A stretch of 64,000 nt of DNA from Opitutaceae bacterium. Its GTDB lineage: Bacteria; Verrucomicrobiota; Verrucomicrobiia; Opitutales; Opitutaceae. Location: positions 124,001 to 188,000 of the forward strand of contig JAIXWF010000016.1 of assembly GCA_027482185.1 (NCBI GenBank). Reading direction: 5' to 3'. Below, one piece after another: positions 1 through 64,000 of this stretch. The first letter of the stretch is position 1, and each line of letters begins with the position of its first letter. A program made the translations under genes and the position numbers. The notes under the pieces were generated by a model, which saw only the letters and a list, made by a program, of their open reading frames with translations, searched no databases and was not told the origin of the DNA.

Positions 1-1512
1 CGGGCGAAGATAGAAAATGTCCGCGAAGTCGATCGTGACGCCGGTGCGTTGCGCGGTCACGACGCGGAAGTAGCCCTGCTCCATGTCGCGGTTGTAGTCG
101 CTCTGCTGCGAGTGCCCGAGCCCCAGGTCGCCTTTCCATACCGGGCCGTCGTGCCGCCAGATCAGCGTCGGCATGTAGGTCCGGTTGAAACGGTTTCGCT
201 CCTGGTGCGCCGTGGTCAGCGTGCCGGCCGCAGTGCCGCCGCGGGTCGAGAACGGGGTGAAGCCGTTCGCCGGCACGCTACCGACGTTGAACGTGACATT
301 GGAAACAACGAACTGCCCGTCGAACGACGAGTACTGGAATCCGAAGGTGAGGCGGTCGTTGGCCGTGAGTTTATAGTCGACGCTGGCGCCGAACGAACGG
401 CGCGTCGTCGTCTTCGGCGCGTCCTGGATGAGAAACTGCGAGAGATAGGGCCGGTCGGGCGTCGTGTTGGGAAACGTCGTGCCGTTGGTGGCGGTGTTGC
501 CGCCGCGCCAGACCAATTGCGCGGTGTCCTGCGGCGAGTAATTGGAAGAAATGCCGCCCGAGACAGTGTAGCCGAAGCGTTTGTTGACCGGCGCCACCCA
601 GGAGAAATCGAAACCGGGGTCGACGTTGCGTTCGGCGCTCGGGCGCGGCCCCGGCACTTTGCGGAAATCGCGGGCGTTGTCGCGCATCACGAGGTAGGCG
701 CTGGCGTTGAACGCCGGCCGCGAGCGCTCGAACGCGCTGCGCGGGACCATGTTCACCGAACCCGCGAGCGCCGACCCCGGCGACTCCGGCGTCGGCGAGT
801 AGCTGACCTCGATGCGGGACAGGTTGTTGATCGAGATCATGTCCGACTGCACGGCCCGCGTCGCCGTGCCGCCGGTCGCGGCGGTCGCCACGCTGAACCC
901 GTCGACGGTCACCGGCACGAAGGCGGACGGCACGCCGTTGATCGAGATGTCGCGCGCGTTGCCGCCGGTGTAGTCGATCGAAACGCCGGGCATAAACTTG
1001 ATGAACTCCGCGGCATTGCCCTCGGCGACGTTGCCGAATTCCTCGGTCGAAACCACGTTCTTGATCCCGGCGGCGAAGCGCTGCTCGTTGATCGCGAGCG
1101 CCGCGCCGTCCATCTCGCGCGATGTCTCCACCCGGAAGGCGTCGAGCTTCACGACGGTGCCGGCCGGTCCGGTCCCGCCGGCGGCCAACGCGATATCGTG
1201 CGCGGTCACGCCGCCCGCTTTCACCTCCACGGACGTCGTCCAGGGCGGCAGGCCGCTGAAGAAAGCGGTCACCCGCGCCGGCCCGGCCGGCACCCCGGCC
1301 AGGCGGTAGAAGCCGGCGGAGTCAGTGAACGTCTCGAGCGCCGTATCCGCGACCGTGATGCGGACGCTTTCCATGTAATCGCCGCTCCGGGCGTTGGCGA
1401 CGCGCCCCTCGATGGTGCCGGCACCGGCCGGCGGGGTTTGGGCGGCCAGGCGGCCAAGGCAGGCCAGCAGACACGCAACGACGGGGACACGCAGCAGCGA
1501 CAGGATACGCAC
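1..1512 (-). CDS. TonB-dependent receptor, N-terminal part
   Basis: This is an outer-membrane receptor that would import a large substrate using TonB energy; the substrate cannot be told. The frame is open from a GTG at 1512 to the window edge, giving 504 codons of an incomplete gene. A signal peptide (MRILSLLRVPVVACLLA...) leads into a carboxypeptidase-regulatory-like domain (GTIEGRVANARSG, AGFYRLAGVPAGP) at about residues 30-110. A plug domain follows (EFIKFMPGVSIDYTGGNARDISING) split over about residues 150-190, then the first barrel strands. This domain order is common in Opitutaceae receptors. No ATG fits the N-terminus, and the GTG was chosen because it starts a clean signal peptide. 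It is divergent from the channel gene at 1644. Confidence 0.85.
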   Translation of the reverse strand, partial: MRILSLLRVPVVACLLACLGRLAAQTPPAGAGTIEGRVANARSGDYMESVRITVADTALETFTDSAGFYRLAGVPAGPARVTAFFSGLPPWTTSVEVKAGGVTAHDIALAAGGTGPAGTVVKLDAFRVETSREMDGAALAINEQRFAAGIKNVVSTEEFGNVAEGNAAEFIKFMPGVSIDYTGGNARDISINGVPSAFVPVTVDGFSVATAATGGTATRAVQSDMISINNLSRIEVSYSPTPESPGSALAGSVNMVPRSAFERSRPAFNASAYLVMRDNARDFRKVPGPRPSAERNVDPGFDFSWVAPVNKRFGYTVSGGISSNYSPQDTAQLVWRGGNTATNGTTFPNTTPDRPYLSQFLIQDAPKTTTRRSFGASVDYKLTANDRLTFGFQYSSFDGQFVVSNVTFNVGSVPANGFTPFSTRGGTAAGTLTTAHQERNRFNRTYMPTLIWRHDGPVWKGDLGLGHSQQSDYNRDMEQGYFRVVTAQRTGVTIDFADIFYLRP

Positions 1513-1643
1513 GGGGGTCGGGGTTGCATCCCATACAGCGCCCGCGCCGGCCCGGTGCAAGCCGGCGCTTTGGCGGGGCGCGAGATTCGGCCCCTGCAAA
1601 TTGCGTTGCCGGTCCGCCGCGGCGGCGCGCACGCTGCGCCACC

Positions 1644-2651
1644 TTGAGCTTACCGCGCGCCCTCGCCGCCCTGCTTCTGTTCGTTGCCCCGCTGGCCGGC
1701 TTCCTCGCCGCGGCGGAACCGTCGGCCCCGGCCCCCCGCCGGTTGACCGTCGGATTCCACCTCGGCTCCATCCCGGAAATCGACGAACGCGCGGAGCGGT
1801 TCACCGCCATCTGCTACCTGCGCCTGCGGTGGCAGGATCCCGCGCACGCCGTGGCGGGCGGCAAACGGCAGGTGTTTCTCGCCGACGCCGCGCACGCCAA
1901 GGCCGACGAACTCGGCCGGCCGGGCATCAGCTTCGTCAACGAGACCTCCGCGGCCGAGGTGAAACACGCGGTCCTGACGCTCTGGCCCGACGGCACGGTC
2001 GAATACGACCGGCAGTTCGAAGCGACGCTGCGCAGCGAGTTCGATCTGCGCAGTTTCCCTTTCGACCGCCAGGAACTGCAGATCCAGCTCGAGTCGTTCG
2101 CGTTCCCGGCAAGCGAACTCGTGCTGGTGCCCGATCCGCAGCAGATCAAGGGCACCCGGCTGCGCCTCCCGCAATGGGACATCGGCGCACTCCGCTGGTC
2201 GGTCGCCGAAGTGGAGCAGGAATTGGAACGGGAGAAATACTCGCGGCTGACCGTGAGCCTCGAGCTGACGCGCAAGCCGGGCTTCTACGTGTGGCAGGTC
2301 TTCGTGCCGCTTTTCATTCTTATCCTGATCGCGAGCACGGTGTTTTTCCTCCCGGCCTCGGATCTTTCGGACCGCATTTCGGTGATCACCACGAGCCTGC
2401 TCACCGCGGTGGCGCTCAGCTACGCGGTGCGCACGGACCTGCCGAAAATTTCCTACCTCACGACGATCGACCGCCTGTTCGTGACGACGTACGTGTTCTT
2501 CGGCGCGAAGATCGCCGGCATGCTCATCATCCGCCATTGGGTGGACCGCGACGCGGCGCAGGCGGAGAAAATCGACCGCGTTTCGCGCTGGGTCTTTCCG
2601 ACCGTCTACCTCGCGACCAACGCCGCGCTGATTCTGCTCAACGCGTCCTAG
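1644..2651 (+). CDS. Prokaryotic pentameric ligand-gated ion channel homologue
   Basis: This is a Cys-loop receptor family protein of the bacterial GLIC/ELIC type, a homopentameric inner-membrane channel opened by an extracellular ligand or protons. With the TTG start at 1644 it has 335 residues: a signal peptide, a beta-sandwich ligand-binding domain, and four membrane helices. The family signature FPFDRQ is present without the cysteine pair, as in other bacterial members. M1 begins at RKPGFYVWQVFVPLF, M2 covers SDRISVITTSLLTAVALSY, M3 follows TTIDRLFVTTYVFF, and M4 ends the protein. An in-frame ATG at 1524 would add an implausible Arg-rich stretch, so TTG at 1644 is preferred. The ligand is unknown. 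Confidence 0.85.
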   Translation: MSLPRALAALLLFVAPLAGFLAAAEPSAPAPRRLTVGFHLGSIPEIDERAERFTAICYLRLRWQDPAHAVAGGKRQVFLADAAHAKADELGRPGISFVNETSAAEVKHAVLTLWPDGTVEYDRQFEATLRSEFDLRSFPFDRQELQIQLESFAFPASELVLVPDPQQIKGTRLRLPQWDIGALRWSVAEVEQELEREKYSRLTVSLELTRKPGFYVWQVFVPLFILILIASTVFFLPASDLSDRISVITTSLLTAVALSYAVRTDLPKISYLTTIDRLFVTTYVFFGAKIAGMLIIRHWVDRDAAQAEKIDRVSRWVFPTVYLATNAALILLNAS

Positions 2652-2681
2652 TCCGGGGCCGCGGCCGCGGCGGGGAGCCGC

Positions 2682-3713
2682 TCACGGCGCGACGTCGACG
2701 ACGCCGCCGATGGGCAGAATCCGGAAATCGGGACCGTCCGGCCCCAAGTGGGCGACCAGATCCTTTGCCGGCTGGATCGGTTCCTCGTCGCCAAGTTGGA
2801 AGGTGGCCCAGTGCACGCCGAAGGCCTTGGCCGCGCCGAGCAACTGTTGCGCCCGGACGGCCTCGGCCGGATTGACGTGTTCCCGGCGCATCCACTTGCG
2901 CGGCTGGTACGCGCCGATCGGAAGCGCCGCCAGATCGACGGGGCCGGCCCGCTCGCGGATGTCGAGGAAGAGCCGCGCGACGAACCCGGTGTCGCCCGCG
3001 TAGTAGAACCGGCGTTCCCGATGCGCGATCATCCAACCGCCCCAGAGCGTGCGGTTGCGCCCGACGAGGCTGCGCCAGCTGGAATGTTGCGCCGGCAGAA
3101 ACGTGAACGCGAGGTCGCCGAGCGTCCGCGTCTGCCACCAGTCGAATTCCTCGGCCCGCAGCCCCAGGTTGTCGGCAAACCATGCGCCCAAACCCCGGCC
3201 GACGAAAAAACGCGGCGGTCCGCCATGCTGCCGCGCGAGGAGGCGCACGCTGCGGAGATCAAGGTGGTCGAAATGGTCGTGGGAGATGAGCACCACATCG
3301 ATCCGGGGCAACTCCCCGGAGGCGTACGGCAGGGGCGTCAAGCGCTTCGGGCCGAAGCCGTCGACGGGGCCGACGTAGCCGGCCAGCGTCGGATCGATCA
3401 GGATCCAGGTTCCGCCGGCGCGCACCAATTGCGTGGAATGGCCGAGCCAAGCCACTGCAAAAGGTCGCCGCGCCAGCCCGTCGAAATCGATCGAGACGAC
3501 GGGCGGCAACTCGGTCGCCGCGGCGTCGCGCGTCACTTGCACCCACGCGCGGCGGAAAAAATAGGTGAACGGCGCGCGATCCGCGCCGTCGCCGACGGCG
3601 GGGTACGCATTCGCGAAGCGGGACGGAACGGCCGCGCAGCCGCCCAACCCTAAACCGAGACCGGCGAGCCAGGAGCCCAGCCGGAACGAAGTCCGCAGCC
3701 AAGGGAGCGGCAC
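2682..3713 (-). CDS. MBL-fold metallo-hydrolase lipoprotein (NAPE-PLD/UlaG-like)
   Basis: This is a 343-residue metallo-beta-lactamase-fold hydrolase. The zinc motif HxHxDH is seen as SHDHFDHLD at about residue 145, with further ligands in YYAGDTGF and near the end. The pattern AWLGHSTQLV - DPTL - PKRLTPLP is that of the N-acyl-phosphatidylethanolamine phospholipase D / UlaG-like branch. The N-terminus is a lipoprotein signal (GLGLGGCAA), so it is probably membrane anchored. It starts at GTG 3713, two bases after the stop of the SDR gene, so the two are co-transcribed. The substrate is unknown; a lipid or phosphodiester is a guess from the family. Confidence 0.8.
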   Translation of the reverse strand: MPLPWLRTSFRLGSWLAGLGLGLGGCAAVPSRFANAYPAVGDGADRAPFTYFFRRAWVQVTRDAAATELPPVVSIDFDGLARRPFAVAWLGHSTQLVRAGGTWILIDPTLAGYVGPVDGFGPKRLTPLPYASGELPRIDVVLISHDHFDHLDLRSVRLLARQHGGPPRFFVGRGLGAWFADNLGLRAEEFDWWQTRTLGDLAFTFLPAQHSSWRSLVGRNRTLWGGWMIAHRERRFYYAGDTGFVARLFLDIRERAGPVDLAALPIGAYQPRKWMRREHVNPAEAVRAQQLLGAAKAFGVHWATFQLGDEEPIQPAKDLVAHLGPDGPDFRILPIGGVVDVAP

Positions 3714-3715
3714 GT

Positions 3716-4546
3716 TCAGGAGGGCAAGTCGGCCCGCGGCGCGCGGCCCGGCACCGCCTTGGTCATTCCGGCCATGATGCCGCCCATGATGCGCACCCGC
3801 AGCCGGCGGGGCGCGGTCATGAGCGACCAGGTGAGGAACTTCGAACGCGCGCCGGGCGTGACGGTCATCCCGCGGCCGAGCGCGGCCAACGTGACCCGGG
3901 CGACCGTCTCGGGCCGATCGGCTTGGCCCATCGTCATGCGGGCCCGGGCCGCGAATCCGCTGGCGACCGGACCGGGAGCGGAAGCAATCACGTCGACGCC
4001 GCGCGGAGCCAATTCGACGTGCAACGCCTCGGCGAGCGACTGGACATAGGCTTTGCTGGCCGCGTAGTGGGCGGCCCGCGGCGCACCCTGGAAACCGACG
4101 AGCGAGCCGAACAGGACGATCCCGCCGCGGCCGCGCGCCGCGAATCGCCGCGCGAAGCAGTGGCTTTGCACGAGCACGGCGCGGCAGTTCACGTCGAGGA
4201 GCGAAAGCTCGGCGCCGAGATCCGCGTCGAGCAACGGCCCCGAGGTACCGAAGTCGGCCGCCGCCACCAGCAACCCGACATCGAGCGCACGCGTTTGGGT
4301 TTCCACGGCGTCAAGCCCCGCCGGTTGGGCGAGGTCGGCAACAACGATGCGGGTGTCGATGCGGTGGTTGGCGGCCAGATGGGCGGCCAAGGCGCGCAGC
4401 TCGGCTTCCCGCCGGGCGACGAGGACGACGTGCAGGCCGGCGGCGGCGAGTTGTTCCGCGGCGGCGAGCCCGATGCCGGAGGAAGCACCCGTGACCACCG
4501 CCCACGGGCCGTAGCGTTTTTTGAAATCGGCCGGAAGCGAAGGCAT
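3716..4546 (-). CDS. Short-chain dehydrogenase/reductase
   Basis: This is a 276-residue classical SDR oxidoreductase. The Rossmann nucleotide-binding motif TGASSGIG is at about residues 19-26, ARR after the second strand suggests NADP(H) preference, the catalytic Ser lies in FGSLVGF, and the YxxxK pair is YAASK at about residue 165. The substrate is unknown. It is divergently transcribed from the HxlR-type regulator at 4685 and followed at once by the MBL hydrolase, so regulation by that HxlR protein is likely. Confidence 0.88.
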   Translation of the reverse strand: MPSLPADFKKRYGPWAVVTGASSGIGLAAAEQLAAAGLHVVLVARREAELRALAAHLAANHRIDTRIVVADLAQPAGLDAVETQTRALDVGLLVAAADFGTSGPLLDADLGAELSLLDVNCRAVLVQSHCFARRFAARGRGGIVLFGSLVGFQGAPRAAHYAASKAYVQSLAEALHVELAPRGVDVIASAPGPVASGFAARARMTMGQADRPETVARVTLAALGRGMTVTPGARSKFLTWSLMTAPRRLRVRIMGGIMAGMTKAVPGRAPRADLPS

Positions 4547-4616
4547 GGCGTGGGTCAGGGTCTCCCGCCGGACGCGGCGGCCCGGCCGGGCGCGGGTGCG
4601 AGGGTGGCGGTCATTT

Positions 4617-4635
4617 TACTTGCACTTAACAAGTA
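4617..4635. promoter_or_regulatory. Inverted repeat, candidate HxlR operator 1
   Basis: A perfect inverted repeat, TACTTG - 7 bases - CAAGTA, lies between the divergent SDR and HxlR-type genes. HxlR/DUF24 regulators bind ACTT/AAGT-type palindromes, so this is a good operator candidate. Its size and position fit, but binding is inferred. Confidence 0.55.
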
Positions 4636-4641
4636 TGCTAA

Positions 4642-4656
4642 CTTGCGAATTGCAAG
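4642..4656. promoter_or_regulatory. Inverted repeat, candidate HxlR operator 2
   Basis: A second palindrome, CTTGC - GAATT - GCAAG, starts six bases after the first and shares the ACTTG half-site. It lies 28 bases upstream of the regulator ATG. Two neighbouring sites would fit autoregulation plus control of the divergent SDR gene. Confidence 0.45.
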
Positions 4657-4684
4657 CATCGAGTGTTCCGGCACGCTGTCCGCC

Positions 4685-5062
4685 ATGTCCGCCGCGCGCG
4701 CTGCCGCCGCCCAAGAAGCCGAAACGCGACGCTCACCTTGTCCGGTGGCGTGCAGCCTGGATGTGTTCGGCGACCGCTGGACGCTGCTCGTCGTCCGCGA
4801 CCTGGTCATGGGGGCCGAGCGCTTCAAAGAATTCACCGCCTCGCCCGAAGGCATCCCCACCAATGTCCTCGCCGACCGACTCCAACGCCTGCAGCACCAC
4901 GGGGTGATCGAGCAGGTCCCGGCCGCGGACGGCACCCGGCATCCGGCCTACCGGCTCACGGCAAAGGGGAAGGCGCTGCATCCGGTGCTGGCGGCGATGC
5001 GCGACTGGGGTCTGGCCTGGGAAAAGGGCACGCGGGCAATGCTGAAACCGAAACGCCCGTAG
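4685..5062 (+). CDS. HxlR-family winged-helix transcriptional regulator
   Basis: This 125-residue regulator has the HxlR/DUF24 hallmarks: a Cys in the N-terminal segment CPVACSLDVFGDRWTLLVVRD, then RFKEF, GIPTNVLADRLQRL and the wing around YRLTAKGKAL. Such proteins act as dimers and often sense reactive aldehydes or quinones or redox state through that Cys. The ATG at 4685 gives the normal family length; longer upstream frames run through the operator region. It faces the SDR gene and probably controls it together with the downstream MBL hydrolase. Confidence 0.87.
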   Translation: MSAARAAAAQEAETRRSPCPVACSLDVFGDRWTLLVVRDLVMGAERFKEFTASPEGIPTNVLADRLQRLQHHGVIEQVPAADGTRHPAYRLTAKGKALHPVLAAMRDWGLAWEKGTRAMLKPKRP

Positions 5063-5069
5063 CGGACCG

Positions 5070-5093
5070 GGCCGAATTCGGCCGTTCTCTTTT
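5070..5093. terminator. Candidate terminator between convergent genes
   Basis: A perfect 14-base palindrome, GGCCGAATTCGGCC, is followed by a T-rich run (TTCTCTTTT). It lies just after the HxlR stop and before the convergent end of modC. The loop is very short, so this is a moderate call. Confidence 0.4.
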
Positions 5094-5118
5094 CCGCAGC
5101 CGGCGAACCGCTCTGCCG

Positions 5119-5832
5119 CTAGCCGCCAACGCGGCGCCGGACATAGCGCCGCTCGTTGCTCGGAACAAACACGTCCGCGGGCGCACCGCGTTCCTCGATC
5201 TGCCCGGCGGACAGGACGACGACGTCGTCGCAGAGCGCCATGACCTCGTCGACGGCATGGGAAACGTAAAGCATCGGCACGGCAAATTCGTCGCGGACGC
5301 GGGCCAGAACCGGCAAGAGGCGGTCGCGCAGGGGCGCATCGAGTCCCGCCAACGGTTCGTCGAGCAGCAGCAGTTGCGGGGAGGCCAGGAGCGCGCGGCC
5401 GAGCGCGACCCGTTGCTTTTCGCCTCCCGAAAGCAGGCCGATCCGGCGGTCGCGCAGATGGGCGATCTCGAGCACCTCCGTGACATGGGCGTAGGTCAGT
5501 GTCGGCGGCGGCGGCCGGTTCCGATCCAGGCCGAAGACCAGATTCCCATGCACCGACAGGTGGGGAAACAGCGCGCCTTCCTGGGGCACATAGCCGACCG
5601 CACGCCGCTCCGGCGGCACAAATTTCCCCGCCGCCACGTCGGTCAGCACCGTGTCGCCCAGCCGCACGCGGCCCGCGGCCGGTTGCCGCAGGCCGGCGAT
5701 GAGTTCGAGGAGCGACGTCTTGCCCGAACCGGAGGCGCCGAAGATCGCCGTCACGCGGCCCGTCAGCGTCGCCTCCACCTGCAGCGTGAAATGCCCCAGC
5801 GGCAACCGGAGGCCGGAAAGTTCGATCTTCAC
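5119..5832 (-). CDS. modC: Molybdate ABC transporter ATP-binding protein
   Basis: This is the ATPase of the molybdate uptake system. Its 237 residues contain Walker A (GASGSGKTS, about residue 35), the Q-loop (VPQEGALFP), the ABC signature LLSGGEKQRVALGRAL, Walker B (LLLLDEPLAGLD) and the switch His (YVSHAVDEV). The C-terminal TOBE/Mop molybdate-binding domain found in many ModC proteins (about 350 residues) is absent. The GTG start at 5832 overlaps the modB stop by four bases (GTGA), showing translational coupling. Confidence 0.9.
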   Translation of the reverse strand: MKIELSGLRLPLGHFTLQVEATLTGRVTAIFGASGSGKTSLLELIAGLRQPAAGRVRLGDTVLTDVAAGKFVPPERRAVGYVPQEGALFPHLSVHGNLVFGLDRNRPPPPTLTYAHVTEVLEIAHLRDRRIGLLSGGEKQRVALGRALLASPQLLLLDEPLAGLDAPLRDRLLPVLARVRDEFAVPMLYVSHAVDEVMALCDDVVVLSAGQIEERGAPADVFVPSNERRYVRRRVGG

Positions 5833-6518
5833 GGCGCCTTCCTCCGCAGGAACCACTCGCTGGCCCAAACCGCGGCAAACGCGATCGTCACCGAAATCGC
5901 CAGCAGCACCATGGCCTCCCCGTCGCGTCCGAGCTGGACCGAATGATAGATCGAAAGCGCCAGCGTCGCGGTCTGGCCGGGAATGAAACCCGCGACCATG
6001 ATGGTCGCGCCGAATTCGCCCAGCGCCCGCGCGAACGAAAGCAGCACGCCGGCGATCAATCCCCGTCGCGCCAACGGCAGCGTGACCTGCGCAAACACAC
6101 GCCAGGGCCCCGCGCCGAGCGTGCGCGCCACCTGCTCGAGCCGCGGACTTACGCCCTCGAACGCGACCCGTGCCGTCCGCGCCAGCAGCGGAAACGACAT
6201 GACGGCCGTCGCGACGACCACCCCGCGCCAGGTAAACACGATCTCCCAGCCGAAAGTGTTTTCCAGCCACCCGCCGATCGGTCCGCGCCGACCCAGCAGT
6301 TTCAGCAAAATCAACCCCGTCGCGACGGGAGGAATCACGAGCGGAAGCGCGACCAAGGTTTCCACGATCGACTTGCCCCGCCAGTCGCGCCGCGCCAGCA
6401 GCCAGCCGAGCGCGACGCCGAACGGCAGGATCAGGAGGGTGCTCAGCGCCGCCACCCCGACCGTGAACCAAGTGACCTGCCAGGCGTCGTCGGACATTCG
6501 GGGCCGCTCAGGGAGCAA
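5829..6518 (-). CDS. modB: Molybdate ABC transporter permease
   Basis: This inner-membrane permease has 229 residues and about five or six membrane helices. The ABC-permease EAA loop is seen around LEQVARTLGAGPWRVFAQVTLP. WRGVVVATAVMSFPLL and ALGEFGATIMVAG are typical ModB segments. The ATG at 6518 overlaps the end of modA; an internal ATG at 6497 (MSDDAWQV) is an equally good start. It is the middle gene of modABC. Confidence 0.9.
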   Translation of the reverse strand: MLPERPRMSDDAWQVTWFTVGVAALSTLLILPFGVALGWLLARRDWRGKSIVETLVALPLVIPPVATGLILLKLLGRRGPIGGWLENTFGWEIVFTWRGVVVATAVMSFPLLARTARVAFEGVSPRLEQVARTLGAGPWRVFAQVTLPLARRGLIAGVLLSFARALGEFGATIMVAGFIPGQTATLALSIYHSVQLGRDGEAMVLLAISVTIAFAAVWASEWFLRRKAP

Positions 6519-7260
6519 TGAGAAAGCCGTGCCGGACGAAGACGGCCCGGGCCTCGGCCGTCGCCAGATAGTCCGCGAACCGGCGCGCCGCCGCCGCGTG
6601 CTTCGACGCTCTCACGACCGCCAGCGGATAGGAGATCTTCGGCCCGTCGGCGGCGGCGACCTCGTAGGCGACCTTCACGTTCCGCGCCATCAAGGCGTCG
6701 GTCTTGTAAACGATGCCGGCGTCCACGTTGCCGGATTCCACGGCGGCGAGACAGGCCCGGACGTTTTCCGTGGGCACAACCTTGCCGGCCACGCCGGCCC
6801 ACAACCCGTGCCGCTCGAGAAATTCCCGGGCGTAGATCCCGGCGGGCACCGTCTTCGTTTCCGCGAGCGCCACGCGCCGCACCGCGGGTTTCGCCAGGTC
6901 GGCCGGCGCGGCCACCGGCGTTCCGCCCTCGGCGTGCACGACAATCACCAGGGTGTTGGCGAGCAGGGTTCGCCGCGTCTCTTCGGCAATCAGGCCGGCC
7001 CGGGCCAATTCGTCCATCTTCGCTTCGTCCGCCGAAAGGAACACGTCGGCCGGCGCCCCCTGCCGGATCTGCAGCGCCAGGGCGTTCGAACCGGCAAGAT
7101 TGAACCGCAGCCGGTCGCCGCTCACCGGCGCGTAGACGCGGGCGATCTCCCGCAGCGCGTCGGACAGGCTCGCCGCCGCGAAAACGTTGAGCTCGGCGGC
7201 GCGGGCCGCCGGGGCGAGCAACGGCAGGAAGAGGAGGAAGAGGCGGCGGAAACGGATCAT
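6508..7260 (-). CDS. modA: Molybdate-binding periplasmic protein
   Basis: This is the periplasmic binding protein that captures molybdate or tungstate for ModBC. It has 250 residues with a signal peptide cleaved after PAARA. Typical ModA segments are LNVFAAASLSDALREIA, FNLAGSNALALQIRQGAPADVFLS (split reading), and VESGNVDAGIVYKTDAL. The ATG at 7260 starts the signal peptide directly. It is the first gene of the mod operon and divergent from the ModE-like regulator. Confidence 0.92.
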   Translation of the reverse strand: MIRFRRLFLLFLPLLAPAARAAELNVFAAASLSDALREIARVYAPVSGDRLRFNLAGSNALALQIRQGAPADVFLSADEAKMDELARAGLIAEETRRTLLANTLVIVVHAEGGTPVAAPADLAKPAVRRVALAETKTVPAGIYAREFLERHGLWAGVAGKVVPTENVRACLAAVESGNVDAGIVYKTDALMARNVKVAYEVAAADGPKISYPLAVVRASKHAAAARRFADYLATAEARAVFVRHGFLIAP

Positions 7261-7391
7261 GGGCGCAGGGCGTCCGGGAGGACCGGTGGTTTGGCGGCCG
7301 GAGGCGCGGGCAGCAACCGCCGAATGCCGCGGGCGGCTCCGCGGCGGGCAGGCGCCCGGACCGGAGCCGGCCGGTGCCGAAACGTGCCGCG

Positions 7392-7742
7392 ATGGCCAAG
7401 CCGACCAAACTCCAGCCCCGGCTTCGCTTTCCCGACGGCAGCGCGACGGCGTTCGGACCGGGGAAGGCGGAGTTGCTCCGCCACATCGCCGCGACCGGCT
7501 CGATCCGCACCGCCGCCAAGGAACTGGACATGCCCTCCAACCGGGCCTGTCAGCTCGTCGCGGCCATGAACGCGCTGTTCCGCGGGCCGCTGGTCGCCCG
7601 CACCCGCGGCAGCGGCACGGGCGGAGGCGCGGCCCTGACGCCGCTCGGCGAGGAAGTCGTCGGCCTCTACGCCGGGAGGGAGGCCGCCTGCGTCGCGGCG
7701 ACCCGGACCGACTGGGAGCGCATGCGCCGCCTGCTCCGCTGA
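7392..7742 (+). CDS. ModE-like winged-helix regulator (DNA-binding domain only)
   Basis: This 116-residue protein matches the N-terminal DNA-binding half of ModE: LRHIAATGSIRTAAKEL at about residues 30-46, then MPSNRACQLV and a wing ending in ALTPLGEEVV. The C-terminal molybdate-binding (MopI/TOBE) domains are missing, so it may regulate without binding molybdate itself, or with a partner. The ATG at 7392 was chosen; a GTG at 7374 would add six residues. It lies back to back with modA, which is probably its target. I see no clear ModE-type palindrome in the 131 bases between them. Confidence 0.8.
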   Translation: MAKPTKLQPRLRFPDGSATAFGPGKAELLRHIAATGSIRTAAKELDMPSNRACQLVAAMNALFRGPLVARTRGSGTGGGAALTPLGEEVVGLYAGREAACVAATRTDWERMRRLLR

Positions 7743-8189
7743 GCCCGGCCGCCGGGCCGGGCGTGGAGTCCGCTGTATCCGACAAAGTACATCGGTGGCG
7801 GACACGGTGGCGGCCGTGCCGCGGACCGCGGGTACACGGCGCGACCCAACCGGCGCTCCCGCAGACTCGCGTCCCTGCCCATGGCTCCGTTCCGCCTCTC
7901 CCCGGGCGCCTGCGTCCTGGCCGCGTCGGCCCTGAACGAATTCTAACTTTGCAAGTGGCGTTGCTGGCCCCGAGTCCGCAGGGCGTTTGGCAGCTGCGCG
8001 AAGAGTTCGCACTTCATCAGCAGTGGCTGCACTGAACGGACGGTGAGATGAACCGATGTAACGGAACGACGATCTACGAGAGGGGTGACGACAGATCGGT
8101 CAAATCGTCATGGCAGAGAGGCGCTGGAACGGACTGCCGGGAGCCGAAATTGCGTTTCATGCGTTTCAATCTCAACTCCCGAGACCGGC
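7743..8189. other. 447-base stretch without a supported gene
   Basis: No coding frame here has convincing protein character. Base composition changes from very GC-rich to more balanced near 7930-8100, marking the start of the accessory region. One short frame ending at 8035 looks protein-like in its last 28 codons but has no start, and may be a gene remnant. Confidence 0.4.
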
Positions 8190-8786
8190 TTAAAGGGCGG
8201 AGTCAACTGCCCCTCCCCTCTCACCAACCTTCAATTTCAGCCCAAAATGCCACGGAGGCAGCATCAGCACTTCTCCCTGCGTCAGATCCGCTTCGCGCGC
8301 CCACCCGAATACCTGCTCAGGACGCGGCCGGATATCGAGTGGCGGACCGCGTGGTGTCAGGATGTCGCTGCGCCAGTGTATGACGGCGACGAAACCACCC
8401 GGTCTGATCGCCTGAGCCGCGGCGCGGAGCAACGCAACCGGTGCCTCCATATGGAGAATGTTGAACAGTAGCACGGAATCGAAAGTGCCGGCGACCGGGC
8501 CAAAGTCGCTCGCCAGCACATCCCGCAACTCCGTTCGTGCATTGCGCAAGCCGGCTGCCGCTACCCGCTGAGCAGTAAACGCGACCATCTCTGGGTCGAT
8601 GTCGAAGGCATGCACTGTGCCGCCAACGCGCCGTTCCAACGGAACGGTGAAAGTCCCGTATCCGCAACCGAGCTCGGCAACATGACCTGTTGAGGGGCCG
8701 AATTCGAATGCAGCGAGAATCGCGGGAACGTCGAAGAGTGTCTCCCAATAGGCCCGTGATGGCATGCCGCTGTCGCGCACTTTCAT
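8190..8786 (-). CDS. Class I SAM-dependent methyltransferase
   Basis: This is a 198-residue methyltransferase with the SAM-binding motif I in HVAELGCGYGTFTVPL (about residues 33-48), an acidic motif II (HAFDIDPEM), and SVLLFNILHMEAP as the post-motif region. The substrate is unknown. The ATG at 8786 was chosen because its first residues, MKVRDSGMP, match the start of a paralogue at 37319-37882 (MKVPESGMP). The two proteins share about half their residues by eye, including WHFG and TPRGPPL near the end. Family members often accompany metal or metalloid resistance genes, but a role here is not shown. Confidence 0.82.
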   Translation of the reverse strand: MKVRDSGMPSRAYWETLFDVPAILAAFEFGPSTGHVAELGCGYGTFTVPLERRVGGTVHAFDIDPEMVAFTAQRVAAAGLRNARTELRDVLASDFGPVAGTFDSVLLFNILHMEAPVALLRAAAQAIRPGGFVAVIHWRSDILTPRGPPLDIRPRPEQVFGWAREADLTQGEVLMLPPWHFGLKLKVGERGGAVDSAL

Positions 8787-8972
8787 GATTCGTCGTAAAC
8801 GCGCAGCCTCAACCCGGTGAACACGCACGGATAGGAACCTGATACTTGAGTCATCGTGTTCCGGCGATTACAGGCTTTTTGCGGAGGGGCGAAGTGGGAT
8901 GCGTGGTTAGTCACGGCGGCAAGATGGCACGCAATTCGCGAGCGAAGCTCAGATGCGAAATTTGAAGCGGCA

Positions 8973-9380
8973 TCAGGGATGCGCTCCTTCATGGGCAGAC
9001 ACGTTGATTCTCGTGACGCCGGCCGGCAGCGGATCGAGCACGACCGAGTAGCTCGCCGAGTCGGGCCGGCGGTGACGGCGTGGAATCTGCCTCGGCTCGA
9101 AGCGCTCCACTGTGGTTCGAAGCACTCGCCCGCTGGAATCGAAGAGAGTCACATCAAGATGCGTCTGGGTGGTATCGGTAGCCTCCAGTCGCTTTAGCAC
9201 ATAGCCCCTTACGACCAACGGACCTTGCTTGCGCTCGAGCCAGATTTTCTCGACTACGACCACCGGGGAGTCCCCCCTTTCAAGGACGATATGCGAGACA
9301 TCCGCCGGCGCCCGGAATGGCGTGGCACACCCCAGCAGCAGGAGGCTGGATGCTACAGCGAAGATTGAGATGGTTTTCAT
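8973..9380 (-). CDS. Small lipoprotein, member 1 of a three-gene family in this window
   Basis: This 135-residue protein has a lipoprotein signal (SSLLLLGCATPF, lipid Cys at residue 18). I do not recognise a named domain. It is clearly related to 9579-9989 and 14385-14807, sharing THLDV(T/I)L, a Gly turn and (V/I)R before a run ending FxPRQI.R.HR.P, then ASY.V.LDPLP and a final I.V.AH. The fold is probably a small beta sandwich in the periplasm. It lies at the 3' end of the minus-strand metal operon; ATG 9380 overlaps a preceding small frame by four bases. Confidence 0.75.
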   Translation of the reverse strand: MKTISIFAVASSLLLLGCATPFRAPADVSHIVLERGDSPVVVVEKIWLERKQGPLVVRGYVLKRLEATDTTQTHLDVTLFDSSGRVLRTTVERFEPRQIPRRHRRPDSASYSVVLDPLPAGVTRINVSAHEGAHP

Positions 9381-9553
9381 GGAGTCAGATCAGGATTAGG
9401 CCTCGGATTTCCGCGCGTCACTATGGCGTTGCGCCGGTCGGTATACTGCTGGCAGGTCAACTGCGGCTGACAACGTGACATGCAGATGATGCCAAGTGCG
9501 AAAGTCGTCAGGGCGCACTGCACGTCCGCGCCGGCACGCGTAAACAGAGTCAT
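9377..9553 (-). CDS. Possible small Cys-containing membrane peptide
   Basis: This is a 58-codon frame with one hydrophobic stretch (ALTTFALGIICM) and four Cys residues (CAL, CMSRC, TCQQY). Its stop overlaps the ATG of the next lipoprotein gene (ATGA), which suggests translational coupling and is the main support. There is no recognised family, and it could be a chance frame. Confidence 0.3.
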   Translation of the reverse strand: MTLFTRAGADVQCALTTFALGIICMSRCQPQLTCQQYTDRRNAIVTRGNPRPNPDLTP

Positions 9554-9578
9554 AGGCGCTAATCCTCGGTTGGCATCG

Positions 9579-9989
9579 TCATGAGGCCGGGTGTTCACTG
9601 TCGTGGGCTCGAACTTCAATACGAGCGATATCGGGAGGAAGCGGATCGAGCGGCATCCGATAGCTTGCCCGCCCCGGAAATCTGTGCCCACGGCCTATTT
9701 GCCGAGGAGAGAATTCGATTGGGATTGATCGAATGACGGCACCGTCGGCCGCATAGAGAATTACATCGAGGTGCGTCCTTGAGGTATCGGCGTAGTCCGA
9801 GAGCCTACCGACTTTCCCCGTCAATAGAATTTCTCCGTCAACACGAAGAATCTCGAAACTACGGACGGCAACTTTACCGGAATTCACCCGTTCTCGTTGA
9901 ATGTGAGCCAAGTCGGGTGGAGTGCGCATAAAGTTTACGCATCCGGTCAGTAGTAGAACCACCGGCAGAACTATAATCGAAAGTTTCAT
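9579..9989 (-). CDS. Small lipoprotein, member 2 of the family
   Basis: This 136-residue lipoprotein (VVLLLTGCVNF, lipid Cys at about residue 17) is related to the proteins at 8973 and 14385: SRTHLDVILYAADGAVIR, EFSPRQIGRGHRFPG, ASYRMPLDPLPPDIA and IEVRAHDSEHP. The ATG at 9989 directly begins the signal sequence; an in-frame upstream ATG at 10019 would put ten residues in front of it. Function is unknown. Its place at the end of a metal-efflux operon suggests a periplasmic or outer-membrane accessory role. Confidence 0.75.
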   Translation of the reverse strand: MKLSIIVLPVVLLLTGCVNFMRTPPDLAHIQRERVNSGKVAVRSFEILRVDGEILLTGKVGRLSDYADTSRTHLDVILYAADGAVIRSIPIEFSPRQIGRGHRFPGRASYRMPLDPLPPDIARIEVRAHDSEHPAS

Positions 9990-10169
9990 TTGAGTTGGTT
10001 GGTAGCGACGCGGGTCCATCCGAAGAACACCGGTTGCAGACGAAAAATAGAGAATTTTGGAACGGAAGCATTGTCACGGGATACGGGCGGAAAACGTTTG
10101 GTCGAAATCGGCCAAAACGGGTGGTGCCCAGAGTCGGGCGGATGAAGCAGCGGCCCGCGAAGGGGCTGA

Positions 10170-10571
10170 CTATGCTACCAAACAGTAAGGCGCACCCGGA
10201 TTGGCGACCGTTCGCCGATCAAAATGCCAAGACGGCACGGGGGGATACGTCCGGTCGATTAACCCCTTGGCCGCTACGGCGACCATTTCGCTAAGCGATA
10301 ACACCGACCGGCCTCGCCAAAGCACCCAGCAAAAAGTCGTCACTTCTGCTGCGACGGAGAGATCGATGGCATCGGCGCCTCGATACGCAGCAGATTCCAC
10401 AATCTTGCAGCCATCGGAACTACACCCCCCTGCCGACTCGGTGCAGCAGGCCGGACTGCCGACGTCGTGGCGTCCGAGAACTCCAGCGGCCTCAAGGTTG
10501 CAGTGTTGAGATGCACCCAACCACAGAGTCAGGACGAAAATCGCAACGATGAGATTTCGTAAACGAGCCAC
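10170..10571 (-). CDS. Cys-rich secreted protein, HCxLEAAG family, copy 2
   Basis: This is a 133-residue protein with an N-terminal hydrophobic segment (LIVAIFVLTLWLGA) followed by SQHCNLEAAGVLG, then PACCTES, GCSSDGCKIVES and a less conserved C-terminal half. The gene at 20160-20570 encodes a relative with the same order of elements (QHCGLEAAGLIG, HCTHDGCNVVES). The clustered Cys and His suggest periplasmic metal binding; this is inference. It lies immediately downstream of the P-type ATPase gene on the same strand. Confidence 0.7.
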   Translation of the reverse strand: MARLRNLIVAIFVLTLWLGASQHCNLEAAGVLGRHDVGSPACCTESAGGCSSDGCKIVESAAYRGADAIDLSVAAEVTTFCWVLWRGRSVLSLSEMVAVAAKGLIDRTYPPVPSWHFDRRTVANPGAPYCLVA

Positions 10572-10667
10572 AAGATTAGGGAACGCGTTGATGAAAAGAT
10601 GTCAATTCACCCTCGGCGGCGCGTCTTTCCAAAGGCGGACGAGGGGTGCTGCTTGGGCGCATGGAAA

Positions 10668-12731
10668 CTAGGGAGAAGCTGGCTTGGGCGCTGTCAGCAG
10701 GCGCAGGGCGTTCGCGATCACCAGCAGGGTCGCGCCGGTGTCCGCGAGAATCGCGAACCACAGGCTGGCATGGCCCAGCAGCGTCAGGACCAGGAACACC
10801 ATCTTCAGGGCGAGCGCGAAGGTGATGTTGAAATAGATGATGCCGAGCGTGCGGCGCCCCAGGCGGATGCTGTCCGCGATCTTGCCGAGATCATCCTGCA
10901 TGAGGGCGATGTCGGCCGTCTCGATGGCGGCATCCGTGCCCGCTGCACCCATCGCGATACCAATGCTGGCAGTGGCCATCGCAGGGGCGTCGTTCACCCC
11001 GTCGCCGACCATGCCGACCACACCGTGCTTCTCCCGGAGGGCCTTCACGGCCTCGACTTTTTGGTCCGGGAGCAGATTGCCGCGCGCAACATCGATGCCG
11101 ACCTGTCGGGCGATGTAGTCCGCCGTGCGCTGATTGTCGCCGCTGAGCATGACGACTTCGGCCACCCCGACGGCATGCAGGTCAGCCACGGCGGTCTTCG
11201 CGTTCGGCCGTAGCGTATCGCCAACCGTGATGATGCCGAGCACCTCCCCCTTGCAACCGTCGTGCGGACGATGGCCCACGACGACCACCGACAAGCCGCG
11301 TTCCTCGACTGCAGCCAAGTGGCGTTCCACGTCCTCGGAGCAAACGCCCAATTCGTGCGTGAAACGGTGGTTGCCGACGAAATAATCGTGACCGTCCACG
11401 CGGCCCTCGGCTCCGCGCCCGTTGCGCGCCTGGTAATTCTCCGCCCGCGGGAAGGCGATCTGCCGCTCGTGGGCGTGAGCCACGACGGCCTTGGCGAGCG
11501 GGTGCGCCGAGTGGTCGTCAATGGCTGCGGCGATGCGGAGGACATCGTTCTCGGTGGCAGAGCCGATCGGTTCGACTCCTTGCACCTTGGGTTTACCCTC
11601 CGTGATCGTGCCCGTCTTGTCCACGGCCAGGGCTTTCAGGCGCCCGATGGTTTCGAGGTGGGCACCGCCTTTGACCAGCACGCCGCGCCGTGCCAACGCC
11701 GTGAGGCCCGCGACGATGCTGACCGGGGTGGAAATCACGAGAGCACAGGGACACGCGATGATCAGCAGCACGCAGGCCCGGTAGAGCCACACGCTCCACT
11801 CGCCACCCATCGCCAGCGGCGGGATCAGGAAAATGAGCAGCGCCACCACCGTGACGGCCGGCGTGTAAAAGCGCGCAAAGACATCCACGAATCGCTGGGT
11901 CGGAGCCTCTTGTTCTTGGGCTTCGGTGACCAGACGGATGATGCGCGCCAGCGTGGTATCGTCGGCCGCCTTGGTGACTTTGACCTCCAGCGAGCCCGCG
12001 CCGTTGATCGTGCCGGCGAACACCGGGTCGCCGGCACGTTTGTCCACAGGAACGGATTCGCCGGTGATCGGCGCCTGGTTGACAGCGGACTCCCCGGTCA
12101 CGACCACGCCATCCAGCGGCACGCTCATGCCTGAGGCCACAGCGATGATCTTGCCCACACCCACCTGATCCACCGGCACCTCGACCAGACGGCCGTCGCG
12201 CATCATCCGGGCGGTTTGCGGGGCGAGTTCGAGCAAGGCCCGGGTGGCGCGCTGGGCACGCCGGTCCGCCCAGCCTTCGAGCCACTCGGCCACACCAAAC
12301 AAGAACACCACGGCTGAGGCCTCGACCCATTCGCCGATGATCGAGGCACCGACGGCGGCGATCACCACAAGCAGATTGATGTCCGGGCGGAATCTGCGGA
12401 CCGCAGCCCAAGCCTTCGGCAAGAGAAACCAGCCCCCGGCGCCCATTGCCGCGATGGAGCCCCCTTCGACCACCAGCCCCGGGGCTTTCAACCAGCCGGC
12501 AAGCAAGCCGGCAGACACAAGCACACCTGAAATAACAAGGCTGATTGATTCCGCACGACTGTTCCCGTGTGTGTGCCCTTCGTGTTCGGTATGGTTGTGG
12601 CCCGCGTGGTCATCACGACCCAACTCGTGTTTTGTGCTTTGAGGTTCGCTGTGAGGAACTCCGGTTGCCCCGTGTTTTCCACGTGAGTCGGGAGCGTCCG
12701 CATTTTTTTTAGACTCATCGGCTGTATTCAT
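10668..12731 (-). CDS. P1B-type heavy-metal-exporting ATPase (Zn/Cd/Co/Pb group)
   Basis: This inner-membrane pump exports divalent soft metals at the cost of ATP. The 687 residues show a His-rich N-tail (about residues 40-55, with DDHAGHNHTEHEGHTH) instead of a classical CxxC metal domain. TGES is present twice (phosphatase loop at about 224), the membrane metal site CPC is at 327-329, DKTGT (phosphorylated Asp) is at 371-375, and GDGVND is near the end. The last helices contain DTGATLLVIANALRLL, whose Asp is typical of the P1B-2 Zn/Cd/Pb branch (ZntA/CadA) rather than the copper branch. It is encoded ten bases after a small membrane protein, within the long minus-strand operon. Confidence 0.92.
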   Translation of the reverse strand: MNTADESKKNADAPDSRGKHGATGVPHSEPQSTKHELGRDDHAGHNHTEHEGHTHGNSRAESISLVISGVLVSAGLLAGWLKAPGLVVEGGSIAAMGAGGWFLLPKAWAAVRRFRPDINLLVVIAAVGASIIGEWVEASAVVFLFGVAEWLEGWADRRAQRATRALLELAPQTARMMRDGRLVEVPVDQVGVGKIIAVASGMSVPLDGVVVTGESAVNQAPITGESVPVDKRAGDPVFAGTINGAGSLEVKVTKAADDTTLARIIRLVTEAQEQEAPTQRFVDVFARFYTPAVTVVALLIFLIPPLAMGGEWSVWLYRACVLLIIACPCALVISTPVSIVAGLTALARRGVLVKGGAHLETIGRLKALAVDKTGTITEGKPKVQGVEPIGSATENDVLRIAAAIDDHSAHPLAKAVVAHAHERQIAFPRAENYQARNGRGAEGRVDGHDYFVGNHRFTHELGVCSEDVERHLAAVEERGLSVVVVGHRPHDGCKGEVLGIITVGDTLRPNAKTAVADLHAVGVAEVVMLSGDNQRTADYIARQVGIDVARGNLLPDQKVEAVKALREKHGVVGMVGDGVNDAPAMATASIGIAMGAAGTDAAIETADIALMQDDLGKIADSIRLGRRTLGIIYFNITFALALKMVFLVLTLLGHASLWFAILADTGATLLVIANALRLLTAPKPASP

Positions 12732-12741
12732 GACAATTGAA

Positions 12742-12996
12742 TCAGGATTCGGTCCGCTTGCCAGTGACGGAGCGGCGCGTCCGCCACAAGAATCGAATCG
12801 CCTCGAAACCGGCTCCCAACCCGAGGCCAGCGAGACCCGTTCCCACCATAAAAATCATATTCGGCTTGATGAGTATTTCGATGCCAAGACCGACCGCCCA
12901 TCCGACGACAATCCCGATGAAGATTCCGGTCAGCGCAAATTCCGGCCCTTTGGGACGGCGCGCGCGCACTTGTCGGGACGGGTTGTTTGCGCTCAT
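12742..12996 (-). CDS. Small two-helix membrane protein
   Basis: This 84-residue protein has two Gly-rich hydrophobic segments, one around ALTGIFIGIVVGWAVGLGIEI and one around MIFMVGTGLAGLGLGAGFEAI (neither quoted in full), with positive ends. I know of no named family. The ATG at 12996 avoids the overlap with the next upstream gene that a start at 13083 would cause. It sits between a lipoprotein gene and the ATPase gene, so it may assist the pump. Confidence 0.6.
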   Translation of the reverse strand: MSANNPSRQVRARRPKGPEFALTGIFIGIVVGWAVGLGIEILIKPNMIFMVGTGLAGLGLGAGFEAIRFLWRTRRSVTGKRTES

Positions 12997-13021
12997 GACT
13001 TGGTATGCGCGTGCCAACGCA

Positions 13022-13462
13022 TCAGCGAGGGGCTCCGCGATATTCACTCCCATGCCTGAATCCGCCGTAGCGGCCAAAATCACCGCGGGAGCGATGGGAG
13101 GAGATCTGATAGCCGCGCCGTGCAGGCCTGACTACGCGTTCGCGCGAAACCAGCAGGTAGTTTACTGCGCCCTCACCCAGCCCGGCCTCGCGCAAGCCGA
13201 TGACTTGTGCAGTGGTCAAACGGTAGGTGTCGGCGCGACTTCGCAGATGGGCGAGAATCAAAATGTCCGGCACACCCCGTCGGCCGCGTTCTTCAAGGTC
13301 AGCCAAACTGAGCTGGCGCCCCCGCCCCAGTTTACCGACCACGGTGGTGTCCGCGCCATATTTGGATACCGCCATCGCTGTGTTGCGGCGGGGCGAAGTC
13401 ATGCAGCCGGTCGATAGCAGGTCGGCAGCAAGAAGGGTTGGGAGCGTGAGAGAGATTCTCAT
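13022..13462 (-). CDS. Lipoprotein with a helical DVIxL-like repeat segment
   Basis: This is a 146-residue lipoprotein; the lipobox is LLSTGC (Cys at residue 20). After a linker, residues around 50-105 form an amphipathic helical unit with LSLADLEERGRRGVPD, ILAHLRSRADTYRLT and QVIGLREAGLGEGAVNYLL. This helix-turn pattern recurs in periplasmic proteins of Verrucomicrobiota and Planctomycetota. The C-terminal 40 residues are Arg/Gly/Tyr-rich and probably disordered. Function is unknown. It is co-directional with the pump genes. Confidence 0.65.
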   Translation of the reverse strand: MRISLTLPTLLAADLLSTGCMTSPRRNTAMAVSKYGADTTVVGKLGRGRQLSLADLEERGRRGVPDILILAHLRSRADTYRLTTAQVIGLREAGLGEGAVNYLLVSRERVVRPARRGYQISSHRSRGDFGRYGGFRHGSEYRGAPR

Positions 13463-13546
13463 GAACTTCGTTTTCTTGAATTCGCCGCTCCTCGCCCGGA
13501 TTCCAGGAAGCAACTCATTTTCGGCCGAATATCGTCGGTAATGCGA

Positions 13547-13876
13547 TCACACGCCGTCCGCCCCGACTTCTCCAGTGCTGATCCGCCGAGCGGCGGCGAG
13601 CGGCAGAACATAGACCATTCCGTCGCCGCGCTTTCCGGTGTGGGCGACCGATGCGATGGTGGATTCCACGTTGTCCGCGAGGAGATCATCGGCCATGACC
13701 TCCACGCGAACCCGCAGCGCGGCACCCACAATATCCTCGTCGCCGACATGGCTCCGGCCACGGCCGAATCCGCGCACGTCGGAAAACGAGGCACCAGTGA
13801 GACCGGGCAACTCGTGCAACGCCTCGCGAACGGCTTCTTCCTTGGCGGGGCGGATGAAGGCGACGATGACTTTCAT
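13547..13876 (-). CDS. PII-like protein of the metal-efflux-linked group (PII-NG type)
   Basis: This is a 109-residue ferredoxin-fold PII superfamily protein that starts MKVIVAFIRPAKEEAVREAL and continues with GASFSDVRGFGRG, VRVEVMADDLL, ESTIASVAHTGKRGDGMVYVLPL. The T-loop is short and lacks the uridylylated Tyr context of GlnB. PII proteins of this type are known beside heavy-metal RND pumps (the PII-NG group) and are thought to signal in metal homeostasis rather than nitrogen control. ATG 13876 lies four bases after the stop of the next upstream gene, so the two are in one operon. The bound ligand is unknown. Confidence 0.8.
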   Translation of the reverse strand: MKVIVAFIRPAKEEAVREALHELPGLTGASFSDVRGFGRGRSHVGDEDIVGAALRVRVEVMADDLLADNVESTIASVAHTGKRGDGMVYVLPLAAARRISTGEVGADGV

Positions 13877-13880
13877 GGGA

Positions 13881-14351
13881 TTACTTTTTCTTTTCGTGAT
13901 CGTGCCCCTTGCCGGCGTCGTCGCATACGCAGGCATACTCGGCGCGCTTGCACTCGCCGCAGACTTCATCGTGAAAGAGCACGCGATAATTCTTCGGTTT
14001 TGCGCTGGCGTTGTCGCGAACCTGCACGACGACGGTGTAATCGTCGCCTTCGGGCAACGCGGCCTTTGACACCAACGCGCCGTTCTTCTCCGCGAAGGCC
14101 AGGTTCACCTTGCCGCTCTTGGCTTCGGCGGTCGCGGTGACGACCTGCCCGGAAAGGGCAATCGGTTTGAGCGCCTTGTCGTAAAACGAAACAGTGACAG
14201 TGCGGTCTTTCTCGACGAAGAATTCAACGTGCGGAGAATCAGTGGTAAGAATCCGGCCACCTTTCGGGCCGGGGATGGGCTTGGCCAAGAGCGCAGTGGC
14301 GGAGGCCACGAGCGCGAATAACATAAACGCGATTTTCTGGGTTGTTTTCAT
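13881..14351 (-). CDS. Secreted protein with Cys/His-rich C-terminus, efflux-operon accessory
   Basis: This 156-residue protein has a signal peptide (cleaved near TALLAKP) and a central beta-rich domain (VEFFVEKDRTVTVSFYD, GDDYTVVVQVRD). It ends with CGECKRAEYACVCDDAG and a His/Lys tail (GHDHEKKK). Four Cys and two His in the last 30 residues suggest a periplasmic metal-binding site. I do not know a named family. It lies between the PII-like gene and a lipoprotein gene in the czc operon. Confidence 0.7.
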   Translation of the reverse strand: MKTTQKIAFMLFALVASATALLAKPIPGPKGGRILTTDSPHVEFFVEKDRTVTVSFYDKALKPIALSGQVVTATAEAKSGKVNLAFAEKNGALVSKAALPEGDDYTVVVQVRDNASAKPKNYRVLFHDEVCGECKRAEYACVCDDAGKGHDHEKKK

Positions 14352-14384
14352 GGGACGAAAATTAGGTGAGGAGGAAACGATAGG

Positions 14385-14807
14385 TTAGGATTGATGATCG
14401 GGTGCGTCATGAGCGCGCACCTCGATGCTGGCAGTGCCGACGGGAAGCGCGTCTATCTGCACCGTGTAAGCGGCCTGTCGGCTGGGAGCGTGCCGGCCGC
14501 GAGTGAGCCTTCCCGGATGGAATATCGCCGGTTTGCGCTGCAATATCCCGGCGGACGCATCCATGAAGACGAGATCGAGATGCGTTCCCTCCGTCGTTTC
14601 CGAGCCATATACCTTGGTGACGAAGCCCACAAGTTCGAGACGTCCTTCACGAGTTCGCACGAGCGGAGGGCGCACCGCCACACTGGCGGACGAGACCGGA
14701 GTGATGACAATGCCCTGCGCTTCGGGTGGCAACTCGACGGGCTGAGAAGTCGCGCAGCCGGTAACGCCAGCAACGCAGAGAACCACACAGAGACCAGCGA
14801 GGTTCAT
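14385..14807 (-). CDS. Small lipoprotein, member 3 of the family
   Basis: This 140-residue lipoprotein (VAGVTGCATSQ, lipid Cys at residue 18) is related to those at 8973 and 9579. It shares THLDLVFMDASAGIL, FHPGRLTRGRHAP, AAYTVQIDALP and IEVRAHDAPDH. Its ATG overlaps the stop of czcA by four bases (ATGA), so it is translationally coupled to the pump. That coupling is the best hint that this family works with the efflux complex. Confidence 0.78.
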   Translation of the reverse strand: MNLAGLCVVLCVAGVTGCATSQPVELPPEAQGIVITPVSSASVAVRPPLVRTREGRLELVGFVTKVYGSETTEGTHLDLVFMDASAGILQRKPAIFHPGRLTRGRHAPSRQAAYTVQIDALPVGTASIEVRAHDAPDHQS

Positions 14808-17800
14808 GCGTGTCCTTCGTTGGTGATCGCAGGGGCGGCGGAACGGGCGGCCGGGTTATCGCGCTCGAACCAGCAGTAGAGGGTCGGCAGGAGCACGAGC
14901 GTCAGGAACGTCGCCGTGATGATGCCGCCGATGACGACGGTCGCGATGGGGCGCTGGACTTCCGCGCCCGAGCCGCTGGCCAGCGCCATCGGCACGAAGC
15001 CGAGGGCGGCGACGAGCGCGGTCATGAGCACAGGCCGCAGCCGGGTCAGCGCGCCTTCGATGACAGCATCGCGGACGTTCCTGCCTTCCTCGCGGAGCTG
15101 GTTGATGAATGAGATCATCATGACGCCGTTGAGCACTGCCACTCCGGAAAGGGCGATGAAGCCGACCGCCGCCGAGATCGAGAACGGCAGGTCGCGCACC
15201 CAGAGGGCAAAAACACCGCCGGTCACGGCGAGCGGGATACCAGTGTAAACGATCAATGCCTGACGCACGCTGCCAAAGGCCATGAAGATGAGCAGGAAGA
15301 TGAGGGCGAGCGCCGCCGGCACCACGATGAGCAGACGCGTGCGGGCCTCCTGCAGGTTCTTGAAGGCACCGCCATATTCGACGAAGTAACCCTCAGGCAG
15401 CTTCACGCCGTCTCCGATCTTCTGTTGCGCCTCCAGCACAAAGCTCTGCACGTCGCGACCGCGCAGGTTAACTTGGATGGCCATGCGGCGTTGGAACGCC
15501 TCACGGCTGATGGTATTCACGCTTTCGGTCATGCTCACGTCAGCGACCTGGCCGAGCGTAACCATGCCCCCATCGGTCGTGCGGACGGGGAGATTCGCGA
15601 CGTTGGCGAAATCCTGCCGCGCCGATTCCGGCAGGCGGGTGATGATCGGGTAGCGGCGGTTGCCGTCCACGATCACGCCGGCTTTCACGCCGGCAAACGC
15701 GGTCTCGATGACCTTGTTCACCTCGTCGGCATGGACGTTGTAACGGGTCATCGCCTGCCGGTTGAGCACCACCTGGAGCACCGGGGCCTTGCCGGCTGCG
15801 TCGAACTCCACATCGGCGGCACCCGGAATCTTTTCCACGATCTCGCGGACCTCGCCCGCGACCTTTTCGAGGGTGTCGTAGTCATCGCCGAAGACCTTGA
15901 TGGCGATGTCCGCGCGGCTGCCCGAAAGCAGTTCGTTGAAACGGAGTTCGATCGGCTGGGAGAAGAGGTAGCTCTGGCCGGGGAAATGCACGGCCAGCTC
16001 CTTCGACATCAAGTTGGTCAGTTCGTCCTTTGTGATGGTGCGGCCGTCGATCTTCCGCCACTCGGAGGGCGGCTTGAGCATGATGTAGCTGTCGCCTACG
16101 TTCACGCCCATCGGGTCGGTCGCCACTTCGGAGGTGCCGACGCGCGCGAAGGTGTGCGTCACCTCCGGGAACTTTTCCAGCATGAGCTTTTCCGCCGCGG
16201 TCTGCATCTGCATGGAGGGTGCGAGCCCGATGCTGGTCGTGCGGATCATCTGGGCAGCGAGCGAGCCCTCATCGAGTTGCGGGATGAACTCGGCGCCGAG
16301 GTGTGTGAACACCCACATGGATACCGCGAAGATGCCGATGGCGATGGCCGACATGAGCCAGCGCATCCGTAGGCTGAAGTGCAGCACCGGCGTATAGAGT
16401 CGCTTGGCGAAGCGAATGAGGAAGTTGTCCTCCTCGCTCACCTTCGCGGTCATGAAGAACGAGCACAGCACTGGCACCACGGTCAGGGCCAGGATTAGCG
16501 CGCCGATGAGGGCGAAGACCACGGTGAAGGCCATCGGGGTGAACATCTTTCCTTCGATGCCCGTGAGGGTGAACATCGGCAGGTAAACGATGGTGATGAT
16601 CGCCACACCGAAGACCGTGGGCGTGCCGACCTGTTTGCAGGCGGTCAGAATGGTGTGCAATCGCTCCTCCCGGGTCAGGAGGCGGCCGAGCTGGTGCTGG
16701 CGATGCGCCAGCATGCGCACGACGTTCTCCGCCATGACCACGGCTCCGTCCACGATCAGACCGAAGTCCACCGCGCCGAGGCTCATGAGGTTGCCGGACA
16801 CCCCGTAGCGGACCATGCCGGTCATCGCAAAGAGCATCGAGAGCGGGATTGCCGTCGCGACGATCAGGGCCGCGCGCCAGTTGCCGAGCAGGCCGATAAG
16901 GATCGCGATCACGAGGATGGCGCCCTCCAGCAGATTCTTTTCCACCGTGCGAATGGTGGAATTCACGAGGTCGGTGCGGTTATACACCGTCTCCACCTCC
17001 ATGCCGGTTGGCAGCTTCGCTTGGAGTTCCTGAATGCGCTCATGCACGCGGCCGGAAACCAGCCGGCTGTTTTCGCCGATCAGCATGAGGGCGGAACCGA
17101 GGACGGCCTCGGCACCATCGTGTGTCGCCGAGCCGGTGCGAACCCCGGAGCCGATGCCGACATCGGCCACATCCTTGATGCGCAGCGCGCCCGCGCGGGC
17201 ACCGGAGAACCGGATCGGCAGATTGCCGATTTCTTCGGTCGTCTGGACGCGGCCAATCGCACGCACGGTGACGGCCTCGCCGCCTTTCTCCACCACGGAG
17301 CCGCCGGCATTGGCCACGTTCTCCGCGACGATGTCGGCCACTTCCCCCACCGTGAGGCCCACGCTGGTGAGCTTCGCCGGGCTCGGCATGATCACGATCT
17401 GCTTGTCGTAGCCGCCGGAGGTGTTGACCTCCGTGACGCCGGGCACGGTGCGCAGCGCGGGCTTCACGATGTAGTCCTGGGCCAGCTTGAGTTCGCGCAA
17501 GCGGTCCACCGGGTCAGCCGGGGCTGCCTTGAAGCCCTCCTTGTAGCGAACCGTGTAGTGGTAGATTTCGCCGAGGCCGGTGGTGATCGGCGCGAGCTTC
17601 GGCGTGACGCCGGGCGGCAGTTCGTCGAGCACCGCCTGAAGGCGCTCACCCGTGAGCTGACGGGCGCGATAGATGTCGGTGCCCTCCTGAAAGATCAGCG
17701 TGACTTGGGAGAGGCCGAACTTGGAGATGGAGCGGACTTCGAGGAGTTTCTCGATGCCGCCCATTTCCACCTCGATGGGATAGGTGACGAGCTTTTCGAT

Positions 17801-17980
17801 CTCCTCGGGTGCGAGCGAGGGCACCGAGGTGTTGATTTGCACCTGGACGTTGGTGATGTCGGGCACGGCATCGATGGGCAGCCGCAAGGCCGACCAGGTG
17901 CCGACGAATAGGAGCGCGACCGCGCCAAGCAGCACGAACACGCGCTGGCGCAGGGCAAACTCGAGGATCTTGTCGATCAT
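14804..17980 (-). CDS. czcA: Heavy-metal RND efflux pump inner-membrane subunit (CzcA type)
   Basis: This is a 1058-residue proton-driven RND transporter that expels divalent cations from periplasm or cytoplasm. It starts MIDKILEFALRQRVFVLLG, has the large periplasmic loops (PEEIEKLVTYPIEVEMGG), and ends with the second set of helices (FIALSGVAVLNGVMMISFIN). The fourth helix carries GAVDFGLIVDGAVVMAENV, keeping the Asp, Asp and Glu that are essential in CzcA (D402, D408 and E415 there). This favours Zn/Co/Cd as substrates. It is followed by an overlapping lipoprotein gene and preceded by the adaptor and outer-membrane channel genes. Confidence 0.93.
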   Translation of the reverse strand: MIDKILEFALRQRVFVLLGAVALLFVGTWSALRLPIDAVPDITNVQVQINTSVPSLAPEEIEKLVTYPIEVEMGGIEKLLEVRSISKFGLSQVTLIFQEGTDIYRARQLTGERLQAVLDELPPGVTPKLAPITTGLGEIYHYTVRYKEGFKAAPADPVDRLRELKLAQDYIVKPALRTVPGVTEVNTSGGYDKQIVIMPSPAKLTSVGLTVGEVADIVAENVANAGGSVVEKGGEAVTVRAIGRVQTTEEIGNLPIRFSGARAGALRIKDVADVGIGSGVRTGSATHDGAEAVLGSALMLIGENSRLVSGRVHERIQELQAKLPTGMEVETVYNRTDLVNSTIRTVEKNLLEGAILVIAILIGLLGNWRAALIVATAIPLSMLFAMTGMVRYGVSGNLMSLGAVDFGLIVDGAVVMAENVVRMLAHRQHQLGRLLTREERLHTILTACKQVGTPTVFGVAIITIVYLPMFTLTGIEGKMFTPMAFTVVFALIGALILALTVVPVLCSFFMTAKVSEEDNFLIRFAKRLYTPVLHFSLRMRWLMSAIAIGIFAVSMWVFTHLGAEFIPQLDEGSLAAQMIRTTSIGLAPSMQMQTAAEKLMLEKFPEVTHTFARVGTSEVATDPMGVNVGDSYIMLKPPSEWRKIDGRTITKDELTNLMSKELAVHFPGQSYLFSQPIELRFNELLSGSRADIAIKVFGDDYDTLEKVAGEVREIVEKIPGAADVEFDAAGKAPVLQVVLNRQAMTRYNVHADEVNKVIETAFAGVKAGVIVDGNRRYPIITRLPESARQDFANVANLPVRTTDGGMVTLGQVADVSMTESVNTISREAFQRRMAIQVNLRGRDVQSFVLEAQQKIGDGVKLPEGYFVEYGGAFKNLQEARTRLLIVVPAALALIFLLIFMAFGSVRQALIVYTGIPLAVTGGVFALWVRDLPFSISAAVGFIALSGVAVLNGVMMISFINQLREEGRNVRDAVIEGALTRLRPVLMTALVAALGFVPMALASGSGAEVQRPIATVVIGGIITATFLTLVLLPTLYCWFERDNPAARSAAPAITNEGHA

Positions 17981-18019
17981 GGAAAAGGAAGGATGGGTTG
18001 AAAAACGGAGTGGAGGGGA

Positions 18020-18730
18020 TCAGTGGCTGTGGCCGCCGCCCTTGGTGAGACGCAACTCGGCCAGCCAGAGCTGATCGACGGGCGTCACGACCACGACATC
18101 ACCGGCGTAAAGGCCGTCGGTGATCTCGATGAAGTCGGCCGAACGCGCACCCACCTTGACAGGTGTGCGCAGGTAGGCGCCGCTGTTGATGACGTAAACG
18201 AAGGTGCCCGTGGCGCCGTCGAGCACCGCGGACCGGGGCACGGTGAGGACGGAAACCGGCTGAACTGCTAAAGCGAGCGTCACAAAATCGCCGACCTGAT
18301 GGACGGCCGGGGAATCCAGCTCGAAAATCAGATCGACGAGCCGCGTGGCGGAAGCGGCGGTGCGATCAATTCGCACGAGCTTCGCCCCGTTGAAGCGGGA
18401 TTTCTCCAGCGGTCCGGCCTGTTCTGCGGGCAGCCGAGTGCTTGCGAGTGCCCGAGGCTTAGTCGCAAAAACCTGCGCAGTGACATTTAGTTCCGCGGCA
18501 AGCGCGCGATCCTCCGCTTCCGCCGTGACGAGGCCAAGTGCCTTGATCACCTCTGAGGAGAGTTGCAGACCACGGCCTTCCTTGAACGCGACGCCGCCGT
18601 CTCCGCTCCTCTCACCCTCAGAATGTTCGGAATGGTCATGTCCGGCTTCTGAAGACGATTTTTTACCGCAACCGGCGAGCAGCAGAGCCGAGGCGGCCAA
18701 ACTGGCTAGAAACCAAGGACGCGGATTCAT
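18020..18730 (-). CDS. RND efflux periplasmic adaptor, unusually short (CzcB-like)
   Basis: This lipoprotein (ALLLAGCGKK) has 236 residues against roughly 350-520 for typical CzcB proteins. After a His-rich linker (GHDHSEHSEG) it runs straight from a first barrel strand segment (LNVTAQVFATKPRAL) to a beta-barrel region and a membrane-proximal domain (LTVPRSAVLDGATGTFVYVI). I see no coiled-coil hairpin and no full lipoyl domain. It ends GGGHSH. The ATG overlaps the czcC stop by four bases (ATGA). How such an adaptor bridges to the outer-membrane channel is unclear. Confidence 0.82.
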   Translation of the reverse strand: MNPRPWFLASLAASALLLAGCGKKSSSEAGHDHSEHSEGERSGDGGVAFKEGRGLQLSSEVIKALGLVTAEAEDRALAAELNVTAQVFATKPRALASTRLPAEQAGPLEKSRFNGAKLVRIDRTAASATRLVDLIFELDSPAVHQVGDFVTLALAVQPVSVLTVPRSAVLDGATGTFVYVINSGAYLRTPVKVGARSADFIEITDGLYAGDVVVVTPVDQLWLAELRLTKGGGHSH

Positions 18731-20037
18731 GGCTTGATTTCGACGGGGTTGAGTTCGACGCCAGTGAGCTGTTGGACCTTGAGCCCGGCGGCCAGTATCT
18801 CGCTCTGGGTGTCAAGCAGGGCCTCGACCGCGTCTAGGTAGCTGTTCTGGAGCTCGACGTAGGTCGCGATGGGCACAGCGCCCGTGCGATAGTGGCGGTC
18901 GGCCAGATCGGCGGCTTCGCGGAATCTAAGCACCGCATCCGGCGACCAGCGCCGCGACTCGGCCAACTTGGTCGCAAACACCTGGGCTGACGTGATGACC
19001 TCGCGGTCGAGTTCGCGCAATGCGACCATGACGGCAGCCTCCGCCTGCCGGCGGCGGGCATTGGCCACATCCACGGCCGCGCCGGTTCGGCCGGTGACCG
19101 GCAGGGGCATGCTCAGGCCCAGCCCGACGACGGTTTCGCGGTCGCCGACGTTGTCGCGAGAGATATAGGGGCCGACGCGGATGCCAGGATAACGCTCGTT
19201 GCGGGCGAGGCTGACGGCAAACCCCTGTTGCTCCAACTCGACCAAGCGCATCCGGTAGTCGAAATTCTTCTCCCGGGCTGCCGCCAGCAGATCGGACGTA
19301 GCGGGCAAGGAGGTGAAGCCAAGGGCCGACGCGGCCACCCGCAGCGGCGCATCCACTGCCGCGCCGCGCAGTTGGTTGAGTTCGATCAGCGCGGCCTGCA
19401 CCGCAAGTTCGGCTTCCGTCGCCCGCCGCTGGAGAGCGAGTTCGCTGGCTTCGATCACCCGCGTTTCCAGGAGCGGCGTGACGCCGGCCGGATCGCGGGC
19501 GAGGAAGGTTTCCTTGAGGGCCGAAAAGCGGTCGGAGACCTCGCGGATCGCCGCGGCCTTGGCATTGGCGGCATACAGACCGAAGGCAAGGGTGCGGGCA
19601 CGGGCCGTCAGGGCATTCTCAAAGCGGGCCACTCCGAGTTCGGCCAGTTCGACCTGCCGGTTGGCAATGGCCTTGCGCAGCGAGAGCCGGCCGGGCCATT
19701 CAAAAGTTTGCGTGACGGAGACCGACCAGACGGCCCCGTCGCCGATCTTTGCGCCAAAGGAGTCCTTCAGCCGCTTTTGACCGATGTCGAACGACAACTC
19801 CGGGTCGCTCAGGCGGGAGGAGATGCGCGCTCCTGCTTTGGCGGCGGCGATTTCCTCCTGATAGAACTGGCGCTCAGGATTCTTGGCGGTGATTTCGCCG
19901 ACGAGCGTGGACAGCGAAACGGCGGAAGCGGCTTCGTCGGACGCGCTCTGGGCGCGTCCGACACCCGCGAGGGCGAAAAACATCAACCCGAGAATCGGGC
20001 GGATAAGGTGGGAGGGCGTGGAAACAGTGGGCTTCAT
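18727..20037 (-). CDS. czcC: TolC-family outer-membrane channel of the metal pump (CzcC-like)
   Basis: This 436-residue outer-membrane efflux protein has a signal peptide (to about GVGRAQS) and two repeats of long helices. Typical segments are NPERQFYQEEIAAAKAGAR, DPELSFDIGQKRLKDSFG, SVTQTFEWPGRLSLRKAI and YRTGAVPIATYVELQNSYL. The start at 20037 begins the signal peptide. It is the first of the three pump genes (C, B, A), and the Cys-rich protein gene lies 122 bases upstream on the same strand. Confidence 0.88.
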   Translation of the reverse strand: MKPTVSTPSHLIRPILGLMFFALAGVGRAQSASDEAASAVSLSTLVGEITAKNPERQFYQEEIAAAKAGARISSRLSDPELSFDIGQKRLKDSFGAKIGDGAVWSVSVTQTFEWPGRLSLRKAIANRQVELAELGVARFENALTARARTLAFGLYAANAKAAAIREVSDRFSALKETFLARDPAGVTPLLETRVIEASELALQRRATEAELAVQAALIELNQLRGAAVDAPLRVAASALGFTSLPATSDLLAAAREKNFDYRMRLVELEQQGFAVSLARNERYPGIRVGPYISRDNVGDRETVVGLGLSMPLPVTGRTGAAVDVANARRRQAEAAVMVALRELDREVITSAQVFATKLAESRRWSPDAVLRFREAADLADRHYRTGAVPIATYVELQNSYLDAVEALLDTQSEILAAGLKVQQLTGVELNPVEIKP

Positions 20038-20159
20038 GAAAAAATGAATGGGTGGAATACGACGGGGAACGAAAAACATCCCGGAAAGTGCGGACGCGCA
20101 CAGGCGTCCCGCTGCGGGATGGGATGGAGACAGGGCTGATCAGTCCGCGCAGGGACTAA

Positions 20160-20570
20160 TCAACCGACGAGCGAAGGCGCGCGCGACAACGGCGCGGCGC
20201 GGCGGACGAACTGCCAGACCGGCACCCAATGCTCAGGAGACACGGACTCGGAAATCGCGAGATTCGGCTCAATGGCCAAAACCGGCGGAAACAGCTGCAC
20301 GCAAAGTGAACAGGCGCAGGCGACAGAGGCAGGAGACGGCACCTTGATCGACTCATTGCTGAACTTTACCAAGCCGCTTTCGACCACATTGCAGCCGTCA
20401 TGGGTGCAATGATCGAAATTGCTCCCCGCACATCCCTCATGAGTTACGTGTGGACCATCTGCACCAATCAATCCTGCAGCTTCCAATCCACAGTGCTGAG
20501 TTGCTGGCAGCCAAAGGGCCAACAAAACAAGAGCAACGACGTGGCGAAAGGAAGACACGTTTATAGCCAT
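20160..20570 (-). CDS. Cys-rich secreted protein, HCxLEAAG family, copy 1
   Basis: This 136-residue protein has an N-terminal hydrophobic segment (VVALVLLALWL), QHCGLEAAGLIG, then GCAGSNFDHCTHDGCNVVES and CACSLCVQLFPP. It resembles 10170-10571 in order and spacing of the Cys elements and in the C-terminal W-F-RR pattern. It is the first gene of the efflux operon. A periplasmic metal-binding or sensing role is inferred from the Cys content and position only. Confidence 0.7.
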   Translation of the reverse strand: MAINVSSFRHVVALVLLALWLPATQHCGLEAAGLIGADGPHVTHEGCAGSNFDHCTHDGCNVVESGLVKFSNESIKVPSPASVACACSLCVQLFPPVLAIEPNLAISESVSPEHWVPVWQFVRRAAPLSRAPSLVG

Positions 20571-20710
20571 CGACACGAAAACTCTTTTGTCAACCACCGC
20601 TTCGGACCGGGAATCTTTATAGCCTAACCTCGATTCACACTAGCTCGTGGGGGATGGGCTACGGCGTCCTGCAATCGCTCAGAAAGAAGAACTCGTTCGA
20701 CCGTCTAGGT

Positions 20711-23080
20711 TTAGACCGCACGATATGCGCGTGTTCGAGTGTTTCCGGTGCAGGCAACTTTGCCGGCCGACACCAGTTCGGCTAGTCGTCGGTAAGTGGA
20801 CGCAAGTGAAAGTTGTATCTCTGCTCCGATTCGTCGAGGAGCAGTTGGCCCCGCACGGCGCAGCAAATCGATGATACGCTCGGTGTCGCTGACGCCCGCA
20901 GCGTTCGTTCCGTCGGATCGGAACGTTTTGAGAGGTTCTCCCGCTACCAGCTCCGGTGTCGGTTGGGCGAATGCCCGGCGGATGCGCTCGAAAGCCGCGA
21001 GTTGCTCCGCCCGACTCAGGTCTGCCAGCGCTCCGACGCGCTTTAGGCCAAAGTGCCGGAGCGCATCCTTGTCTTTCAGCGCGCCGAGGAAGTTCTGAAT
21101 CTCAGGACAAAGCTGGATCATCTTCAGGGTGCGCGTGACGGCTCCCGGGGTGACCCCGAATCGTTTGGCCAGTGCGACGCGGTTCGCCGTCTGACCGCTC
21201 TCCAAGAGCCGTTGCCAATATTGCGCGCGAACGACCAGGTGCTGCGTTTCGCCTTGATCCTTCGCCTGCTTCAGCCGTGCAGCCACAAGGCTGCGACCCG
21301 AAATCCGCACCGGATGATGAAACGGCGCAACCAGCGTAACCACTCCACGCAACGCCTGGGAGAAGTCCACCTTCGCCTCGAATTGGACTCCGCGTGCGGT
21401 GATCGGACGGAAGGCGCTTATCCCCTTCCGGCCCGCTTGGTCGGCTTTTTCGATACCTTCAACCAGCCGCGGCAGGTGCAGCTTCATCCGCACCGCCAGA
21501 ACGCGGTTGGACTCCCGACCGTCGATGGCCGCGCCAAATTGCGTTCGGGCTGGTTCGCGGATTTCGACGCGGTCGACGAAAAGGCGCACCAGTTCCACCT
21601 GCTCGGCGGGCGGCAATTTCGGCAGTATGGCCGTCAACCGATTGAGTGAATCGAGCACCCGCTGCTCACTGACGGCGGCGGTGTCGCAGGCGACCAAGTC
21701 CTGACGTTTTTTCTCCCGCTCGATGACCAACTGATCCTGGTCGGCCCGGAGCTTTTCGGCGCGCTTGAGAATTTCAGGACCGAGCGCACCCGCACCGCCC
21801 TTCGCCACCACGTCCACGCAGCGGCCCAATTGTTCGTTCACCTGATCGAGCCGCTCTTGCAGGGCGGACAGCTCAGTGCGCAACGTCCGGCGGTCACCTT
21901 TGGCGCGCGTGCGGGTCGCCTCGATCACACCACTGACCAGTGCCTGGTGTTTGCTGACCTCCCCTAGGAAGGCGATGACGGCGCCCTCCAAGGCCTGCGC
22001 CGACAACCGCCCAACCGGGCACGCGCCGAGCTTCCGGTCGCGCAGGACCGAGCCACAATTGTAGTAGCGATACCGCTTCCGGGCATTGTTGCTGTCGCCG
22101 CAGGTCTGCGGGATCATGGCGCGACCGCAGTGACCGCAACGGCAGATTCCCTTGAGGAGGTATTGGTGGATGTTCTGATCCTCACGCACCTCGATCCGCG
22201 GACGGGTTTGCCGAACTGCCGCGTTGGCACGTTCCCAAAGGTCATCGGGGATCAGCGCTTCATGTTGGCCGCGATATTCCTCACCCTGAAACCGCACGAC
22301 ACCGCGGTAGATCGGATTGGTAATTAACAGTCGTAGACCATCCGACCGGAATCGCTGTTGGCCGATTACCTCACGAGTGCCGTCGCGACGCCGCAGAAAA
22401 CGCTGCTTCGTGCGGAGGCCCTCAGCGTTGAGGAGGTTGGCAAGGTCGGTCAGCGACACGAGTCCGGCGGCGCGCTCGTAGATTCGTTTCACGATCGCCG
22501 CTTCCGTGGGATGAGGGCTCAGTTTCTGACTGTTTTTGTCGTAGGCATATCCGTAGGGGACGCTGCCGCCGTTCCAGATTCCGCGTTTGGCCTGCTCGCC
22601 CATCTTCGCCCGGACCTTTTCGGCAATGTTCAGCCGGTCGTATTCGGAGACACTGACGAGCAGATTATTCTTCAGACGTCCAAGTGCGGTCTTCTCCGAA
22701 ATGTCCTCCATCGCACTCGCCAGTTCGCACTTGTGCTGGCTCAAAAACGCCCGGAACGGCGCCCATTCGTCCGTCGACCGCAGCACTCGCTCCAACTTGA
22801 AAATCACCACCACCCGGATCTGACCGGCTGCGACCGCCTGCTTCAGCGCCTCCATGCCCGGGCGCTTCATGGTGGCACCCGAATACGCGGGATCGGTGAA
22901 TGTCTGGATGTGCTCCCAGCCTTTGCCCGGCGCCTGCGAGCGGATGTAGTCGAGACAGATCGCCTCCTGGCTTTCGCACGACTCCATGCGCCGGCCAAGT
23001 TGCTTGGTGGTCGAGACCCGCGTGTAGATTGCTGCGGGCACCCAAAGGCCGGAGACCACTCCCGTCTTCATGGGCGTCAT
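20711..23080 (-). CDS. Large serine recombinase
   Basis: This is a 789-residue site-specific recombinase that integrates or excises the element. The N-terminal resolvase domain has the catalytic Ser in AAIYTRVSTTKQ (about residue 23), then VVIFKLERVLRS and ENLSV-type loop residues. It is followed by a recombinase domain (GGSVPYGYAYD, ITNPIYRGVVRFQGE), a zinc ribbon (CRCGHCGRAM ... YYNCGS ... GACPVG) and a coiled coil (about 390-470). Beyond this it carries about 250 further residues with helix-turn-helix character (AKRFGVTPGAVTRTLKMI and a winged end). The ATG at 23080 is used; a TTG lies one codon upstream. It overlaps the preceding gene (TGATG). Confidence 0.9.
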   Translation of the reverse strand: MTPMKTGVVSGLWVPAAIYTRVSTTKQLGRRMESCESQEAICLDYIRSQAPGKGWEHIQTFTDPAYSGATMKRPGMEALKQAVAAGQIRVVVIFKLERVLRSTDEWAPFRAFLSQHKCELASAMEDISEKTALGRLKNNLLVSVSEYDRLNIAEKVRAKMGEQAKRGIWNGGSVPYGYAYDKNSQKLSPHPTEAAIVKRIYERAAGLVSLTDLANLLNAEGLRTKQRFLRRRDGTREVIGQQRFRSDGLRLLITNPIYRGVVRFQGEEYRGQHEALIPDDLWERANAAVRQTRPRIEVREDQNIHQYLLKGICRCGHCGRAMIPQTCGDSNNARKRYRYYNCGSVLRDRKLGACPVGRLSAQALEGAVIAFLGEVSKHQALVSGVIEATRTRAKGDRRTLRTELSALQERLDQVNEQLGRCVDVVAKGGAGALGPEILKRAEKLRADQDQLVIEREKKRQDLVACDTAAVSEQRVLDSLNRLTAILPKLPPAEQVELVRLFVDRVEIREPARTQFGAAIDGRESNRVLAVRMKLHLPRLVEGIEKADQAGRKGISAFRPITARGVQFEAKVDFSQALRGVVTLVAPFHHPVRISGRSLVAARLKQAKDQGETQHLVVRAQYWQRLLESGQTANRVALAKRFGVTPGAVTRTLKMIQLCPEIQNFLGALKDKDALRHFGLKRVGALADLSRAEQLAAFERIRRAFAQPTPELVAGEPLKTFRSDGTNAAGVSDTERIIDLLRRAGPTAPRRIGAEIQLSLASTYRRLAELVSAGKVACTGNTRTRAYRAV

Positions 23081-23472
23081 CAATTGAGGACAATCTTCCT
23101 CACCTCGGCACGGGTCAGGGCATAGGACGTCATGCGGGAGCGCCCCGAGGCGGCAACCCGCCCGCGCATCAACAAGGGCTGCAAGGCGCGGTAGACTCTC
23201 ATTTTCGACAGTCCAAGCGTCTCCCGAATCAGGGAGGCATTCGCTGCACCAACCAAGGATAAGTATCCGACAATCCGCTCTTCGTCAGATGATTCAGCGG
23301 GGCAATCCCGTGGATTGGGTGAGTCCGGCCCTGAACCCGGAGTTTCCGCGAGGCGGCTGGACCAGTCGCTGACCACGGCCTTGGAAAGCAAATCGCAGAT
23401 GCGATTCATCCGCTGCTCCTCCGAAAGATACGGGGCCACCAAGCGGGATGAAGTTTCAGGGTCCGGGTTCAT
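23080..23472 (-). CDS. Winged-helix partner gene of the recombinase
   Basis: This 130-residue protein has a C-terminal winged-helix-like domain (DEERIVGYLSLVGAANASLIRE, LSKMRVYRALQPLLMRGRVA). It overlaps the helicase stop (ATGA) on one side and the recombinase start on the other. Its winged helix resembles the extreme C-terminus of the recombinase (IIDLLRRAG ... STYRRLAELVSAGKV). It may be a recombination directionality factor or a regulator; neither is shown. Confidence 0.65.
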   Translation of the reverse strand: MNPDPETSSRLVAPYLSEEQRMNRICDLLSKAVVSDWSSRLAETPGSGPDSPNPRDCPAESSDEERIVGYLSLVGAANASLIRETLGLSKMRVYRALQPLLMRGRVAASGRSRMTSYALTRAEVRKIVLN

Positions 23473-26400
23473 ACCGCGATTCTCAGTCTGGCCGGAGGAC
23501 TGGGAGTGAGTCGCACGGTTGGTGCCAGAGTATGGGTTAGGACAACGGACTCGGCTGGTCTCGTTTTCGACGGACCGACGCGCGTGCCTTTCTTTGATTT
23601 CGACGGTGCGACTTCCGCAGGTGCCGGCGCCTCTCTCGCTGATTCGTCTGCATCGGTCGCGACCGCGTCCGGAACCACCGGTGTCACCGATTCAACATCG
23701 CCGGTCGATTCCGTCGCCTGCTGCGCCGCCGCCTGATTCTTGGCGATGTCGAGCAGGTCCACCAATTCGCCCTGCCGTTTCAGGAGTTCGCGGTAGCGCT
23801 CCTCATGCTCGAAGACTTTGCCGGTCAACGCGGTCAATTCCACAAGATGGCTCCGGCAGCGCGTGAGTTCGTCCCGGCACCGTGTTGCCTGCTCTCCTAT
23901 GGAGCGCGCGGCGTGCTCCAGGGAGCTGATCGAGCCCACCGGAGACGGCGAAATATTCGCTGGGTATTCTCCAGCGCCACGGAGGATCACTTTGTCGGGC
24001 CAGGTCGAGCGGTATTCGATTTTGAAGCCGGCCAGTTCACCGAGGACCACGGTGCCCGCCCGACCGGCGAGATGATCGTCACGATGGTCGGCCGCCAGAT
24101 ACACCAGCGCTGCCCCGGCTTCCGCCCGCTCGGTGTAGGTCTTCGTCCCGACCACCATCCGGAACTTCTCACCGTGCGTGTCCACCCGCGCGGCCAAATC
24201 CTGATCCATCGCCGCAAGCTGGCGCTCCAGCCGGGCGATGTCCTCTCCTGCCATGCGCAACCGGCTACGGGTGCCGTATTGTGACTCGCTGTGCTCGGAG
24301 CGGAGCCGTGCCAGCCGCATGACCTCCGCATCCACCTTGGCTTTTTCCATGACCAGCGGATTGCCGGACGCGATGGCTTTGACCTCGGCATACGTGAGCG
24401 CCGGTGAGTCGAGATCCTCGATGCGGCGGGCCACCGTCTGGCCGGTCATCACCTGGGAAATGAACTTCGCCTTCGTTTCCAGCGTTTGCCACATGTAGGC
24501 GTCGAAACTGCCTTCGGTGACGTAGCGATTCACCCGAACCACCGCGTTCTGGTTCCCCTGCCTCAGTATCCGGCCCTCCCGTTGCTCGATATCGGCTGGC
24601 CGCCACGGCGCGTCGAGATGGTGCAGGGCCACCAACTTCGTCTGGGCGTTGGTCCCGGCCCCCATCTTTTGTGACGAGCCCATGAGCACGCGCACCTTGC
24701 CCGACCGCACATCCTTGAAGAGCGCTAGCTTGGCTGCGTCAGCGTCGAAGTCCTGGATGAACGCGATTTCTTCGGGCGGCACCCCGCGGGCCACCAGTTT
24801 GGCCTTCACGTCCTGATAAACCGAAAAGCCCCGGCCCTCGACCTTGGGTGTGGACAGGTCGCAAAACACCATCTGCGTCAGCCGGTCCTTCCGGGTATCC
24901 TGCCAGATCGAGAAGATTTCACGGACGGCTTGGTTGACCTTTCCTTCCGGGGCATCCGCCGCGCCGCCGCGGACTAGTCGCAGATCGAGCGCGGCTTTGC
25001 GGCCCTCGCCGGTGATTTTGAGCATGTTGTCGACCGACGGATCGACCTTCTCACGTTTCAGCTTCTCCGCCCGCTGGGCCAGTGACGCGACGAACGCTTT
25101 CAATTCCGGCGTGGTCGGTGCCCGCACAATGCGTGCCTTGCCGCCCTCCAACGCGGGGATCGGGAGCTTCAACATGTCCGCTGTCTGGACGTCTGCCATC
25201 GACCGGAACATTTGCATCAGTTCCGGCACGTTCACGAACCGCGCGAAGCGGGTGTGCAGGCGGTAACCTGCTCCGTCCGGGGCCAACTCCATCGCGGTTA
25301 CTGTTTCCCCGAAGGTGCCGGCCCACGCGTCGAAGTGCTGGAGGTTCTGCTGCCGCAGCACGTCCATTTGCAGGTAACGCTGCATGGTGAACATCTCGGC
25401 CATCGTGTTTGTGACCGGCGTGCCGGTGGCGAAAACGACGCCGGCACCGCCGTTCTGTTTTTGGACGTGCTGCACCTTGAGAAACATGTCGAAGGCCCGC
25501 TCCGATGCGGTCTGCGGCAGGCCAGCGACCCGCGTCATTTTGGAAATGTAGAACAGGTTTTTGAAGGCCTGAGCCTCATCCACGAAGAGCCGGTCCAAGC
25601 CGAGTTCCTCGAACGTGAGGGTGTCGTCTTTGCGGTGCTCCGCACCGAGTGCCTTGATCCGGGCTTCGAGTTTCTTCTTCGCCCGCTCCAATTCCTTCAC
25701 GATGCGCGTGCCGGACGACGACGCCCCGATCCGACTTTTGTGCTCGTGGATACACTCCGTCAGTTCGGTGAGTTGCCCGTCGAGGAAGTCCTTGCGGGCT
25801 TCGGCCGACAACGGCAGTCGCTCGAAACCGGAATGCGTGACGATGATCGCATCCCAATTGTTGGTCGCGATGCGGCTCATCAATTCACGGCGGCGCAGGC
25901 TCGCGAAGTCGTCACGGCCGGCCGCAAGGATGTTTGCTCCCGGATAGAGCGTCAGCAGCTCGGAGCTGAACTGGCCGAGCATGTGGTTAGGCACGACGAA
26001 CATCGGCTTCCGCGCCAGGCCGAGCCGCTTCAATTCCATCGCTGCCGCCGCCATCGTGTAGGTTTTCCCGGCGCCGACGACATGGGCGAGGAGTGCATTC
26101 GGTGTCTGGAGAATCCGCCACACGGCAGCCTTTTGATGCGGACGGAGGGCGATGGTCGGACTCGCTCCCGGCAACGTGAGGTGGTCGCCGTTGAAAGTGC
26201 GCAGCCGCAGGTGATTGAACTCCCGATTGTAGCACTCCACCAGCCGGGCGCGTCGCGCGTCGTCCTCCCAGATCCATTCGGCGAAGCGGTCCTTGATTTT
26301 CTGCTGTTTATCGCGAGCTGCCTCGGTGGCCGTCACGTTGACGGTGGCCTTACCGTCGTCGTCATAGTCGAAGATCGTGGGCGTTCGCAGATTGAGGGCA

Positions 26401-28787
26401 TCCTCGATCAGGGAGTGCCCGGCCGCCCGGGCGGTTCCCCATTCCGTGCGGTCCGCCACGCCGGTTTTGATGGCGGAGCTGACCTCGACGGTCCACAGGC
26501 CGACCTGTGCGGCATGATGCACCCGGACATCTTCTGGGCGATGGCCGTGGAGAAGTTCGACGGCGAAAGCCGCGACATCCCGCGCGGGAACCCACGCCGA
26601 ACCGAGACGAACGTCGATTTCCGAGGCGGTGAGATCGGTCGGTTGGACCGCCGCGAGGGCCTCGACGTTGTGGCGATACCGCGGATCGGTTTTGGCCGCG
26701 TGCTCCGCCATCGCGAGTTTCCGCCGGACGTTGCCCGAAAGGTAGTCGTCATCCGTTTCCCACCGTTGGCTCTCTGGGTTGAGAAACAATGCGCCTTCCA
26801 ACTCCGGCAAAAACTCGGCCTCGGATTTGCCGAGCAGTTGACCGATGTGGGCGAGATCGACACGGCCCTTTTCGCTGAGCGTGATGACCAGTGCTTCCTT
26901 GGTGCCGCCGGCTGCCAGCACCGGCTGACGACGCTGAATCGTCCGTTCCCGGAAGATCGCAGTCTTGGTCGCGGTGTTGGTGTCATCGTCGTAGTTCTCC
27001 AACGAGAGCAGCAACGGCAGATCGGGATCACCGGCGAAGGCGCGGACGTTGGCCGAGTGCGAGACGGGGCCGAACTGCCCGACGAAGTAGTCGTAATCCT
27101 GATTGAGGCGAAAGCGCGCCGCCTCGACCTCCGCGTCCGGCCGGTTCTCAACTTGCGTGCGCAGACAGTCTCGCGCCGCATCGCGCACGTAGATCAACCG
27201 CCGGATGCGACGCGCCAGCGCCGCCGGCAGATCGGTCAACAGGCGGAGTTCGTCGCCGTGGCGCACGGCGATACCACCACCGCCTTCGTTCGTCAGCACA
27301 TAGGCGTTGGGTTTGACGCCTGCAGGGGCGGGAATGGTCTGCCGCAGCACCGCGGCTTGTGCTTCCGTCAGCGGTTTGAAAACACCGACGGGCAGGCTGG
27401 CGACGGCCCCAGCAATTGCTTCGCCCAGATCGCGCCCATCGGCGCTGAGTCTGACTTCTTCCCGGCCATACATGCCGTGCTCCACGCGCTCCAACTTGCC
27501 GAGCATCATCTCGGGGTGCGAATGGAAGTATTCGTTGAGGAAGATCGGATTCGACTCGGTGCCGAATGGCCGGCTCTCCCGCCACGGGACGCCACCCGGT
27601 TTCTCACCCGCAGCACGTTTGCGGAGAAACACGATGTCGGTCGTCACTTCCGTGTTGGCGTTCTTCTTGAACGCGGTGTTCGGCAGCCGGATCGCACCGA
27701 CGAAGTCGCAGGACTTCGCCACCGCCTCTCGGAGGTGCGGATACTGTTTGTCGAGGGTCCCGCGCGACGTGATGAAGGCGACCAATCCGCCCGGGCGCAC
27801 GCGTTCCGCCGCTGCGACGAAGAAGTAATCGTGGATATGAAATTTCCGTGGATTGAGCTTCGGATCGAAGGGCGCGTAGTCGCCGAACGGGACATTCGAC
27901 ACGGCGAGGTCGAAGCCATTGGTGGGTAGCGTCACATTCTCGAAGGCCTGCGACCGGAGGTCCGCGTCAGGATAGAGCATCTTCGCGAGCCGGGCGGTGA
28001 GCGGGTCGATTTCCACTCCGGTAAGGCGTGACCGCGCCGACATGGCCTCCGGCATCAGCCCGAAAAAATGCCCGAGGCCGCACGCGGGCTCGAGGATGCG
28101 GCCGTGTTTGAACCCGAGCCGATCCAGCGCGGCATACATGCCGCGGATCACGGTTGGCGACGTATAGTGAGCGTTTAGCACCGTCGCTCGCGCCGACTTC
28201 AGTTCCTCCGGCTCCAATAACGAGGCCAACTCCGACTGTTCGGCCCTCCATTGCGGCGCCTCGTCCGAGGTGGAAAACACCTGCGGCAATCCGCCCCAGC
28301 CGACATATTTGGCGAGGACGGATTTCTCGTCGGGCGTGGGCGACCGGGACTCCGCCTCGACCCGGCGGAGCGTGCGGATGGCGGCGACGTTCTGCCGATA
28401 CTTCTGCTTCAGCCCGCCTTCGCCGATGCGGTCGGCCTCGGTGATGCGGTAGTTGGCCGCATTGAGCGGGTCTACGTCGGCTGCTCCGGCGGCAACAGGA
28501 GGTATTTCTCCCGCACCAATTCCCACGCCTGATCGTGCGCCTGCTGCGGATTCAGCCCCTGGCGTTTGAACTGGCGCATCAGCGTTTCCATCTCGTCCAG
28601 CGTCCGCTCCTGGGCCTCCAGCAGAGCCGGCACCAGCCGTCCCCGCGCCTCCAGCTCCCGCACCATCCGTGGACAATGCTCCCGCCAATGGGTCTCCGCC
28701 ATCCGGCCGTAGTTCAGGAGTTCGCTCATGGTTGGGGTGCGCGAAGAGGTCGAGTTGTCCGGGATCGTTGAGACGTTTTTGCGCCAT
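23469..28787 (-). CDS. Helicase-methylase of mobile elements (N6-adenine methylase plus SNF2-like helicase)
   Basis: This 1772-residue protein has a Gly/Ala-rich N-terminus (to about residue 110) and a methylase part (HYTSPTVIRGMYAALDRLG, GRILEPACGLGHFFGLMP as SAM motif, SNVPFGDY in place of the usual NPPY). A superfamily 2 helicase follows (VGAGKT Walker A, VDEAQAFKNL Walker B, GTPVTNTMAEMF, and EQREGRILRQGNQN as motif VI). Proteins of this design are carried by phages (DarB of P1) and conjugative elements and are thought to protect incoming DNA. It lies in an overlapping gene chain with the recombinase and relaxase. The N-terminal part overlaps another frame (28472-28729), so the true start may be further in. 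Confidence 0.85.
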   Translation of the reverse strand: MAQKRLNDPGQLDLFAHPNHERTPELRPDGGDPLAGALSTDGAGAGGAGTAGAGSAGGPGADAGRDGNADAPVQTPGAESAAGARSGVGIGAGEIPPVAAGAADVDPLNAANYRITEADRIGEGGLKQKYRQNVAAIRTLRRVEAESRSPTPDEKSVLAKYVGWGGLPQVFSTSDEAPQWRAEQSELASLLEPEELKSARATVLNAHYTSPTVIRGMYAALDRLGFKHGRILEPACGLGHFFGLMPEAMSARSRLTGVEIDPLTARLAKMLYPDADLRSQAFENVTLPTNGFDLAVSNVPFGDYAPFDPKLNPRKFHIHDYFFVAAAERVRPGGLVAFITSRGTLDKQYPHLREAVAKSCDFVGAIRLPNTAFKKNANTEVTTDIVFLRKRAAGEKPGGVPWRESRPFGTESNPIFLNEYFHSHPEMMLGKLERVEHGMYGREEVRLSADGRDLGEAIAGAVASLPVGVFKPLTEAQAAVLRQTIPAPAGVKPNAYVLTNEGGGGIAVRHGDELRLLTDLPAALARRIRRLIYVRDAARDCLRTQVENRPDAEVEAARFRLNQDYDYFVGQFGPVSHSANVRAFAGDPDLPLLLSLENYDDDTNTATKTAIFRERTIQRRQPVLAAGGTKEALVITLSEKGRVDLAHIGQLLGKSEAEFLPELEGALFLNPESQRWETDDDYLSGNVRRKLAMAEHAAKTDPRYRHNVEALAAVQPTDLTASEIDVRLGSAWVPARDVAAFAVELLHGHRPEDVRVHHAAQVGLWTVEVSSAIKTGVADRTEWGTARAAGHSLIEDALNLRTPTIFDYDDDGKATVNVTATEAARDKQQKIKDRFAEWIWEDDARRARLVECYNREFNHLRLRTFNGDHLTLPGASPTIALRPHQKAAVWRILQTPNALLAHVVGAGKTYTMAAAAMELKRLGLARKPMFVVPNHMLGQFSSELLTLYPGANILAAGRDDFASLRRRELMSRIATNNWDAIIVTHSGFERLPLSAEARKDFLDGQLTELTECIHEHKSRIGASSSGTRIVKELERAKKKLEARIKALGAEHRKDDTLTFEELGLDRLFVDEAQAFKNLFYISKMTRVAGLPQTASERAFDMFLKVQHVQKQNGGAGVVFATGTPVTNTMAEMFTMQRYLQMDVLRQQNLQHFDAWAGTFGETVTAMELAPDGAGYRLHTRFARFVNVPELMQMFRSMADVQTADMLKLPIPALEGGKARIVRAPTTPELKAFVASLAQRAEKLKREKVDPSVDNMLKITGEGRKAALDLRLVRGGAADAPEGKVNQAVREIFSIWQDTRKDRLTQMVFCDLSTPKVEGRGFSVYQDVKAKLVARGVPPEEIAFIQDFDADAAKLALFKDVRSGKVRVLMGSSQKMGAGTNAQTKLVALHHLDAPWRPADIEQREGRILRQGNQNAVVRVNRYVTEGSFDAYMWQTLETKAKFISQVMTGQTVARRIEDLDSPALTYAEVKAIASGNPLVMEKAKVDAEVMRLARLRSEHSESQYGTRSRLRMAGEDIARLERQLAAMDQDLAARVDTHGEKFRMVVGTKTYTERAEAGAALVYLAADHRDDHLAGRAGTVVLGELAGFKIEYRSTWPDKVILRGAGEYPANISPSPVGSISSLEHAARSIGEQATRCRDELTRCRSHLVELTALTGKVFEHEERYRELLKRQGELVDLLDIAKNQAAAQQATESTGDVESVTPVVPDAVATDADESAREAPAPAEVAPSKSKKGTRVGPSKTRPAESVVLTHTLAPTVRLTPSPPARLRIAV
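28472..28729 (-). CDS. TnpV-like small protein, nested out of frame in the helicase gene
   Basis: This 85-residue frame reads MSELLNYGRMAETHWREH, then MVRELEARGRLVPALLEAQ and a helical end with WELVREKYLLLPPE. It resembles the TnpV family of transposon-encoded proteins (pattern YGRM - HRP - L - G - L). Its balanced composition contrasts with the Gly/Ala-rich overlapping helicase frame. Function is unknown. It lies fully inside the 5' end of the 23469-28787 frame on the same strand. Confidence 0.6.
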   Translation of the reverse strand: MSELLNYGRMAETHWREHCPRMVRELEARGRLVPALLEAQERTLDEMETLMRQFKRQGLNPQQAHDQAWELVREKYLLLPPEQPT

Positions 28788-28790
28788 GCC

Positions 28791-29144
28791 TCATGTCGTT
28801 TCAATCGTGATGCGCCGGACCTGCGGCCCCGGCCGGGCACCGGTCGGCCGCGGAAAGTTGACCCGCAGTTCGCACAGCCGGCCGAGATCGAGCGCCGCCC
28901 GAACCTCAGCCAAGTCGCGGCCTTCGACGACGATTTCGTCGCAGTCGGCCTTGATCGTCAGCAGCTCGGGTTCGCCCAACGTATGCTCCCACCGTTTGAG
29001 CTGATCCATCGGATAGGAGACCCAGCCGCCGATCAGCGCGAAGCGCACCACGCGAGCCGGTTCGCCGTTCGGCGAGATTTCGCCCCAATTCGGGGGCGGC
29101 GGGCGCGTGAGCGGCTTGGTTCCGGGGAAGACTTCGATGCTCAT
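28791..29144 (-). CDS. Hypothetical protein of the mobile element
   Basis: This 117-residue soluble protein starts MSIEVFPGTKPLTRPPPP at 29144, overlapping the relaxase stop (ATGA), and ends three bases before the helicase ATG. Its middle, FALIGGWVSYPMDQLKRWEH and DEIVVEGRDLAEVRAALD, suggests an alpha/beta fold. I do not recognise the family. Its tight coupling to both neighbours supports it as a real gene with a role in transfer or maintenance. Confidence 0.7.
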   Translation of the reverse strand: MSIEVFPGTKPLTRPPPPNWGEISPNGEPARVVRFALIGGWVSYPMDQLKRWEHTLGEPELLTIKADCDEIVVEGRDLAEVRAALDLGRLCELRVNFPRPTGARPGPQVRRITIETT

Positions 29145-31804
29145 GCGGCTTTCGGTGTGACGGACGGTGTGAAGCGCGCCGCCCAGCGCGCTCGCCACGA
29201 GCGCCGAGGCGACGGGTTTTCAGTTGAGGCCGTGCCAACCATTTCCATCGCGAGCTTGCGGTCGGCGGTGCGCATCATGGCGTCCCGGGCCGCGGCGCGG
29301 TCGGACGTGTAGATTATCTGGCTCTCGCGGAAGCGGGAGTTTGAGACATACGCCTGCTTCAAGTTGCCCGCCGCAATGCCGGCATCGGCCATGAGCAGGA
29401 GGCCTCGATCCACGGTCTTTCCCTGCGAGGCATGGGAGGTGGTGGCATACCCGTGCGTAAATCCGCGGAACCAAGCTGGCAGCACGCGCCCGTCTTTCAG
29501 CGGGATCTCTCCATTGGGGTCTATGCCCGCGATCTCAACCAAGTCACCGTTGCGCAAATCCGCCGGCTTCACGTTCGCGCGAATCAAGAGCCGGTCGCCA
29601 ATCGCGAGGGAAATTTCGTCGGTCGATCCGACCTCGAAACCGCTGGCGTGCCGCGGGTCGATCCGCAGCTCACGCCCGTCGGTCCCGCACAGCACGAGCT
29701 GACGTTCCTCGTGCCGCACCACGGCCACGGCGTCGAATTTTCGGAATTGGCCCCAGGTGTGATGGAACGTGAGCACATCGCCCGGTCGGTAGTTCTCCAC
29801 CCTCCGACGCTCCTCCTGCGTCCACTTGAAGGACTCTACTGTTCTGACGGTGTGCTCGTGGCCGGTAAGGACACCCGCGGCGCGCAATTGGGCACGGACC
29901 GCCGACGTGAAGTCGTGGATCTCTTCCCATACCGGCGAAATCGCCAGACACGACTTTCCCGATTGCACTGTCCGCACGTAGTCCGCGGCAGCCTCCTGCC
30001 ACAAGACACCGCTCTCGGGCAGTTCACGCACGGCCCCAAGTCGGGAAAATTCGTTGAAGGCGCCATAGGCATCGCCCCGCGCCAGCCGGGCGACCGCCTT
30101 GCGGTATGCCGGGTCCTTCTGGCGGCGAATCTCGGTGAGATGGAAGACCGGCACGCGGGCGAATTCCTGAAGGCAGCGGATCGCGTCGCCCGCCTCGATC
30201 GAGGTGTGTTGCTTGATGTCTCCGACGAGGAGCAACCGGTTGTCATTGCGAGCGGCCAGCCGGCAGAGGTCGCGCATCTGCCGCACCGACACGAGCCCGG
30301 CCTCGTCCACGATCAGAACACGCCCCTTCGTTGCCTGTTGCAGCGTCTCGTTGGCGAGCAATTGCTGCAGCGTATCGGCCTCCGGAGTGAGTTCCCGGCG
30401 CAGCACGTCTGCTGCGCCGGAAGAGGGGGCGCACCCAAACACCCGGCCGCCTGCCTGCTCAATGCCCGCGACTACCGATTTGAGGCAGGTGGTTTTGCCG
30501 GTGCCCGCGTCGCCCTGGAGGATCACGACGCCGGAGGTGGAGCCGAGGACGCCTCGCACCGCGGCAGCTTGATCGGCACCAAGGTCCATCCGGCCGGGCG
30601 CAGCGCCGAACCGCTTGCGGGCCTTGAGTTGCCCGTTCGCCCAGCCGGTGAATTCCCGTTCCGCGTCCAAGGCCTCGCGTGAGGCAATTTCTTCGTCGAC
30701 CCGCACCAGGTCGCCCGACCGCTCGCGACTGACCATCGCGCGTTTCAGCGCATCGAGGCTCACACAACCGCGACCGGCCATGAGCGATTCCCGCAGCAGC
30801 AGTCGGTCATCGACGACCGATTTGCGCTCAAAAACGTGGGCTTCGGCGGAGCGCAAGGCTTCGACCGGCGTGGTCGGCGCGGGGCCGATTGAGACCCCGG
30901 CGGCACGCGCCACGACGGCTCGCAACGCGTCCAGGTGCTCGGCGGCCTCGACGAGCCATCCCGCACGCAACGAAGCCGCGGTGGCTTTGGTTTTGTCGGC
31001 TCGGCTCCGGACGGCGATAGCCTGTAGTCCATCCTGGGATTGGTTTCCGGTCGCAGCCGCCTCTCGGAGGATGGCTCGCCGACGTTTGCTAAACATCTCG
31101 CGCAGGGCAGGCGGGACGCCCTTGACCGCGAAACCGATGCGTTGGCCGGATTCTAACTCATACCCCGCGGCCGTCATCAGCGTCGCGAGTTTGTTGTAGC
31201 AGACTTCCCGTAGGTAGCCCTGATGCCGGTAGAATCCCGACGGCTGGACGCCTTTCCACCGGCCTTCGCTCGCGTCGAAAGTGAGGTTCATGACGCAAAC
31301 GTGAGTATGCAACTGGGGGTCGAGCGCGCGGTTGGCGTCATGGGTGACGACCGCCGCGACCATCTCTCCCGTGCGCCGGTCGAAGTTTTGGCCGTCGCGC
31401 CGCACCCGCGTCGCCGTCAGGGCCTCCGCTTCCTTGAGCGTCTCGGCTACGGCCTCCTGCCACCACTGTCCGATCCGTTCGTCGCCACCGACGAGATGCA
31501 GCACGGACACATCCTTGGGTGGTGAAATCTGGCCAAAGTAGCAGACCCGCCGGTTCTCGCCTTTATTCCGCACCATGAGCTTCGCTTCGGTGACCGGATG
31601 CAGGCCGGCACAAAGATTGGTGAAGTGGGACAGCTCACACACACCTTCCAATCCAAGGCGTTTGGCACCCTGACCCTGCCACGTCATCTCCACCTTTCCT
31701 TCCTGAGTGAGGTAATCACCCACGGCCATGTGCTCCCGGAAATACTCCACGGCACCGTTCGCAAGCACACAGGGTTTATCGAATCTCACCATGATTCGGA
31801 CCAT
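29141..31804 (-). CDS. MobF-family relaxase-helicase (TrwC/TraA type)
   Basis: This 887-residue protein would nick the element at oriT and unwind it for transfer. The N-terminal relaxase domain has candidate nicking tyrosines in VEYFREHMAVGDYL and the three-His metal motif in DPQLHTHVCVMN. The helicase part has Walker A GDAGTGKTTCLKS, Walker B VLIVDEAGLVS, LLVGDIKQH, and YATTSHASQGKTVD near the end (RecD/TraI type). The ATG at 31804 is used; a second ATG at 31792 is also possible. The first His-bearing segment and order fit TrwC-like MobF enzymes. The candidate oriT lies just upstream. Confidence 0.88.
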   Translation of the reverse strand: MVRIMVRFDKPCVLANGAVEYFREHMAVGDYLTQEGKVEMTWQGQGAKRLGLEGVCELSHFTNLCAGLHPVTEAKLMVRNKGENRRVCYFGQISPPKDVSVLHLVGGDERIGQWWQEAVAETLKEAEALTATRVRRDGQNFDRRTGEMVAAVVTHDANRALDPQLHTHVCVMNLTFDASEGRWKGVQPSGFYRHQGYLREVCYNKLATLMTAAGYELESGQRIGFAVKGVPPALREMFSKRRRAILREAAATGNQSQDGLQAIAVRSRADKTKATAASLRAGWLVEAAEHLDALRAVVARAAGVSIGPAPTTPVEALRSAEAHVFERKSVVDDRLLLRESLMAGRGCVSLDALKRAMVSRERSGDLVRVDEEIASREALDAEREFTGWANGQLKARKRFGAAPGRMDLGADQAAAVRGVLGSTSGVVILQGDAGTGKTTCLKSVVAGIEQAGGRVFGCAPSSGAADVLRRELTPEADTLQQLLANETLQQATKGRVLIVDEAGLVSVRQMRDLCRLAARNDNRLLLVGDIKQHTSIEAGDAIRCLQEFARVPVFHLTEIRRQKDPAYRKAVARLARGDAYGAFNEFSRLGAVRELPESGVLWQEAAADYVRTVQSGKSCLAISPVWEEIHDFTSAVRAQLRAAGVLTGHEHTVRTVESFKWTQEERRRVENYRPGDVLTFHHTWGQFRKFDAVAVVRHEERQLVLCGTDGRELRIDPRHASGFEVGSTDEISLAIGDRLLIRANVKPADLRNGDLVEIAGIDPNGEIPLKDGRVLPAWFRGFTHGYATTSHASQGKTVDRGLLLMADAGIAAGNLKQAYVSNSRFRESQIIYTSDRAAARDAMMRTADRKLAMEMVGTASTENPSPRRSWRARWAARFTPSVTPKAA

Positions 31805-31813
31805 GCCTAAAAA

Positions 31814-32126
31814 CCATACGCTGGCGAGCCTAAACGCCATACGAGGCAGTCCTGAAAGCCCATTATCGAGCCATTGAGTGACCCGGCCGTCACCATTTAG
31901 TCACAGCACTCCGGCATCCCACTCAAGGCACAGAAGAGCGGCACCAGCCGCATGTTCTACCTATAAATCCGTGGACACGCCACCCCTAGCGTCCGCTAGG
32001 AATTTCTCGTTTCGCCACCACTACATCGCCACTTCACCACTACTTCACCACTACTCGACCGCTACTTCGCCACTACATTCTAGCGACCATACGAAATCTT
32101 TTTTCGATTTACTTAAAGCCATACGA
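31814..32126 (+). repeat. Four dispersed CCATACG(A) direct repeats around the divergent promoters
   Basis: CCATACG occurs at 31814-31820 and CCATACGA at 31837-31844, 32087-32094 and 32119-32126, all in the same orientation. Two copies lie just upstream of the relaxase start and two upstream of the gene at 32143. This is the arrangement of operator sites for one protein controlling both transcripts. No binding protein is known. Confidence 0.6.
31985..32077. other. Candidate origin of transfer: inverted repeat plus 11-bp tandem repeats
   Basis: The 300-base gap between the relaxase and the first right-hand mobilization gene contains a perfect inverted repeat, CCTAGCG-TC-CGCTAGG (31985-32000). 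It also has four tandem 11-base units of type TCACCACTACT (32034-32077, units 1 and 2 identical) and an AT-rich run just after (32091-32115). An inverted repeat beside iteron-like repeats next to the relaxase gene is the usual form of an oriT. The nick site cannot be assigned. Confidence 0.5.
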
Positions 32127-32142
32127 AGGTAACGTTCTGGCT

Positions 32143-32520
32143 ATGGCAGATACCAACGAACTTCACGCCCGCCTCATGGAGGACGCCCGGAATTACGACC
32201 CGGCAGCGCACCACCGAGGGCTGCTCGGGCCTTACCGCGATGTGCTGCTCGTCTGGAGGGCGAAGTTCATGAGTTACGAACAAATCGCGGCGACGCTCTC
32301 CGTTCACGGCATCAAAGTTTCGCCGGCCGGCGTCGGCGTTTACTGCCGCAGCCAATTCACCAAGGCCGAGATCGAACGCATCCGCCGCGAGCACCGGGCC
32401 ACGGCCCGCGCGACCGCCCCGGCACCTGCTTCCAACTCGCTTCCACCGGCGGTCACTCCGCCTTCAGGCGACCTCGGCGCCGGCCGTCGCGGACCGAAGA
32501 TCGCCCGCGACAACTACTGA
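32143..32520 (+). CDS. Mobilization accessory protein with helix-turn-helix character
   Basis: This 125-residue protein has a central DNA-binding-like segment (MSYEQIAATLSVHGIKVS then VYCRSQFTKAEIERIRRE) and an Ala/Pro-rich, basic tail. It is the first gene right of the candidate oriT, in the place where relaxosome DNA-binding proteins are often found. Binding to the 11-bp or CCATACGA repeats is a reasonable guess, not shown. Confidence 0.7.
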   Translation: MADTNELHARLMEDARNYDPAAHHRGLLGPYRDVLLVWRAKFMSYEQIAATLSVHGIKVSPAGVGVYCRSQFTKAEIERIRREHRATARATAPAPASNSLPPAVTPPSGDLGAGRRGPKIARDNY

Positions 32521-32536
32521 ACCGTCCTCACAAACC

Positions 32537-33238
32537 ATGCCCACTAAACGCATCATTCTCTTTCCCCAGGACAAGGGCGGTATCGGCAAAAGCTTTGTCG
32601 CCACCTTGCTCCACGACTACCTGACCGACGCCGGCGTGCGCGTGAAGGCGTTCGACCTCGACCACGCGAATTCGACGTTCAACCGACTGGTGCCCGAGGC
32701 CGAGTTCATCGACACAGATGTCGACGCCGACAAACTCGGTGTGCTCGACCGAATCGTCCATGTCCTGCCCGAGACGGATGTCGTCCTCGTCGACAACCGC
32801 GCCACCGGCGGCAGCAAAGTGATCGCTTACCTCGACGAGACGCGACTGCCCGAGTTGCAGGAGGAGTTTGGTTGCGTGCTAGTGTTCGCCGTGATCGCAA
32901 CCGACGACAAGGACGCGAACTCCCAGATAGCGGAACTCCTCGACTCGCACGGCAGCCGGGTCCGCTGGTTGGTGGCCCGCAATCTCCGCGACGGCGGCAA
33001 CCTCGACCTCTTCGGCCAGAGCAATGCGCGTAAGCGCCTCATCGACCTTGGTGCCGTCGAAATTGATGTGCCCTGCCTCGCGGAGGTGACGAAGAATCGG
33101 CTGCAACAGGCCAACCTGACCGTGGGCCGCGGCCGGCGATCCGACGCCTTGCACCTGCTGGATCGCTCCCGCTGCGAGCGGTATCACGACCGCATGACGG
33201 GAGAGTTCCAAAAAGCCCGGGAGCTGCTGCAATCGTGA
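32537..33238 (+). CDS. ParA/MobD/TraL-like P-loop ATPase
   Basis: This 233-residue cytosolic ATPase has a deviant Walker A motif, KGGIGKSFVA (residues 13-22), an Asp-rich FDLDHANSTFNRL after the second strand, and VVLVDNRATGG as Walker B. It resembles the ParA-like proteins of mobilization regions (TraL, MobD) rather than a partition ParA, as no parB partner is nearby. Its stop overlaps the GTG of the next gene (GTGA). Confidence 0.8.
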   Translation: MPTKRIILFPQDKGGIGKSFVATLLHDYLTDAGVRVKAFDLDHANSTFNRLVPEAEFIDTDVDADKLGVLDRIVHVLPETDVVLVDNRATGGSKVIAYLDETRLPELQEEFGCVLVFAVIATDDKDANSQIAELLDSHGSRVRWLVARNLRDGGNLDLFGQSNARKRLIDLGAVEIDVPCLAEVTKNRLQQANLTVGRGRRSDALHLLDRSRCERYHDRMTGEFQKARELLQS

Positions 33239-33720
33239 GCGCGCCCGCGAAACCGGAGGACCTGCTCGATCCCGAGCATTTTCCCGACGACCTGAAATGG
33301 GTTCCGGCCCACTACAAGCTGCATCCGACCGACCCGGTTTACCTGCTGCTTGCGTGGCATTGGCGCCGCGTGAAGCAATCGGAGGATACGTTGAAGGCCA
33401 CCATCGTCGAAATGAAAAAGGCCCTCGATGACCGCATCGCCCATGTCACCAATGCCGCCGACACCGTGGCCGGCGTCAGCGACGCGCTCGCCGAGGTTCA
33501 GGTGTCACTGGATGAGAAACCGGCCGAGCTGGAGGCCCAACTCGACGCGAAGCTCTCCAAGCCTGTGGCAGACGCGGTGACGCGGCTCCAGGCGTTGGAG
33601 AAATCCCTCGCCCCGCTCGCCCGCAATTTCCAGACCGCGTTACGCCGTCAGATCCTCGCCACCTTTCTGGCCGGGATCACCGTTGGCGTCCTGGCGTCCG
33701 TTATCCTTTTCCTTGCGTGA
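33235..33720 (+). CDS. Coiled-coil protein with C-terminal membrane anchor (TraM-like position)
   Basis: This 161-residue protein starts at GTG 33235, overlapping the ATPase stop. It has a Pro-rich N-terminus, a long coiled-coil region (about 50-130, with VKQSEDTLKATIVEMKKAL), and one C-terminal helix (ILATFLAGITVGVLASVIL). Size, layout and gene order match TraM-like proteins beside TraL in IncP-type mobilization regions. Its role may be to tether the relaxosome to the membrane near the coupling protein. Confidence 0.65.
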   Translation: MSAPAKPEDLLDPEHFPDDLKWVPAHYKLHPTDPVYLLLAWHWRRVKQSEDTLKATIVEMKKALDDRIAHVTNAADTVAGVSDALAEVQVSLDEKPAELEAQLDAKLSKPVADAVTRLQALEKSLAPLARNFQTALRRQILATFLAGITVGVLASVILFLA

Positions 33721-35216
33721 TGGGACGCACCGCCGGACTAGTCGTCTTGTGTTTCGGTTTCGCCGTCATGGCCCGGCACGCGGCAGCGCCGCCGGTGGGC
33801 TATTGGCTTCCGGTCATCACCCTGGGAATCGGAGGATGGCTGACCTACGTCGCGCTCACGACGCACTTCGAGGGGAAGCTGGCGGTGGTGCTCCGCCTCT
33901 GGGGTCTTGAATGGACTCGTGATGAAGCGTGTTGCCATTTCTTCATCACCGGTGCGACCGGCACCGGGAAAACTGCGCGCGCGGTGGTGCCGATTGTGCA
34001 CGGTCTCCGTTCAACCTTGCCTGACACCGGCATCCTCGCGGTGGACTCCAAGGGGGCTTTGTGGAAACCGCTGTCGGCGATGGCAACGGCCTTGGGCCAG
34101 AAGGACACCCTGCGCTTGATCCGCGTGCGCCCCACCCACATTCCGCCGGACCAGTGGGTGCCGCCGTTGCGGCTCAATCTTCTGGGGGACGCCTCCGTTC
34201 CTTGGAGCACCTACGCCAAGATCATCGTCGATACCGCCACGGCGTCCGGCCAGCGTGGTGGTCAGGCATTTTTCAAGGAGACGGCGCGGGACGCGATCGC
34301 GCACGCGATGCACGCATTGGAGGCGGCCGAGTTGCCGGTGACGCTGGCCAATGTTCATGACGCGATCTGCGTGTCATCGGAGACGGCGTTGTTGCTCGCG
34401 AGACTGGCCGAGCATCCGGGGCCGGCGGCGGAAAAGGAGCGGCAGTATTTCAGCGATTTCCATGCGCAGCCGCCGGAGCAGAAGAGCGGCACGGTCTATA
34501 CGGTCGCGAACTACCTTCGACCCTACACACCGCCGGACATCCGGGAGGTTGTATGCTCGCTCGAGCCCAATTTCAGCTTGGCTGAGGTCGACGCTGGCCG
34601 ACTCATCTGCCTCTCCGTTCCGCAGACCTACCAGGTCGAGCGCCGATATTTGAACCTGCTCTTCAAACAGCTCTTTTTCCTGCACGCCTTCCGGCGGTTC
34701 GATCTTGAGCCCGACGAGATGCGCCGGCGCAACCTGATCGCCCTGGTGCTCGATGAGGGACAAAAAACGACGCTCGTGTCCGAGGACGGGTTCTCGGATC
34801 ACGCCACGGTCGACGAACTCCGTGAGGCCGGCGTCAGTCTGATTTCGGCGACCCAGACGCCGTTATCGCTCTACGCCGCGTTCGAGACCGAGCGGAAAGC
34901 GGATGTGTTCATGGCGAATCTGCGGACCCAGATTCACTTCCGGGCCGCCGACGAGAAAGGCGCGAAGATTCTTTCCGAGAAGATGGGCGGACGCGAAATC
35001 CGCAAATACAGCGGCGGGGTCAGCAGCGGCCGGACGTCCCGGAACTGGCAGCCGGCGGATGAAGCGTGGTTCAAGCCGACGTCTTTCCTCTCGTTGGCGG
35101 ACGGCAAGGCGGTGGTGAAACACCCGCGCCGCCTGGGAAAACCGCTGTTGCGGCGTTTGCCATTTACCTCCTTCACCCGGGCAAACGAGGCCAGCCCTCG
35201 TCCCAGCGAAGGCTGA
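33720..35216 (+). CDS. VirD4/TraG-like type IV coupling protein
   Basis: This 498-residue membrane ATPase would dock the relaxase-DNA complex onto a helper's secretion channel. Two N-terminal helices are followed by Walker A ITGATGTGKTARAVVP, LAVDSKGALW, and Walker B IALVLDEGQKTTLV, with ISATQTPLSLY after it. The ATG at 33720 overlaps the previous stop (TGATG); a GTG one codon earlier is also possible. It is somewhat short for the family, and no channel genes are present nearby. Confidence 0.88.
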   Translation: MGRTAGLVVLCFGFAVMARHAAAPPVGYWLPVITLGIGGWLTYVALTTHFEGKLAVVLRLWGLEWTRDEACCHFFITGATGTGKTARAVVPIVHGLRSTLPDTGILAVDSKGALWKPLSAMATALGQKDTLRLIRVRPTHIPPDQWVPPLRLNLLGDASVPWSTYAKIIVDTATASGQRGGQAFFKETARDAIAHAMHALEAAELPVTLANVHDAICVSSETALLLARLAEHPGPAAEKERQYFSDFHAQPPEQKSGTVYTVANYLRPYTPPDIREVVCSLEPNFSLAEVDAGRLICLSVPQTYQVERRYLNLLFKQLFFLHAFRRFDLEPDEMRRRNLIALVLDEGQKTTLVSEDGFSDHATVDELREAGVSLISATQTPLSLYAAFETERKADVFMANLRTQIHFRAADEKGAKILSEKMGGREIRKYSGGVSSGRTSRNWQPADEAWFKPTSFLSLADGKAVVKHPRRLGKPLLRRLPFTSFTRANEASPRPSEG

Positions 35217-35258
35217 CGTGTGCGCGTTGGGCGCTCCACGTCATGCGACGATGACCGC

Positions 35259-35573
35259 TTAGTTGCGGGAGGGATCGACCGGTCCGCGAGAACGGAGCTG
35301 CGGCCCGCGCCGATTCGGCCGGATCGGGGTCGGGCGAGAAGACTTTAACACGACGATGCGCCCCGCGGAACTGGGCCATCGAATCGCGTCGAGATAGTCA
35401 TCTGCGATGCCCGTGGCATCCCGCCCCTGTAGATTGAATACAATGAGTGCCGCCACATCCGGGGCGCTACGCCCCATGATCCGGCGGAGCTGACGGGTGG
35501 CGCTGACAAAAATGCGGTAGTCCGCCGCATCGAAGAGAATTGTGACTCGAACGGGATGGGTGCGTGGGGGCAT
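35259..35573 (-). CDS. Hypothetical small protein at the element edge
   Basis: This is a 104-codon frame with a plausible alpha/beta start (VRVTILFDAADYRIFVSATR, then APDVAALIVFNLQG) and a basic Pro/Arg-rich tail. I do not recognise a family. It is convergent with the coupling-protein gene. Codon composition is reasonable but there is no other support. Confidence 0.45.
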   Translation of the reverse strand: MPPRTHPVRVTILFDAADYRIFVSATRQLRRIMGRSAPDVAALIVFNLQGRDATGIADDYLDAIRWPSSAGRIVVLKSSRPTPIRPNRRGPQLRSRGPVDPSRN

Positions 35574-35734
35574 GGAGCATCGGAGGAGGACGTTGACGCG
35601 GCGGGGTTGACCACGGTTGGCGGTTGGTTGGGAACGCGGTGCGGTTGAACGCCCGCGGCTGGACTGAAGCTTACCTATATTACCATGCCAAACTTACCTA
35701 GAATCGGCTGTCCCGCGCAAAATATCGGCAAAAA

Positions 35735-36601
35735 TCACCGCAGCCGCTGCGTTCGCACGTCGCTAGGCCGGCAATTGAGCACGCGCCGAAACCACCGCGC
35801 CATCAGAGTGTCGTCCGAGAATCCGCAGCGAAGGGCGATCTCGATCTCCTTTTTATCGGAGTGCTGCAGCAGCTCCTCCGCCTTCGCGACCCGTCGGCGC
35901 ATCACGTAGTCGTGCGGCGTCAGCCCGACGCTGGTTTTGAACAACCGACCGAAATGGCTCGGGCTGAACCCGGCGATACGGCCGAGCAACGCCAGGTCGA
36001 GGTGATCGCCTATATGCGTTTCGATGAATCCGGTCACCCGTTGCAGGGATTCAGAGGGCAGGCCGATACGTTGACCGGGTGCGGTGCCGCCGTCGGTCAA
36101 CCCGCGCAACAGGTGTGTCCCGAAGACGGTGCCGATGGACTCGACGTAGAGTGCGTTCGGGTCGCTCTGCCCGCGACAGAGTCGCCGAAAGGCGGTGCTC
36201 AGTTGCCCGATCAGCGCGTCCCGGCCGACCAGGTAGGCGAGAGCCTCCACCGTGACCTCGGGCTTTTCGCGCACCGCGATTTCCGAGGCAAAGCTGGGCT
36301 TGATGAACAGTGTCACCATTTCCGCCTGATCCGGGCAAATCAGCGCATGGGGCGTTCCCGCCGGAATCAGCCAGGCGGTTGGCCCCTGAATCTTCCTCTC
36401 CCGCCAGTCGCCGTCCGGAGGCTTCCATTTTATGATGCCGACGGCTCCGTCCAAAACGGCGGAAATCTGCTCTTCCTCGCGGGTATGCTCCGCCCACTCG
36501 TTGCTCGGGTGATGATCGTAGTAGACGCTGACCGCTCGGCCGTCGAAGAGTTGTCGGCGGTAGCCATTGGTCGCAGGGAAGAGGGTAAGTGGATTAGGCA
36601 C
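35735..36601 (-). CDS. AraC-family transcriptional regulator
   Basis: This 288-residue regulator has an N-terminal cupin-like sensing domain (AWLIPAGTPHALICP) and a C-terminal pair of helix-turn-helix units (LALLGRIAGFSPSHFGRLFK and IALRCGFSDDTLMARWFRR). The start is GTG at 36601. The inducer is unknown. It probably belongs to the host side of the mobile-element junction. No obvious target operon is adjacent. Confidence 0.88.
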   Translation of the reverse strand: MPNPLTLFPATNGYRRQLFDGRAVSVYYDHHPSNEWAEHTREEEQISAVLDGAVGIIKWKPPDGDWRERKIQGPTAWLIPAGTPHALICPDQAEMVTLFIKPSFASEIAVREKPEVTVEALAYLVGRDALIGQLSTAFRRLCRGQSDPNALYVESIGTVFGTHLLRGLTDGGTAPGQRIGLPSESLQRVTGFIETHIGDHLDLALLGRIAGFSPSHFGRLFKTSVGLTPHDYVMRRRVAKAEELLQHSDKKEIEIALRCGFSDDTLMARWFRRVLNCRPSDVRTQRLR

Positions 36602-36856
36602 GGAAGAGTCCGTGCCGGGTTAACAGGATGTCGATGAGCGATTTGGGCGACACCTGCGCGTTGCGACGCAGACAGTCGGGCCAGTGTAGCGCCATTCCCG
36701 CCGGAGGTATCGGCTGGAGCCGCGTTTCTATCGGCTATTCGCGCTTTCCTATGAAAATGGTATCGCACGGTCTGATGTCGTTCGCCCGGTCCTCGCCGTA
36801 AAATCGACGACTAATTCAAGCCCGATTTCGGCGGCTCACCCAACGCGGGAAAGCCT

Positions 36857-37318
36857 TTGCGACCGGAGCCGCTGTGTGGCTGCCACGGAAAATGGGAGGG
36901 CACCGTCCAAGGCGACCCCGGCATGGGCAAAGCCGAGCGCGAATACACCTTCACGCTCAACGACCGCTTCATCCATGTCGTCAACAAGTCGATCTATCCG
37001 CCGCAGGAGAAGAACAAGCAGGACGAGACGCACGAGGATGTCGGCTACATCAGCTACGACAAGGCGGCGAAGAAGTTCGTCCTGCGCCAATTTCACATCG
37101 AGGGCTTCGTCAATCACTACTTCATCGACAGCATATCAGAGGACGGCCGCACGCTCGTGTTCGTCACCGCCGCCATCGAGAACATCGCTCCCGGCTGGCG
37201 GGGTCGCGAAACCTACCGCATCGTCAGCGACGACGAATTCATCGAGACCTTCACGCTCGCGGAGCCGGGCAAGGATTTCGTGACCTATTCGGAGACGCGT
37301 TTCCGGCGCAAGCCGTAG
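36857..37318 (+). pseudogene. Conserved lipocalin-like protein gene lacking its normal 5' end
   Basis: The frame encodes a beta-barrel protein of a conserved family with the pattern GKWEG - GDPG - HEDVGYISYD - FVLRQFHIEGFVNHY - RETYRIVSDDEFIETF. Only a TTG (36857) is available as start, and no ribosome site or signal is seen. The residues before GKWEG (RPEPLCGCH) do not match the usual FLPLIG-type entry. The reading frame extends back to 36815 without an ATG. I think the N-terminal 20-30 codons were lost, perhaps when the neighbouring element inserted. The rest of the frame is intact. Confidence 0.55.
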
Positions 37319-37882
37319 TCACTTCGAGAGCGCGACGCCGAAGTGCCAGGGCGGCAGGTCCACCGTCGCGGCGGCGGTCAACCCGGCGGCCTTCGCCCAG
37401 ATTTCGGCATCAGCGGGTGTCGGCCGCAGATGGAGCGGCGGGCCGCGCGGCGTCGCGGGATCGGCGCGCCAGTGAATGGCCAGCACCCGGCCACCCGGTC
37501 GCAGCAACGTCGCAGCCTGGCGCACGAGGTCTTCGGGCTGCGGGAAGTGGAGAATATTGAACAGCAGCACGGCATCGCAGGATTCCGGTTCGAGCCCGAA
37601 ACCGGCGGCCAGCACATCGCGCTGCGCAGCATTGATGTTGCTCACGCCTGCGTCCGCCGCGCGCGCGATGGTGCGCGCGATCATCGCGCGATCGATATCG
37701 AAGGTAAACGCGGTTCCCCGGATGCGACGTGCCACAGGGAGAGTAAATGTGCCGTAGCCGCAGCCCAATTCGGCGACGTGTTCAATCGTGCAGTCGATTT
37801 TCAGCCGATCCAAAATCAGCGGGAGGTCGAAGAGCGACTCCCAATAGGTTTCTTCGGGCATACCACTTTCCGGCACTTTCAT
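37319..37882 (-). CDS. Class I SAM-dependent methyltransferase, paralogue of 8190-8786
   Basis: This is a 187-residue methyltransferase starting MKVPESGMPEETYWESLF. SAM motif I is HVAELGCGYGTFTLPV (about residues 35-50); FDIDRAM and AVLLFNILHFPQPEDL follow. It is about half identical to the protein at 8190, including TPRGPPL and LPPWHFG near the C-terminus. The substrate is unknown. It is divergent from the first GPGP gene, so the two promoters share the gap 37883-38048. Confidence 0.82.
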   Translation of the reverse strand: MKVPESGMPEETYWESLFDLPLILDRLKIDCTIEHVAELGCGYGTFTLPVARRIRGTAFTFDIDRAMIARTIARAADAGVSNINAAQRDVLAAGFGLEPESCDAVLLFNILHFPQPEDLVRQAATLLRPGGRVLAIHWRADPATPRGPPLHLRPTPADAEIWAKAAGLTAAATVDLPPWHFGVALSK

Positions 37883-37981
37883 CGGGGCACGATCATCGCT
37901 CGCGCGCGGAAAGCAAAGCGTTCCCGTGCCGGTGCGAGGCCTCTTCTCGCACCGGGGCTTGGGTTGGGCGGCCCAAATACT

Positions 37982-38012
37982 CCAAGGGATTCCTCCGGCC
38001 ACGGCGTATAAC
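37982..38012 (+). promoter_or_regulatory. Candidate ECF promoter P1
   Basis: CCAAGGGAT, a 14-base spacer and CGTATAAC lie 37 bases before the ATG of the first GPGP gene. The two boxes match those of P2-P4 (GAGGGAT-type and CGT(A)TA-type). It would drive GPGP1 and possibly the anti-sigma, sensor and sigma genes behind it. Confidence 0.6.
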
Positions 38013-38048
38013 GATCAACACGCTCACACTAAAATCCAAGGAGCCATC

Positions 38049-38357
38049 ATGAAAACCCTCACAAAACTATCGGTGGTCGCGGCGCTCGCCAGCGCCGCAA
38101 TTTCCTACGCCGGCCCCGGTCCCCAATTCTGGAATCGCCCCGCGACAAAAACCCCTTCGCCAAAAGTCGAGACGGCGGCGGCGGTCTCCCAGACACCGAC
38201 AAAAGCGGACAGCTCGGGCCTGACCTGCGCTCGGATGCTCGTGCCGCGCATCGGAGCATTCAAGCAGTCGCCCGTTTCCGTCGTCACCTGCACGCCCGAA
38301 ATGATGAAGAGCGACTGGCGCTGCCAGCAGGCGTGCGCTTTTGCCGCCAAAGGTTAA
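38049..38357 (+). CDS. Secreted GPGPQFW-family Cys protein 1
   Basis: This 102-residue exported protein has a signal peptide cleaved just before GPGPQFWNRP (start of the mature protein at about residue 23). A Thr/Pro/Ala linker follows, then four Cys (LTCARM, VVTCTPEMM, WRCQQAC). Its N-terminal motif recurs in the proteins at 39971 and 40437. There is a good ribosome site (AGGAG) before ATG 38049. Function is unknown. Location in a sigma-controlled metal region and the Cys/Met content suggest periplasmic metal binding. Confidence 0.75.
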   Translation: MKTLTKLSVVAALASAAISYAGPGPQFWNRPATKTPSPKVETAAAVSQTPTKADSSGLTCARMLVPRIGAFKQSPVSVVTCTPEMMKSDWRCQQACAFAAKG

Positions 38358-38371
38358 TCGCCAAACCAACC

Positions 38372-38408
38372 GCTCTTCGCCCGGCCAACGAACGCGTCGG
38401 GCGAGAGC
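38372..38408 (+). terminator. Strong hairpin between GPGP1 and the anti-sigma gene
   Basis: GCTC-T-TCGCCCG (38372-38383) pairs with CGGGCGA-GAGC (38398-38408), an 11-bp stem with one bulge and a 14-base loop. No T-run follows, so it is more likely an mRNA-stabilising or partial-attenuation element than a full terminator. It would allow GPGP1 to be expressed more than the regulators downstream. Confidence 0.45.
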
Positions 38409-38421
38409 ATTCCTCAATCCG

Positions 38422-38766
38422 ATGAAAGAAACTTACGATCCCAAGCTACGGGAAGTGCTCGCCGCGTGGCAGGTCTCGCCGCCACCGGCTCCTCGTTTCA
38501 AATCCGTCGTGTGGCAGCGGATCGCCGCCGCAGAGGCCCGCGACGCGCTCGGAGTGTGGGGGCGGCTGCGCGAATGGCTGATGGTCGAGCTCCCGCGTCC
38601 GGCCTACGCCTCGGCACTGCTCGCTGTCACCGTGGTCGCGAGCTTCACCGCGGCCAACCTGCACGCGAGTTACGCCCGCGAGCAATACCGCGTGGAATCC
38701 GCGCGCCAGTATCTGGCGTCGATCGATCCGCTCGCGATGGCCACCCACCCGGGCAAGGCGCGATGA
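38422..38766 (+). CDS. Single-pass anti-sigma factor candidate (CnrY-like position), module 1
   Basis: This 114-residue protein has a cytosolic N-terminal part (YDPKLREVLAAWQVSPPPAPRF then VVWQRIAAAEA) and one membrane helix (YASALLAVTVVASFTAANL). It resembles the protein at 49348-49686 in the same place of the second module (DPL-E-L-A ... P-P-AP-RF ... VW-I). In cnrYXH, CnrY is a small membrane anti-sigma. Sequence identity to CnrY itself is not evident, so the role comes from layout and topology. Its stop overlaps the ATG of the sensor gene (ATGA). Confidence 0.65.
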   Translation: MKETYDPKLREVLAAWQVSPPPAPRFKSVVWQRIAAAEARDALGVWGRLREWLMVELPRPAYASALLAVTVVASFTAANLHASYAREQYRVESARQYLASIDPLAMATHPGKAR

Positions 38767-39227
38767 AAAAATTGCTCATGGTGCTCGCCCTCGTCGTCGC
38801 CGTCGGCACGACGACGTATGTGGTCTGTTATCGGCGCGCAATGGTCGCCGTCGTCACGCCCGACGGCACCGATGCCGAGCTGGACTGGCTGAAAAGTGAA
38901 TTCGCGCTCACACCCGCGCAATACGAGAAGGTGCTCGCGCTGCACCACGCGTATCGCCCGGTGTGCGCCGATCATTGCACGCGATTTATCGCCGCGCGCC
39001 GCCAGCTCGACGACGTGCTCAAGCACCAGGCGAGTTGGTCTCCGGCCGCGGCGGCGGCCATCGCCGAGCAGGCGCAGATTCAAGGCGAGTGCCACGCCTC
39101 TATGCTAAAATACGCCTACGACGTGGCGGCGTGCATGTCGCCCGAGCAGGGCCGGCGCTATCTGGACATGATCAAGATGCAAATCACGGAGGGCGATCCG
39201 GCCGGGATGTTCGCGGCGGCCCGCTGA
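38763..39227 (+). CDS. CnrX/metal-resist family periplasmic sensor with Cys ligands, module 1
   Basis: This 154-residue membrane-anchored periplasmic helical protein belongs to the heavy-metal sensor/Spy-like group (LKSEFALTPAQYEKVLALHHAY, then helices ending CMSPEQGRRYLDMIK). It replaces the His ligands of CnrX with other residues but has Cys in VCADHC and GECHASM. That points to a different metal, most likely copper, which fits the adjacent Cus-type pump. It is coupled to the anti-sigma gene upstream, and the sigma gene follows six bases later. Confidence 0.75.
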   Translation: MKKLLMVLALVVAVGTTTYVVCYRRAMVAVVTPDGTDAELDWLKSEFALTPAQYEKVLALHHAYRPVCADHCTRFIAARRQLDDVLKHQASWSPAAAAAIAEQAQIQGECHASMLKYAYDVAACMSPEQGRRYLDMIKMQITEGDPAGMFAAAR

Positions 39228-39233
39228 TCCTCC

Positions 39234-39800
39234 ATGTCCGACGATGACGGCGATCTCATGTCCCGCCTGTGCGCCGGTGACGACGAAGCTCTCGATGCGC
39301 TGATGGATCGCTGGCAGGCCGCACTGCGAGGCTTTCTCTACCGTTATCTCCACAACGAGGAGGACGCGGCCGACGTCGCCTTGGAGACATTCGTGCGCGT
39401 ATATCGGAATCGCGAGAAATTCCGGCCGGGCGCGAAATTTTCGACGTGGATGTTTTCCATCGCGCTCAATCTCAGCCGGGACCACGCGCGATACGGCCGG
39501 TCGCGTCCCGTGGTCGCGCTTGAAGATGACGCGCTCGCCGCGGCCAGCGACCGCTCGGCTGAAGCGTCGGACGTTGCACCCGATACGGATTTGCTCCGGG
39601 TCGAAATGGCCCGTGCCGTGCGCGCCGCGGTCGAGGCGTTGCCCGATCAACTGCGGTCCGCTGTTCTGCTCTGCGAATACGAAAATCTCACGCACGCCGA
39701 AGCTGCGGCGGCCACAGGCTGCTCGGCGAAAGCGGTGGAAACACGACTCTACCGAGCGCGGCAACTGCTGCGCGATGCGTTGCAACGGCACCTGCGATGA
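39234..39800 (+). CDS. ECF RNA polymerase sigma factor, module 1
   Basis: This 188-residue sigma-70 family factor has region 2 (ALRGFLYRYLHNEEDAADVA, FRPGAKFSTWMFSIALNL) and region 4 (ALPDQLRSAVLLCEYENLTH, then KAVETRLYRARQLLRDAL). It is the H member of an anti-sigma/sensor/sigma module like cnrYXH. Likely targets are the promoter-like sites P1 and P2 that flank the module. Confidence 0.9.
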   Translation: MSDDDGDLMSRLCAGDDEALDALMDRWQAALRGFLYRYLHNEEDAADVALETFVRVYRNREKFRPGAKFSTWMFSIALNLSRDHARYGRSRPVVALEDDALAAASDRSAEASDVAPDTDLLRVEMARAVRAAVEALPDQLRSAVLLCEYENLTHAEAAAATGCSAKAVETRLYRARQLLRDALQRHLR

Positions 39801-39904
39801 ACGCAGCGCTGCCGGCTCCGCGGCGCATTCCTCCCATATTGGAACCGGAGCGCAGCGCGCGCGACGGTCACGGCAAGAAATGCACGACTAAGAGCAAGAA
39901 TTGC

Positions 39905-39936
39905 GCGAGGGAGACGAGCCTTTCCCCGCGTATAAC
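39905..39936 (+). promoter_or_regulatory. Candidate ECF promoter P2
   Basis: GCGAGGGAG, a 15-base spacer and CGTATAAC lie 34 bases before the ATG of the second GPGP gene. The CGTATAAC box is identical to that of P1. It would drive GPGP2, GPGP3 and perhaps the cus genes. Confidence 0.6.
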
Positions 39937-39970
39937 TTGATACCAACCGTCAGTCCAAAAACAGCCTCCC

Positions 39971-40390
39971 ATGAAAACATCAATCACCACTCCCTCACTC
40001 GCAGGCCCCAGTCTGGGCCTGCTTTTCGCAGCGTTCCTCGCCAGTAACGCCGTCGCCGGCCCGGGTCCCGAATACTGGAGGTCGCTCGGCCAGCCGAAGG
40101 CGGCAACCGTCGAGCCCGCGAAACCTGTCGCAGTGGAGATTCCGGTGTGCCCAGGCTCCGAAGTCGTCCCGGTCACAGCGATGAAGTCGCCGCAGTCCAA
40201 CGGCCGGCCGCCTCTCGTCGCCGTGCAGACGGGCACCCAACGCGTGTGCCACCTCTGCACCACCACCAGCGTGGTCATCACGAACGACTGGCCGAGCCAC
40301 CGCGGGCCGACCGTGCAGAAAACCGAAGTCGCAAAAGTCGGAGCAACTCACGTCTGCACCGAGGCATGCCCCACCTCATCGAAAGCGTAG
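39971..40390 (+). CDS. Secreted GPGPQFW-family Cys protein 2
   Basis: This 139-residue exported protein is cleaved before GPGPEYWRSLG. The mature part has a CxxC (RVCHLCTTTSVV), then a Trp/His segment and a C-terminal HVCTEACPTSSKA resembling the WRCQQAC end of GPGP1. From the CxxC onward it aligns with GPGP3 (VC-x-x-C-x-T-x-x-V, a GP step, GA-x-H/K-x-C). Function is unknown. It is preceded by P2. Confidence 0.72.
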   Translation: MKTSITTPSLAGPSLGLLFAAFLASNAVAGPGPEYWRSLGQPKAATVEPAKPVAVEIPVCPGSEVVPVTAMKSPQSNGRPPLVAVQTGTQRVCHLCTTTSVVITNDWPSHRGPTVQKTEVAKVGATHVCTEACPTSSKA

Positions 40391-40436
40391 TCACGTCCCC
40401 CACATCGCCCAACTTCCAATCTCACCAAATATTGTC

Positions 40437-40856
40437 ATGAAAACCATTCGCCTCAGCAAAAACCTCATCGGGCTCGGCTCCATGCTGGCCCTCGCAATCA
40501 GTCTGGGTTCCTCAGCTATTGCCGGCCCAGGCCCGCAATTCTGGAATCGTGCGTCGCCTGTCACCACCACCAAGGAAGCCGAAGCCTTAAAGCCGACCGA
40601 CACCGCCGTGATGGTCTGCGGCGCGTGCAAGACGGTCCTTGTGCGCGACGCGAAATACGTCGGCCCCAGCGGCAAGGGGCGCTACGAATGGTTCACTATT
40701 GGAGCGAAACACAAATGCGATCACTGCGGTGGCGAGATGTCCGTGGTCCGTGGCAAGACCACCGACACGATGCAGCACAATTGTTCAATGTGCGGTGAAG
40801 GCGCGGCGTTCTGCTGCGCGGTGAAAGCAGACGCCGCTCCTGCCGCGAAGAAGTAA
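40437..40856 (+). CDS. Secreted GPGPQFW-family zinc-ribbon-like protein 3
   Basis: This 139-residue exported protein is cleaved before GPGPQFWNRA. It has four Cys pairs: MVCGACKTVLV, HKCDHCGGEMS, HNCSMCGEG and FCC. This looks like a rubredoxin- or zinc-ribbon-like metal site in the periplasm. It lies 46 bases after GPGP2 and is probably in the same transcript. The motif shared with GPGP1 and GPGP2 is directly after the signal peptide, which is an unusual place for conservation. Confidence 0.75.
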   Translation: MKTIRLSKNLIGLGSMLALAISLGSSAIAGPGPQFWNRASPVTTTKEAEALKPTDTAVMVCGACKTVLVRDAKYVGPSGKGRYEWFTIGAKHKCDHCGGEMSVVRGKTTDTMQHNCSMCGEGAAFCCAVKADAAPAAKK

Positions 40857-40878
40857 TCGTTTGCGCCGCGCCCGTCGA

Positions 40879-40979
40879 AGAGCGGATTCCGTCACAACCC
40901 CCTGGCCATCCGTTCAACGACCACGCTTGCGCGAACGCGGCCCACGCCTCCGGGAAAATTCCCGGGGGCGAACCGCTCT
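40879..40979 (+). other. Structured gap between GPGP3 and the channel gene
   Basis: AGAGCGG (40879-40885) can pair with CCGCTCT (40973-40979), enclosing an inner stem CCGGGAA-AA-TTCCCGG (40950-40965). The transcript here should fold strongly just before the channel gene. It may tune expression between the GPGP genes and the pump genes, as does the hairpin after GPGP1. Confidence 0.4.
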
Positions 40980-41022
40980 AATGAAACCACCTGAATATTT
41001 TGAAGTCTCGCACCAGCTCGTT

Positions 41023-42396
41023 ATGAAAAGTCTCCGCACCATCGGCAAACTCTCCGGCCTTGGCGCCGCCCTAGTTGCCGCGATCAGCGGCTGCGCGCTG
41101 GCCCCATCAGCCGCGGAAAAACAGGCGCGCACCGAAGTCGCCCGGATCGGGACGGCAATTCGTCCCGCCAGCCCAAAGCCGCCGCTGCCGGACCTACGCA
41201 CCGATTCGCCGCTGACGGACTATGTGCACTTTGCCGTGCTCAATCATCCGCGCGTCGAGGCCGCCTATCACGAATGGCGCGCCACCGTCTCCGCGATCGC
41301 GCCCACTCGCGCGTTGTCCGATCCGCAGTTCACGTTCGAGGCCGACATCGCGGACACTCTGATGACGTTCATGCCGGGCCTGATGTTCGATTTCATGACG
41401 CCCGCCAAACGCGCCGCGATGGGACAGGAAACCGTCGGGGCAAGTCGCGCTGCCTATCGGATTTACGCCGGGGAAGTGCTCGAGGTCGCCGCCGGCGTGC
41501 GCAAGGCGTGGCTGGAGCTGGCCTACGTGGACGAAGCGCTGCGATTGCGCGAAAGTTCACTGCACGCGCTCGACCTGGCCACTGCGGTTGCGGGGGCCGA
41601 CTACACGACGGGCCGCGGCATGGGCACCTTGGAAATCCACGTGCGGCTGGCGAACGATGCCGCCAAGGTGCGCTCGGAACTCACCGCACTCGGCTACCGT
41701 CGCGACGCCGCGCGAATTCGTTTCAAGTCCACGCTGGGGCTCGCGCCCACGGCAGCCGATCCGGCCTGGCCCCAGGCGACGCTCGCGCCGACGACGCTCC
41801 CCAGCGAGGACGAACTCTGGCGCCGTGCGCAAGTGGCCAACCCGGAACTCGGCCGGATGCGCGCGATGGTGGAGATGGCGCTGGCCGGCATCGGCGTCGC
41901 CCGGCAGGGTGCGACCCCGGATTTTTCCCTCGGGGCGATGGCCGACTTCAAAGCCAGCCCGCTGTTGGTGCGGCCGACCGCGACCGCCACGCTGCCGATC
42001 TGGCGCGAGAAAATTGCCGCGAACATCGCCGCCGCCGAAGCACGCCGCGACGCCGCGGTCGCCCGCGTGAATGCGGAGCAACTGAACCTCGCGGCCGAAC
42101 TCGCGCAGATGCTCTACATGGTGCGCGAGAGCGAGCGCATGATCGCCTACATCGAGCAGTCGGCGCTGCCGAACTACGAGCGCGCCATCGCCACCCTCGA
42201 AGCCGGCTATCAGTCGGGCATGAACGGACCGGGAATGATTCCCGAGATCCGCATCATGGCGCTCGCGATGCGGGTGGAGCGCGCCGCTGCGCTGCGCGAC
42301 CGCGAGAGCGCGGTCACCGACCTGATGCTCCTGACGGCCGATGTCGCGCCGCCCGGCGCTCCGTTGCTCGCCGAATCCTCACTCTCCGCCCGCTGA
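41023..42396 (+). CDS. Outer-membrane efflux channel lipoprotein (CusC-like)
   Basis: This 457-residue TolC-family protein has a lipoprotein signal (AAISGCALAPS), then paired helical repeats (VLNHPRVEAAYHEWRATVSA, SDPQFTFEADI, YTTGRGMGTLEIHVRLANDA, YQSGMNGPGMIPEIRIMA). It is the outer-membrane exit of the copper/silver pump with the adaptor and transporter that follow. ATG 41023 was chosen since it starts the lipoprotein signal; an in-frame ATG at 40981 would bury it. Confidence 0.82.
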   Translation: MKSLRTIGKLSGLGAALVAAISGCALAPSAAEKQARTEVARIGTAIRPASPKPPLPDLRTDSPLTDYVHFAVLNHPRVEAAYHEWRATVSAIAPTRALSDPQFTFEADIADTLMTFMPGLMFDFMTPAKRAAMGQETVGASRAAYRIYAGEVLEVAAGVRKAWLELAYVDEALRLRESSLHALDLATAVAGADYTTGRGMGTLEIHVRLANDAAKVRSELTALGYRRDAARIRFKSTLGLAPTAADPAWPQATLAPTTLPSEDELWRRAQVANPELGRMRAMVEMALAGIGVARQGATPDFSLGAMADFKASPLLVRPTATATLPIWREKIAANIAAAEARRDAAVARVNAEQLNLAAELAQMLYMVRESERMIAYIEQSALPNYERAIATLEAGYQSGMNGPGMIPEIRIMALAMRVERAAALRDRESAVTDLMLLTADVAPPGAPLLAESSLSAR

Positions 42397-42415
42397 TTTC
42401 TTTTCCTGTCCAAAC

Positions 42416-44428
42416 ATGAACGCCTCCCTGCGCACCGTCGCATTCTTGACCCTCGGCCTGTTCGTCGCCGCCGCGCTGTTCGCGGCCGAGCAGCTCTACA
42501 CCTGCGGGATGCACCCGCAGATCATCAAAAAGGAGCCGGGCAATTGCCCTGTCTGCGGCATGAAACTCACGCCGATCCGTGCCAACTCCTCCGGCCAGAC
42601 GGCCGCAGGTGAGCGGAAGGCGAAATTCTACAAATCAACCATGATGGCCGGCGAAGTCAGCCCCAAGCCCGGCAAGGATTCGATGGGCATGGAGATGGTG
42701 CCCGTTTATGACGGCAGCGATTCCACGGCGACCAGCATCCAGATCGACGCTGCCACGATTCAGAAAATGAATCTCCGCACGGCGCCGGTCGGCCACGGCC
42801 CGGTGCGTCGTGAAATCCGCGCGGTCGGCTCCGTCGCCTACAACGAGCAGGGTCTGCGCGACATCACGACCAAGTATGAGGGCTGGCTGGAAAAGCTGCT
42901 CGTGAACGCCACGTGGGCCACCGTCAAGGCGGGCGACCCGCTGTTCGAGATCTACTCGCCGGACCTCTACAACGCGCAGCTCAACTACCTTGTCGCGCTC
43001 CGTTCCGAAGGCGAAGCCGGCGGCAACCTCACGCGCGCGGCCCTCGGTCGGCTGCAATTGTTCGACGTGCCGGCCGACGTGATCGCCGAGTTGAACCGGA
43101 CCCGGGAGGCCCGGCGCACGATCGTGTTTCGCGCGCCCGCCGATGGTGTGGTGATTGAGAAGATGGGTGTTGCCGGGCAGATGATGAAGCCCGGCGAGCG
43201 CATCTACCGCCTCGCCGATCTTTCGTCGGTGTGGGTGCAGGCGGAGATTTACGAAAAAGATCTGCCGTTCATCCGCGTCGACGCACCGGCCGCTGTGCGC
43301 ACCAGCTACGGCCCGGAGCGCACGTTCGACGGCACGGTGGAATTGCTGTTGCCGCAAGTGCAGGAGCAGACCCGCACCGCCTCCGCGCGCATCGTGCTCG
43401 CGAATCCCAATGGCGTTCTCCGGCCCGGCATGTTTGTCGATGTGCGGTTCGCCGCCCAGCTCGCCGACGATGCCGTGCTCGTGCCCGACACGGCGGTGCT
43501 GCGGAGCGGCGAACGCAACACCGTCTTCGTCGCGCTGGACGGCGGCGCCTTCGAGCCGCGCGAAGTGAAGCTCGGTGCCCGCAGCGCCGGCGACGTCTAT
43601 CAAGTCCTGAGTGGGTTGAGCGCGGGCGAGCGCGTCGTGATTTCGGGACAGTTCATGCTCGATTCGGAAAGCCAGCTTCGCGAAGCGATTCAAAAGATGC
43701 TCAAGCCCGCGAGCGCCGCAGCCGAGCCGGCCCCGGCCAGCGCGCCGGCTGCGCCCATGAAAAAGCAAAGCTCCGTCGTCGCGCCGGACGCCCTGAAGTC
43801 GCTCGCGCTCGCCGCCGCCGATGCCGCCTCCCCGCTCGCCCGCGACGACTTCGCCGGTTACCAAGCGCAGCTTCCGGCGCTGCGTGCGGCGTTCGCGGCG
43901 CTCTTCGCCGCCGACGAACACGCGGCCCACGGCCCGCTCGGCGCGTTCAAGGACGGTCTCGCTGAACCCGCGGACCTCAAGGCCGCGCGGCTGGCGTTCG
44001 CGCCCTTGAGTTCGGCCATTGCTGACGCCGTGCGGTCGGCCGGGCTTGCCGGCGACGCGGGCTTGCGAGTCTTCGAGTGCCCAATGGCGAAGGCCCGCTG
44101 GTTGCAGCGGGAGGCCGGCACTAAAAATCCTTTCTACGGCACGGCGATGCTGACGTGCGGCGACGAGATCGACGTGGCAGTCACCAAGCCGAAAAAGACT
44201 GGCGCGCTCGTCGCGCCGCCGCTCGATGCCCGTGCGATGGCCGCGCAATTGCCGCCGGGCCATCCGCCCATCGGTGCAGCCATGACGAGCCAGGATTTCC
44301 TGCGCTCGCAGATGGGCCTCGCTCCCGCCGGCAGCGCCGCCGGTGCCCCGGATGCGAGCTGCGGCAACTGCGGCATGTCAGCCGCGGCGATGGCGGCGGG
44401 CGAACCCTGCGCACACGACAAAAAGTAA
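42416..44428 (+). CDS. cusB: Copper-type RND adaptor with heavy-metal domains at both ends (CusB-like)
   Basis: This is a 670-residue periplasmic adaptor. A signal peptide is followed by a metal-binding domain (YTCGMHPQIIKKEPGNCPVCGMKL) read in two parts, and by a degenerate second copy (KFYKSTMMAGEV, KDSMGMEMVPVYDG). The adaptor core spans about 110-430 (RAVGSVAYNEQGLRDITTKY, FRAPADGVVIEKMGVAGQMM). A C-terminal DUF3347-like domain (FECPMAKARWLQREAG, PFYGTAMLTCG) and a tail with CGNCGM and PCAHDKK follow. The Met/Cys motifs are typical of Cu/Ag handling. It is much longer than E. coli CusB (about 400). Confidence 0.88.
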   Translation: MNASLRTVAFLTLGLFVAAALFAAEQLYTCGMHPQIIKKEPGNCPVCGMKLTPIRANSSGQTAAGERKAKFYKSTMMAGEVSPKPGKDSMGMEMVPVYDGSDSTATSIQIDAATIQKMNLRTAPVGHGPVRREIRAVGSVAYNEQGLRDITTKYEGWLEKLLVNATWATVKAGDPLFEIYSPDLYNAQLNYLVALRSEGEAGGNLTRAALGRLQLFDVPADVIAELNRTREARRTIVFRAPADGVVIEKMGVAGQMMKPGERIYRLADLSSVWVQAEIYEKDLPFIRVDAPAAVRTSYGPERTFDGTVELLLPQVQEQTRTASARIVLANPNGVLRPGMFVDVRFAAQLADDAVLVPDTAVLRSGERNTVFVALDGGAFEPREVKLGARSAGDVYQVLSGLSAGERVVISGQFMLDSESQLREAIQKMLKPASAAAEPAPASAPAAPMKKQSSVVAPDALKSLALAAADAASPLARDDFAGYQAQLPALRAAFAALFAADEHAAHGPLGAFKDGLAEPADLKAARLAFAPLSSAIADAVRSAGLAGDAGLRVFECPMAKARWLQREAGTKNPFYGTAMLTCGDEIDVAVTKPKKTGALVAPPLDARAMAAQLPPGHPPIGAAMTSQDFLRSQMGLAPAGSAAGAPDASCGNCGMSAAAMAAGEPCAHDKK

Positions 44429-44501
44429 CCGCCTCACTCGCAACCTGACCGCCCGAATCCGCAAACCACGCGGCGCGCTGCGTCCCGCAACGACCTTCTC
44501 C

Positions 44502-47500
44502 ATGCTCAAAGCGATCATCGACTTCTCGCTCAGGAACAAATTCCTCGTGCTCGCCGGCACGGTGGCGCTCGTCTGCGGCGGCATCTTCGCCCTGCAACGG
44601 ATTCCGCTCGACGCGATCCCTGACCTCTCGGACACGCAGGTGATCATCTACACCGAGTGGCCGGGGCAGGCACCACAGATCGTGCAGGATCAGGTGACGT
44701 ATCCGATCACGACGAAGATGCTGTCGGTGCCCTCCGCGAAAGTGGTGCGCGGCTATTCCTTCTACGGCTTCTCGTTCGTTTACGTGATCTTCGAGGACGG
44801 CACCGACCCGTATTGGGCGCGCAGCCGTGTGCTGGAATACCTGAGCGGACTCAGCGGCAGCCTGCCGGCGGGCGTGACGCCGCGCCTCGGGCCGGATGCG
44901 ACGGGCGTGGGCTGGGCGTTCATGTATTCGCTCAACTCGAAAAATCACGACCTCGCGCAACTGCGTTCCATGCAGGACTGGTTCCTGCGCTATCAGCTCG
45001 CGAGCGTCGATGGCGTCGCCGAGATCGCCTCGGTCGGCGGTTTCGTGAAGCAATACCAGATCACCGTCGATCCGCACCGGCTGCACGCCTACAACCTGTC
45101 CATCGCCGAGGTCGCGATGGCGGTGCAGAAGAGCAATGGCGAGGTCGGCGGACGCTCGGTCGAGATGGCCGAGAAGGAATTCATCCTCCGCGTGAAGGGC
45201 TACGTTTCCTCGGTGGAGGACCTGCGCAAGGTCGCCGTGGGCCGCGGTCCGGCCGGGACGCCCGTGTTGCTCGGCGAAGTCGCGAACGTCGGGCTCGGCC
45301 CCGACATGCGGCGCGGCATCGCCGAACTCAACGGCGAGGGCGAGACAGTCGGCGGCGTCGTGGTCGTGCGCTACGGCGTGGACACGCGCCAGGTCATCCA
45401 GGCGGTTCGCGCCAAGCTCGACCAGGCGATGAAAAGCCTGCCCGAAGGCGTCACCTATTCGGTGGCCTATGACCGCACCGCGCTGATCGTCCGCGCGGTG
45501 CGCACCCTCAAGGAGAAGCTCATCGAGGAAAGCGTCGTCGTCGCCCTCGTGTGCCTCGTCTTCCTGATGCACCTGCGCAGCTCGCTTGTGGCGATCATCA
45601 TCCTGCCGATTGCCGTGCTCGCCTCGATTCTGATCATGTTTGGGCAGGGACTGAGCGCGAACATCATGTCGCTCGGCGGCATCGCCATCGCCATCGGCGC
45701 GATGGTGGACGCGGTCATCATCATGATCGAAAACGCGCACAAGCACATGGAGCACGACGGCGGCAAGAAGCCGCATTGGGACATCATCCGCGATGCCTCC
45801 GTCGAGGTCGGCCCCACGTTGTTCTACTCGTTGCTCGTCATCACCGTCTCGTTTCTGCCGGTGTTCACCTTGCAGGCGCAGGAAGGCCGCATGTTCAAGC
45901 CGCTCGCGTTCACCAAGACCTACTCGATGGGCGCGGCGGCGCTGCTCTCCATCACGCTCGCGCCGGTGCTGATGGGCTTTTTCATCCGCGGCAAAATTCC
46001 CGCCGAAGAAAAAAATCCGGTGAACCGTCTTCTCATCTGGATGTATCACCCGCTGCTGGATCGCATGATCAAGTATCGCTGGATCGTGATCGCGGCGGCG
46101 GCGTTGATCGTGGGCTGGGTGTTCTTCCCGTGGAACGCGGTGGTGTCGCGCGTGCTGCCCGACGGCACGGCCAAGGAGCTCGCCTTCAAGCTCGGGAAGG
46201 CGTTTCCCTATCAAAATATCGGCTCGGAGTTCATGCCGCCGCTCTACGAGGGCGACCTGCTCTACATGCCGACGACGTTCCCCGGCATCTCGCCGACGAA
46301 GGCGCGGGAAATCATCCAGCAGACCGACCAGATCATCAAATCGTTTGCCGAGGTGCATCACGTCTTCGGCAAGATCGGGCGGGCGGAATCCGCAACCGAC
46401 CCCGCGCCAATGGACATGATCGAGACGACCATAATGCTCAAACCCGAGGAGGAGTGGCCCGTCGTCGACTTCATGGACGACAACGGGAAGGTCATCGCCC
46501 ATCGGCGGCGGACCATCGACGAACTCACGGCTGCGATGAACGGTGCCGTGCAGATTCCCGGTCTCACGAACGCATGGACGATGCCGATCAAGACGCGCAT
46601 CGACATGCTCGCCACGGGCATCAAGACGCCCGTCGGCATCAAGGTCGCCGGTTCCGATCTCCGCGAGCTGGAACGCATCGCCAGCGAAATTGAAGGCGTG
46701 ATCCGGCGCGCACCCGGCACGAGCAGCGTGTTTGCCGAACGCGTGATGGGCGGCAACTACGTCGAGTTCGACATCGATCGCGACGCCATCGCCCGCTACG
46801 GCCTCACAGTCGGCGAGGTGCAGGAGACCTTGCAGGTCGCGCTCGGCGGGATGCCGCTGACGACGACCGTCGAGGGTCTCGAACGCTACGGCGTGATTCT
46901 CCGCTACGAACGCGACTACCGCGAAAATCTCGAAGCCCTCCGCGAAATTCTGATTCCGGTGAAGGCGGGCGCGAAAGCCGGCGGGATGGGCGGCGCCGGG
47001 GGCGCAACGATGGCCCAGGTGCCGTTGAGCCAGCTCGCGAACGTGCGCGTGGTCGCCGCCCCGATGGGCGTGAAGAGCGAAGCCGCCGTGCCGAACGCAT
47101 GGATCTACGTCGATGTGCAGGGCGTGGACATCGGCAACTACGTGCGCGGCGCGCAGCGCACCGTGAACGACGCGATCCGCAGCGGCGAAATCAAGGTGCC
47201 GACCGGCTACAGCATTTTCTGGAGCGGCCAGTATGAATACATGCAGCGCGCCAAGGCGCGGCTCATGATCGTGGTGCCGCTTACGCTCCTGATCATTATC
47301 TTCATCATCTACCTGAACACGCAGTCATGGATCAAAACGTCCATCGTGCTGCTCGCGGTGCCGTTCTCGCTGGTCGGGGCGTTCTGGGCGCTGCACCTGG
47401 CCGGCTACAACATGAGTGTAGCGGTGTGGGTCGGCATCATTGCCCTTGCCGGCCTCGACGCCGAGACCGGCGTCGTGATGCTGCTCTATCTCGATCTCGC

Positions 47501-47816
47501 CTACGAGGACTGGAAAAAGAAAGGTCTGCTCACCTCGACCGCCGGTCTGCGCGATGCGATCTATCACGGAGCCGTGAAGCGCGTGCGCCCGAAGGCGATG
47601 ACGGCCGCCGTCATCATCGCTGGTCTCCTGCCGATCTTGTGGAGTCACGGCACCGGAGCCGACACGATGAAACGCATCGCGCTGCCGATGGTCGGCGGCG
47701 TGGTCACTTCGACGCTGATGGAACTCCTCGTCTATCCCGCGATTTTCTTCCTGTGGCGCAAACGCAGTCTGCCGGCGCCGGACCCCGTCCCGCCGGGCGA
47801 GTTAGCTTCCCCATGA
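44502..47816 (+). CDS. cusA: Copper/silver RND efflux transporter (CusA type)
   Basis: This 1104-residue inner-membrane transporter starts MLKAIIDFSLRNKFLVLAG, and IYTEWPGQAPQIVQDQVTYP, FYGFSFVYVIFEDGTDPYWA and WTMPIKTRIDMLATGIKTP are hallmarks of the CusA/SilA branch. The fourth helix region is GGIAIAIGAMVDAVIIMIEN. The Met-rich region MPPLYEGDLLYMPTTFPGIS fits monovalent copper or silver. A Gly/Ala insert occurs near AGGMGGAGGATMAQ. Its stop overlaps the ATG of a small Cys protein gene. Confidence 0.93.
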   Translation: MLKAIIDFSLRNKFLVLAGTVALVCGGIFALQRIPLDAIPDLSDTQVIIYTEWPGQAPQIVQDQVTYPITTKMLSVPSAKVVRGYSFYGFSFVYVIFEDGTDPYWARSRVLEYLSGLSGSLPAGVTPRLGPDATGVGWAFMYSLNSKNHDLAQLRSMQDWFLRYQLASVDGVAEIASVGGFVKQYQITVDPHRLHAYNLSIAEVAMAVQKSNGEVGGRSVEMAEKEFILRVKGYVSSVEDLRKVAVGRGPAGTPVLLGEVANVGLGPDMRRGIAELNGEGETVGGVVVVRYGVDTRQVIQAVRAKLDQAMKSLPEGVTYSVAYDRTALIVRAVRTLKEKLIEESVVVALVCLVFLMHLRSSLVAIIILPIAVLASILIMFGQGLSANIMSLGGIAIAIGAMVDAVIIMIENAHKHMEHDGGKKPHWDIIRDASVEVGPTLFYSLLVITVSFLPVFTLQAQEGRMFKPLAFTKTYSMGAAALLSITLAPVLMGFFIRGKIPAEEKNPVNRLLIWMYHPLLDRMIKYRWIVIAAAALIVGWVFFPWNAVVSRVLPDGTAKELAFKLGKAFPYQNIGSEFMPPLYEGDLLYMPTTFPGISPTKAREIIQQTDQIIKSFAEVHHVFGKIGRAESATDPAPMDMIETTIMLKPEEEWPVVDFMDDNGKVIAHRRRTIDELTAAMNGAVQIPGLTNAWTMPIKTRIDMLATGIKTPVGIKVAGSDLRELERIASEIEGVIRRAPGTSSVFAERVMGGNYVEFDIDRDAIARYGLTVGEVQETLQVALGGMPLTTTVEGLERYGVILRYERDYRENLEALREILIPVKAGAKAGGMGGAGGATMAQVPLSQLANVRVVAAPMGVKSEAAVPNAWIYVDVQGVDIGNYVRGAQRTVNDAIRSGEIKVPTGYSIFWSGQYEYMQRAKARLMIVVPLTLLIIIFIIYLNTQSWIKTSIVLLAVPFSLVGAFWALHLAGYNMSVAVWVGIIALAGLDAETGVVMLLYLDLAYEDWKKKGLLTSTAGLRDAIYHGAVKRVRPKAMTAAVIIAGLLPILWSHGTGADTMKRIALPMVGGVVTSTLMELLVYPAIFFLWRKRSLPAPDPVPPGELASP

Positions 47817-48085
47817 AAACCGGAATTTCCCACCGATGCATTCCCAGAGCACAACCGCGTGCGGCGGCGAACTGCGCTCTGTGCGACACACGACTCGCGC
47901 CCGACAGAGAGTTCTCGGTCGGCACCGCTGGCTCCAGAATCGGTGTGCGGTGCTGCCAGGAATGCGCCGGTCTTTTTGTCGTGTTCCTCGATGCACTCTT
48001 GGAGACGGCGAGAATTACTCCCGTCCCGTCGCACAACGACGTGCCGGCAAACGTCGACCCGTTCAGCCATGAATACTTCCGATGA
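47813..48085 (+). CDS. Small Cys-rich protein coupled to cusA
   Basis: This 90-residue protein has no clear signal peptide, two Cys pairs (NCALCDTRLA and RCCQECAGLF) and a short amphipathic end. The ATG overlaps the cusA stop by four bases (ATGA), so it is translated with the pump. It may be a cytosolic metal-binding or zinc-ribbon protein. I do not recognise the family. Confidence 0.6.
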   Translation: MKTGISHRCIPRAQPRAAANCALCDTRLAPDREFSVGTAGSRIGVRCCQECAGLFVVFLDALLETARITPVPSHNDVPANVDPFSHEYFR

Positions 48086-48305
48086 TTCCGGTGCAGAGAC
48101 GTGTGTCGTCTGCGGCAAAGCCGTCGCCGGCACGAGCGGAGTGACTCACATCTATCACGACCGGCGCCCGTTCGCGCTGTGCTGCCCGATGTGCGTGGAT
48201 ATGTTCCAACGCGCACCCGCGCGTTTCGCCAGCGGCGAGCGACCGCAGAGCGTGGTCGAGGATCTGCTCGCCGACCTGAAGTGGAAAAACTCTTCCCGCT
48301 GGTAG
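48069..48305 (+). CDS. Small treble-clef/YHS-like Cys protein
   Basis: This 78-residue protein reads ETCVVCGKAVAGTSGVTHIY and ALCCPMCVDMFQRAPARFA. CxxC, a basic-aromatic turn and CCxxC are the layout of YHS/TRASH-type metal-binding domains. Its ATG lies 17 bases inside the end of the preceding gene. It probably binds copper or zinc in the cytoplasm. The last gene of the cus cluster, it is convergent with the second sigma gene. Confidence 0.65.
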   Translation: MNTSDDSGAETCVVCGKAVAGTSGVTHIYHDRRPFALCCPMCVDMFQRAPARFASGERPQSVVEDLLADLKWKNSSRW

Positions 48306-48344
48306 TCGCACCGCCCGCGACCAATCGAAATCGCCCCATCCGAC

Positions 48345-48908
48345 CTATCGCTGCAAATCGCCGAGCAAGTCGCGCAGCTTCACCTTCGCGTGGTGGATGC
48401 GCAGCTCCACGGCCTTCGGGGTCGTGCCCATGATTTCCGCGGCCTCCTTCTGGCTTTTGCCTTCGAGGGAGCATAACATGAGCGGTAGCTTGAGCCGGTG
48501 TGGGAGCTGGTCGATGGCCCGTTGCAAGACTTTGAAGCGGTCCGCCTGCGCGCTCTGCTCGGACGGGATCGGCTGCGTGTCGGCGAGTTCGGTTCGCGCC
48601 CCGTCGTCTTCGGGCACGTCGAGCGGGATATCGTAGCGGTGCTTGCCGAGCCGGCGCAGACGGTCGCGGCAGAGGTTGACGGCGATCGTGTAGAGCCACG
48701 TCTTGACGGTCGATTGCGGCCTGAATGAAACCGCTTTGAAATACGCGCGCACAAACGTCTCCTGCGCCGCGTCGCGCGCCGCCGTCTCGTCCCGCAGGTA
48801 GCGGAACGCAAAACGGAAAAGCGGTTCGCGATGGCGTTGGATCAGTTCGTTCAGCGCCAAATCCTCGCCCGCCTTCAGGGCCTCGATCAGCGGCAGGTCC
48901 GGGTCCAC
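48345..48908 (-). CDS. ECF RNA polymerase sigma factor, module 2
   Basis: This 187-residue sigma factor has region 2 (PLFRFAFRYLRDETAARDAA, FRPQSTVKTWLYTIAVNLCR) and region 4 (LPHRLKLPLMLCSLEGKSQ, TPKAVELRIHHAKVKLRDLL). The GTG at 48908 was chosen because the sensor gene ends at 48916; a longer frame would overlap it. It is the H member of the second YXH-like module, and the promoters P3 and P4 upstream of this module are its likely targets. Confidence 0.88.
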   Translation of the reverse strand: MDPDLPLIEALKAGEDLALNELIQRHREPLFRFAFRYLRDETAARDAAQETFVRAYFKAVSFRPQSTVKTWLYTIAVNLCRDRLRRLGKHRYDIPLDVPEDDGARTELADTQPIPSEQSAQADRFKVLQRAIDQLPHRLKLPLMLCSLEGKSQKEAAEIMGTTPKAVELRIHHAKVKLRDLLGDLQR

Positions 48909-48915
48909 GGGTGAA

Positions 48916-49344
48916 TTACGGTGCGACGTCCAGACCTTGTTCGGCGAGTTGCAGCAGTTTGTCTCCCTGTGCGGGCGTGAGCACGCGGCGCATCTCAAAG
49001 ATATGCGCAATCGAAGCGTTCTGCAGCTCGCCCATATGCAGGTGAATCTTGCCGACCGCCGCAGAAATCTCGGGCGAGTCAGGCCGCCCCTGCCGGATGG
49101 CGAGCGCGAGCTCGTGGTTCGCCGCGCGCATCCGCTCGCGCAGAATCCGGTTCTGACTCGCGAACTTTTCCTCGATGGGCTCGAGCGCCTTGTGCTGTTC
49201 CGGGGTGATCTTCAGCTCCGCGTGCAGCCATTCGTGCGGATCGACTTTGGCGGCCCTTCGCGAATCCATCCAGCGGAGGGTGCAAAACGAGGAGAGCGCC
49301 GCGACCACCACGACCGCGACGAAGAATCCGATCAGGGTTTTCAT
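48916..49344 (-). CDS. cnrX: CnrX-type cobalt/nickel sensor, module 2
   Basis: This 142-residue membrane-anchored periplasmic sensor has one N-terminal helix (residues 5-20) and a four-helix hooked domain. His37, His41, Glu58, His114 and Met118 reproduce the five nickel/cobalt ligands reported for CnrX (H42, H46, E63, H119, M123), with identical spacing throughout. That is strong evidence for a Ni/Co sensor. ATG 49344 lies three bases after the anti-sigma stop. The adjacent pump is then probably a cobalt/nickel exporter. Confidence 0.85.
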   Translation of the reverse strand: MKTLIGFFVAVVVVAALSSFCTLRWMDSRRAAKVDPHEWLHAELKITPEQHKALEPIEEKFASQNRILRERMRAANHELALAIRQGRPDSPEISAAVGKIHLHMGELQNASIAHIFEMRRVLTPAQGDKLLQLAEQGLDVAP

Positions 49345-49347
49345 GGG

Positions 49348-49686
49348 CTACTTGCGGACCGAGTGGGCGGTGGCGACCAGCACCAAAGGCGTGTCGGGCG
49401 AGAAAACCTCGAAGTGTAGCGAGTCGCGCGCGAGCAGCGCGTGATCGGCGGAGCGGGCCATTATCGCAGGCACCAGGCCGGCGAGCAGGGCGAGGCCGAG
49501 CGCGGACAGGGCCAGTCGCGGACGTTCGAGCAGCTCGCGCCAGTTCAGTCCGAGGAGCGTTCCCAGCCTGCGATGTCGCCGGTGTTCGATGTCCTTCCAC
49601 ACGTCCGCCGTAAACCGATCTGGCGCAGAGGGCAGTGGTTGCTTCGCGTAGGCGCTAAGCAGTTCGTCGAGCGGGTCGGAGTTCAT
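49348..49686 (-). CDS. Single-pass anti-sigma factor candidate (CnrY-like position), module 2
   Basis: This 112-residue protein has a cytosolic N-terminal part (DPLDELLSAYAKQPLPSAPD, then RFTADVWKDI), one membrane helix (LALSALGLALLAGLVPAI), and a periplasmic tail. It is in the Y position before the CnrX-like and sigma genes and resembles the protein at 38422. It would hold the sigma at the membrane until the X protein reports metal. P4 lies just upstream. Confidence 0.68.
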   Translation of the reverse strand: MNSDPLDELLSAYAKQPLPSAPDRFTADVWKDIEHRRHRRLGTLLGLNWRELLERPRLALSALGLALLAGLVPAIMARSADHALLARDSLHFEVFSPDTPLVLVATAHSVRK

Positions 49687-49700
49687 GATTGTTAATCCAC

Positions 49701-49730
49701 TTAACGTAGGCGGGAGCCGTGATCCCTCAA
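49701..49730 (-). promoter_or_regulatory. Candidate ECF promoter P4
   Basis: On the minus strand TTGAGGGAT, a 15-base spacer and CGTTAA precede the anti-sigma ATG by 14 bases. The design is the same as P3 on the other strand, and the 9-base upstream box is identical. It would drive the YXH module, giving autoregulation. Confidence 0.68.
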
Positions 49731-49768
49731 CCTTTCTTCCATCGGCGGGGCTGATCCGCGCAAAAAGT

Positions 49769-49798
49769 TTGAGGGATGAGGCCGGGTCGCAGCGTTAC
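49769..49798 (+). promoter_or_regulatory. Candidate ECF promoter P3
   Basis: TTGAGGGAT, a 15-base spacer and CGTTAC precede the pump channel gene start (49815) by 16 bases. P3 and P4 face away from each other across 38 bases. The position also argues for the start at 49815, as a start at 49776 would lie inside the promoter. Confidence 0.68.
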
Positions 49799-49814
49799 AC
49801 GCAGCACACCCTTC

Positions 49815-51086
49815 ATGTTTCTCCGATTCGCCGTCGTTCTCTTTTCCCTTTCGGTCGCATTCAGCGTGGTGAGGGCAGCCGACCCGCTCACACTCGATGC
49901 AGCGGTTCAACACGCCTTGGCGCAGAACCGCGATCTCGCTGCCGCCGCCCTCGGAGCTGAGGCGGCCCGTGGACGCGTGGAGCAAGCGGGCCTGCGGCCC
50001 AACCCGGCGCTCGAGGCGGGAGCGCAGACAGACTTGCTTACAGGCAACAATGGGGCGCGCAAATTCGACTTGGGCCTGACCCAGGCGATCCCGCTCGGCA
50101 ACCGTCTGCGCGAGGCCCAAGCCGTGGCTCGCGTTGGCATCGGTGCGGCGTCCGCCGCGCTGGCTGATCGGCGGCGTTTGCTGGCGGGTGAAATCACCAA
50201 AATCTACGTCGATCTGTTCGCGCTCGACCAGGAAATCGCGCTGCGGGATCGGTTGATCAAGGCAAACTCGCGGCTGGTCGAACTCGCCCGCTCCAAGGCA
50301 ACGATCGGGGAAGTTTCTGCGGTCGAGGTGAACGCCGCCGCACTTGAGCAGGTAAAACTGGAGCAGGAGCGCACCAATCTGGCGGCCGAGCGCACGACGC
50401 GACTGCAAGACTTGAAGCCGTTGCTCGGCACACCGCCCGAAGAAGACTTGGCGGTGGCGGGCGATCTGCCCGGCCTGACGCAGGCGCTAGGGACCAATGC
50501 CGACGGCGAAAAATCGACGTGGAACCGTCCCGATCTGCGCTTGGCCGCGCTGGCCGTCGAACAGGTCGAGGCCGAACAGCGCCTCGCCCAAGTCGAGTCC
50601 AAAGGCGATCTCACCGTGGGCGCGACCTACGGCTACGACCGGAGTGCGGGAGGCGGAGCCGATCACGTGCTCGGCGCAAAAATCTCCATCCCCCTGCCGG
50701 TGCGAAACAAAAATCAGGGGCGTCTGCGTGAGCTTCGCGCCGAGCGGACGCGCGCCCAACGCGAGGCCGCCGCGCTCGAATTCAGAGTGGCATCCGAGGT
50801 CGGCTCGGCCCGTCAGCGCGCCGAGCAGGCTCGGAAAATTCTGGAAGGCTATCGCGCGGTGGTTTTGCCCTTGGGCGAGGCATCGGAGCGCGCGTTGGCC
50901 GAGGCCTATCAGCAGGGCCAGTTGCCCCTTTTCCAAGTGATCCAAGGTCAGCAGCTACGCCTCGCGCTCGAATCCGGGGTGCTCGCGGCCAGCAGTGCCT
51001 ACGCGAAAGCCCTGGCGGACTTGCAGACCGCCACGGGTCGGAATCCGCAGTTGATGAATCCGCCCGCGCTCAACGAACAGCCCTGA
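49815..51086 (+). CDS. TolC-family channel of the cobalt/nickel-type pump
   Basis: This is a 423-residue outer-membrane efflux protein. The signal peptide ends near VVRAADP, and helical repeats follow (LDAAVQHALAQNRDLAAAAL, RPNPALEAGAQTDL, LTQAIPLGNRLREAQ, YQQGQLPLFQVIQGQQL). It is the first gene of the C-B-A pump operon. The start was chosen from the signal peptide and P3. Confidence 0.88.
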   Translation: MFLRFAVVLFSLSVAFSVVRAADPLTLDAAVQHALAQNRDLAAAALGAEAARGRVEQAGLRPNPALEAGAQTDLLTGNNGARKFDLGLTQAIPLGNRLREAQAVARVGIGAASAALADRRRLLAGEITKIYVDLFALDQEIALRDRLIKANSRLVELARSKATIGEVSAVEVNAAALEQVKLEQERTNLAAERTTRLQDLKPLLGTPPEEDLAVAGDLPGLTQALGTNADGEKSTWNRPDLRLAALAVEQVEAEQRLAQVESKGDLTVGATYGYDRSAGGGADHVLGAKISIPLPVRNKNQGRLRELRAERTRAQREAAALEFRVASEVGSARQRAEQARKILEGYRAVVLPLGEASERALAEAYQQGQLPLFQVIQGQQLRLALESGVLAASSAYAKALADLQTATGRNPQLMNPPALNEQP

Positions 51087-51135
51087 TCGGACCGCCCTCG
51101 CTCAATTTTCTGAACCGATCCCCCCCCGCCATTTC

Positions 51136-52152
51136 ATGAAAAGTCCGCTCTTTTTCTTCGCCGCCTTGACCGCCCTCTCGGTGCCTGCCGCGCGCGTGTC
51201 GGCCCATGAAGGCCACAACAAAGCGCCGGGCGAATCCGGTGCCGGCCCGCTTACCGGCCCGGTCACACTCACGGCGACCGCCGAAAAGAATCTCGGCTTG
51301 AAAACCGAGGCCGCCGAGCTGCGCACACTGGAAAAAACGGTCGCCATCCTCGGTAACGTCGAACTCGACCCATCGCGCGTCGCGGCCATCGCCAGCCGCA
51401 TCTCGGGGCGCATCACCCGGCTCACGGTGAAGGAAGGCGACCGCGTGGCCGAAGGCGACTTCCTGCTCGAAGTCGAGAGCCGGCAGATCGGCGACCCGCC
51501 GCCGAAACTGCAATTCAAGTCGCCCATCGCCGCCACCGTTTACGAGCAGCCGATCTTCACCGGCGACAGCGTGGAACCCAACGCCCGCCTGCTTACGCTC
51601 GCCGACCTTTCCGAACTCTACCTCGTCGGCCGCCTCTACGAAGGCCAGGCCGCGCAGGTCAAGAAAGGCCAGACCGTCCGCATTCGGGCCGAGGCTTACC
51701 CCGAGGATCAATTCACCGGCACCGTCGAGGGCTACACACCGCGGCTTGATCCCGAGACCCGCACACTCGGCGTGCGCGTGCGCGTCGCCAATCCCGACCA
51801 GAAACTGCTGCCGAACATGCGCGCCACCTTGCAGATAGTCACCGCGCAAGCCGACACCGTGATCACCGTGCCGTTGTCGGCCGTGCTCGGCGAATCAGGC
51901 AATCTCTTCGTCTTCGTGCAGGACGATAAAGACCCGCACACGTTCACGCGCACGCCCGTCGTCGTCGGCCAGCGCGACGACCGTTACGCCGAAGTGATTG
52001 AGGGCGTGCTGCCCGGCGCGAACGTTGTGACCGTCGGCAACTATCAGCTTCAATACGTCGCGCCCACACCACCGAAGGAAGCGCCGGCGGCGGCAACCGC
52101 CGCCACGAAGGCTCCCGCCGCGAAACCGGCCGACGACGGCCACAAGCACTGA
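51136..52152 (+). CDS. RND adaptor without alpha-hairpin (CnrB/CzcB-like)
   Basis: This is a 338-residue periplasmic adaptor with a signal peptide and a His-containing start ([11 protein letters not shown]). The two halves of the lipoyl domain ([20 protein letters not shown] and [20 protein letters not shown]) are joined by only a short linker ([14 protein letters not shown]), so the usual coiled-coil hairpin is missing. Barrel and membrane-proximal domains follow, ending in a His/Ala-rich tail (DDGHKH). Like the adaptor at 18020 it is a hairpin-less form. Confidence 0.85.
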
Positions 52153-52162
52153 GCCGCTCGCC

Positions 52163-55100
52163 ATGCTAAACCGGCTCATCGAATTCTCGCTGCGCAACCG
52201 CCTGTTCGTGCTGGCGGCGAGCGCGCTCCTGCTCATCTACGGTGGTTTCGTCATCGCGAAACTGCCCGTCGATGTGTTCCCCGACCTGAACCGGCCGACG
52301 GTGAACATCATGACGGAGGCCACGGGCCTGGCGCCGGAGGAAGTCGAGACGCTCGTCAACCTGCCGATGGAAACCGCGCTCAACGGCGCGCCAGGCGTGA
52401 AGCGCGTCCGCTCCGCCGCCGGCATCGGCCTTTCCATCCTCTACGTCGAATTCGATTGGGGCATGGACATCTACCGCGCACGCCAGCTCGTGCAGGAACG
52501 CCTGCAACTCGCCGCGGAAAAACTCCCGCGCGTCGTCACGCCCACGATGGGACCGATCAGCTCCATCATGGGCGAAATCATGCTCATCGGTCTGCGCAGC
52601 GAAAACGGCGCGACCGCGCCGATGGACATCCGCTCGCTCGCCGATTGGAACGTGCGCCAGCGGCTCCTCACGATTGCCGGCGTCTCGCAAGTCATCGCCA
52701 TCGGTGGCGGCGTGAAGCAGTATCAGGTTCTGCCGGCGCCCGCGAAGATGGCCGCGCTCGGCGTGAGCCTCGAAGAGGTGCTGACCGCGGCGCGCGAAGC
52801 GCAGGAAAACAGCTCGGGCGGCTTCCTGGAAAATGCCAACAAGGAGGCGCTCATCCGCAACGTCGGCCGCACGACTTCGCTCGAAGACATCGGCAACTCC
52901 GTCGTGACCGTCCGCAAAGGCGTGCCCGTCCGCCTGCGCGATGTTGCCGAGGTGAAGTTTGGCCGCCAGGTCATGCGCGGCGATGCCGGCGTCAACGGCG
53001 AACCCGCCGTCATCCTCTCGGTGCAAAAGCAACCCGGCACCGATACGCTGACCCTCACGCGCCTGGTCGAGGCCGCCCTCGCCGAGATGGGCAAGACGCT
53101 CCCATCCGACGTGAAAATCGTCACGCTCTTCAAGCAGGGAAATTTCATCTCGGCGGCGGTGCGCAACGTCGAGGAGGCGATCCGCGACGGCGCCATCATG
53201 GTCGTGATCGTGCTGTTTCTCTTCCTGCTCAATTTTCGCACCACGCTCATCACGCTCACGGCCATTCCCCTCTCGTTCGTCGTCACCGGCCTCTATTTCA
53301 AGTTCGCCGGCATCACCATCAACACGATGACGCTCGGCGGCCTGGCCGTCGCCATCGGCATGGTCGTGGACGACGCCATTGTGGACGTGGAAAACGTCTT
53401 CCGCCGGCTGCGCGAGAATCGCCACGCCGCCCACCCACGCCCGGTCCTGCGAGTCATCGCCGAGGCTTCGTCGGAGGTGCGAAACTCCATCCTGTTCGCG
53501 ACCCTGGTCATCATTCTCGTTTTCATCCCGCTCTTCGCGCTCGGCGGCATCGAGGGCCGGCTCTTCGCGCCCATCGGCGTGGCCACCATCGTCGCGATGA
53601 TCGCATCATTCGTCGTGTCGCTCACGGTGATTCCGGCGCTCGCTTCCTACCTGCTGCCGAAGATGAAGCGCATGGAGCACGAAAATGACGGTTGGCTGGT
53701 GCGCGGACTGAAAGCGTTCGACCAAAGGCTCATTCTCGGCCCGTCCATGCGCCACCCGTGGGTCGTGATGGTCCTGGCGTTGCTGCTCGTCGCCGGCTCG
53801 TTCGCGCTCTACCCGCGCATGGGCAAGCTGTTCCTGCCGGAATTCAACGAGGGGACTTCGACCATCAACCTTCTCTCCGCCCCCGGCACCTCGCTCGCCG
53901 AATCCAACCGCGTCGGTGTGATTGCGGAAAAACTCGTGCTGGCCGTCCCCGAGGTCGCCTCGACGGGCCGCCGCACCGGGCGCGCCGAGTTGGACGAGCA
54001 CGCCGAGGGCGTGCATTACACCGAGATCGACGTGGATTTCAAAAAGTCCACGCGTTCCCGCGAGGCGATCCTCGACGACATTCGCGAAAAGCTGGCGCAG
54101 ATTCCCGGCGTCGTCAGCAATGTCGGCCAGCCGATCTCCCACCGCCTCGATCATCTGCTGTCCGGCGTGCGGGCACAGATCGCGGTGAAGATTTTCGGTC
54201 CCGACCTGGACAAACTTCGCACCTACGCGTCAGAGGCGGAAGCCGCGATGAACGACATTCCGGGGTTGGTCGATTTGCAGACGGAAAAGCAGGTGCTCAT
54301 CGACCAGATCAAGATCGAGGTGAATCGCGAGAAGGCCGCCATGTATGGGCTCAAGACCGGCGCGCTGAACGAGCAGCTCGAAGCCGCGCTCAACGGCGCG
54401 ACCGTCGCGCAGGTGCTCGAAGGCCAGCGCACCTACAATCTCGTGGTGCGGCTCAATGAATCGTCGCGGCTCAACGTTGCCGCGATTCGCGACATCCTTA
54501 TCGACGCGCCGGTCGGCGGCAAAGTCCCGCTCTCGCTTGTCGCCGCGGTGCGCGAAAGCAAAGGCCCGAACGCGATCAACCGCGAGGATGTGCAGCGCCG
54601 GATCGTCGTCTCGGCGAACGTGTCGGGCCGCGACCTTGGTTCGGTCGTGGGTGAAATCCAAGCCGCGCTCACCGCCAAGCTGCACCTCGAAACCGGCTAC
54701 TTCGTCAGCTACGAGGGCCAGTTCCAAAGCCAGCAGGAAGCGACGCGCGTCATCGGCATCCTCGCGATCTTCACCTTCGGCACGATTTTTCTCCTCCTCT
54801 ACTCGCACTTCCGCTCGGGGATGATCGTCGCGCAGATTCTGCTGAACATCCCGCTGGCGTTCATCGGTGCGCTTGGCCTGACCTATGTCATGGTAGGGCA
54901 GGTGTCGATCGCGACGCTCGTCGGCCTCATCACGCTCGCGGGCATCGCCTCGCGCAACACGATCATGATGATCTCGCACTACCTCCACCTGATGGAGCAC
55001 GAGGGCGAGAAGTTCGACGCCCACATGATCGTGCGCGGCTCGCTGGAGCGGCTCGTCCCGGTCACGATGACCGCGCTCACCGCCGGCCTCGCGTTGATTC

Positions 55101-55360
55101 CGCTTGTGCTCGCCGCCGATCAACCGGGCAAGGAAATCCTGTATCCCGTTGCGGTGGTCATCCTCGGCGGGCTCGTCAGCTCCACGTTCTTGGACATGGC
55201 CGTGACGCCGGCGGTGTTTTTCAAATTCGGGCGTCGCGCCGCCGAGAAGTATCTCGAGCGCGCGAAAGTCGACCCGCTCGACGCCATCGCCCCGACCCCG
55301 TCAACGCCCGTCGCGGCCCCGGCATCACCCGCCGCCGCACCCGTGCTCGATTCTCGCTAG
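52163..55360 (+). CDS. Heavy-metal RND transporter of the cobalt/nickel-type cluster
   Basis: This 1065-residue inner-membrane transporter starts [20 protein letters not shown]. The fourth helix has [20 protein letters not shown], which lacks the DFG-D-E pattern of CzcA and of the pump at 14804, so its substrate differs. The neighbouring CnrX-type sensor makes cobalt or nickel the best guess. Periplasmic segments include [20 protein letters not shown]. The C-terminal tail is Pro/Ala-rich. Confidence 0.88.
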
Positions 55361-55381
55361 TTCAAATCCAAACGCAAAAAC

Positions 55382-55849
55382 ATGAAAACATCCCTCGCAC
55401 TCACCCGCGCGCTGCCGCTTCTGGCGGGAGCCGCGCTTTTGCTCACCGTCCCCGGCCTCCGCGCCGCGGACAAGAAAGCCGATCACGAACACGGCGCCGA
55501 AATGGCGAAACCGGCCACCGCCGCCGCTGCCCTCGACCAAGCCGGCAAGCTCCACATGGAGCTGGCCGCACAGGTGAAGGCCAAGAACCTAAAACCGGTG
55601 CATGAAACGGCGGAGAAACTCACCGGCGTGCTCAACGCGCTGCCGGCGCTCTCCAAGGATTTGCCCGCCGACAAAAAGACCCGTGTCGAGGGCACGGTGA
55701 AAAACCTGGCCAAGGCGCTCGATGCGTTGCACGACGCCGCCGACGAGGGCAACCAAGCCGGTTCCGAGAAGCAATTGGGGACAGTGGACTCCCTAATGAA
55801 GATGCTCACCGCCCAGTATCCCGCCGCCAAGGCCGCTCACGCGCACTAA
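55382..55849 (+). CDS. Secreted helical protein, paralogue of the next gene's N-terminal domain
   Basis: This 155-residue exported protein has a signal peptide (to about LRAAD), a His-rich linker (KADHEHG), and a helical domain (LHMELAAQVKAKNLKPVHET, LAKALDALHDAADEGNQAGS), ending AHAH. The helical domain matches residues about 40-150 of the protein at 55921 (same LAKALDA-HDAADE-NQA core). It lies 21 bases after the pump gene and is probably part of its operon. A metal-binding role is inferred from His content. Confidence 0.75.
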   Translation: MKTSLALTRALPLLAGAALLLTVPGLRAADKKADHEHGAEMAKPATAAAALDQAGKLHMELAAQVKAKNLKPVHETAEKLTGVLNALPALSKDLPADKKTRVEGTVKNLAKALDALHDAADEGNQAGSEKQLGTVDSLMKMLTAQYPAAKAAHAH

Positions 55850-55920
55850 TCGCACGGCCACTTGTTTCCACCGCGCTCACCGCTTCGTCGCGGTGAGCGC
55901 CCATCGACGCCAACGAAATC

Positions 55921-57291
55921 ATGATCTCCCATCGCCTCACTCAAACCTCGGCACTTGCGCTCGCCCTCGCATTGCAGGGCCTCACTTCGCCCGCATTCGC
56001 CGCCGCGGCTCCCGCCGCGCACGAACACTCCGCCGCCGCACCGGCCGCGCCCAAGTCGTCCGCGGAAGCGTGGGGCCGGATCAACGGACTTCGCGTCAGG
56101 CTCACCAGCTTGACCGAAAACAAGAAACTCGCCGAGCTGCATGACGTGACCGAGACCCTGACGGCGACGTTGAAGGGATTGGTGAACGTCTCGAAAGAGC
56201 TCCCGGCGGACAAGCTGAGGCGGGCCGAGGGCGCGATCAGCAATCTGGCGAAGGCGCTCGACGCCGCGCATGACGCCGCGGATGAAAACAATCAGGCGGC
56301 CGTCGAAAAACAGCTCAAGGGTATCGACGCCCTGCTGAAGGTGCTGGCGGCGCAATATCCAGCCGACATCGCCGCGACGCCGCCCATCGCCGTCGCGACC
56401 GGCCATGATCACGGCGATGAAGCCGGCCACAGCCACGCCTCGGCCGCGGAACCGACGACGACGGTGAACGTCGTCAGCCCCGGCCCCCTGCAGGCCGGGC
56501 AGCCGGCGCAAATCGCGGTGCGACTCGCGAACAAGCAGACCGGCAAGCCCGTCACGGCGGCCGATCTCGAGCTGGCGCACACGAAAAAAGTTCACCTCCT
56601 CATCGTCGATCCGAGCTTGAGCGACTACCACCACGAACATCCGGTGGAGACCGCGCCCGGCGTGTGGTCCTTCGCGTTTACGCCGCGTGCGGGCGGCGAA
56701 TACGTCGTCTTTGCCGATCTGCTTCCGGTGGCGACTTCCGTGCAGGAATACGCCCGCAGCACCGTCAAGGTTGCGGGCTCGGCCCGCGCGCTCGACCTCC
56801 AGCCGACGCAGAGCGTGACGGTGGATGGCTACCGCTTCGACATGCAGATCGAGGGCGGAAAAATCCCGCTCGAAGGCGGTGCGATGGTGAAGGTGAGCGT
56901 GATCAGGCCCGACGGTTCGCTCGCGAAAAATTTGGAGCCGATCATGGGAGCGTTCGCCCACGGCGTCGGTTTCACCCCCGACCTGAAAACCGTGCTGCAC
57001 GTTCACCCGCTCGGCGAAGAACCGACCAATGACAGCCAGCGCGGCGGCTCCGAGCTGCACTTCCACATCGCGCCTGCGGCAGCCGGCTACTACCGCTTCT
57101 ACGTGCAGGTGCAGATCGACGGAAAGGACAAATTCGCCGGCTTTGGCATCAATGTGACGAACGAACCGGCCGCCGCCGCCGCCCCGGCCTCGCTCTACTA
57201 TTGCCCGATGCACCCGGACGTCACCTCGAAGACCTCCGGAGCCACTTGCCCGAAGTGCGGCGGCATGAAGCTCGTGCCGAAAAGAACCTGA
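55921..57291 (+). CDS. Three-domain secreted metal-binding protein
   Basis: This 456-residue exported protein has three parts. The first, helical (about 40-150), matches the gene upstream. The second (about 175-420) is a beta-sandwich region with His motifs (YHHEHPVETAPGVWSF, VLHVHPLGEEPT, SELHFHIAPAA), like YtkA-type domains. The third is a heavy-metal-binding domain (YYCPMHPDVTSKTSGATCPK then CGGMKLVPK). That last element has CGGM where CGM is usual. It probably binds or delivers metal in the periplasm for the adjacent pump. Confidence 0.75.
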   Translation: MISHRLTQTSALALALALQGLTSPAFAAAAPAAHEHSAAAPAAPKSSAEAWGRINGLRVRLTSLTENKKLAELHDVTETLTATLKGLVNVSKELPADKLRRAEGAISNLAKALDAAHDAADENNQAAVEKQLKGIDALLKVLAAQYPADIAATPPIAVATGHDHGDEAGHSHASAAEPTTTVNVVSPGPLQAGQPAQIAVRLANKQTGKPVTAADLELAHTKKVHLLIVDPSLSDYHHEHPVETAPGVWSFAFTPRAGGEYVVFADLLPVATSVQEYARSTVKVAGSARALDLQPTQSVTVDGYRFDMQIEGGKIPLEGGAMVKVSVIRPDGSLAKNLEPIMGAFAHGVGFTPDLKTVLHVHPLGEEPTNDSQRGGSELHFHIAPAAAGYYRFYVQVQIDGKDKFAGFGINVTNEPAAAAAPASLYYCPMHPDVTSKTSGATCPKCGGMKLVPKRT

Positions 57292-57321
57292 CCACGACCT
57301 CGATCAACGCAGTTCGCAACG

Positions 57322-58083
57322 ATGGTGGATGATTTCCGCAGTTTCGAAAAGCAGCTCGCCGCCTCTTATCGCGACGTGGCGAGCCAGTATCGCCATGACG
57401 ACGAGATCGAGGTTGCCACAAGCAATCACAGCAGGATTTGCGGAAATCTAGAGCGCGTCTCGTCATCATTTGAACGGCCGATCCACGTGCTCGATGTCGG
57501 ATGCGGCACGGGGCGATATTTCCACTGCCTGAAGAATGTGGACTTGCTGGTCGGCGTGGACATTTCGGCGGAGATGCTGCGAGCAGCGGAGCAGCCGGTG
57601 AAGGGCGACAAGATCTCGGCGAAGACCATCCGGCTGCTCCAGCGCAATGTCTACGAGCACACATTTCCGTCCGAGATGTTCGACTTCATCTATTGCTTCG
57701 GCGTGTTCGGGCATGCGGCCAAGCTCACTAGTGAACTCTGTCGGAAGTTCCATCTCTGGCTGAGCCATGACGGGCGCCTGTATTTCGATGCGATCGAATC
57801 GTCCGACGATCCGCCCCTGATCGCGGCGCGCCGCAAAATCAGGCAGGCGCTTCACCCGCTACTTCCCCAACGCGTCAGGCAAAAGCTAGGTGAGCGTGCC
57901 GCGCACCTGCCGGTGTTCACGATGACACACGAAGAGCTTGACTCGGTCATGTGTGAGGGCGGCTTTTCCGACTTCAGCATCTCGATGAATGACTGCCGCT
58001 CACCGCTTTGGCGCGGGGCGCATCTCGAATGCATCGCGACCAAGAGTCGTCGCGGGCACCGACCGCACGCAGTCAGGCCATGA
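57322..58083 (+). CDS. SAM-dependent methyltransferase
   Basis: This is a 253-residue class I methyltransferase with motif I in HVLDVGCGTGRYFHCL (about residues 55-70), then LVGVDISAEML and FDFIYCFGVFGH. The C-terminal half has a hydrophobic Arg-rich helix region (HPLLPQRVRQKLGERAAH) and HLECIA near the end. The substrate is unknown. It is less GC-rich than the neighbours, hinting at separate origin. It is co-directional with the metal genes. Confidence 0.78.
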   Translation: MVDDFRSFEKQLAASYRDVASQYRHDDEIEVATSNHSRICGNLERVSSSFERPIHVLDVGCGTGRYFHCLKNVDLLVGVDISAEMLRAAEQPVKGDKISAKTIRLLQRNVYEHTFPSEMFDFIYCFGVFGHAAKLTSELCRKFHLWLSHDGRLYFDAIESSDDPPLIAARRKIRQALHPLLPQRVRQKLGERAAHLPVFTMTHEELDSVMCEGGFSDFSISMNDCRSPLWRGAHLECIATKSRRGHRPHAVRP

Positions 58084-58104
58084 TGCCTCCCTGATCTTCT
58101 ATTC

Positions 58105-58593
58105 ATGAAAACTTACGCCAAGTTCCTCCTTCTTGTTCTTACATTCCTCAAGCTCGCTCTGGCTGCTGCTCCTGCTGCCGATTCCGACGACACCGCCGCC
58201 GTGAAAGCCGTGCTGAAGGATTACAAGACCGCACTCGAAAAACGCGACGCCGCGCCGGCCGCAAAGCTATTTACGCCCGAAGCGCGGGTGTTCGAATCGG
58301 GTGGAGTCGAGGGCACGTTTGCCGACTATCTCGCACATCACATCGGCCCCGAGTTGGGCGAGTTCAAGGAGTTCTCGTTTCGCGACTACAAGGTCGACGT
58401 GCGGCTGGAACCGCCGCTCGCCCTGGCCACCGAGACCTACATCTACAAGATCGTGCTCAAGGAAGGCGCTCGCGTGATCGAGAAACGCGGCGTCGCCACC
58501 TCGGTGCTCAAGAAAATCGTGGGCGATTGGAAAATCATCCAGACGCACACTTCCTCGCGCAACCTGCCGAATACGAACTCAACCGCGAAATGA
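58105..58593 (+). CDS. Secreted NTF2/SnoaL-like protein (DUF4440 type)
   Basis: This 162-residue exported protein has a signal peptide (LLLVLTFLKLALAAA) and an NTF2-like domain (AVLKDYKTALEKRDAAPAAK, LFTPEARVFESGG, GVATSVLKKIVGDWKIIQTH). Proteins of this form are common next to copper genes as accessory periplasmic proteins of unknown role. Its stop overlaps the ATG of the next gene (ATGA). Confidence 0.75.
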   Translation: MKTYAKFLLLVLTFLKLALAAAPAADSDDTAAVKAVLKDYKTALEKRDAAPAAKLFTPEARVFESGGVEGTFADYLAHHIGPELGEFKEFSFRDYKVDVRLEPPLALATETYIYKIVLKEGARVIEKRGVATSVLKKIVGDWKIIQTHTSSRNLPNTNSTAK

Positions 58594-59243
58594 CTGCGCC
58601 CGAAACAATCAAGCCCGCGCTGGCCTACGACTGGCTCACGCCATTCTACGATCCGGTCGTGCGCTGGACGACGCGGGAGCGGACGTTCAAGTCCAGCCTG
58701 CTGGCTCAGGCAGGTATCGGCTCCGGGCACCGCGTCCTCGATGTCGGGTGCGGCACCGGCACGCTGGCGCTCGCCGCCAAACAGACGTGCCCCGGAGCGG
58801 CCGTGACCGGGCTCGACGCCGACCCCGCGGTGTTGGCGCGGGCCGCCCGCAAGATCGAGGCCGGTGGCGAAATCGTGAGACTGGTCGAAGGCCGTGCCGA
58901 CTCGATGCCTTTCGCCAACGGCACCTTTGAACGTGCGATCAGCAGTTTGTTTTTCCATCACCTCGATCGCGCCGCCAAGCAGCGTGTGTTCCGGGAAATC
59001 CACCGCCTGTTGGTGCCGGGCGGGGAACTCCATGTGGCCGATTGGGGGTGCCCGGAAAACGTGGCGATGAGCGCGGCGTTTCTGGTCGTCCAGCTCCTCG
59101 ATGGCTTTTCCACCACGGCGGACCACCGCCGCGGGTTGCTGCCGACCCTCATGCAGGAGGCCGGCTTTCGCGAAGTCGAGGTCACGCGCCACGTCAACAC
59201 CCCCTGTGGCACGCTCTCACTTTTTCGCGCGGTGCGCGCATAA
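58590..59243 (+). CDS. SAM-dependent methyltransferase (UbiE/COQ5-like)
   Basis: This 217-residue methyltransferase has motif I in HRVLDVGCGTGTLALAAKQ (about residues 45-63), then VTGLDADPAVLARA, ERAISSLFFHHLD and VPGGELHVADWGCP. It resembles the branch often found in mercury, arsenic and copper regions. The substrate is unknown. ATG 58590 overlaps the previous stop, making the two a coupled pair. Confidence 0.82.
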   Translation: MTAPETIKPALAYDWLTPFYDPVVRWTTRERTFKSSLLAQAGIGSGHRVLDVGCGTGTLALAAKQTCPGAAVTGLDADPAVLARAARKIEAGGEIVRLVEGRADSMPFANGTFERAISSLFFHHLDRAAKQRVFREIHRLLVPGGELHVADWGCPENVAMSAAFLVVQLLDGFSTTADHRRGLLPTLMQEAGFREVEVTRHVNTPCGTLSLFRAVRA

Positions 59244-59261
59244 TTCAGTCCCGTCCCAACC

Positions 59262-59735
59262 ATGAAATCCAAATCCATTCGTATCCTCAAGGCCGCTGGC
59301 CTGTTCGCGCTGCTCGGTCTCACCGCGCAGGCGCACGACAAAAACGCGCCGCTCAACGACGCGCAGAAGACATTCCTATCCCAATACGAAGCCGTCCGCG
59401 CCGCCCTCGCAGCGGATGATCTCGCCGCCGCTAAAAAGGCCGCGACGGTCGTCGAAAAGGATCTCGCCGTCGTCGCCAAGGAAGACACCAAAGCGCAGCC
59501 CAGCGCCGACGCCGCGAAGAAACTCGCGAGTGCCGATTCACTGAAGACCGCCCGCGAGGCGTTCAAAGCCCTAAGCAAGCGCGCCGTCCATCTCGCCGGC
59601 AGTCAGAAGGGCTATTACATCGCAAACTGCCCGATGGTCGAGGGCGGCGAGGGCGATTGGGTTCAGGCCACGACGAAAATCAATAACCCGTATTTCGGCA
59701 AGGCGATGCTCACGTGTGGCAGCATCAAGGAATGA
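59262..59735 (+). CDS. Stand-alone DUF3347 periplasmic protein
   Basis: This 157-residue exported protein has a signal peptide (cleaved near AQAHDK), a helical body (QYEAVRAALAADDLAAAKKA) and the DUF3347 end YYIANCPMVEGGEGDWVQ, then INNPYFGKAMLTCG. The same domain is fused to the C-terminus of CusB at 42416 (FECPMAKARW, PFYGTAMLTCG). DUF3347 proteins are associated with copper or silver handling; the conserved Cys, Met and Cys may bind metal. Confidence 0.82.
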   Translation: MKSKSIRILKAAGLFALLGLTAQAHDKNAPLNDAQKTFLSQYEAVRAALAADDLAAAKKAATVVEKDLAVVAKEDTKAQPSADAAKKLASADSLKTAREAFKALSKRAVHLAGSQKGYYIANCPMVEGGEGDWVQATTKINNPYFGKAMLTCGSIKE

Positions 59736-59916
59736 CGAGCTTCCACGGGGGAAACATTGGCCCTCGTGGCCTTGTGTGAAATCCAGTCATCCGGGTGCGA
59801 ACCGGGTGGCTGGATCGTTTCGTTCGTAATTCAAAATGAATTCTCTGGCGCCAGGCTAAGCCGGAAACGTGCAGTACGGTTGGCTCTTCAGGTCGCGAAG
59901 ACGGGGCGGTTTCCAT

Positions 59917-60288
59917 CTACCTTGCAGTTGGGCTGTGGCGAGAGGATTTACTCCCAGAGGCGGCGCCACCAACCGCGTTCGCGCGGGGCACGGCGAGTTT
60001 GAGGGCGGTCTTGAAGCCGCCGCGCTTCTCCACACACCGACCCGCTTTGCGCATGATGCGTTCACAGATGCCGGCCTTCGCCCAACGATGAAACCAATCG
60101 TGCACCGTGCTCTTCGGCCCGAACTCCGCGGGCAGATCGTTCCACTTCGCGCCATTGTCCAGAATCCAGAATATGCCACGGACCATCTTCCGCTTGTCCG
60201 CCGGAGGTCGCCCAACCTTGGCGCTACTCGCCGTTTCCGGGATCTGTTTGCAGATCCAATCCAGCTGCTCGTCAGTAAGTTGAAGCAT
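59917..60288 (-). pseudogene. Truncated IS5-family transposase (DUF4096 part)
   Basis: The 123-residue frame has the N-terminal IS5/IS427 transposase segment (LQLTDEQLDWICKQIPE, GRPPADKRKMVRGIFWILDN, GAKWNDLPAEFGPKSTVHDW). After CVEKRGG it departs from the family and no DDE catalytic segment follows in any frame nearby. I therefore call it a remnant. No terminal inverted repeats were recognised in the flanks. Confidence 0.75.
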
Positions 60289-60434
60289 ATCAGGCTGACA
60301 ATGTATCCGAGTCACGGTTACACCTAGGTTTTCGGATAGCTTCTAGCACGTTGCCGATCATACCCCGCTCATCCGCCCAAACCCTCACACCCCTCGCTCT
60401 TTCCCATAAACAATCGCTCTACAGAGCGCGCTAC

Positions 60435-61247
60435 TCACCACCAGAGGCGCAAACCAAGAACGAAGCGGAAATCATCCACGGGCACGCCAGCCGCGCGACT
60501 CAGGTCGGCGGTCTGCCCGGTCTGTCGTAGCCACGTTACTCCGACATAGGGAGCAAACTCACGGCGGATTTCGTAGCGCAGGCGCAAACCTAACTCGACG
60601 TTATTGAGACCGCTGCCGACCCCGAACTTGGGAGCATCTTGCAGCGCGGCGTTGAGATCAAAGCGGGGCTGGAGAATCAGTTTTTGGGTGAACAGCACGT
60701 CATAGGTTGCCGCCAAACGTGCGGAAATATCGCCGTGCTCGCTTACGAAGAGCGTCGGCTCCAACTCAAACCAATACGGCGCGAGTCCCTCGAATCCAAA
60801 GACGGCAAACACGCGCCCCCGATCCGATCCAGCCCCCCAGGTGCGGTCATACCGGATTCCGGTTTGAAAATCCCAGAAGGGTGCGACCAACCGACTGTAG
60901 AGGGCTTGAACCTCGCCTTCGCCTTCGCCTTCGGCGCGACCGGAAAGCTGACTCGTTCCTTCGGCTTTCCACCAAAACTTATTCTTGTCGCCACCATACC
61001 AACCTGCGGCGTCCAGGCTGAGTGCATCAGCACCATCTCCCGAGGTAAACTCCAGCCGGTCGATGAGGACATAATTGAATTTCATCCTGTCCTCGACGGG
61101 CGGAACCCAACCTTGTGTGAGATGCGGAGGCTGCCCCGTGACAGGAGCTGTCGGCGCATCCGCGCCCGTGCCGTGTCCGGCATGTTGGGCGAGCAGCGAA
61201 CTGACCGAAATGAGACCGACGCCGAAGAGAGGGAAAAAACGGTGCAT
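60435..61247 (-). CDS. copB: Copper resistance outer-membrane protein B
   Basis: This 270-residue protein is a beta-barrel of the CopB/PcoB family. After the signal peptide and a short His-rich start (AQHAGHGTGAD) come WVPPVEDRMKFNYVLIDRLE, WWKAEGTSQLSGRAEGEGEG, QTGIRYDRTWGAGSDR, GLRLRYEIRREFAPYVG and VTWLRQTGQT, the standard CopB landmarks. The N-terminal Met-rich repeats of some CopB proteins are absent. It follows copA by 15 bases. Confidence 0.92.
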   Translation of the reverse strand: MHRFFPLFGVGLISVSSLLAQHAGHGTGADAPTAPVTGQPPHLTQGWVPPVEDRMKFNYVLIDRLEFTSGDGADALSLDAAGWYGGDKNKFWWKAEGTSQLSGRAEGEGEGEVQALYSRLVAPFWDFQTGIRYDRTWGAGSDRGRVFAVFGFEGLAPYWFELEPTLFVSEHGDISARLAATYDVLFTQKLILQPRFDLNAALQDAPKFGVGSGLNNVELGLRLRYEIRREFAPYVGVTWLRQTGQTADLSRAAGVPVDDFRFVLGLRLWW

Positions 61248-61262
61248 GACGGATAACGGGGT

Positions 61263-63233
61263 TCAGGCGACGGAGACCACGCGGAACATGCCGGCTTCCA
61301 TGTGATATAGGATATGGCAGTGCATAGCCCAGAAACCTGGCGCATCGGCTTCAATATCGAGCGAGAGGCGTTCCGCAGGCTTCACGTTGATCGTGTGTTT
61401 CTTCGGCCGATAAGCGCCGGCCCCGTTCTCAGGTTCGCTCCACATGCCGTGAAGGTGCATGGGGTGATCCATCATGGTGTCGTTGACGAAAGTGAGGCGC
61501 ACGCGCTCGCCGAGTTTGAAGGCAATGGGAGCGGCAGCTTCCGAAAATGTCTTTCCGTCAAAGCCCCAGATATAGCGCTCCATGTTGCCGGTGATATGGA
61601 GTTCGATTTCGCGATCGGGCGGACGCACTTCGGCGCGCGGCTGGAGGCTGCGCAGATCGGTGTAAACGAGCACACGATGGGGCGCATCTTCCAAACCTGT
61701 GCCGCGCTCGTGCAGGCGATTGCGCGGTGCCATCGCGACCATCGAATTGCCCGCTCCATGATTGTCGGGGCGGTGCGGGACGGGGGCCGACGCAGGGGCA
61801 AGCTGCGCCGCAGGCATCACCATGCCGACGTGTTCGCTGCTCGGAGGCGGCGGGGCAGGCATTTTCATGCCGGGCATGTCGGCCATCCCGGCCATTTTGG
61901 AATGATCGACTGCGGGTGCAGGCGCGGGCTTCGACATATTGGCCATCGCGGCCATGTCATGTCCGGCGGAAGACGATGGTGGCGGGGTCGGCGAGCCACC
62001 ATGCGCGGAATGCTCTCCACCGGCCATACCCGGCATCCCGGCCATCGAGCCTGCGCCGGCACCGTGATCCATGCCCATATCAGCCATCGTGCGAATCGGG
62101 CGAACACGACGTTGCGGGAGCGGCGCGGTCATCCCTTGGCGCGGAGCGAGCGTGCCCGCAGCGTAACCGCTGCGATCCATCGACTCGGCGAACAGCGTGT
62201 AGGCGCGATCCTCCGGGGGTTCGATGACGACATCATAGGTCTCCGCCACCGCGATGCGGAATTCGTCCACCGTGACGGGCTGCACGTCGTTGCCGTCAGC
62301 CTGAACCACCGTCATGGGCAGACCGGGGATGCGCACGTCAAAATACGTGGCGGCAGAGGCATTGATGAAGCGCAACCGCACGCGCTCACCGGGATGAAAC
62401 AATCCCGTCCAGTTGGCGGCGGGAGGAAGGCCGTTTACGAGATAGGTGTAAGCGGCTCCGGTGAGATCGGAAATATCCGTCGGGTCCATGCGCATCCGCG
62501 CCCACTCCCGACGGCTGGCAAGGGCGGCAGACCAGCCCTCACGGCCGGCATCGCGAACCAAGTCGGGCAGCGTGCGGCGCTGACGGTTGTAATAGTTACT
62601 TTGCTTTTTGAGCCGCGAATACACGAGGTGCGGATCGGTAAAGGTCCAATCGGAGAGTATCACCACGTATTCGCGGTCGTATTCGTAGGGCGCGGGCGTG
62701 CGCGGATCGATGATGATGGGGCCGAAGACACCGACCTGCTCCTGAAAGCCGGTATGGCTGTGATACCAATAGGTGCCGCTTTGCCCGAGCGGGAAACGAT
62801 AGGTGAACGTTTCGCCAGGCTTGATGCCGCCAAAGCTGACGCCAGGAACACCGTCCATCGCCGCGGGGAGGATAAGGCCGTGCCAATGGATCGACGTATC
62901 CTCGCCATCGAGCTGGTTGGTCACGCGAATCACCGCCTCGTCGCCTTCGCGGAAGCGCAGCAGCGGGCCGGGCACCGTCCCATTGATCGTGATGGCCGAG
63001 GCTGGGGTTCCGGCGAGATCGAGCGTGGCGCGCCTGATCGCTAGATCCACTTCATTGGTCGCGACGGCCATGTCGCTGCCGGTGCCCGCCATCGCTCCAT
63101 GCCCGGCATGGCTCGATTGGGCATAAGCCGGGGTAAGCCGCTGTAGCAGCGCAAGCCCGCCCGCCGCCGCCGAGAGATTGAGGAAACGACGACGGGAAAA
63201 ATGGGACGAGGGGTTGGTTGGCATGGGCGGCAT
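61263..63233 (-). CDS. copA: Periplasmic multicopper oxidase CopA
   Basis: This 656-residue copper oxidase is exported folded by the Tat system (RRRFLNLSAAAGGLALL). It oxidises Cu(I) and binds copper in the periplasm. Copper sites are HWHG (SIHWHGLILP), YWYHSHTGFQEQ, DHPMHLHGMW, and the type 1 site HCHILYHMEAGMF near the end. A long Met/His/Pro-rich insert (about residues 360-500, with MAGMPGMAGGEH and HDMAAMANMS) is typical of copper-buffering CopA. It is the middle gene of the BNR-copA-copB operon. Confidence 0.94.
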   Translation of the reverse strand: MPPMPTNPSSHFSRRRFLNLSAAAGGLALLQRLTPAYAQSSHAGHGAMAGTGSDMAVATNEVDLAIRRATLDLAGTPASAITINGTVPGPLLRFREGDEAVIRVTNQLDGEDTSIHWHGLILPAAMDGVPGVSFGGIKPGETFTYRFPLGQSGTYWYHSHTGFQEQVGVFGPIIIDPRTPAPYEYDREYVVILSDWTFTDPHLVYSRLKKQSNYYNRQRRTLPDLVRDAGREGWSAALASRREWARMRMDPTDISDLTGAAYTYLVNGLPPAANWTGLFHPGERVRLRFINASAATYFDVRIPGLPMTVVQADGNDVQPVTVDEFRIAVAETYDVVIEPPEDRAYTLFAESMDRSGYAAGTLAPRQGMTAPLPQRRVRPIRTMADMGMDHGAGAGSMAGMPGMAGGEHSAHGGSPTPPPSSSAGHDMAAMANMSKPAPAPAVDHSKMAGMADMPGMKMPAPPPPSSEHVGMVMPAAQLAPASAPVPHRPDNHGAGNSMVAMAPRNRLHERGTGLEDAPHRVLVYTDLRSLQPRAEVRPPDREIELHITGNMERYIWGFDGKTFSEAAAPIAFKLGERVRLTFVNDTMMDHPMHLHGMWSEPENGAGAYRPKKHTINVKPAERLSLDIEADAPGFWAMHCHILYHMEAGMFRVVSVA

Positions 63234-63272
63234 TAAAGCAGAGCGTTACAACTTGCAGACGGTTCCCTGCTA

Positions 63273-64000
63273 TCAGAGACGTTCTATCACTATCCGTGTC
63301 TCGCCCGCTTTGCCCTGCTCATACGCGAGAACGGCATGGTCTCCGGTCGCGACGACCGAGGGATAACGCGCGTTTTCGGCGTGTTTGGCGGGGGCTGATT
63401 TGGCGGCATCGCGAGTCATCATGAGTTGGTTGCCATCCTGCCAGAAAACCAGCGCCTTTCCGCCGACTTGGACACCTACCGGCTGCTTGCCTTTTCCGAG
63501 GCCGATTTCCATGCCGCCGGGAGCGCAGTAGTAAACTTCACCCGCACGCTGCCACACGGTCGTGAACGCCCCGCCGCCGAGCGCGAGGATGTCGCCGCCG
63601 TCCATCGGACACGCGTTTAGAGCCCACGATCCCATACCGAGTTTTTGGGCGGAAAAATCACTGCTACCGGTCGACTCCGTGGCCAGCCACAAATCCCGGT
63701 TTCCCGCGATGGAGTTGCGCCACATGACGGCGAGCTTCCCGGCTTCGTCGTAGTGCGCGGAGGGATGACAGCATTCGCACACGGATTTATCGGGCGAACG
63801 ATACACCTGCTCGTTCTTCGCCCACGTGCGGCCTGCGTCGCTTGAGCGGGCTCCCCACAATTCCATCTTCCCGTTACGTAGATCGAGCCAGGTCACAAAC
63901 ACGCGGCCACCGGGTGCTGCCGCGAGATCGTGCAGACCTTCCCGCGCGCTTCCCCGCACTTCATTGATCGTGTGCGCGGCGCTCCAGGTGAGCCCGCCAT
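63273..64000 (-). CDS. BNR/sialidase-repeat protein with Cys motif, incomplete
   Basis: The frame runs open into the window edge (243 codons seen). It contains Asp-box repeats typical of BNR beta-propellers (GGLTWSAAHT at the edge, ARSSDAGRTWAKN). It also has an unusual SVCECCHPSAHYDEAG and ALNACPMDGGD, whose Cys and His could bind metal or form a redox site. A sialidase activity is unlikely in this context. It is the first visible gene of the copper operon, 39 bases before copA. Confidence 0.75.
   Translation of the reverse strand, partial: GGLTWSAAHTINEVRGSAREGLHDLAAAPGGRVFVTWLDLRNGKMELWGARSSDAGRTWAKNEQVYRSPDKSVCECCHPSAHYDEAGKLAVMWRNSIAGNRDLWLATESTGSSDFSAQKLGMGSWALNACPMDGGDILALGGGAFTTVWQRAGEVYYCAPGGMEIGLGKGKQPVGVQVGGKALVFWQDGNQLMMTRDAAKSAPAKHAENARYPSVVATGDHAVLAYEQGKAGETRIVIERL

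Follow-up and report, generated by a model that had tools for sequence, protein, structure and literature searches.

In a groundwater Verrucomicrobium, two adjacent clusters of metal-efflux pump genes are probably activated by a pair of related sigma factors that sense metal, through promoters alike in one half and different in the other; the arrangement resembles the switch for nickel resistance in Cupriavidus. Both clusters lie in the 64,000-nucleotide stretch of DNA that we analysed (the window), and each adjoins a module in which genes for a small putative membrane anti-sigma protein (Y), a CnrX-like sensor (X) and an ECF sigma factor are adjacent, the layout of CnrYXH-type systems. Judged from sequence, these are likely two largely insulated CnrYXH-like switches side by side, with module 1 responding to Cu(I)/Ag(I) and module 2 to a divalent metal.

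Module 1 is encoded on the forward strand in the order GPGP1-Y1-X1-ECF1, followed by GPGP2-GPGP3 and a CusCBA-like pump. GPGP1 (38049..38357) is a small predicted secreted protein with four Cys and the sequence AGPGPQFW after a signal-like segment. GPGP2 (39971..40390) and GPGP3 (40437..40856) are also small predicted secreted proteins, the former Cys-containing and the latter Cys-rich; the three were searched against Pfam, where GPGP1 had no match at E 0.01, and a search for a promoter belonging to GPGP3 itself found none. X1 (38763..39227) is a CnrX-fold sensor (PF13801) with a CxxxC motif and a further Cys (together Cys3); it lacks most of the residues of the CnrX metal site. ECF1 (39234..39800) is a sigma factor of 188 residues. 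The pump consists of OMF1 (40861..42396), a TolC-like outer-membrane channel with a weak family match, the CusB-like adaptor MFP1 (42341..44428), whose best model (CusB NF007303, E 3e-48) scored below the model cut-off, and the CusA-type RND1 (44343..47816). Module 2 lies on the reverse strand in the order ECF2 (48345..49010), X2 (48916..49344) and Y2 (49348..49686), divergent from the second pump operon, which encodes on the forward strand the outer-membrane channel OMF2 (OEP; 49815..51086), the RND adaptor MFP2 (51136..52152) and the CusA/CzcA-family pump RND2 (52163..55360). Y1 (38422..38766) and Y2 are putative CnrY-like membrane anti-sigma proteins by virtue of their place and a hydrophobic segment; neither had a Pfam match at E 0.01.

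A first-pass annotation had placed four promoter-like sites upstream of GPGP1, GPGP2, Y2 and the OMF2 channel gene, and direct reading of the sequence confirmed their letters, spacings and positions. P1a (37982..38012, forward strand, CCAAGGGAT-N14-CGTATAAC) precedes GPGP1-Y1-X1-ECF1 and would be autoregulatory, and P1b (39905..39936, forward, GCGAGGGAG-N15-CGTATAAC) precedes GPGP2-GPGP3 and pump 1. Upstream of Y2 lies P2a (49730..49701, reverse, TTGAGGGAT-N15-CGTTAA) and upstream of OMF2 lies P2b (49769..49798, forward, TTGAGGGAT-N15-CGTTAC). The two module 1 sites (class 1) thus share the form AGGGA-CGTATAAC and the two module 2 sites (class 2) the form TTGAGGGAT-CGTTA, with CGT following the first GGG at gaps of 16, 17, 17 and 17. 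Transcription is predicted to start at 38017 (P1a), 39941 (P1b), 49694 (P2a, 8 nt ahead of the Y2 ATG) and 49805 (P2b, 10 nt ahead of the OMF2 ATG). The neighbouring genes suggest that the set has a role in metal response.

The closest known counterparts are cnrYp and cnrCp of Cupriavidus metallidurans, whose mapped starts (PMC9045368) put the C of CGT at −12. Both read AGGG-N17-CGTATA, with the 17 counted from the leading G where five or four G stand in a row, and the GGG-to-CGT gap, taken at the first GGG, is 17 in both. Class 1 (AGGG-N16 or N17-CGTATA) agrees with this CnrH-type core, whereas class 2 (AGGG-N17-CGTTA) agrees with it only partly. As in cnrYXHCBAT, there is a Y-X-H module with one ECF promoter before it and another before the pump, the core is AGGG...CGT and the start is predicted 12 nt beyond the C of CGT; by sequence, X2 is related to CnrX and ECF2 to CnrH. 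Unlike cnrYXHCBAT, the window has two such modules next to each other. Module 2 is divergent from its own pump, has a CGTTA −10 and has predicted leaders of 8–10 nt compared to 24–25 nt in the cnr system, and module 1 combines a Cys3 sensor with a CusA-type pump, GPGP genes and a sigma factor that falls outside the CnrH clade.

Both classes recur upstream of orthologous operons, in line with the earlier proposal of ECF-type promoters of conserved position and spacing. Among 46 sources (654,511 bases) the class-1 pattern matched 22 times and the class-2 pattern at 15 distinct sites (13 by one −10 form and 7 by the other, 5 being common to both), with no matches to either reversed pattern; because the patterns were chosen after the first orthologues had been seen, these counts are descriptive only. 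No obvious metal or module gene follows 6 of the 22 class-1 and 6 of the 15 class-2 matches. At 36 more distant ECF loci (438,043 bases), class 1 gave no forward and one reversed match and class 2 gave two forward and none reversed. Fairer tests are leave-one-locus-out weight matrices, held-out loci and a pattern that is blind to base four of the −10 element. With the matrices, whose training sites (10 class-1, 6 class-2) had themselves been picked by the class patterns, all 100 shuffles were beaten in 17 of 32 X1-type and 7 of 8 X2-type operons; the 15 X1-type failures count against two switches. The held-out set, for which the training sites were likewise pattern-picked, comprised 21 loci (29 minus six used in training and minus L225 and L248, treated as duplicates since their contigs equal those of L086 and L103 in length). 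Ten of these beat the shuffles, two of the ten at a site well away from its usual position; the two held-out loci with classical sensors would not be expected to carry a class-1 site. L082, nearly identical to the window, was not counted for motifs, sensors or the tree, and operon counts still overstate independence because close relatives are included (L094/L095/L096 and L089/L099).

The −35 element is common to both classes and the −10 differs, CGTATMAC in module 1 and CGTTWA in module 2. With the blind pattern, the fourth −10 base was T in all eight X2-type operons, while a site was found in 17 of 32 X1-type operons with 12 A, 4 T and 1 G (Fisher p 0.0016, relatedness ignored; one match in the reversed control of each type; search region widened or moved for five loci with an extra gene before Y). 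The split is not absolute, since 5 of the 17 X1-type sites lack the A, two of them (L089, L099) reading GTGTTAA, near class 2. The first-pass annotation had described one ECF design defining one small metal regulon. With cross-talk in such a regulon, either sigma factor would fire all four promoters through the shared AGGGA −35 and any inducing metal would turn on both pumps. The common −35 and gap favour such cross-talk, as do the GTTT or GTTA that replaces GTAT in some X1-type operons and a class-1-like site that adjoins a module-2 sigma gene in L148, which makes cross-talk possible. We nevertheless consider a single regulon unlikely, since the −10 mostly tracks operon type and, in the window, both promoters of a module carry that module's −10. 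The shared −35 and the link with both pumps, both sensor modules and the GPGP genes thus hold up; the single design gives way to two −10 variants and, because each variant mostly tracks its own sigma/sensor type, two adjacent circuits fit better than one regulon. Also counting against two switches, ECF1 is followed by pump-2-like genes in L084.

The weaker of the two class-1 sites in the window is P1b, which has G in place of T after AGGGA and a score of 15.3, compared to a leave-one-locus-out score of 25.2 for P1a. It could be degenerate or a chance likeness, leaving P1a and the class-2 sites as the ECF promoters and pump 1 to be transcribed by read-through from upstream. This is improbable given that none of 100 shuffles reached the score of P1b (nor did any reach that of P1a), that in L083 and L085 the class-1 pattern recurs after the ECF1 gene, ahead of the gene for a secreted protein similar to part of MFP1, and that in G172 it lies 32 nt ahead of a channel gene whose product is 57% identical to OMF1.

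The four-site set as a whole is far beyond chance. AGGGA-N14-17-CGTWA matched twice in the window against 0.27 expected (1 of 100 shuffles reached two), and within the window the class patterns match exactly these four places. A genome-wide scan had been suggested earlier, and its outcome depended on stringency. Loose forms gave about as many matches as reversed controls, both in eight genomes (32 versus 27 and 23 versus 16) and in the organism's own genome (AGGGAK-N14-16-CGTWA, 8 matches, two of them window sites, versus 6). We therefore rejected the loose scan as regulon evidence and used only the placement of matches; in G135, 5 of 6 class-1 matches cluster in 35 kb. Only the strict, class-specific forms pick out the metal island: in the 6.43 Mb of the own genome AGGGW-N14-17-CGTATMAC matched only P1a and P1b (reversed pattern, 0) and TGAGGGA-N15-16-CGTTW only P2a and P2b (reversed, 1), so that no wider regulon shows up there. 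That all four are chance likenesses or housekeeping promoters of a G+C-rich genome, as the loose counts might suggest, is refuted for the set by these strict matches, the recurrence at orthologous positions and the clustering.

The sensors differ at their predicted metal sites. The top seven PDB sequence matches of X2 are CnrX or NccX chains (E 2e-14 to 5e-13), and the residues that we take to form the CnrX site (H42, H46, E63, H119 and M123) are all present in X2; among X2-type sensors they occur in 8/8, 7/8, 8/8, 8/8 and 8/8, respectively. X1 matches CnrX weakly by sequence (E 0.0015); the top 15 PDB fold matches of its predicted model are all CnrX or NccX, only the first below E 0.001. X1 was rejected as a CnrX proper with a Ni/Co site, since in 32 X1-type sensors H42 and H46 each occur once, E63 and M123 never and only H119 commonly (27/32). 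Cys occupies CnrX positions 70, 74 and 112 in 30 of 32 X1-type and none of eight X2-type sensors; the 21 held-out sensors comprised 17 CCC, one CCS, one LCT and two classical. In X1 itself the cysteines are Cys68, Cys72 and Cys110, and this sensor appears remodelled to suit a copper-like metal. On plasmids, no X1 relatives were found at E 0.001, and among the matches listed from an open-access library none dealt with a CnrX-like copper sensor or with a metal ECF from Verrucomicrobia.

The pumps differ likewise. RND1 scores 1093 bits to CusA and 464 to ZneA, aligns with CusA in two stretches spanning most of its length, and has Met at all three positions of what are presumably the CusA ligands (M573, M623 and M672). 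RND2 has none of the three and was rejected as a Cu(I)/Ag(I) pump of the CusA kind. E. coli CusCBA is controlled by the two-component system CusRS; the similar pump of module 1 adjoins an ECF/anti-sigma/sensor switch instead.

In a midpoint-rooted sigma factor tree, built without reference members of other ECF groups and without the L149 sigma, whose translation was truncated, CnrH falls in a clade of 12 with seven ECF2-type proteins and four sigma factors from alphaproteobacteria (local support 0.975); L087:2358 and L163:1614 fell elsewhere and were left out of the clade test. ECF1-type proteins group apart, so membership of ECF1 in the CnrH clade was rejected; among PDB sequences it matched a sigma-H chain (6in7) best, and CnrH came ninth. 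Deep branches of the tree do not predict the −10 class, because CnrH, inside the ECF2 clade, uses CGTATA. CorE senses metal through its own Cys-rich C-terminal extension after region 4. Region 4 of ECF1 ends at residue 179–180 of 188, and a CorE-type copper ECF was rejected since the protein ends just after it. CorE and CorE2, copper-responsive sigma factors assigned to group ECF238 in PMC8103513, resemble ECF1 in being tied to metal, but ECF1 has a separate sensor gene.

Under the two-switch reading, Y and X would keep the sigma factor (H) inactive until periplasmic metal on X loosens Y and frees H for transcription from AGGG-N16-17-CGT promoters. Each switch would fire two promoters of its own, one before Y-X-H (autoregulation) and one before the pump operon, as with cnrYp and cnrCp, and the differing −10 (CGTATMAC for ECF1, CGTTWA for ECF2) would keep them largely apart. 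In module 1, the Cys3 sensor would detect a monovalent, thiophilic metal, Cu(I)/Ag(I) being the likeliest, with GPGP1, GPGP2, GPGP3 and the CusCBA-like pump as output; in module 2, a divalent metal would be sensed by the classical CnrX site.

The predicted leaders of the autoregulatory class-2 promoters are 1–8 nt in all eight class-2 operons, and because these promoters lie so near the anti-sigma start codon the anti-sigma message may be near-leaderless; none of the matches listed from the open-access library dealt with such messages. A broader and more tentative reading, for which we see somewhat less than an even chance, is that a Cys3-rebuilt CnrX serves as a Cu(I)/Ag(I) switch widely in Verrucomicrobiota, kept apart in this genome from the adjoining divalent-metal version by the −10 alone, with the near-leaderless message as a further feature. 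If so, the Ni/Co site of CnrX has been replaced by a CxxxC + C site that lies some two helix turns from it, the resulting sigma-releasing switch runs CusCBA-like pumps and small Cys-bearing GPGP proteins, and the class-2 message could set the ratio of anti-sigma to sigma by translation. The sites extend an experimentally anchored promoter type (cnrYp/cnrCp) to another phylum and provide two metal-responsive sigma/promoter pairs that are close relatives and apparently insulated; the two −10 codes of these neighbouring sigma factors are testable. The Cys3 CnrX variant is a candidate copper sensor, and the uncharacterised GPGP proteins are worth examining as metal-handling factors.

CnrYXH-like modules on alphaproteobacterial plasmids likewise pair a sigma factor with a 'periplasmic heavy metal sensor', preceded by a small gene; among the matches listed from the open-access library, none addressed their function. 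Their sensors keep the His/Glu/Met set of CnrX rather than the Cys3 of module 1, and since such classical-site sensors also adjoin copper genes, the ligand set alone does not fix the metal. The neighbours are copC/copD in L220 and L222, a heavy-metal P-type ATPase gene in L221 and a copper-binding protein gene in L223. No comparable promoter was found upstream in L223; AGGGAT...CGTA lies upstream in L220 and L222, and CGGGAT...CGTATA in L221.

The control principle in the window is an ordinary one of the CnrYXH type; what is new is the arrangement, in which two adjacent CnrYXH-type copies have distinct -10 elements and one combines a Cys3 sensor (CxxxC plus a further Cys) with a CusA-type pump. 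Module 1 reads, on the plus strand, GPGP1, Y1 (putative anti-sigma), X1 (sensor, PF13801), ECF1 (sigma factor), GPGP2, GPGP3, a TolC-like channel (OMF1), a CusB-like adaptor (MFP1) and the pump RND1. In module 2, ECF2, X2 (PF13801) and Y2 lie on the minus strand, divergent from the channel OMF2, an adaptor and RND2. GPGP1-3, Y1 and Y2 had no Pfam match at E 0.01. Four promoter-like sites had been proposed in the first-pass annotation, and their positions, letters and spacings were borne out by direct reading: class-1 sites before GPGP1 (37982..38012, plus) and GPGP2 (39905..39936, plus) and class-2 sites before Y2 (49701..49730, minus) and OMF2 (49769..49798, plus). After RND1, 47859-48305 encodes an LCCPMC stretch resembling (F/L)CCKxC proteins, with a sub-threshold Pfam TRASH-domain match. 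A few kb ahead of the metal island, the ORF at 33717-35216 matches families of type IV coupling proteins (PF10412, PF02534, PF12696), which hints that a mobile element may carry the island.

Within the 64 kb window, AGGGA-N14-17-CGTWA gave 2 matches against 0.27 expected. In the whole genome, the strict class-1 and class-2 forms each occurred at two places, which together are exactly the four sites (reversed-pattern controls 0 and 1, respectively). A looser form gave 8 matches versus 6 reversed, and over eight genomes looser forms gave 32 versus 27 and 23 versus 16. In bulk these looser forms are noise; the placement of matches is less random. Five of six class-1 matches in the related genome G135 fell within 35 kb also holding GPGP and pump genes (binomial 4e-11, interval chosen post hoc), and all three class-2 matches in G035 lay within 6.4 kb (3e-9, interval again post hoc). 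Not all clustered matches look like metal-gene promoters: two of the G135 five are followed by a GPGP3-like gene and an FCCKxC protein gene, the remaining three by other genes. In G172 a class-1 match lies 32 nt ahead of a channel gene that shares 57% identity with OMF1, and in G050 another precedes an LCCKxC secreted protein gene, so relatives may have targets away from the sigma gene. No such target was found in the window's own genome, where two further class-1 matches fall in long frames.

The sites recur at orthologous loci. (T/C)TGAGGGAW-N-CGTTWA was found before the Y2 orthologues of L084, L145, L148, L149 and L086, and AGGG(A/T)TT-N-CGTATCAC before the GPGP1 or Y1 orthologues of L083, L084 and L085. 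Across the window and 45 loci (654,511 bases), the class-1 pattern gave 22 matches and the class-2 pattern, run with two -10 forms, 15 distinct sites, with no reversed match for either. By reading, the gene after 16 of the 22 is GPGP-like, Y1, or one for an FCCKxC protein or for a secreted protein resembling part of MFP1; for the other six (L101, L103, two in L145, two in L146) it is none of these. By the same reading, the gene after nine of the 15 class-2 sites is Y2, OMF2 or one for an FCCKxC protein, and for six it is none of these. Another 36, more distant, ECF loci (438,043 bases) held no class-1 and two class-2 matches. With leave-one-locus-out matrices, all 100 shuffles were beaten in 17/32 X1-type and 7/8 X2-type operons (those with sensors like X1 or X2). 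Eighteen of these 24 sites stand 338-417 nt before X, about the start of Y; of the remaining six, those in the window, L084 and L085 have a GPGP1-like gene ahead of Y. Of 21 held-out loci (duplicates removed), 10 beat shuffles, with the site at 323-420 nt in eight of them and placed differently in L227 and L247. Small secreted (F/L)CCKxC proteins follow class-1 or class-2 sites at L147:4191, L148:10450, L098:7578 and in L192.

Nine genes from 46 sources encode the A(G/S)PG..(Y/F)W motif of the GPGP proteins. A clear class-1 site (0/100 shuffles) was found for five of them and a weak match without the core (0/100) for one; the remainder scored 1/100 (L148), 25/100 (L147) and 84/100 (GPGP3). GPGP3 lies close behind GPGP2 and may share its promoter. 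GPGP-type genes are multiplied in G135 (L146, L147), with six GPGP3 matches over ~21 kb that also contain a CusCBA-like operon.

When the fourth -10 base was left free, a site was present in 8/8 X2-type operons, always with T, and in 17/32 X1-type operons, with 12 A, 4 T and 1 G (reversed control 1 and 1; p 0.0016 for base versus operon type, relatedness ignored). Two of the four X1-type T sites (L089, L099) are close to class 2. In the sigma tree, built without the L149 protein, seven ECF2-type proteins, CnrH and four alphaproteobacterial sigma factors formed one clade (0.975), with ECF1-type proteins apart and the more distant L150:4044, L087:2358 and L163:1614 outside both groups. Because CnrH uses CGTATA, the -10 element has changed inside the ECF2/CnrH clade. 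On this sequence evidence the two adjacent copies are probably insulated from each other.

Upstream of cnrY and cnrC on pMOL28 we found AAGGGGGAG...CCGTATAAG and GAGGGGAAG...CCGTATAGA, respectively. With the cnrYp and cnrCp transcription starts given in PMC9045368, the C of CGT falls at -12 in both. Carried over to the window, this spacing predicts starts at 38017, 39941, 49694 and 49805, and leaders of 32, 30, 8 and 10 nt. Predicted leaders ahead of Y were 8, 6, 5, 6, 1, 1, 1 and 1 nt in eight class-2 operons and 0 to 52 nt (five ≤9) in the eight class-1 operons without GPGP1 that we looked at. If these starts hold, anti-sigma messages would be near-leaderless in the window (49686-49706), L084, L086, L145, L148, L149, L151 and L155.

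X2 matches CnrX and NccX and keeps all five CnrX site residues. Among the 32 X1-type sensors, Cys occupies CnrX position 70 in 32, position 74 in 31 and position 112 in 31, and all three positions in 30. In the AlphaFold2 model of X1 (mean pLDDT 85.9), helices span residues 51-87 and 94-123. The model's 15 best PDB matches were all CnrX or NccX, led by one at E 7.4e-4, and the hairpin geometry would turn Cys68, Cys72 and Cys110 towards each other. RND1 scored 1093 bits against CusA and keeps three Met, versus 493 bits and none of the three for RND2. The Cys set of X1 together with the RND1 score and Met favours Cu(I)/Ag(I) as the module 1 metal. Ligand sets do not by themselves fix the metal, since sensors in alphaproteobacteria that carry the classical CnrX set adjoin copper genes. 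Such sets occur in the CnrYXH-like modules L220-L223 on alphaproteobacterial plasmids, three of these four modules lying beside copper genes. At E 1e-10 the X1 profile matched 42 of 288 genomes from the phylum; classical CnrX types are among these matches.

Opitutaceae among the named relatives are L085 and L104. L082 (GTDB contig, MAG Verrucomicrobia NC_groundwater_1845) has an identical ECF1 and neighbours 95-100% identical to those of the window. A third X-ECF pair of this genome lies 7.7 kb past the window (L144:7714-8752; G000:C12:195714-196752, where the window is G000:C12:124001-188000). It has a Cys3-type sensor and a sigma that shares 46-47% identity with ECF1, and the best site upstream of the pair, AGGGTT...GTGTAGGGC, was not above shuffles. 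An RND2-like pump is encoded at L144:14207-17293. L084 (WYBE01000047.1), labelled Nevskiales, shares parts of both modules with the Verrucomicrobial window (46-83% identity), reflecting either mis-binning or transfer. The genes after ECF1 on that contig are pump-2-like.
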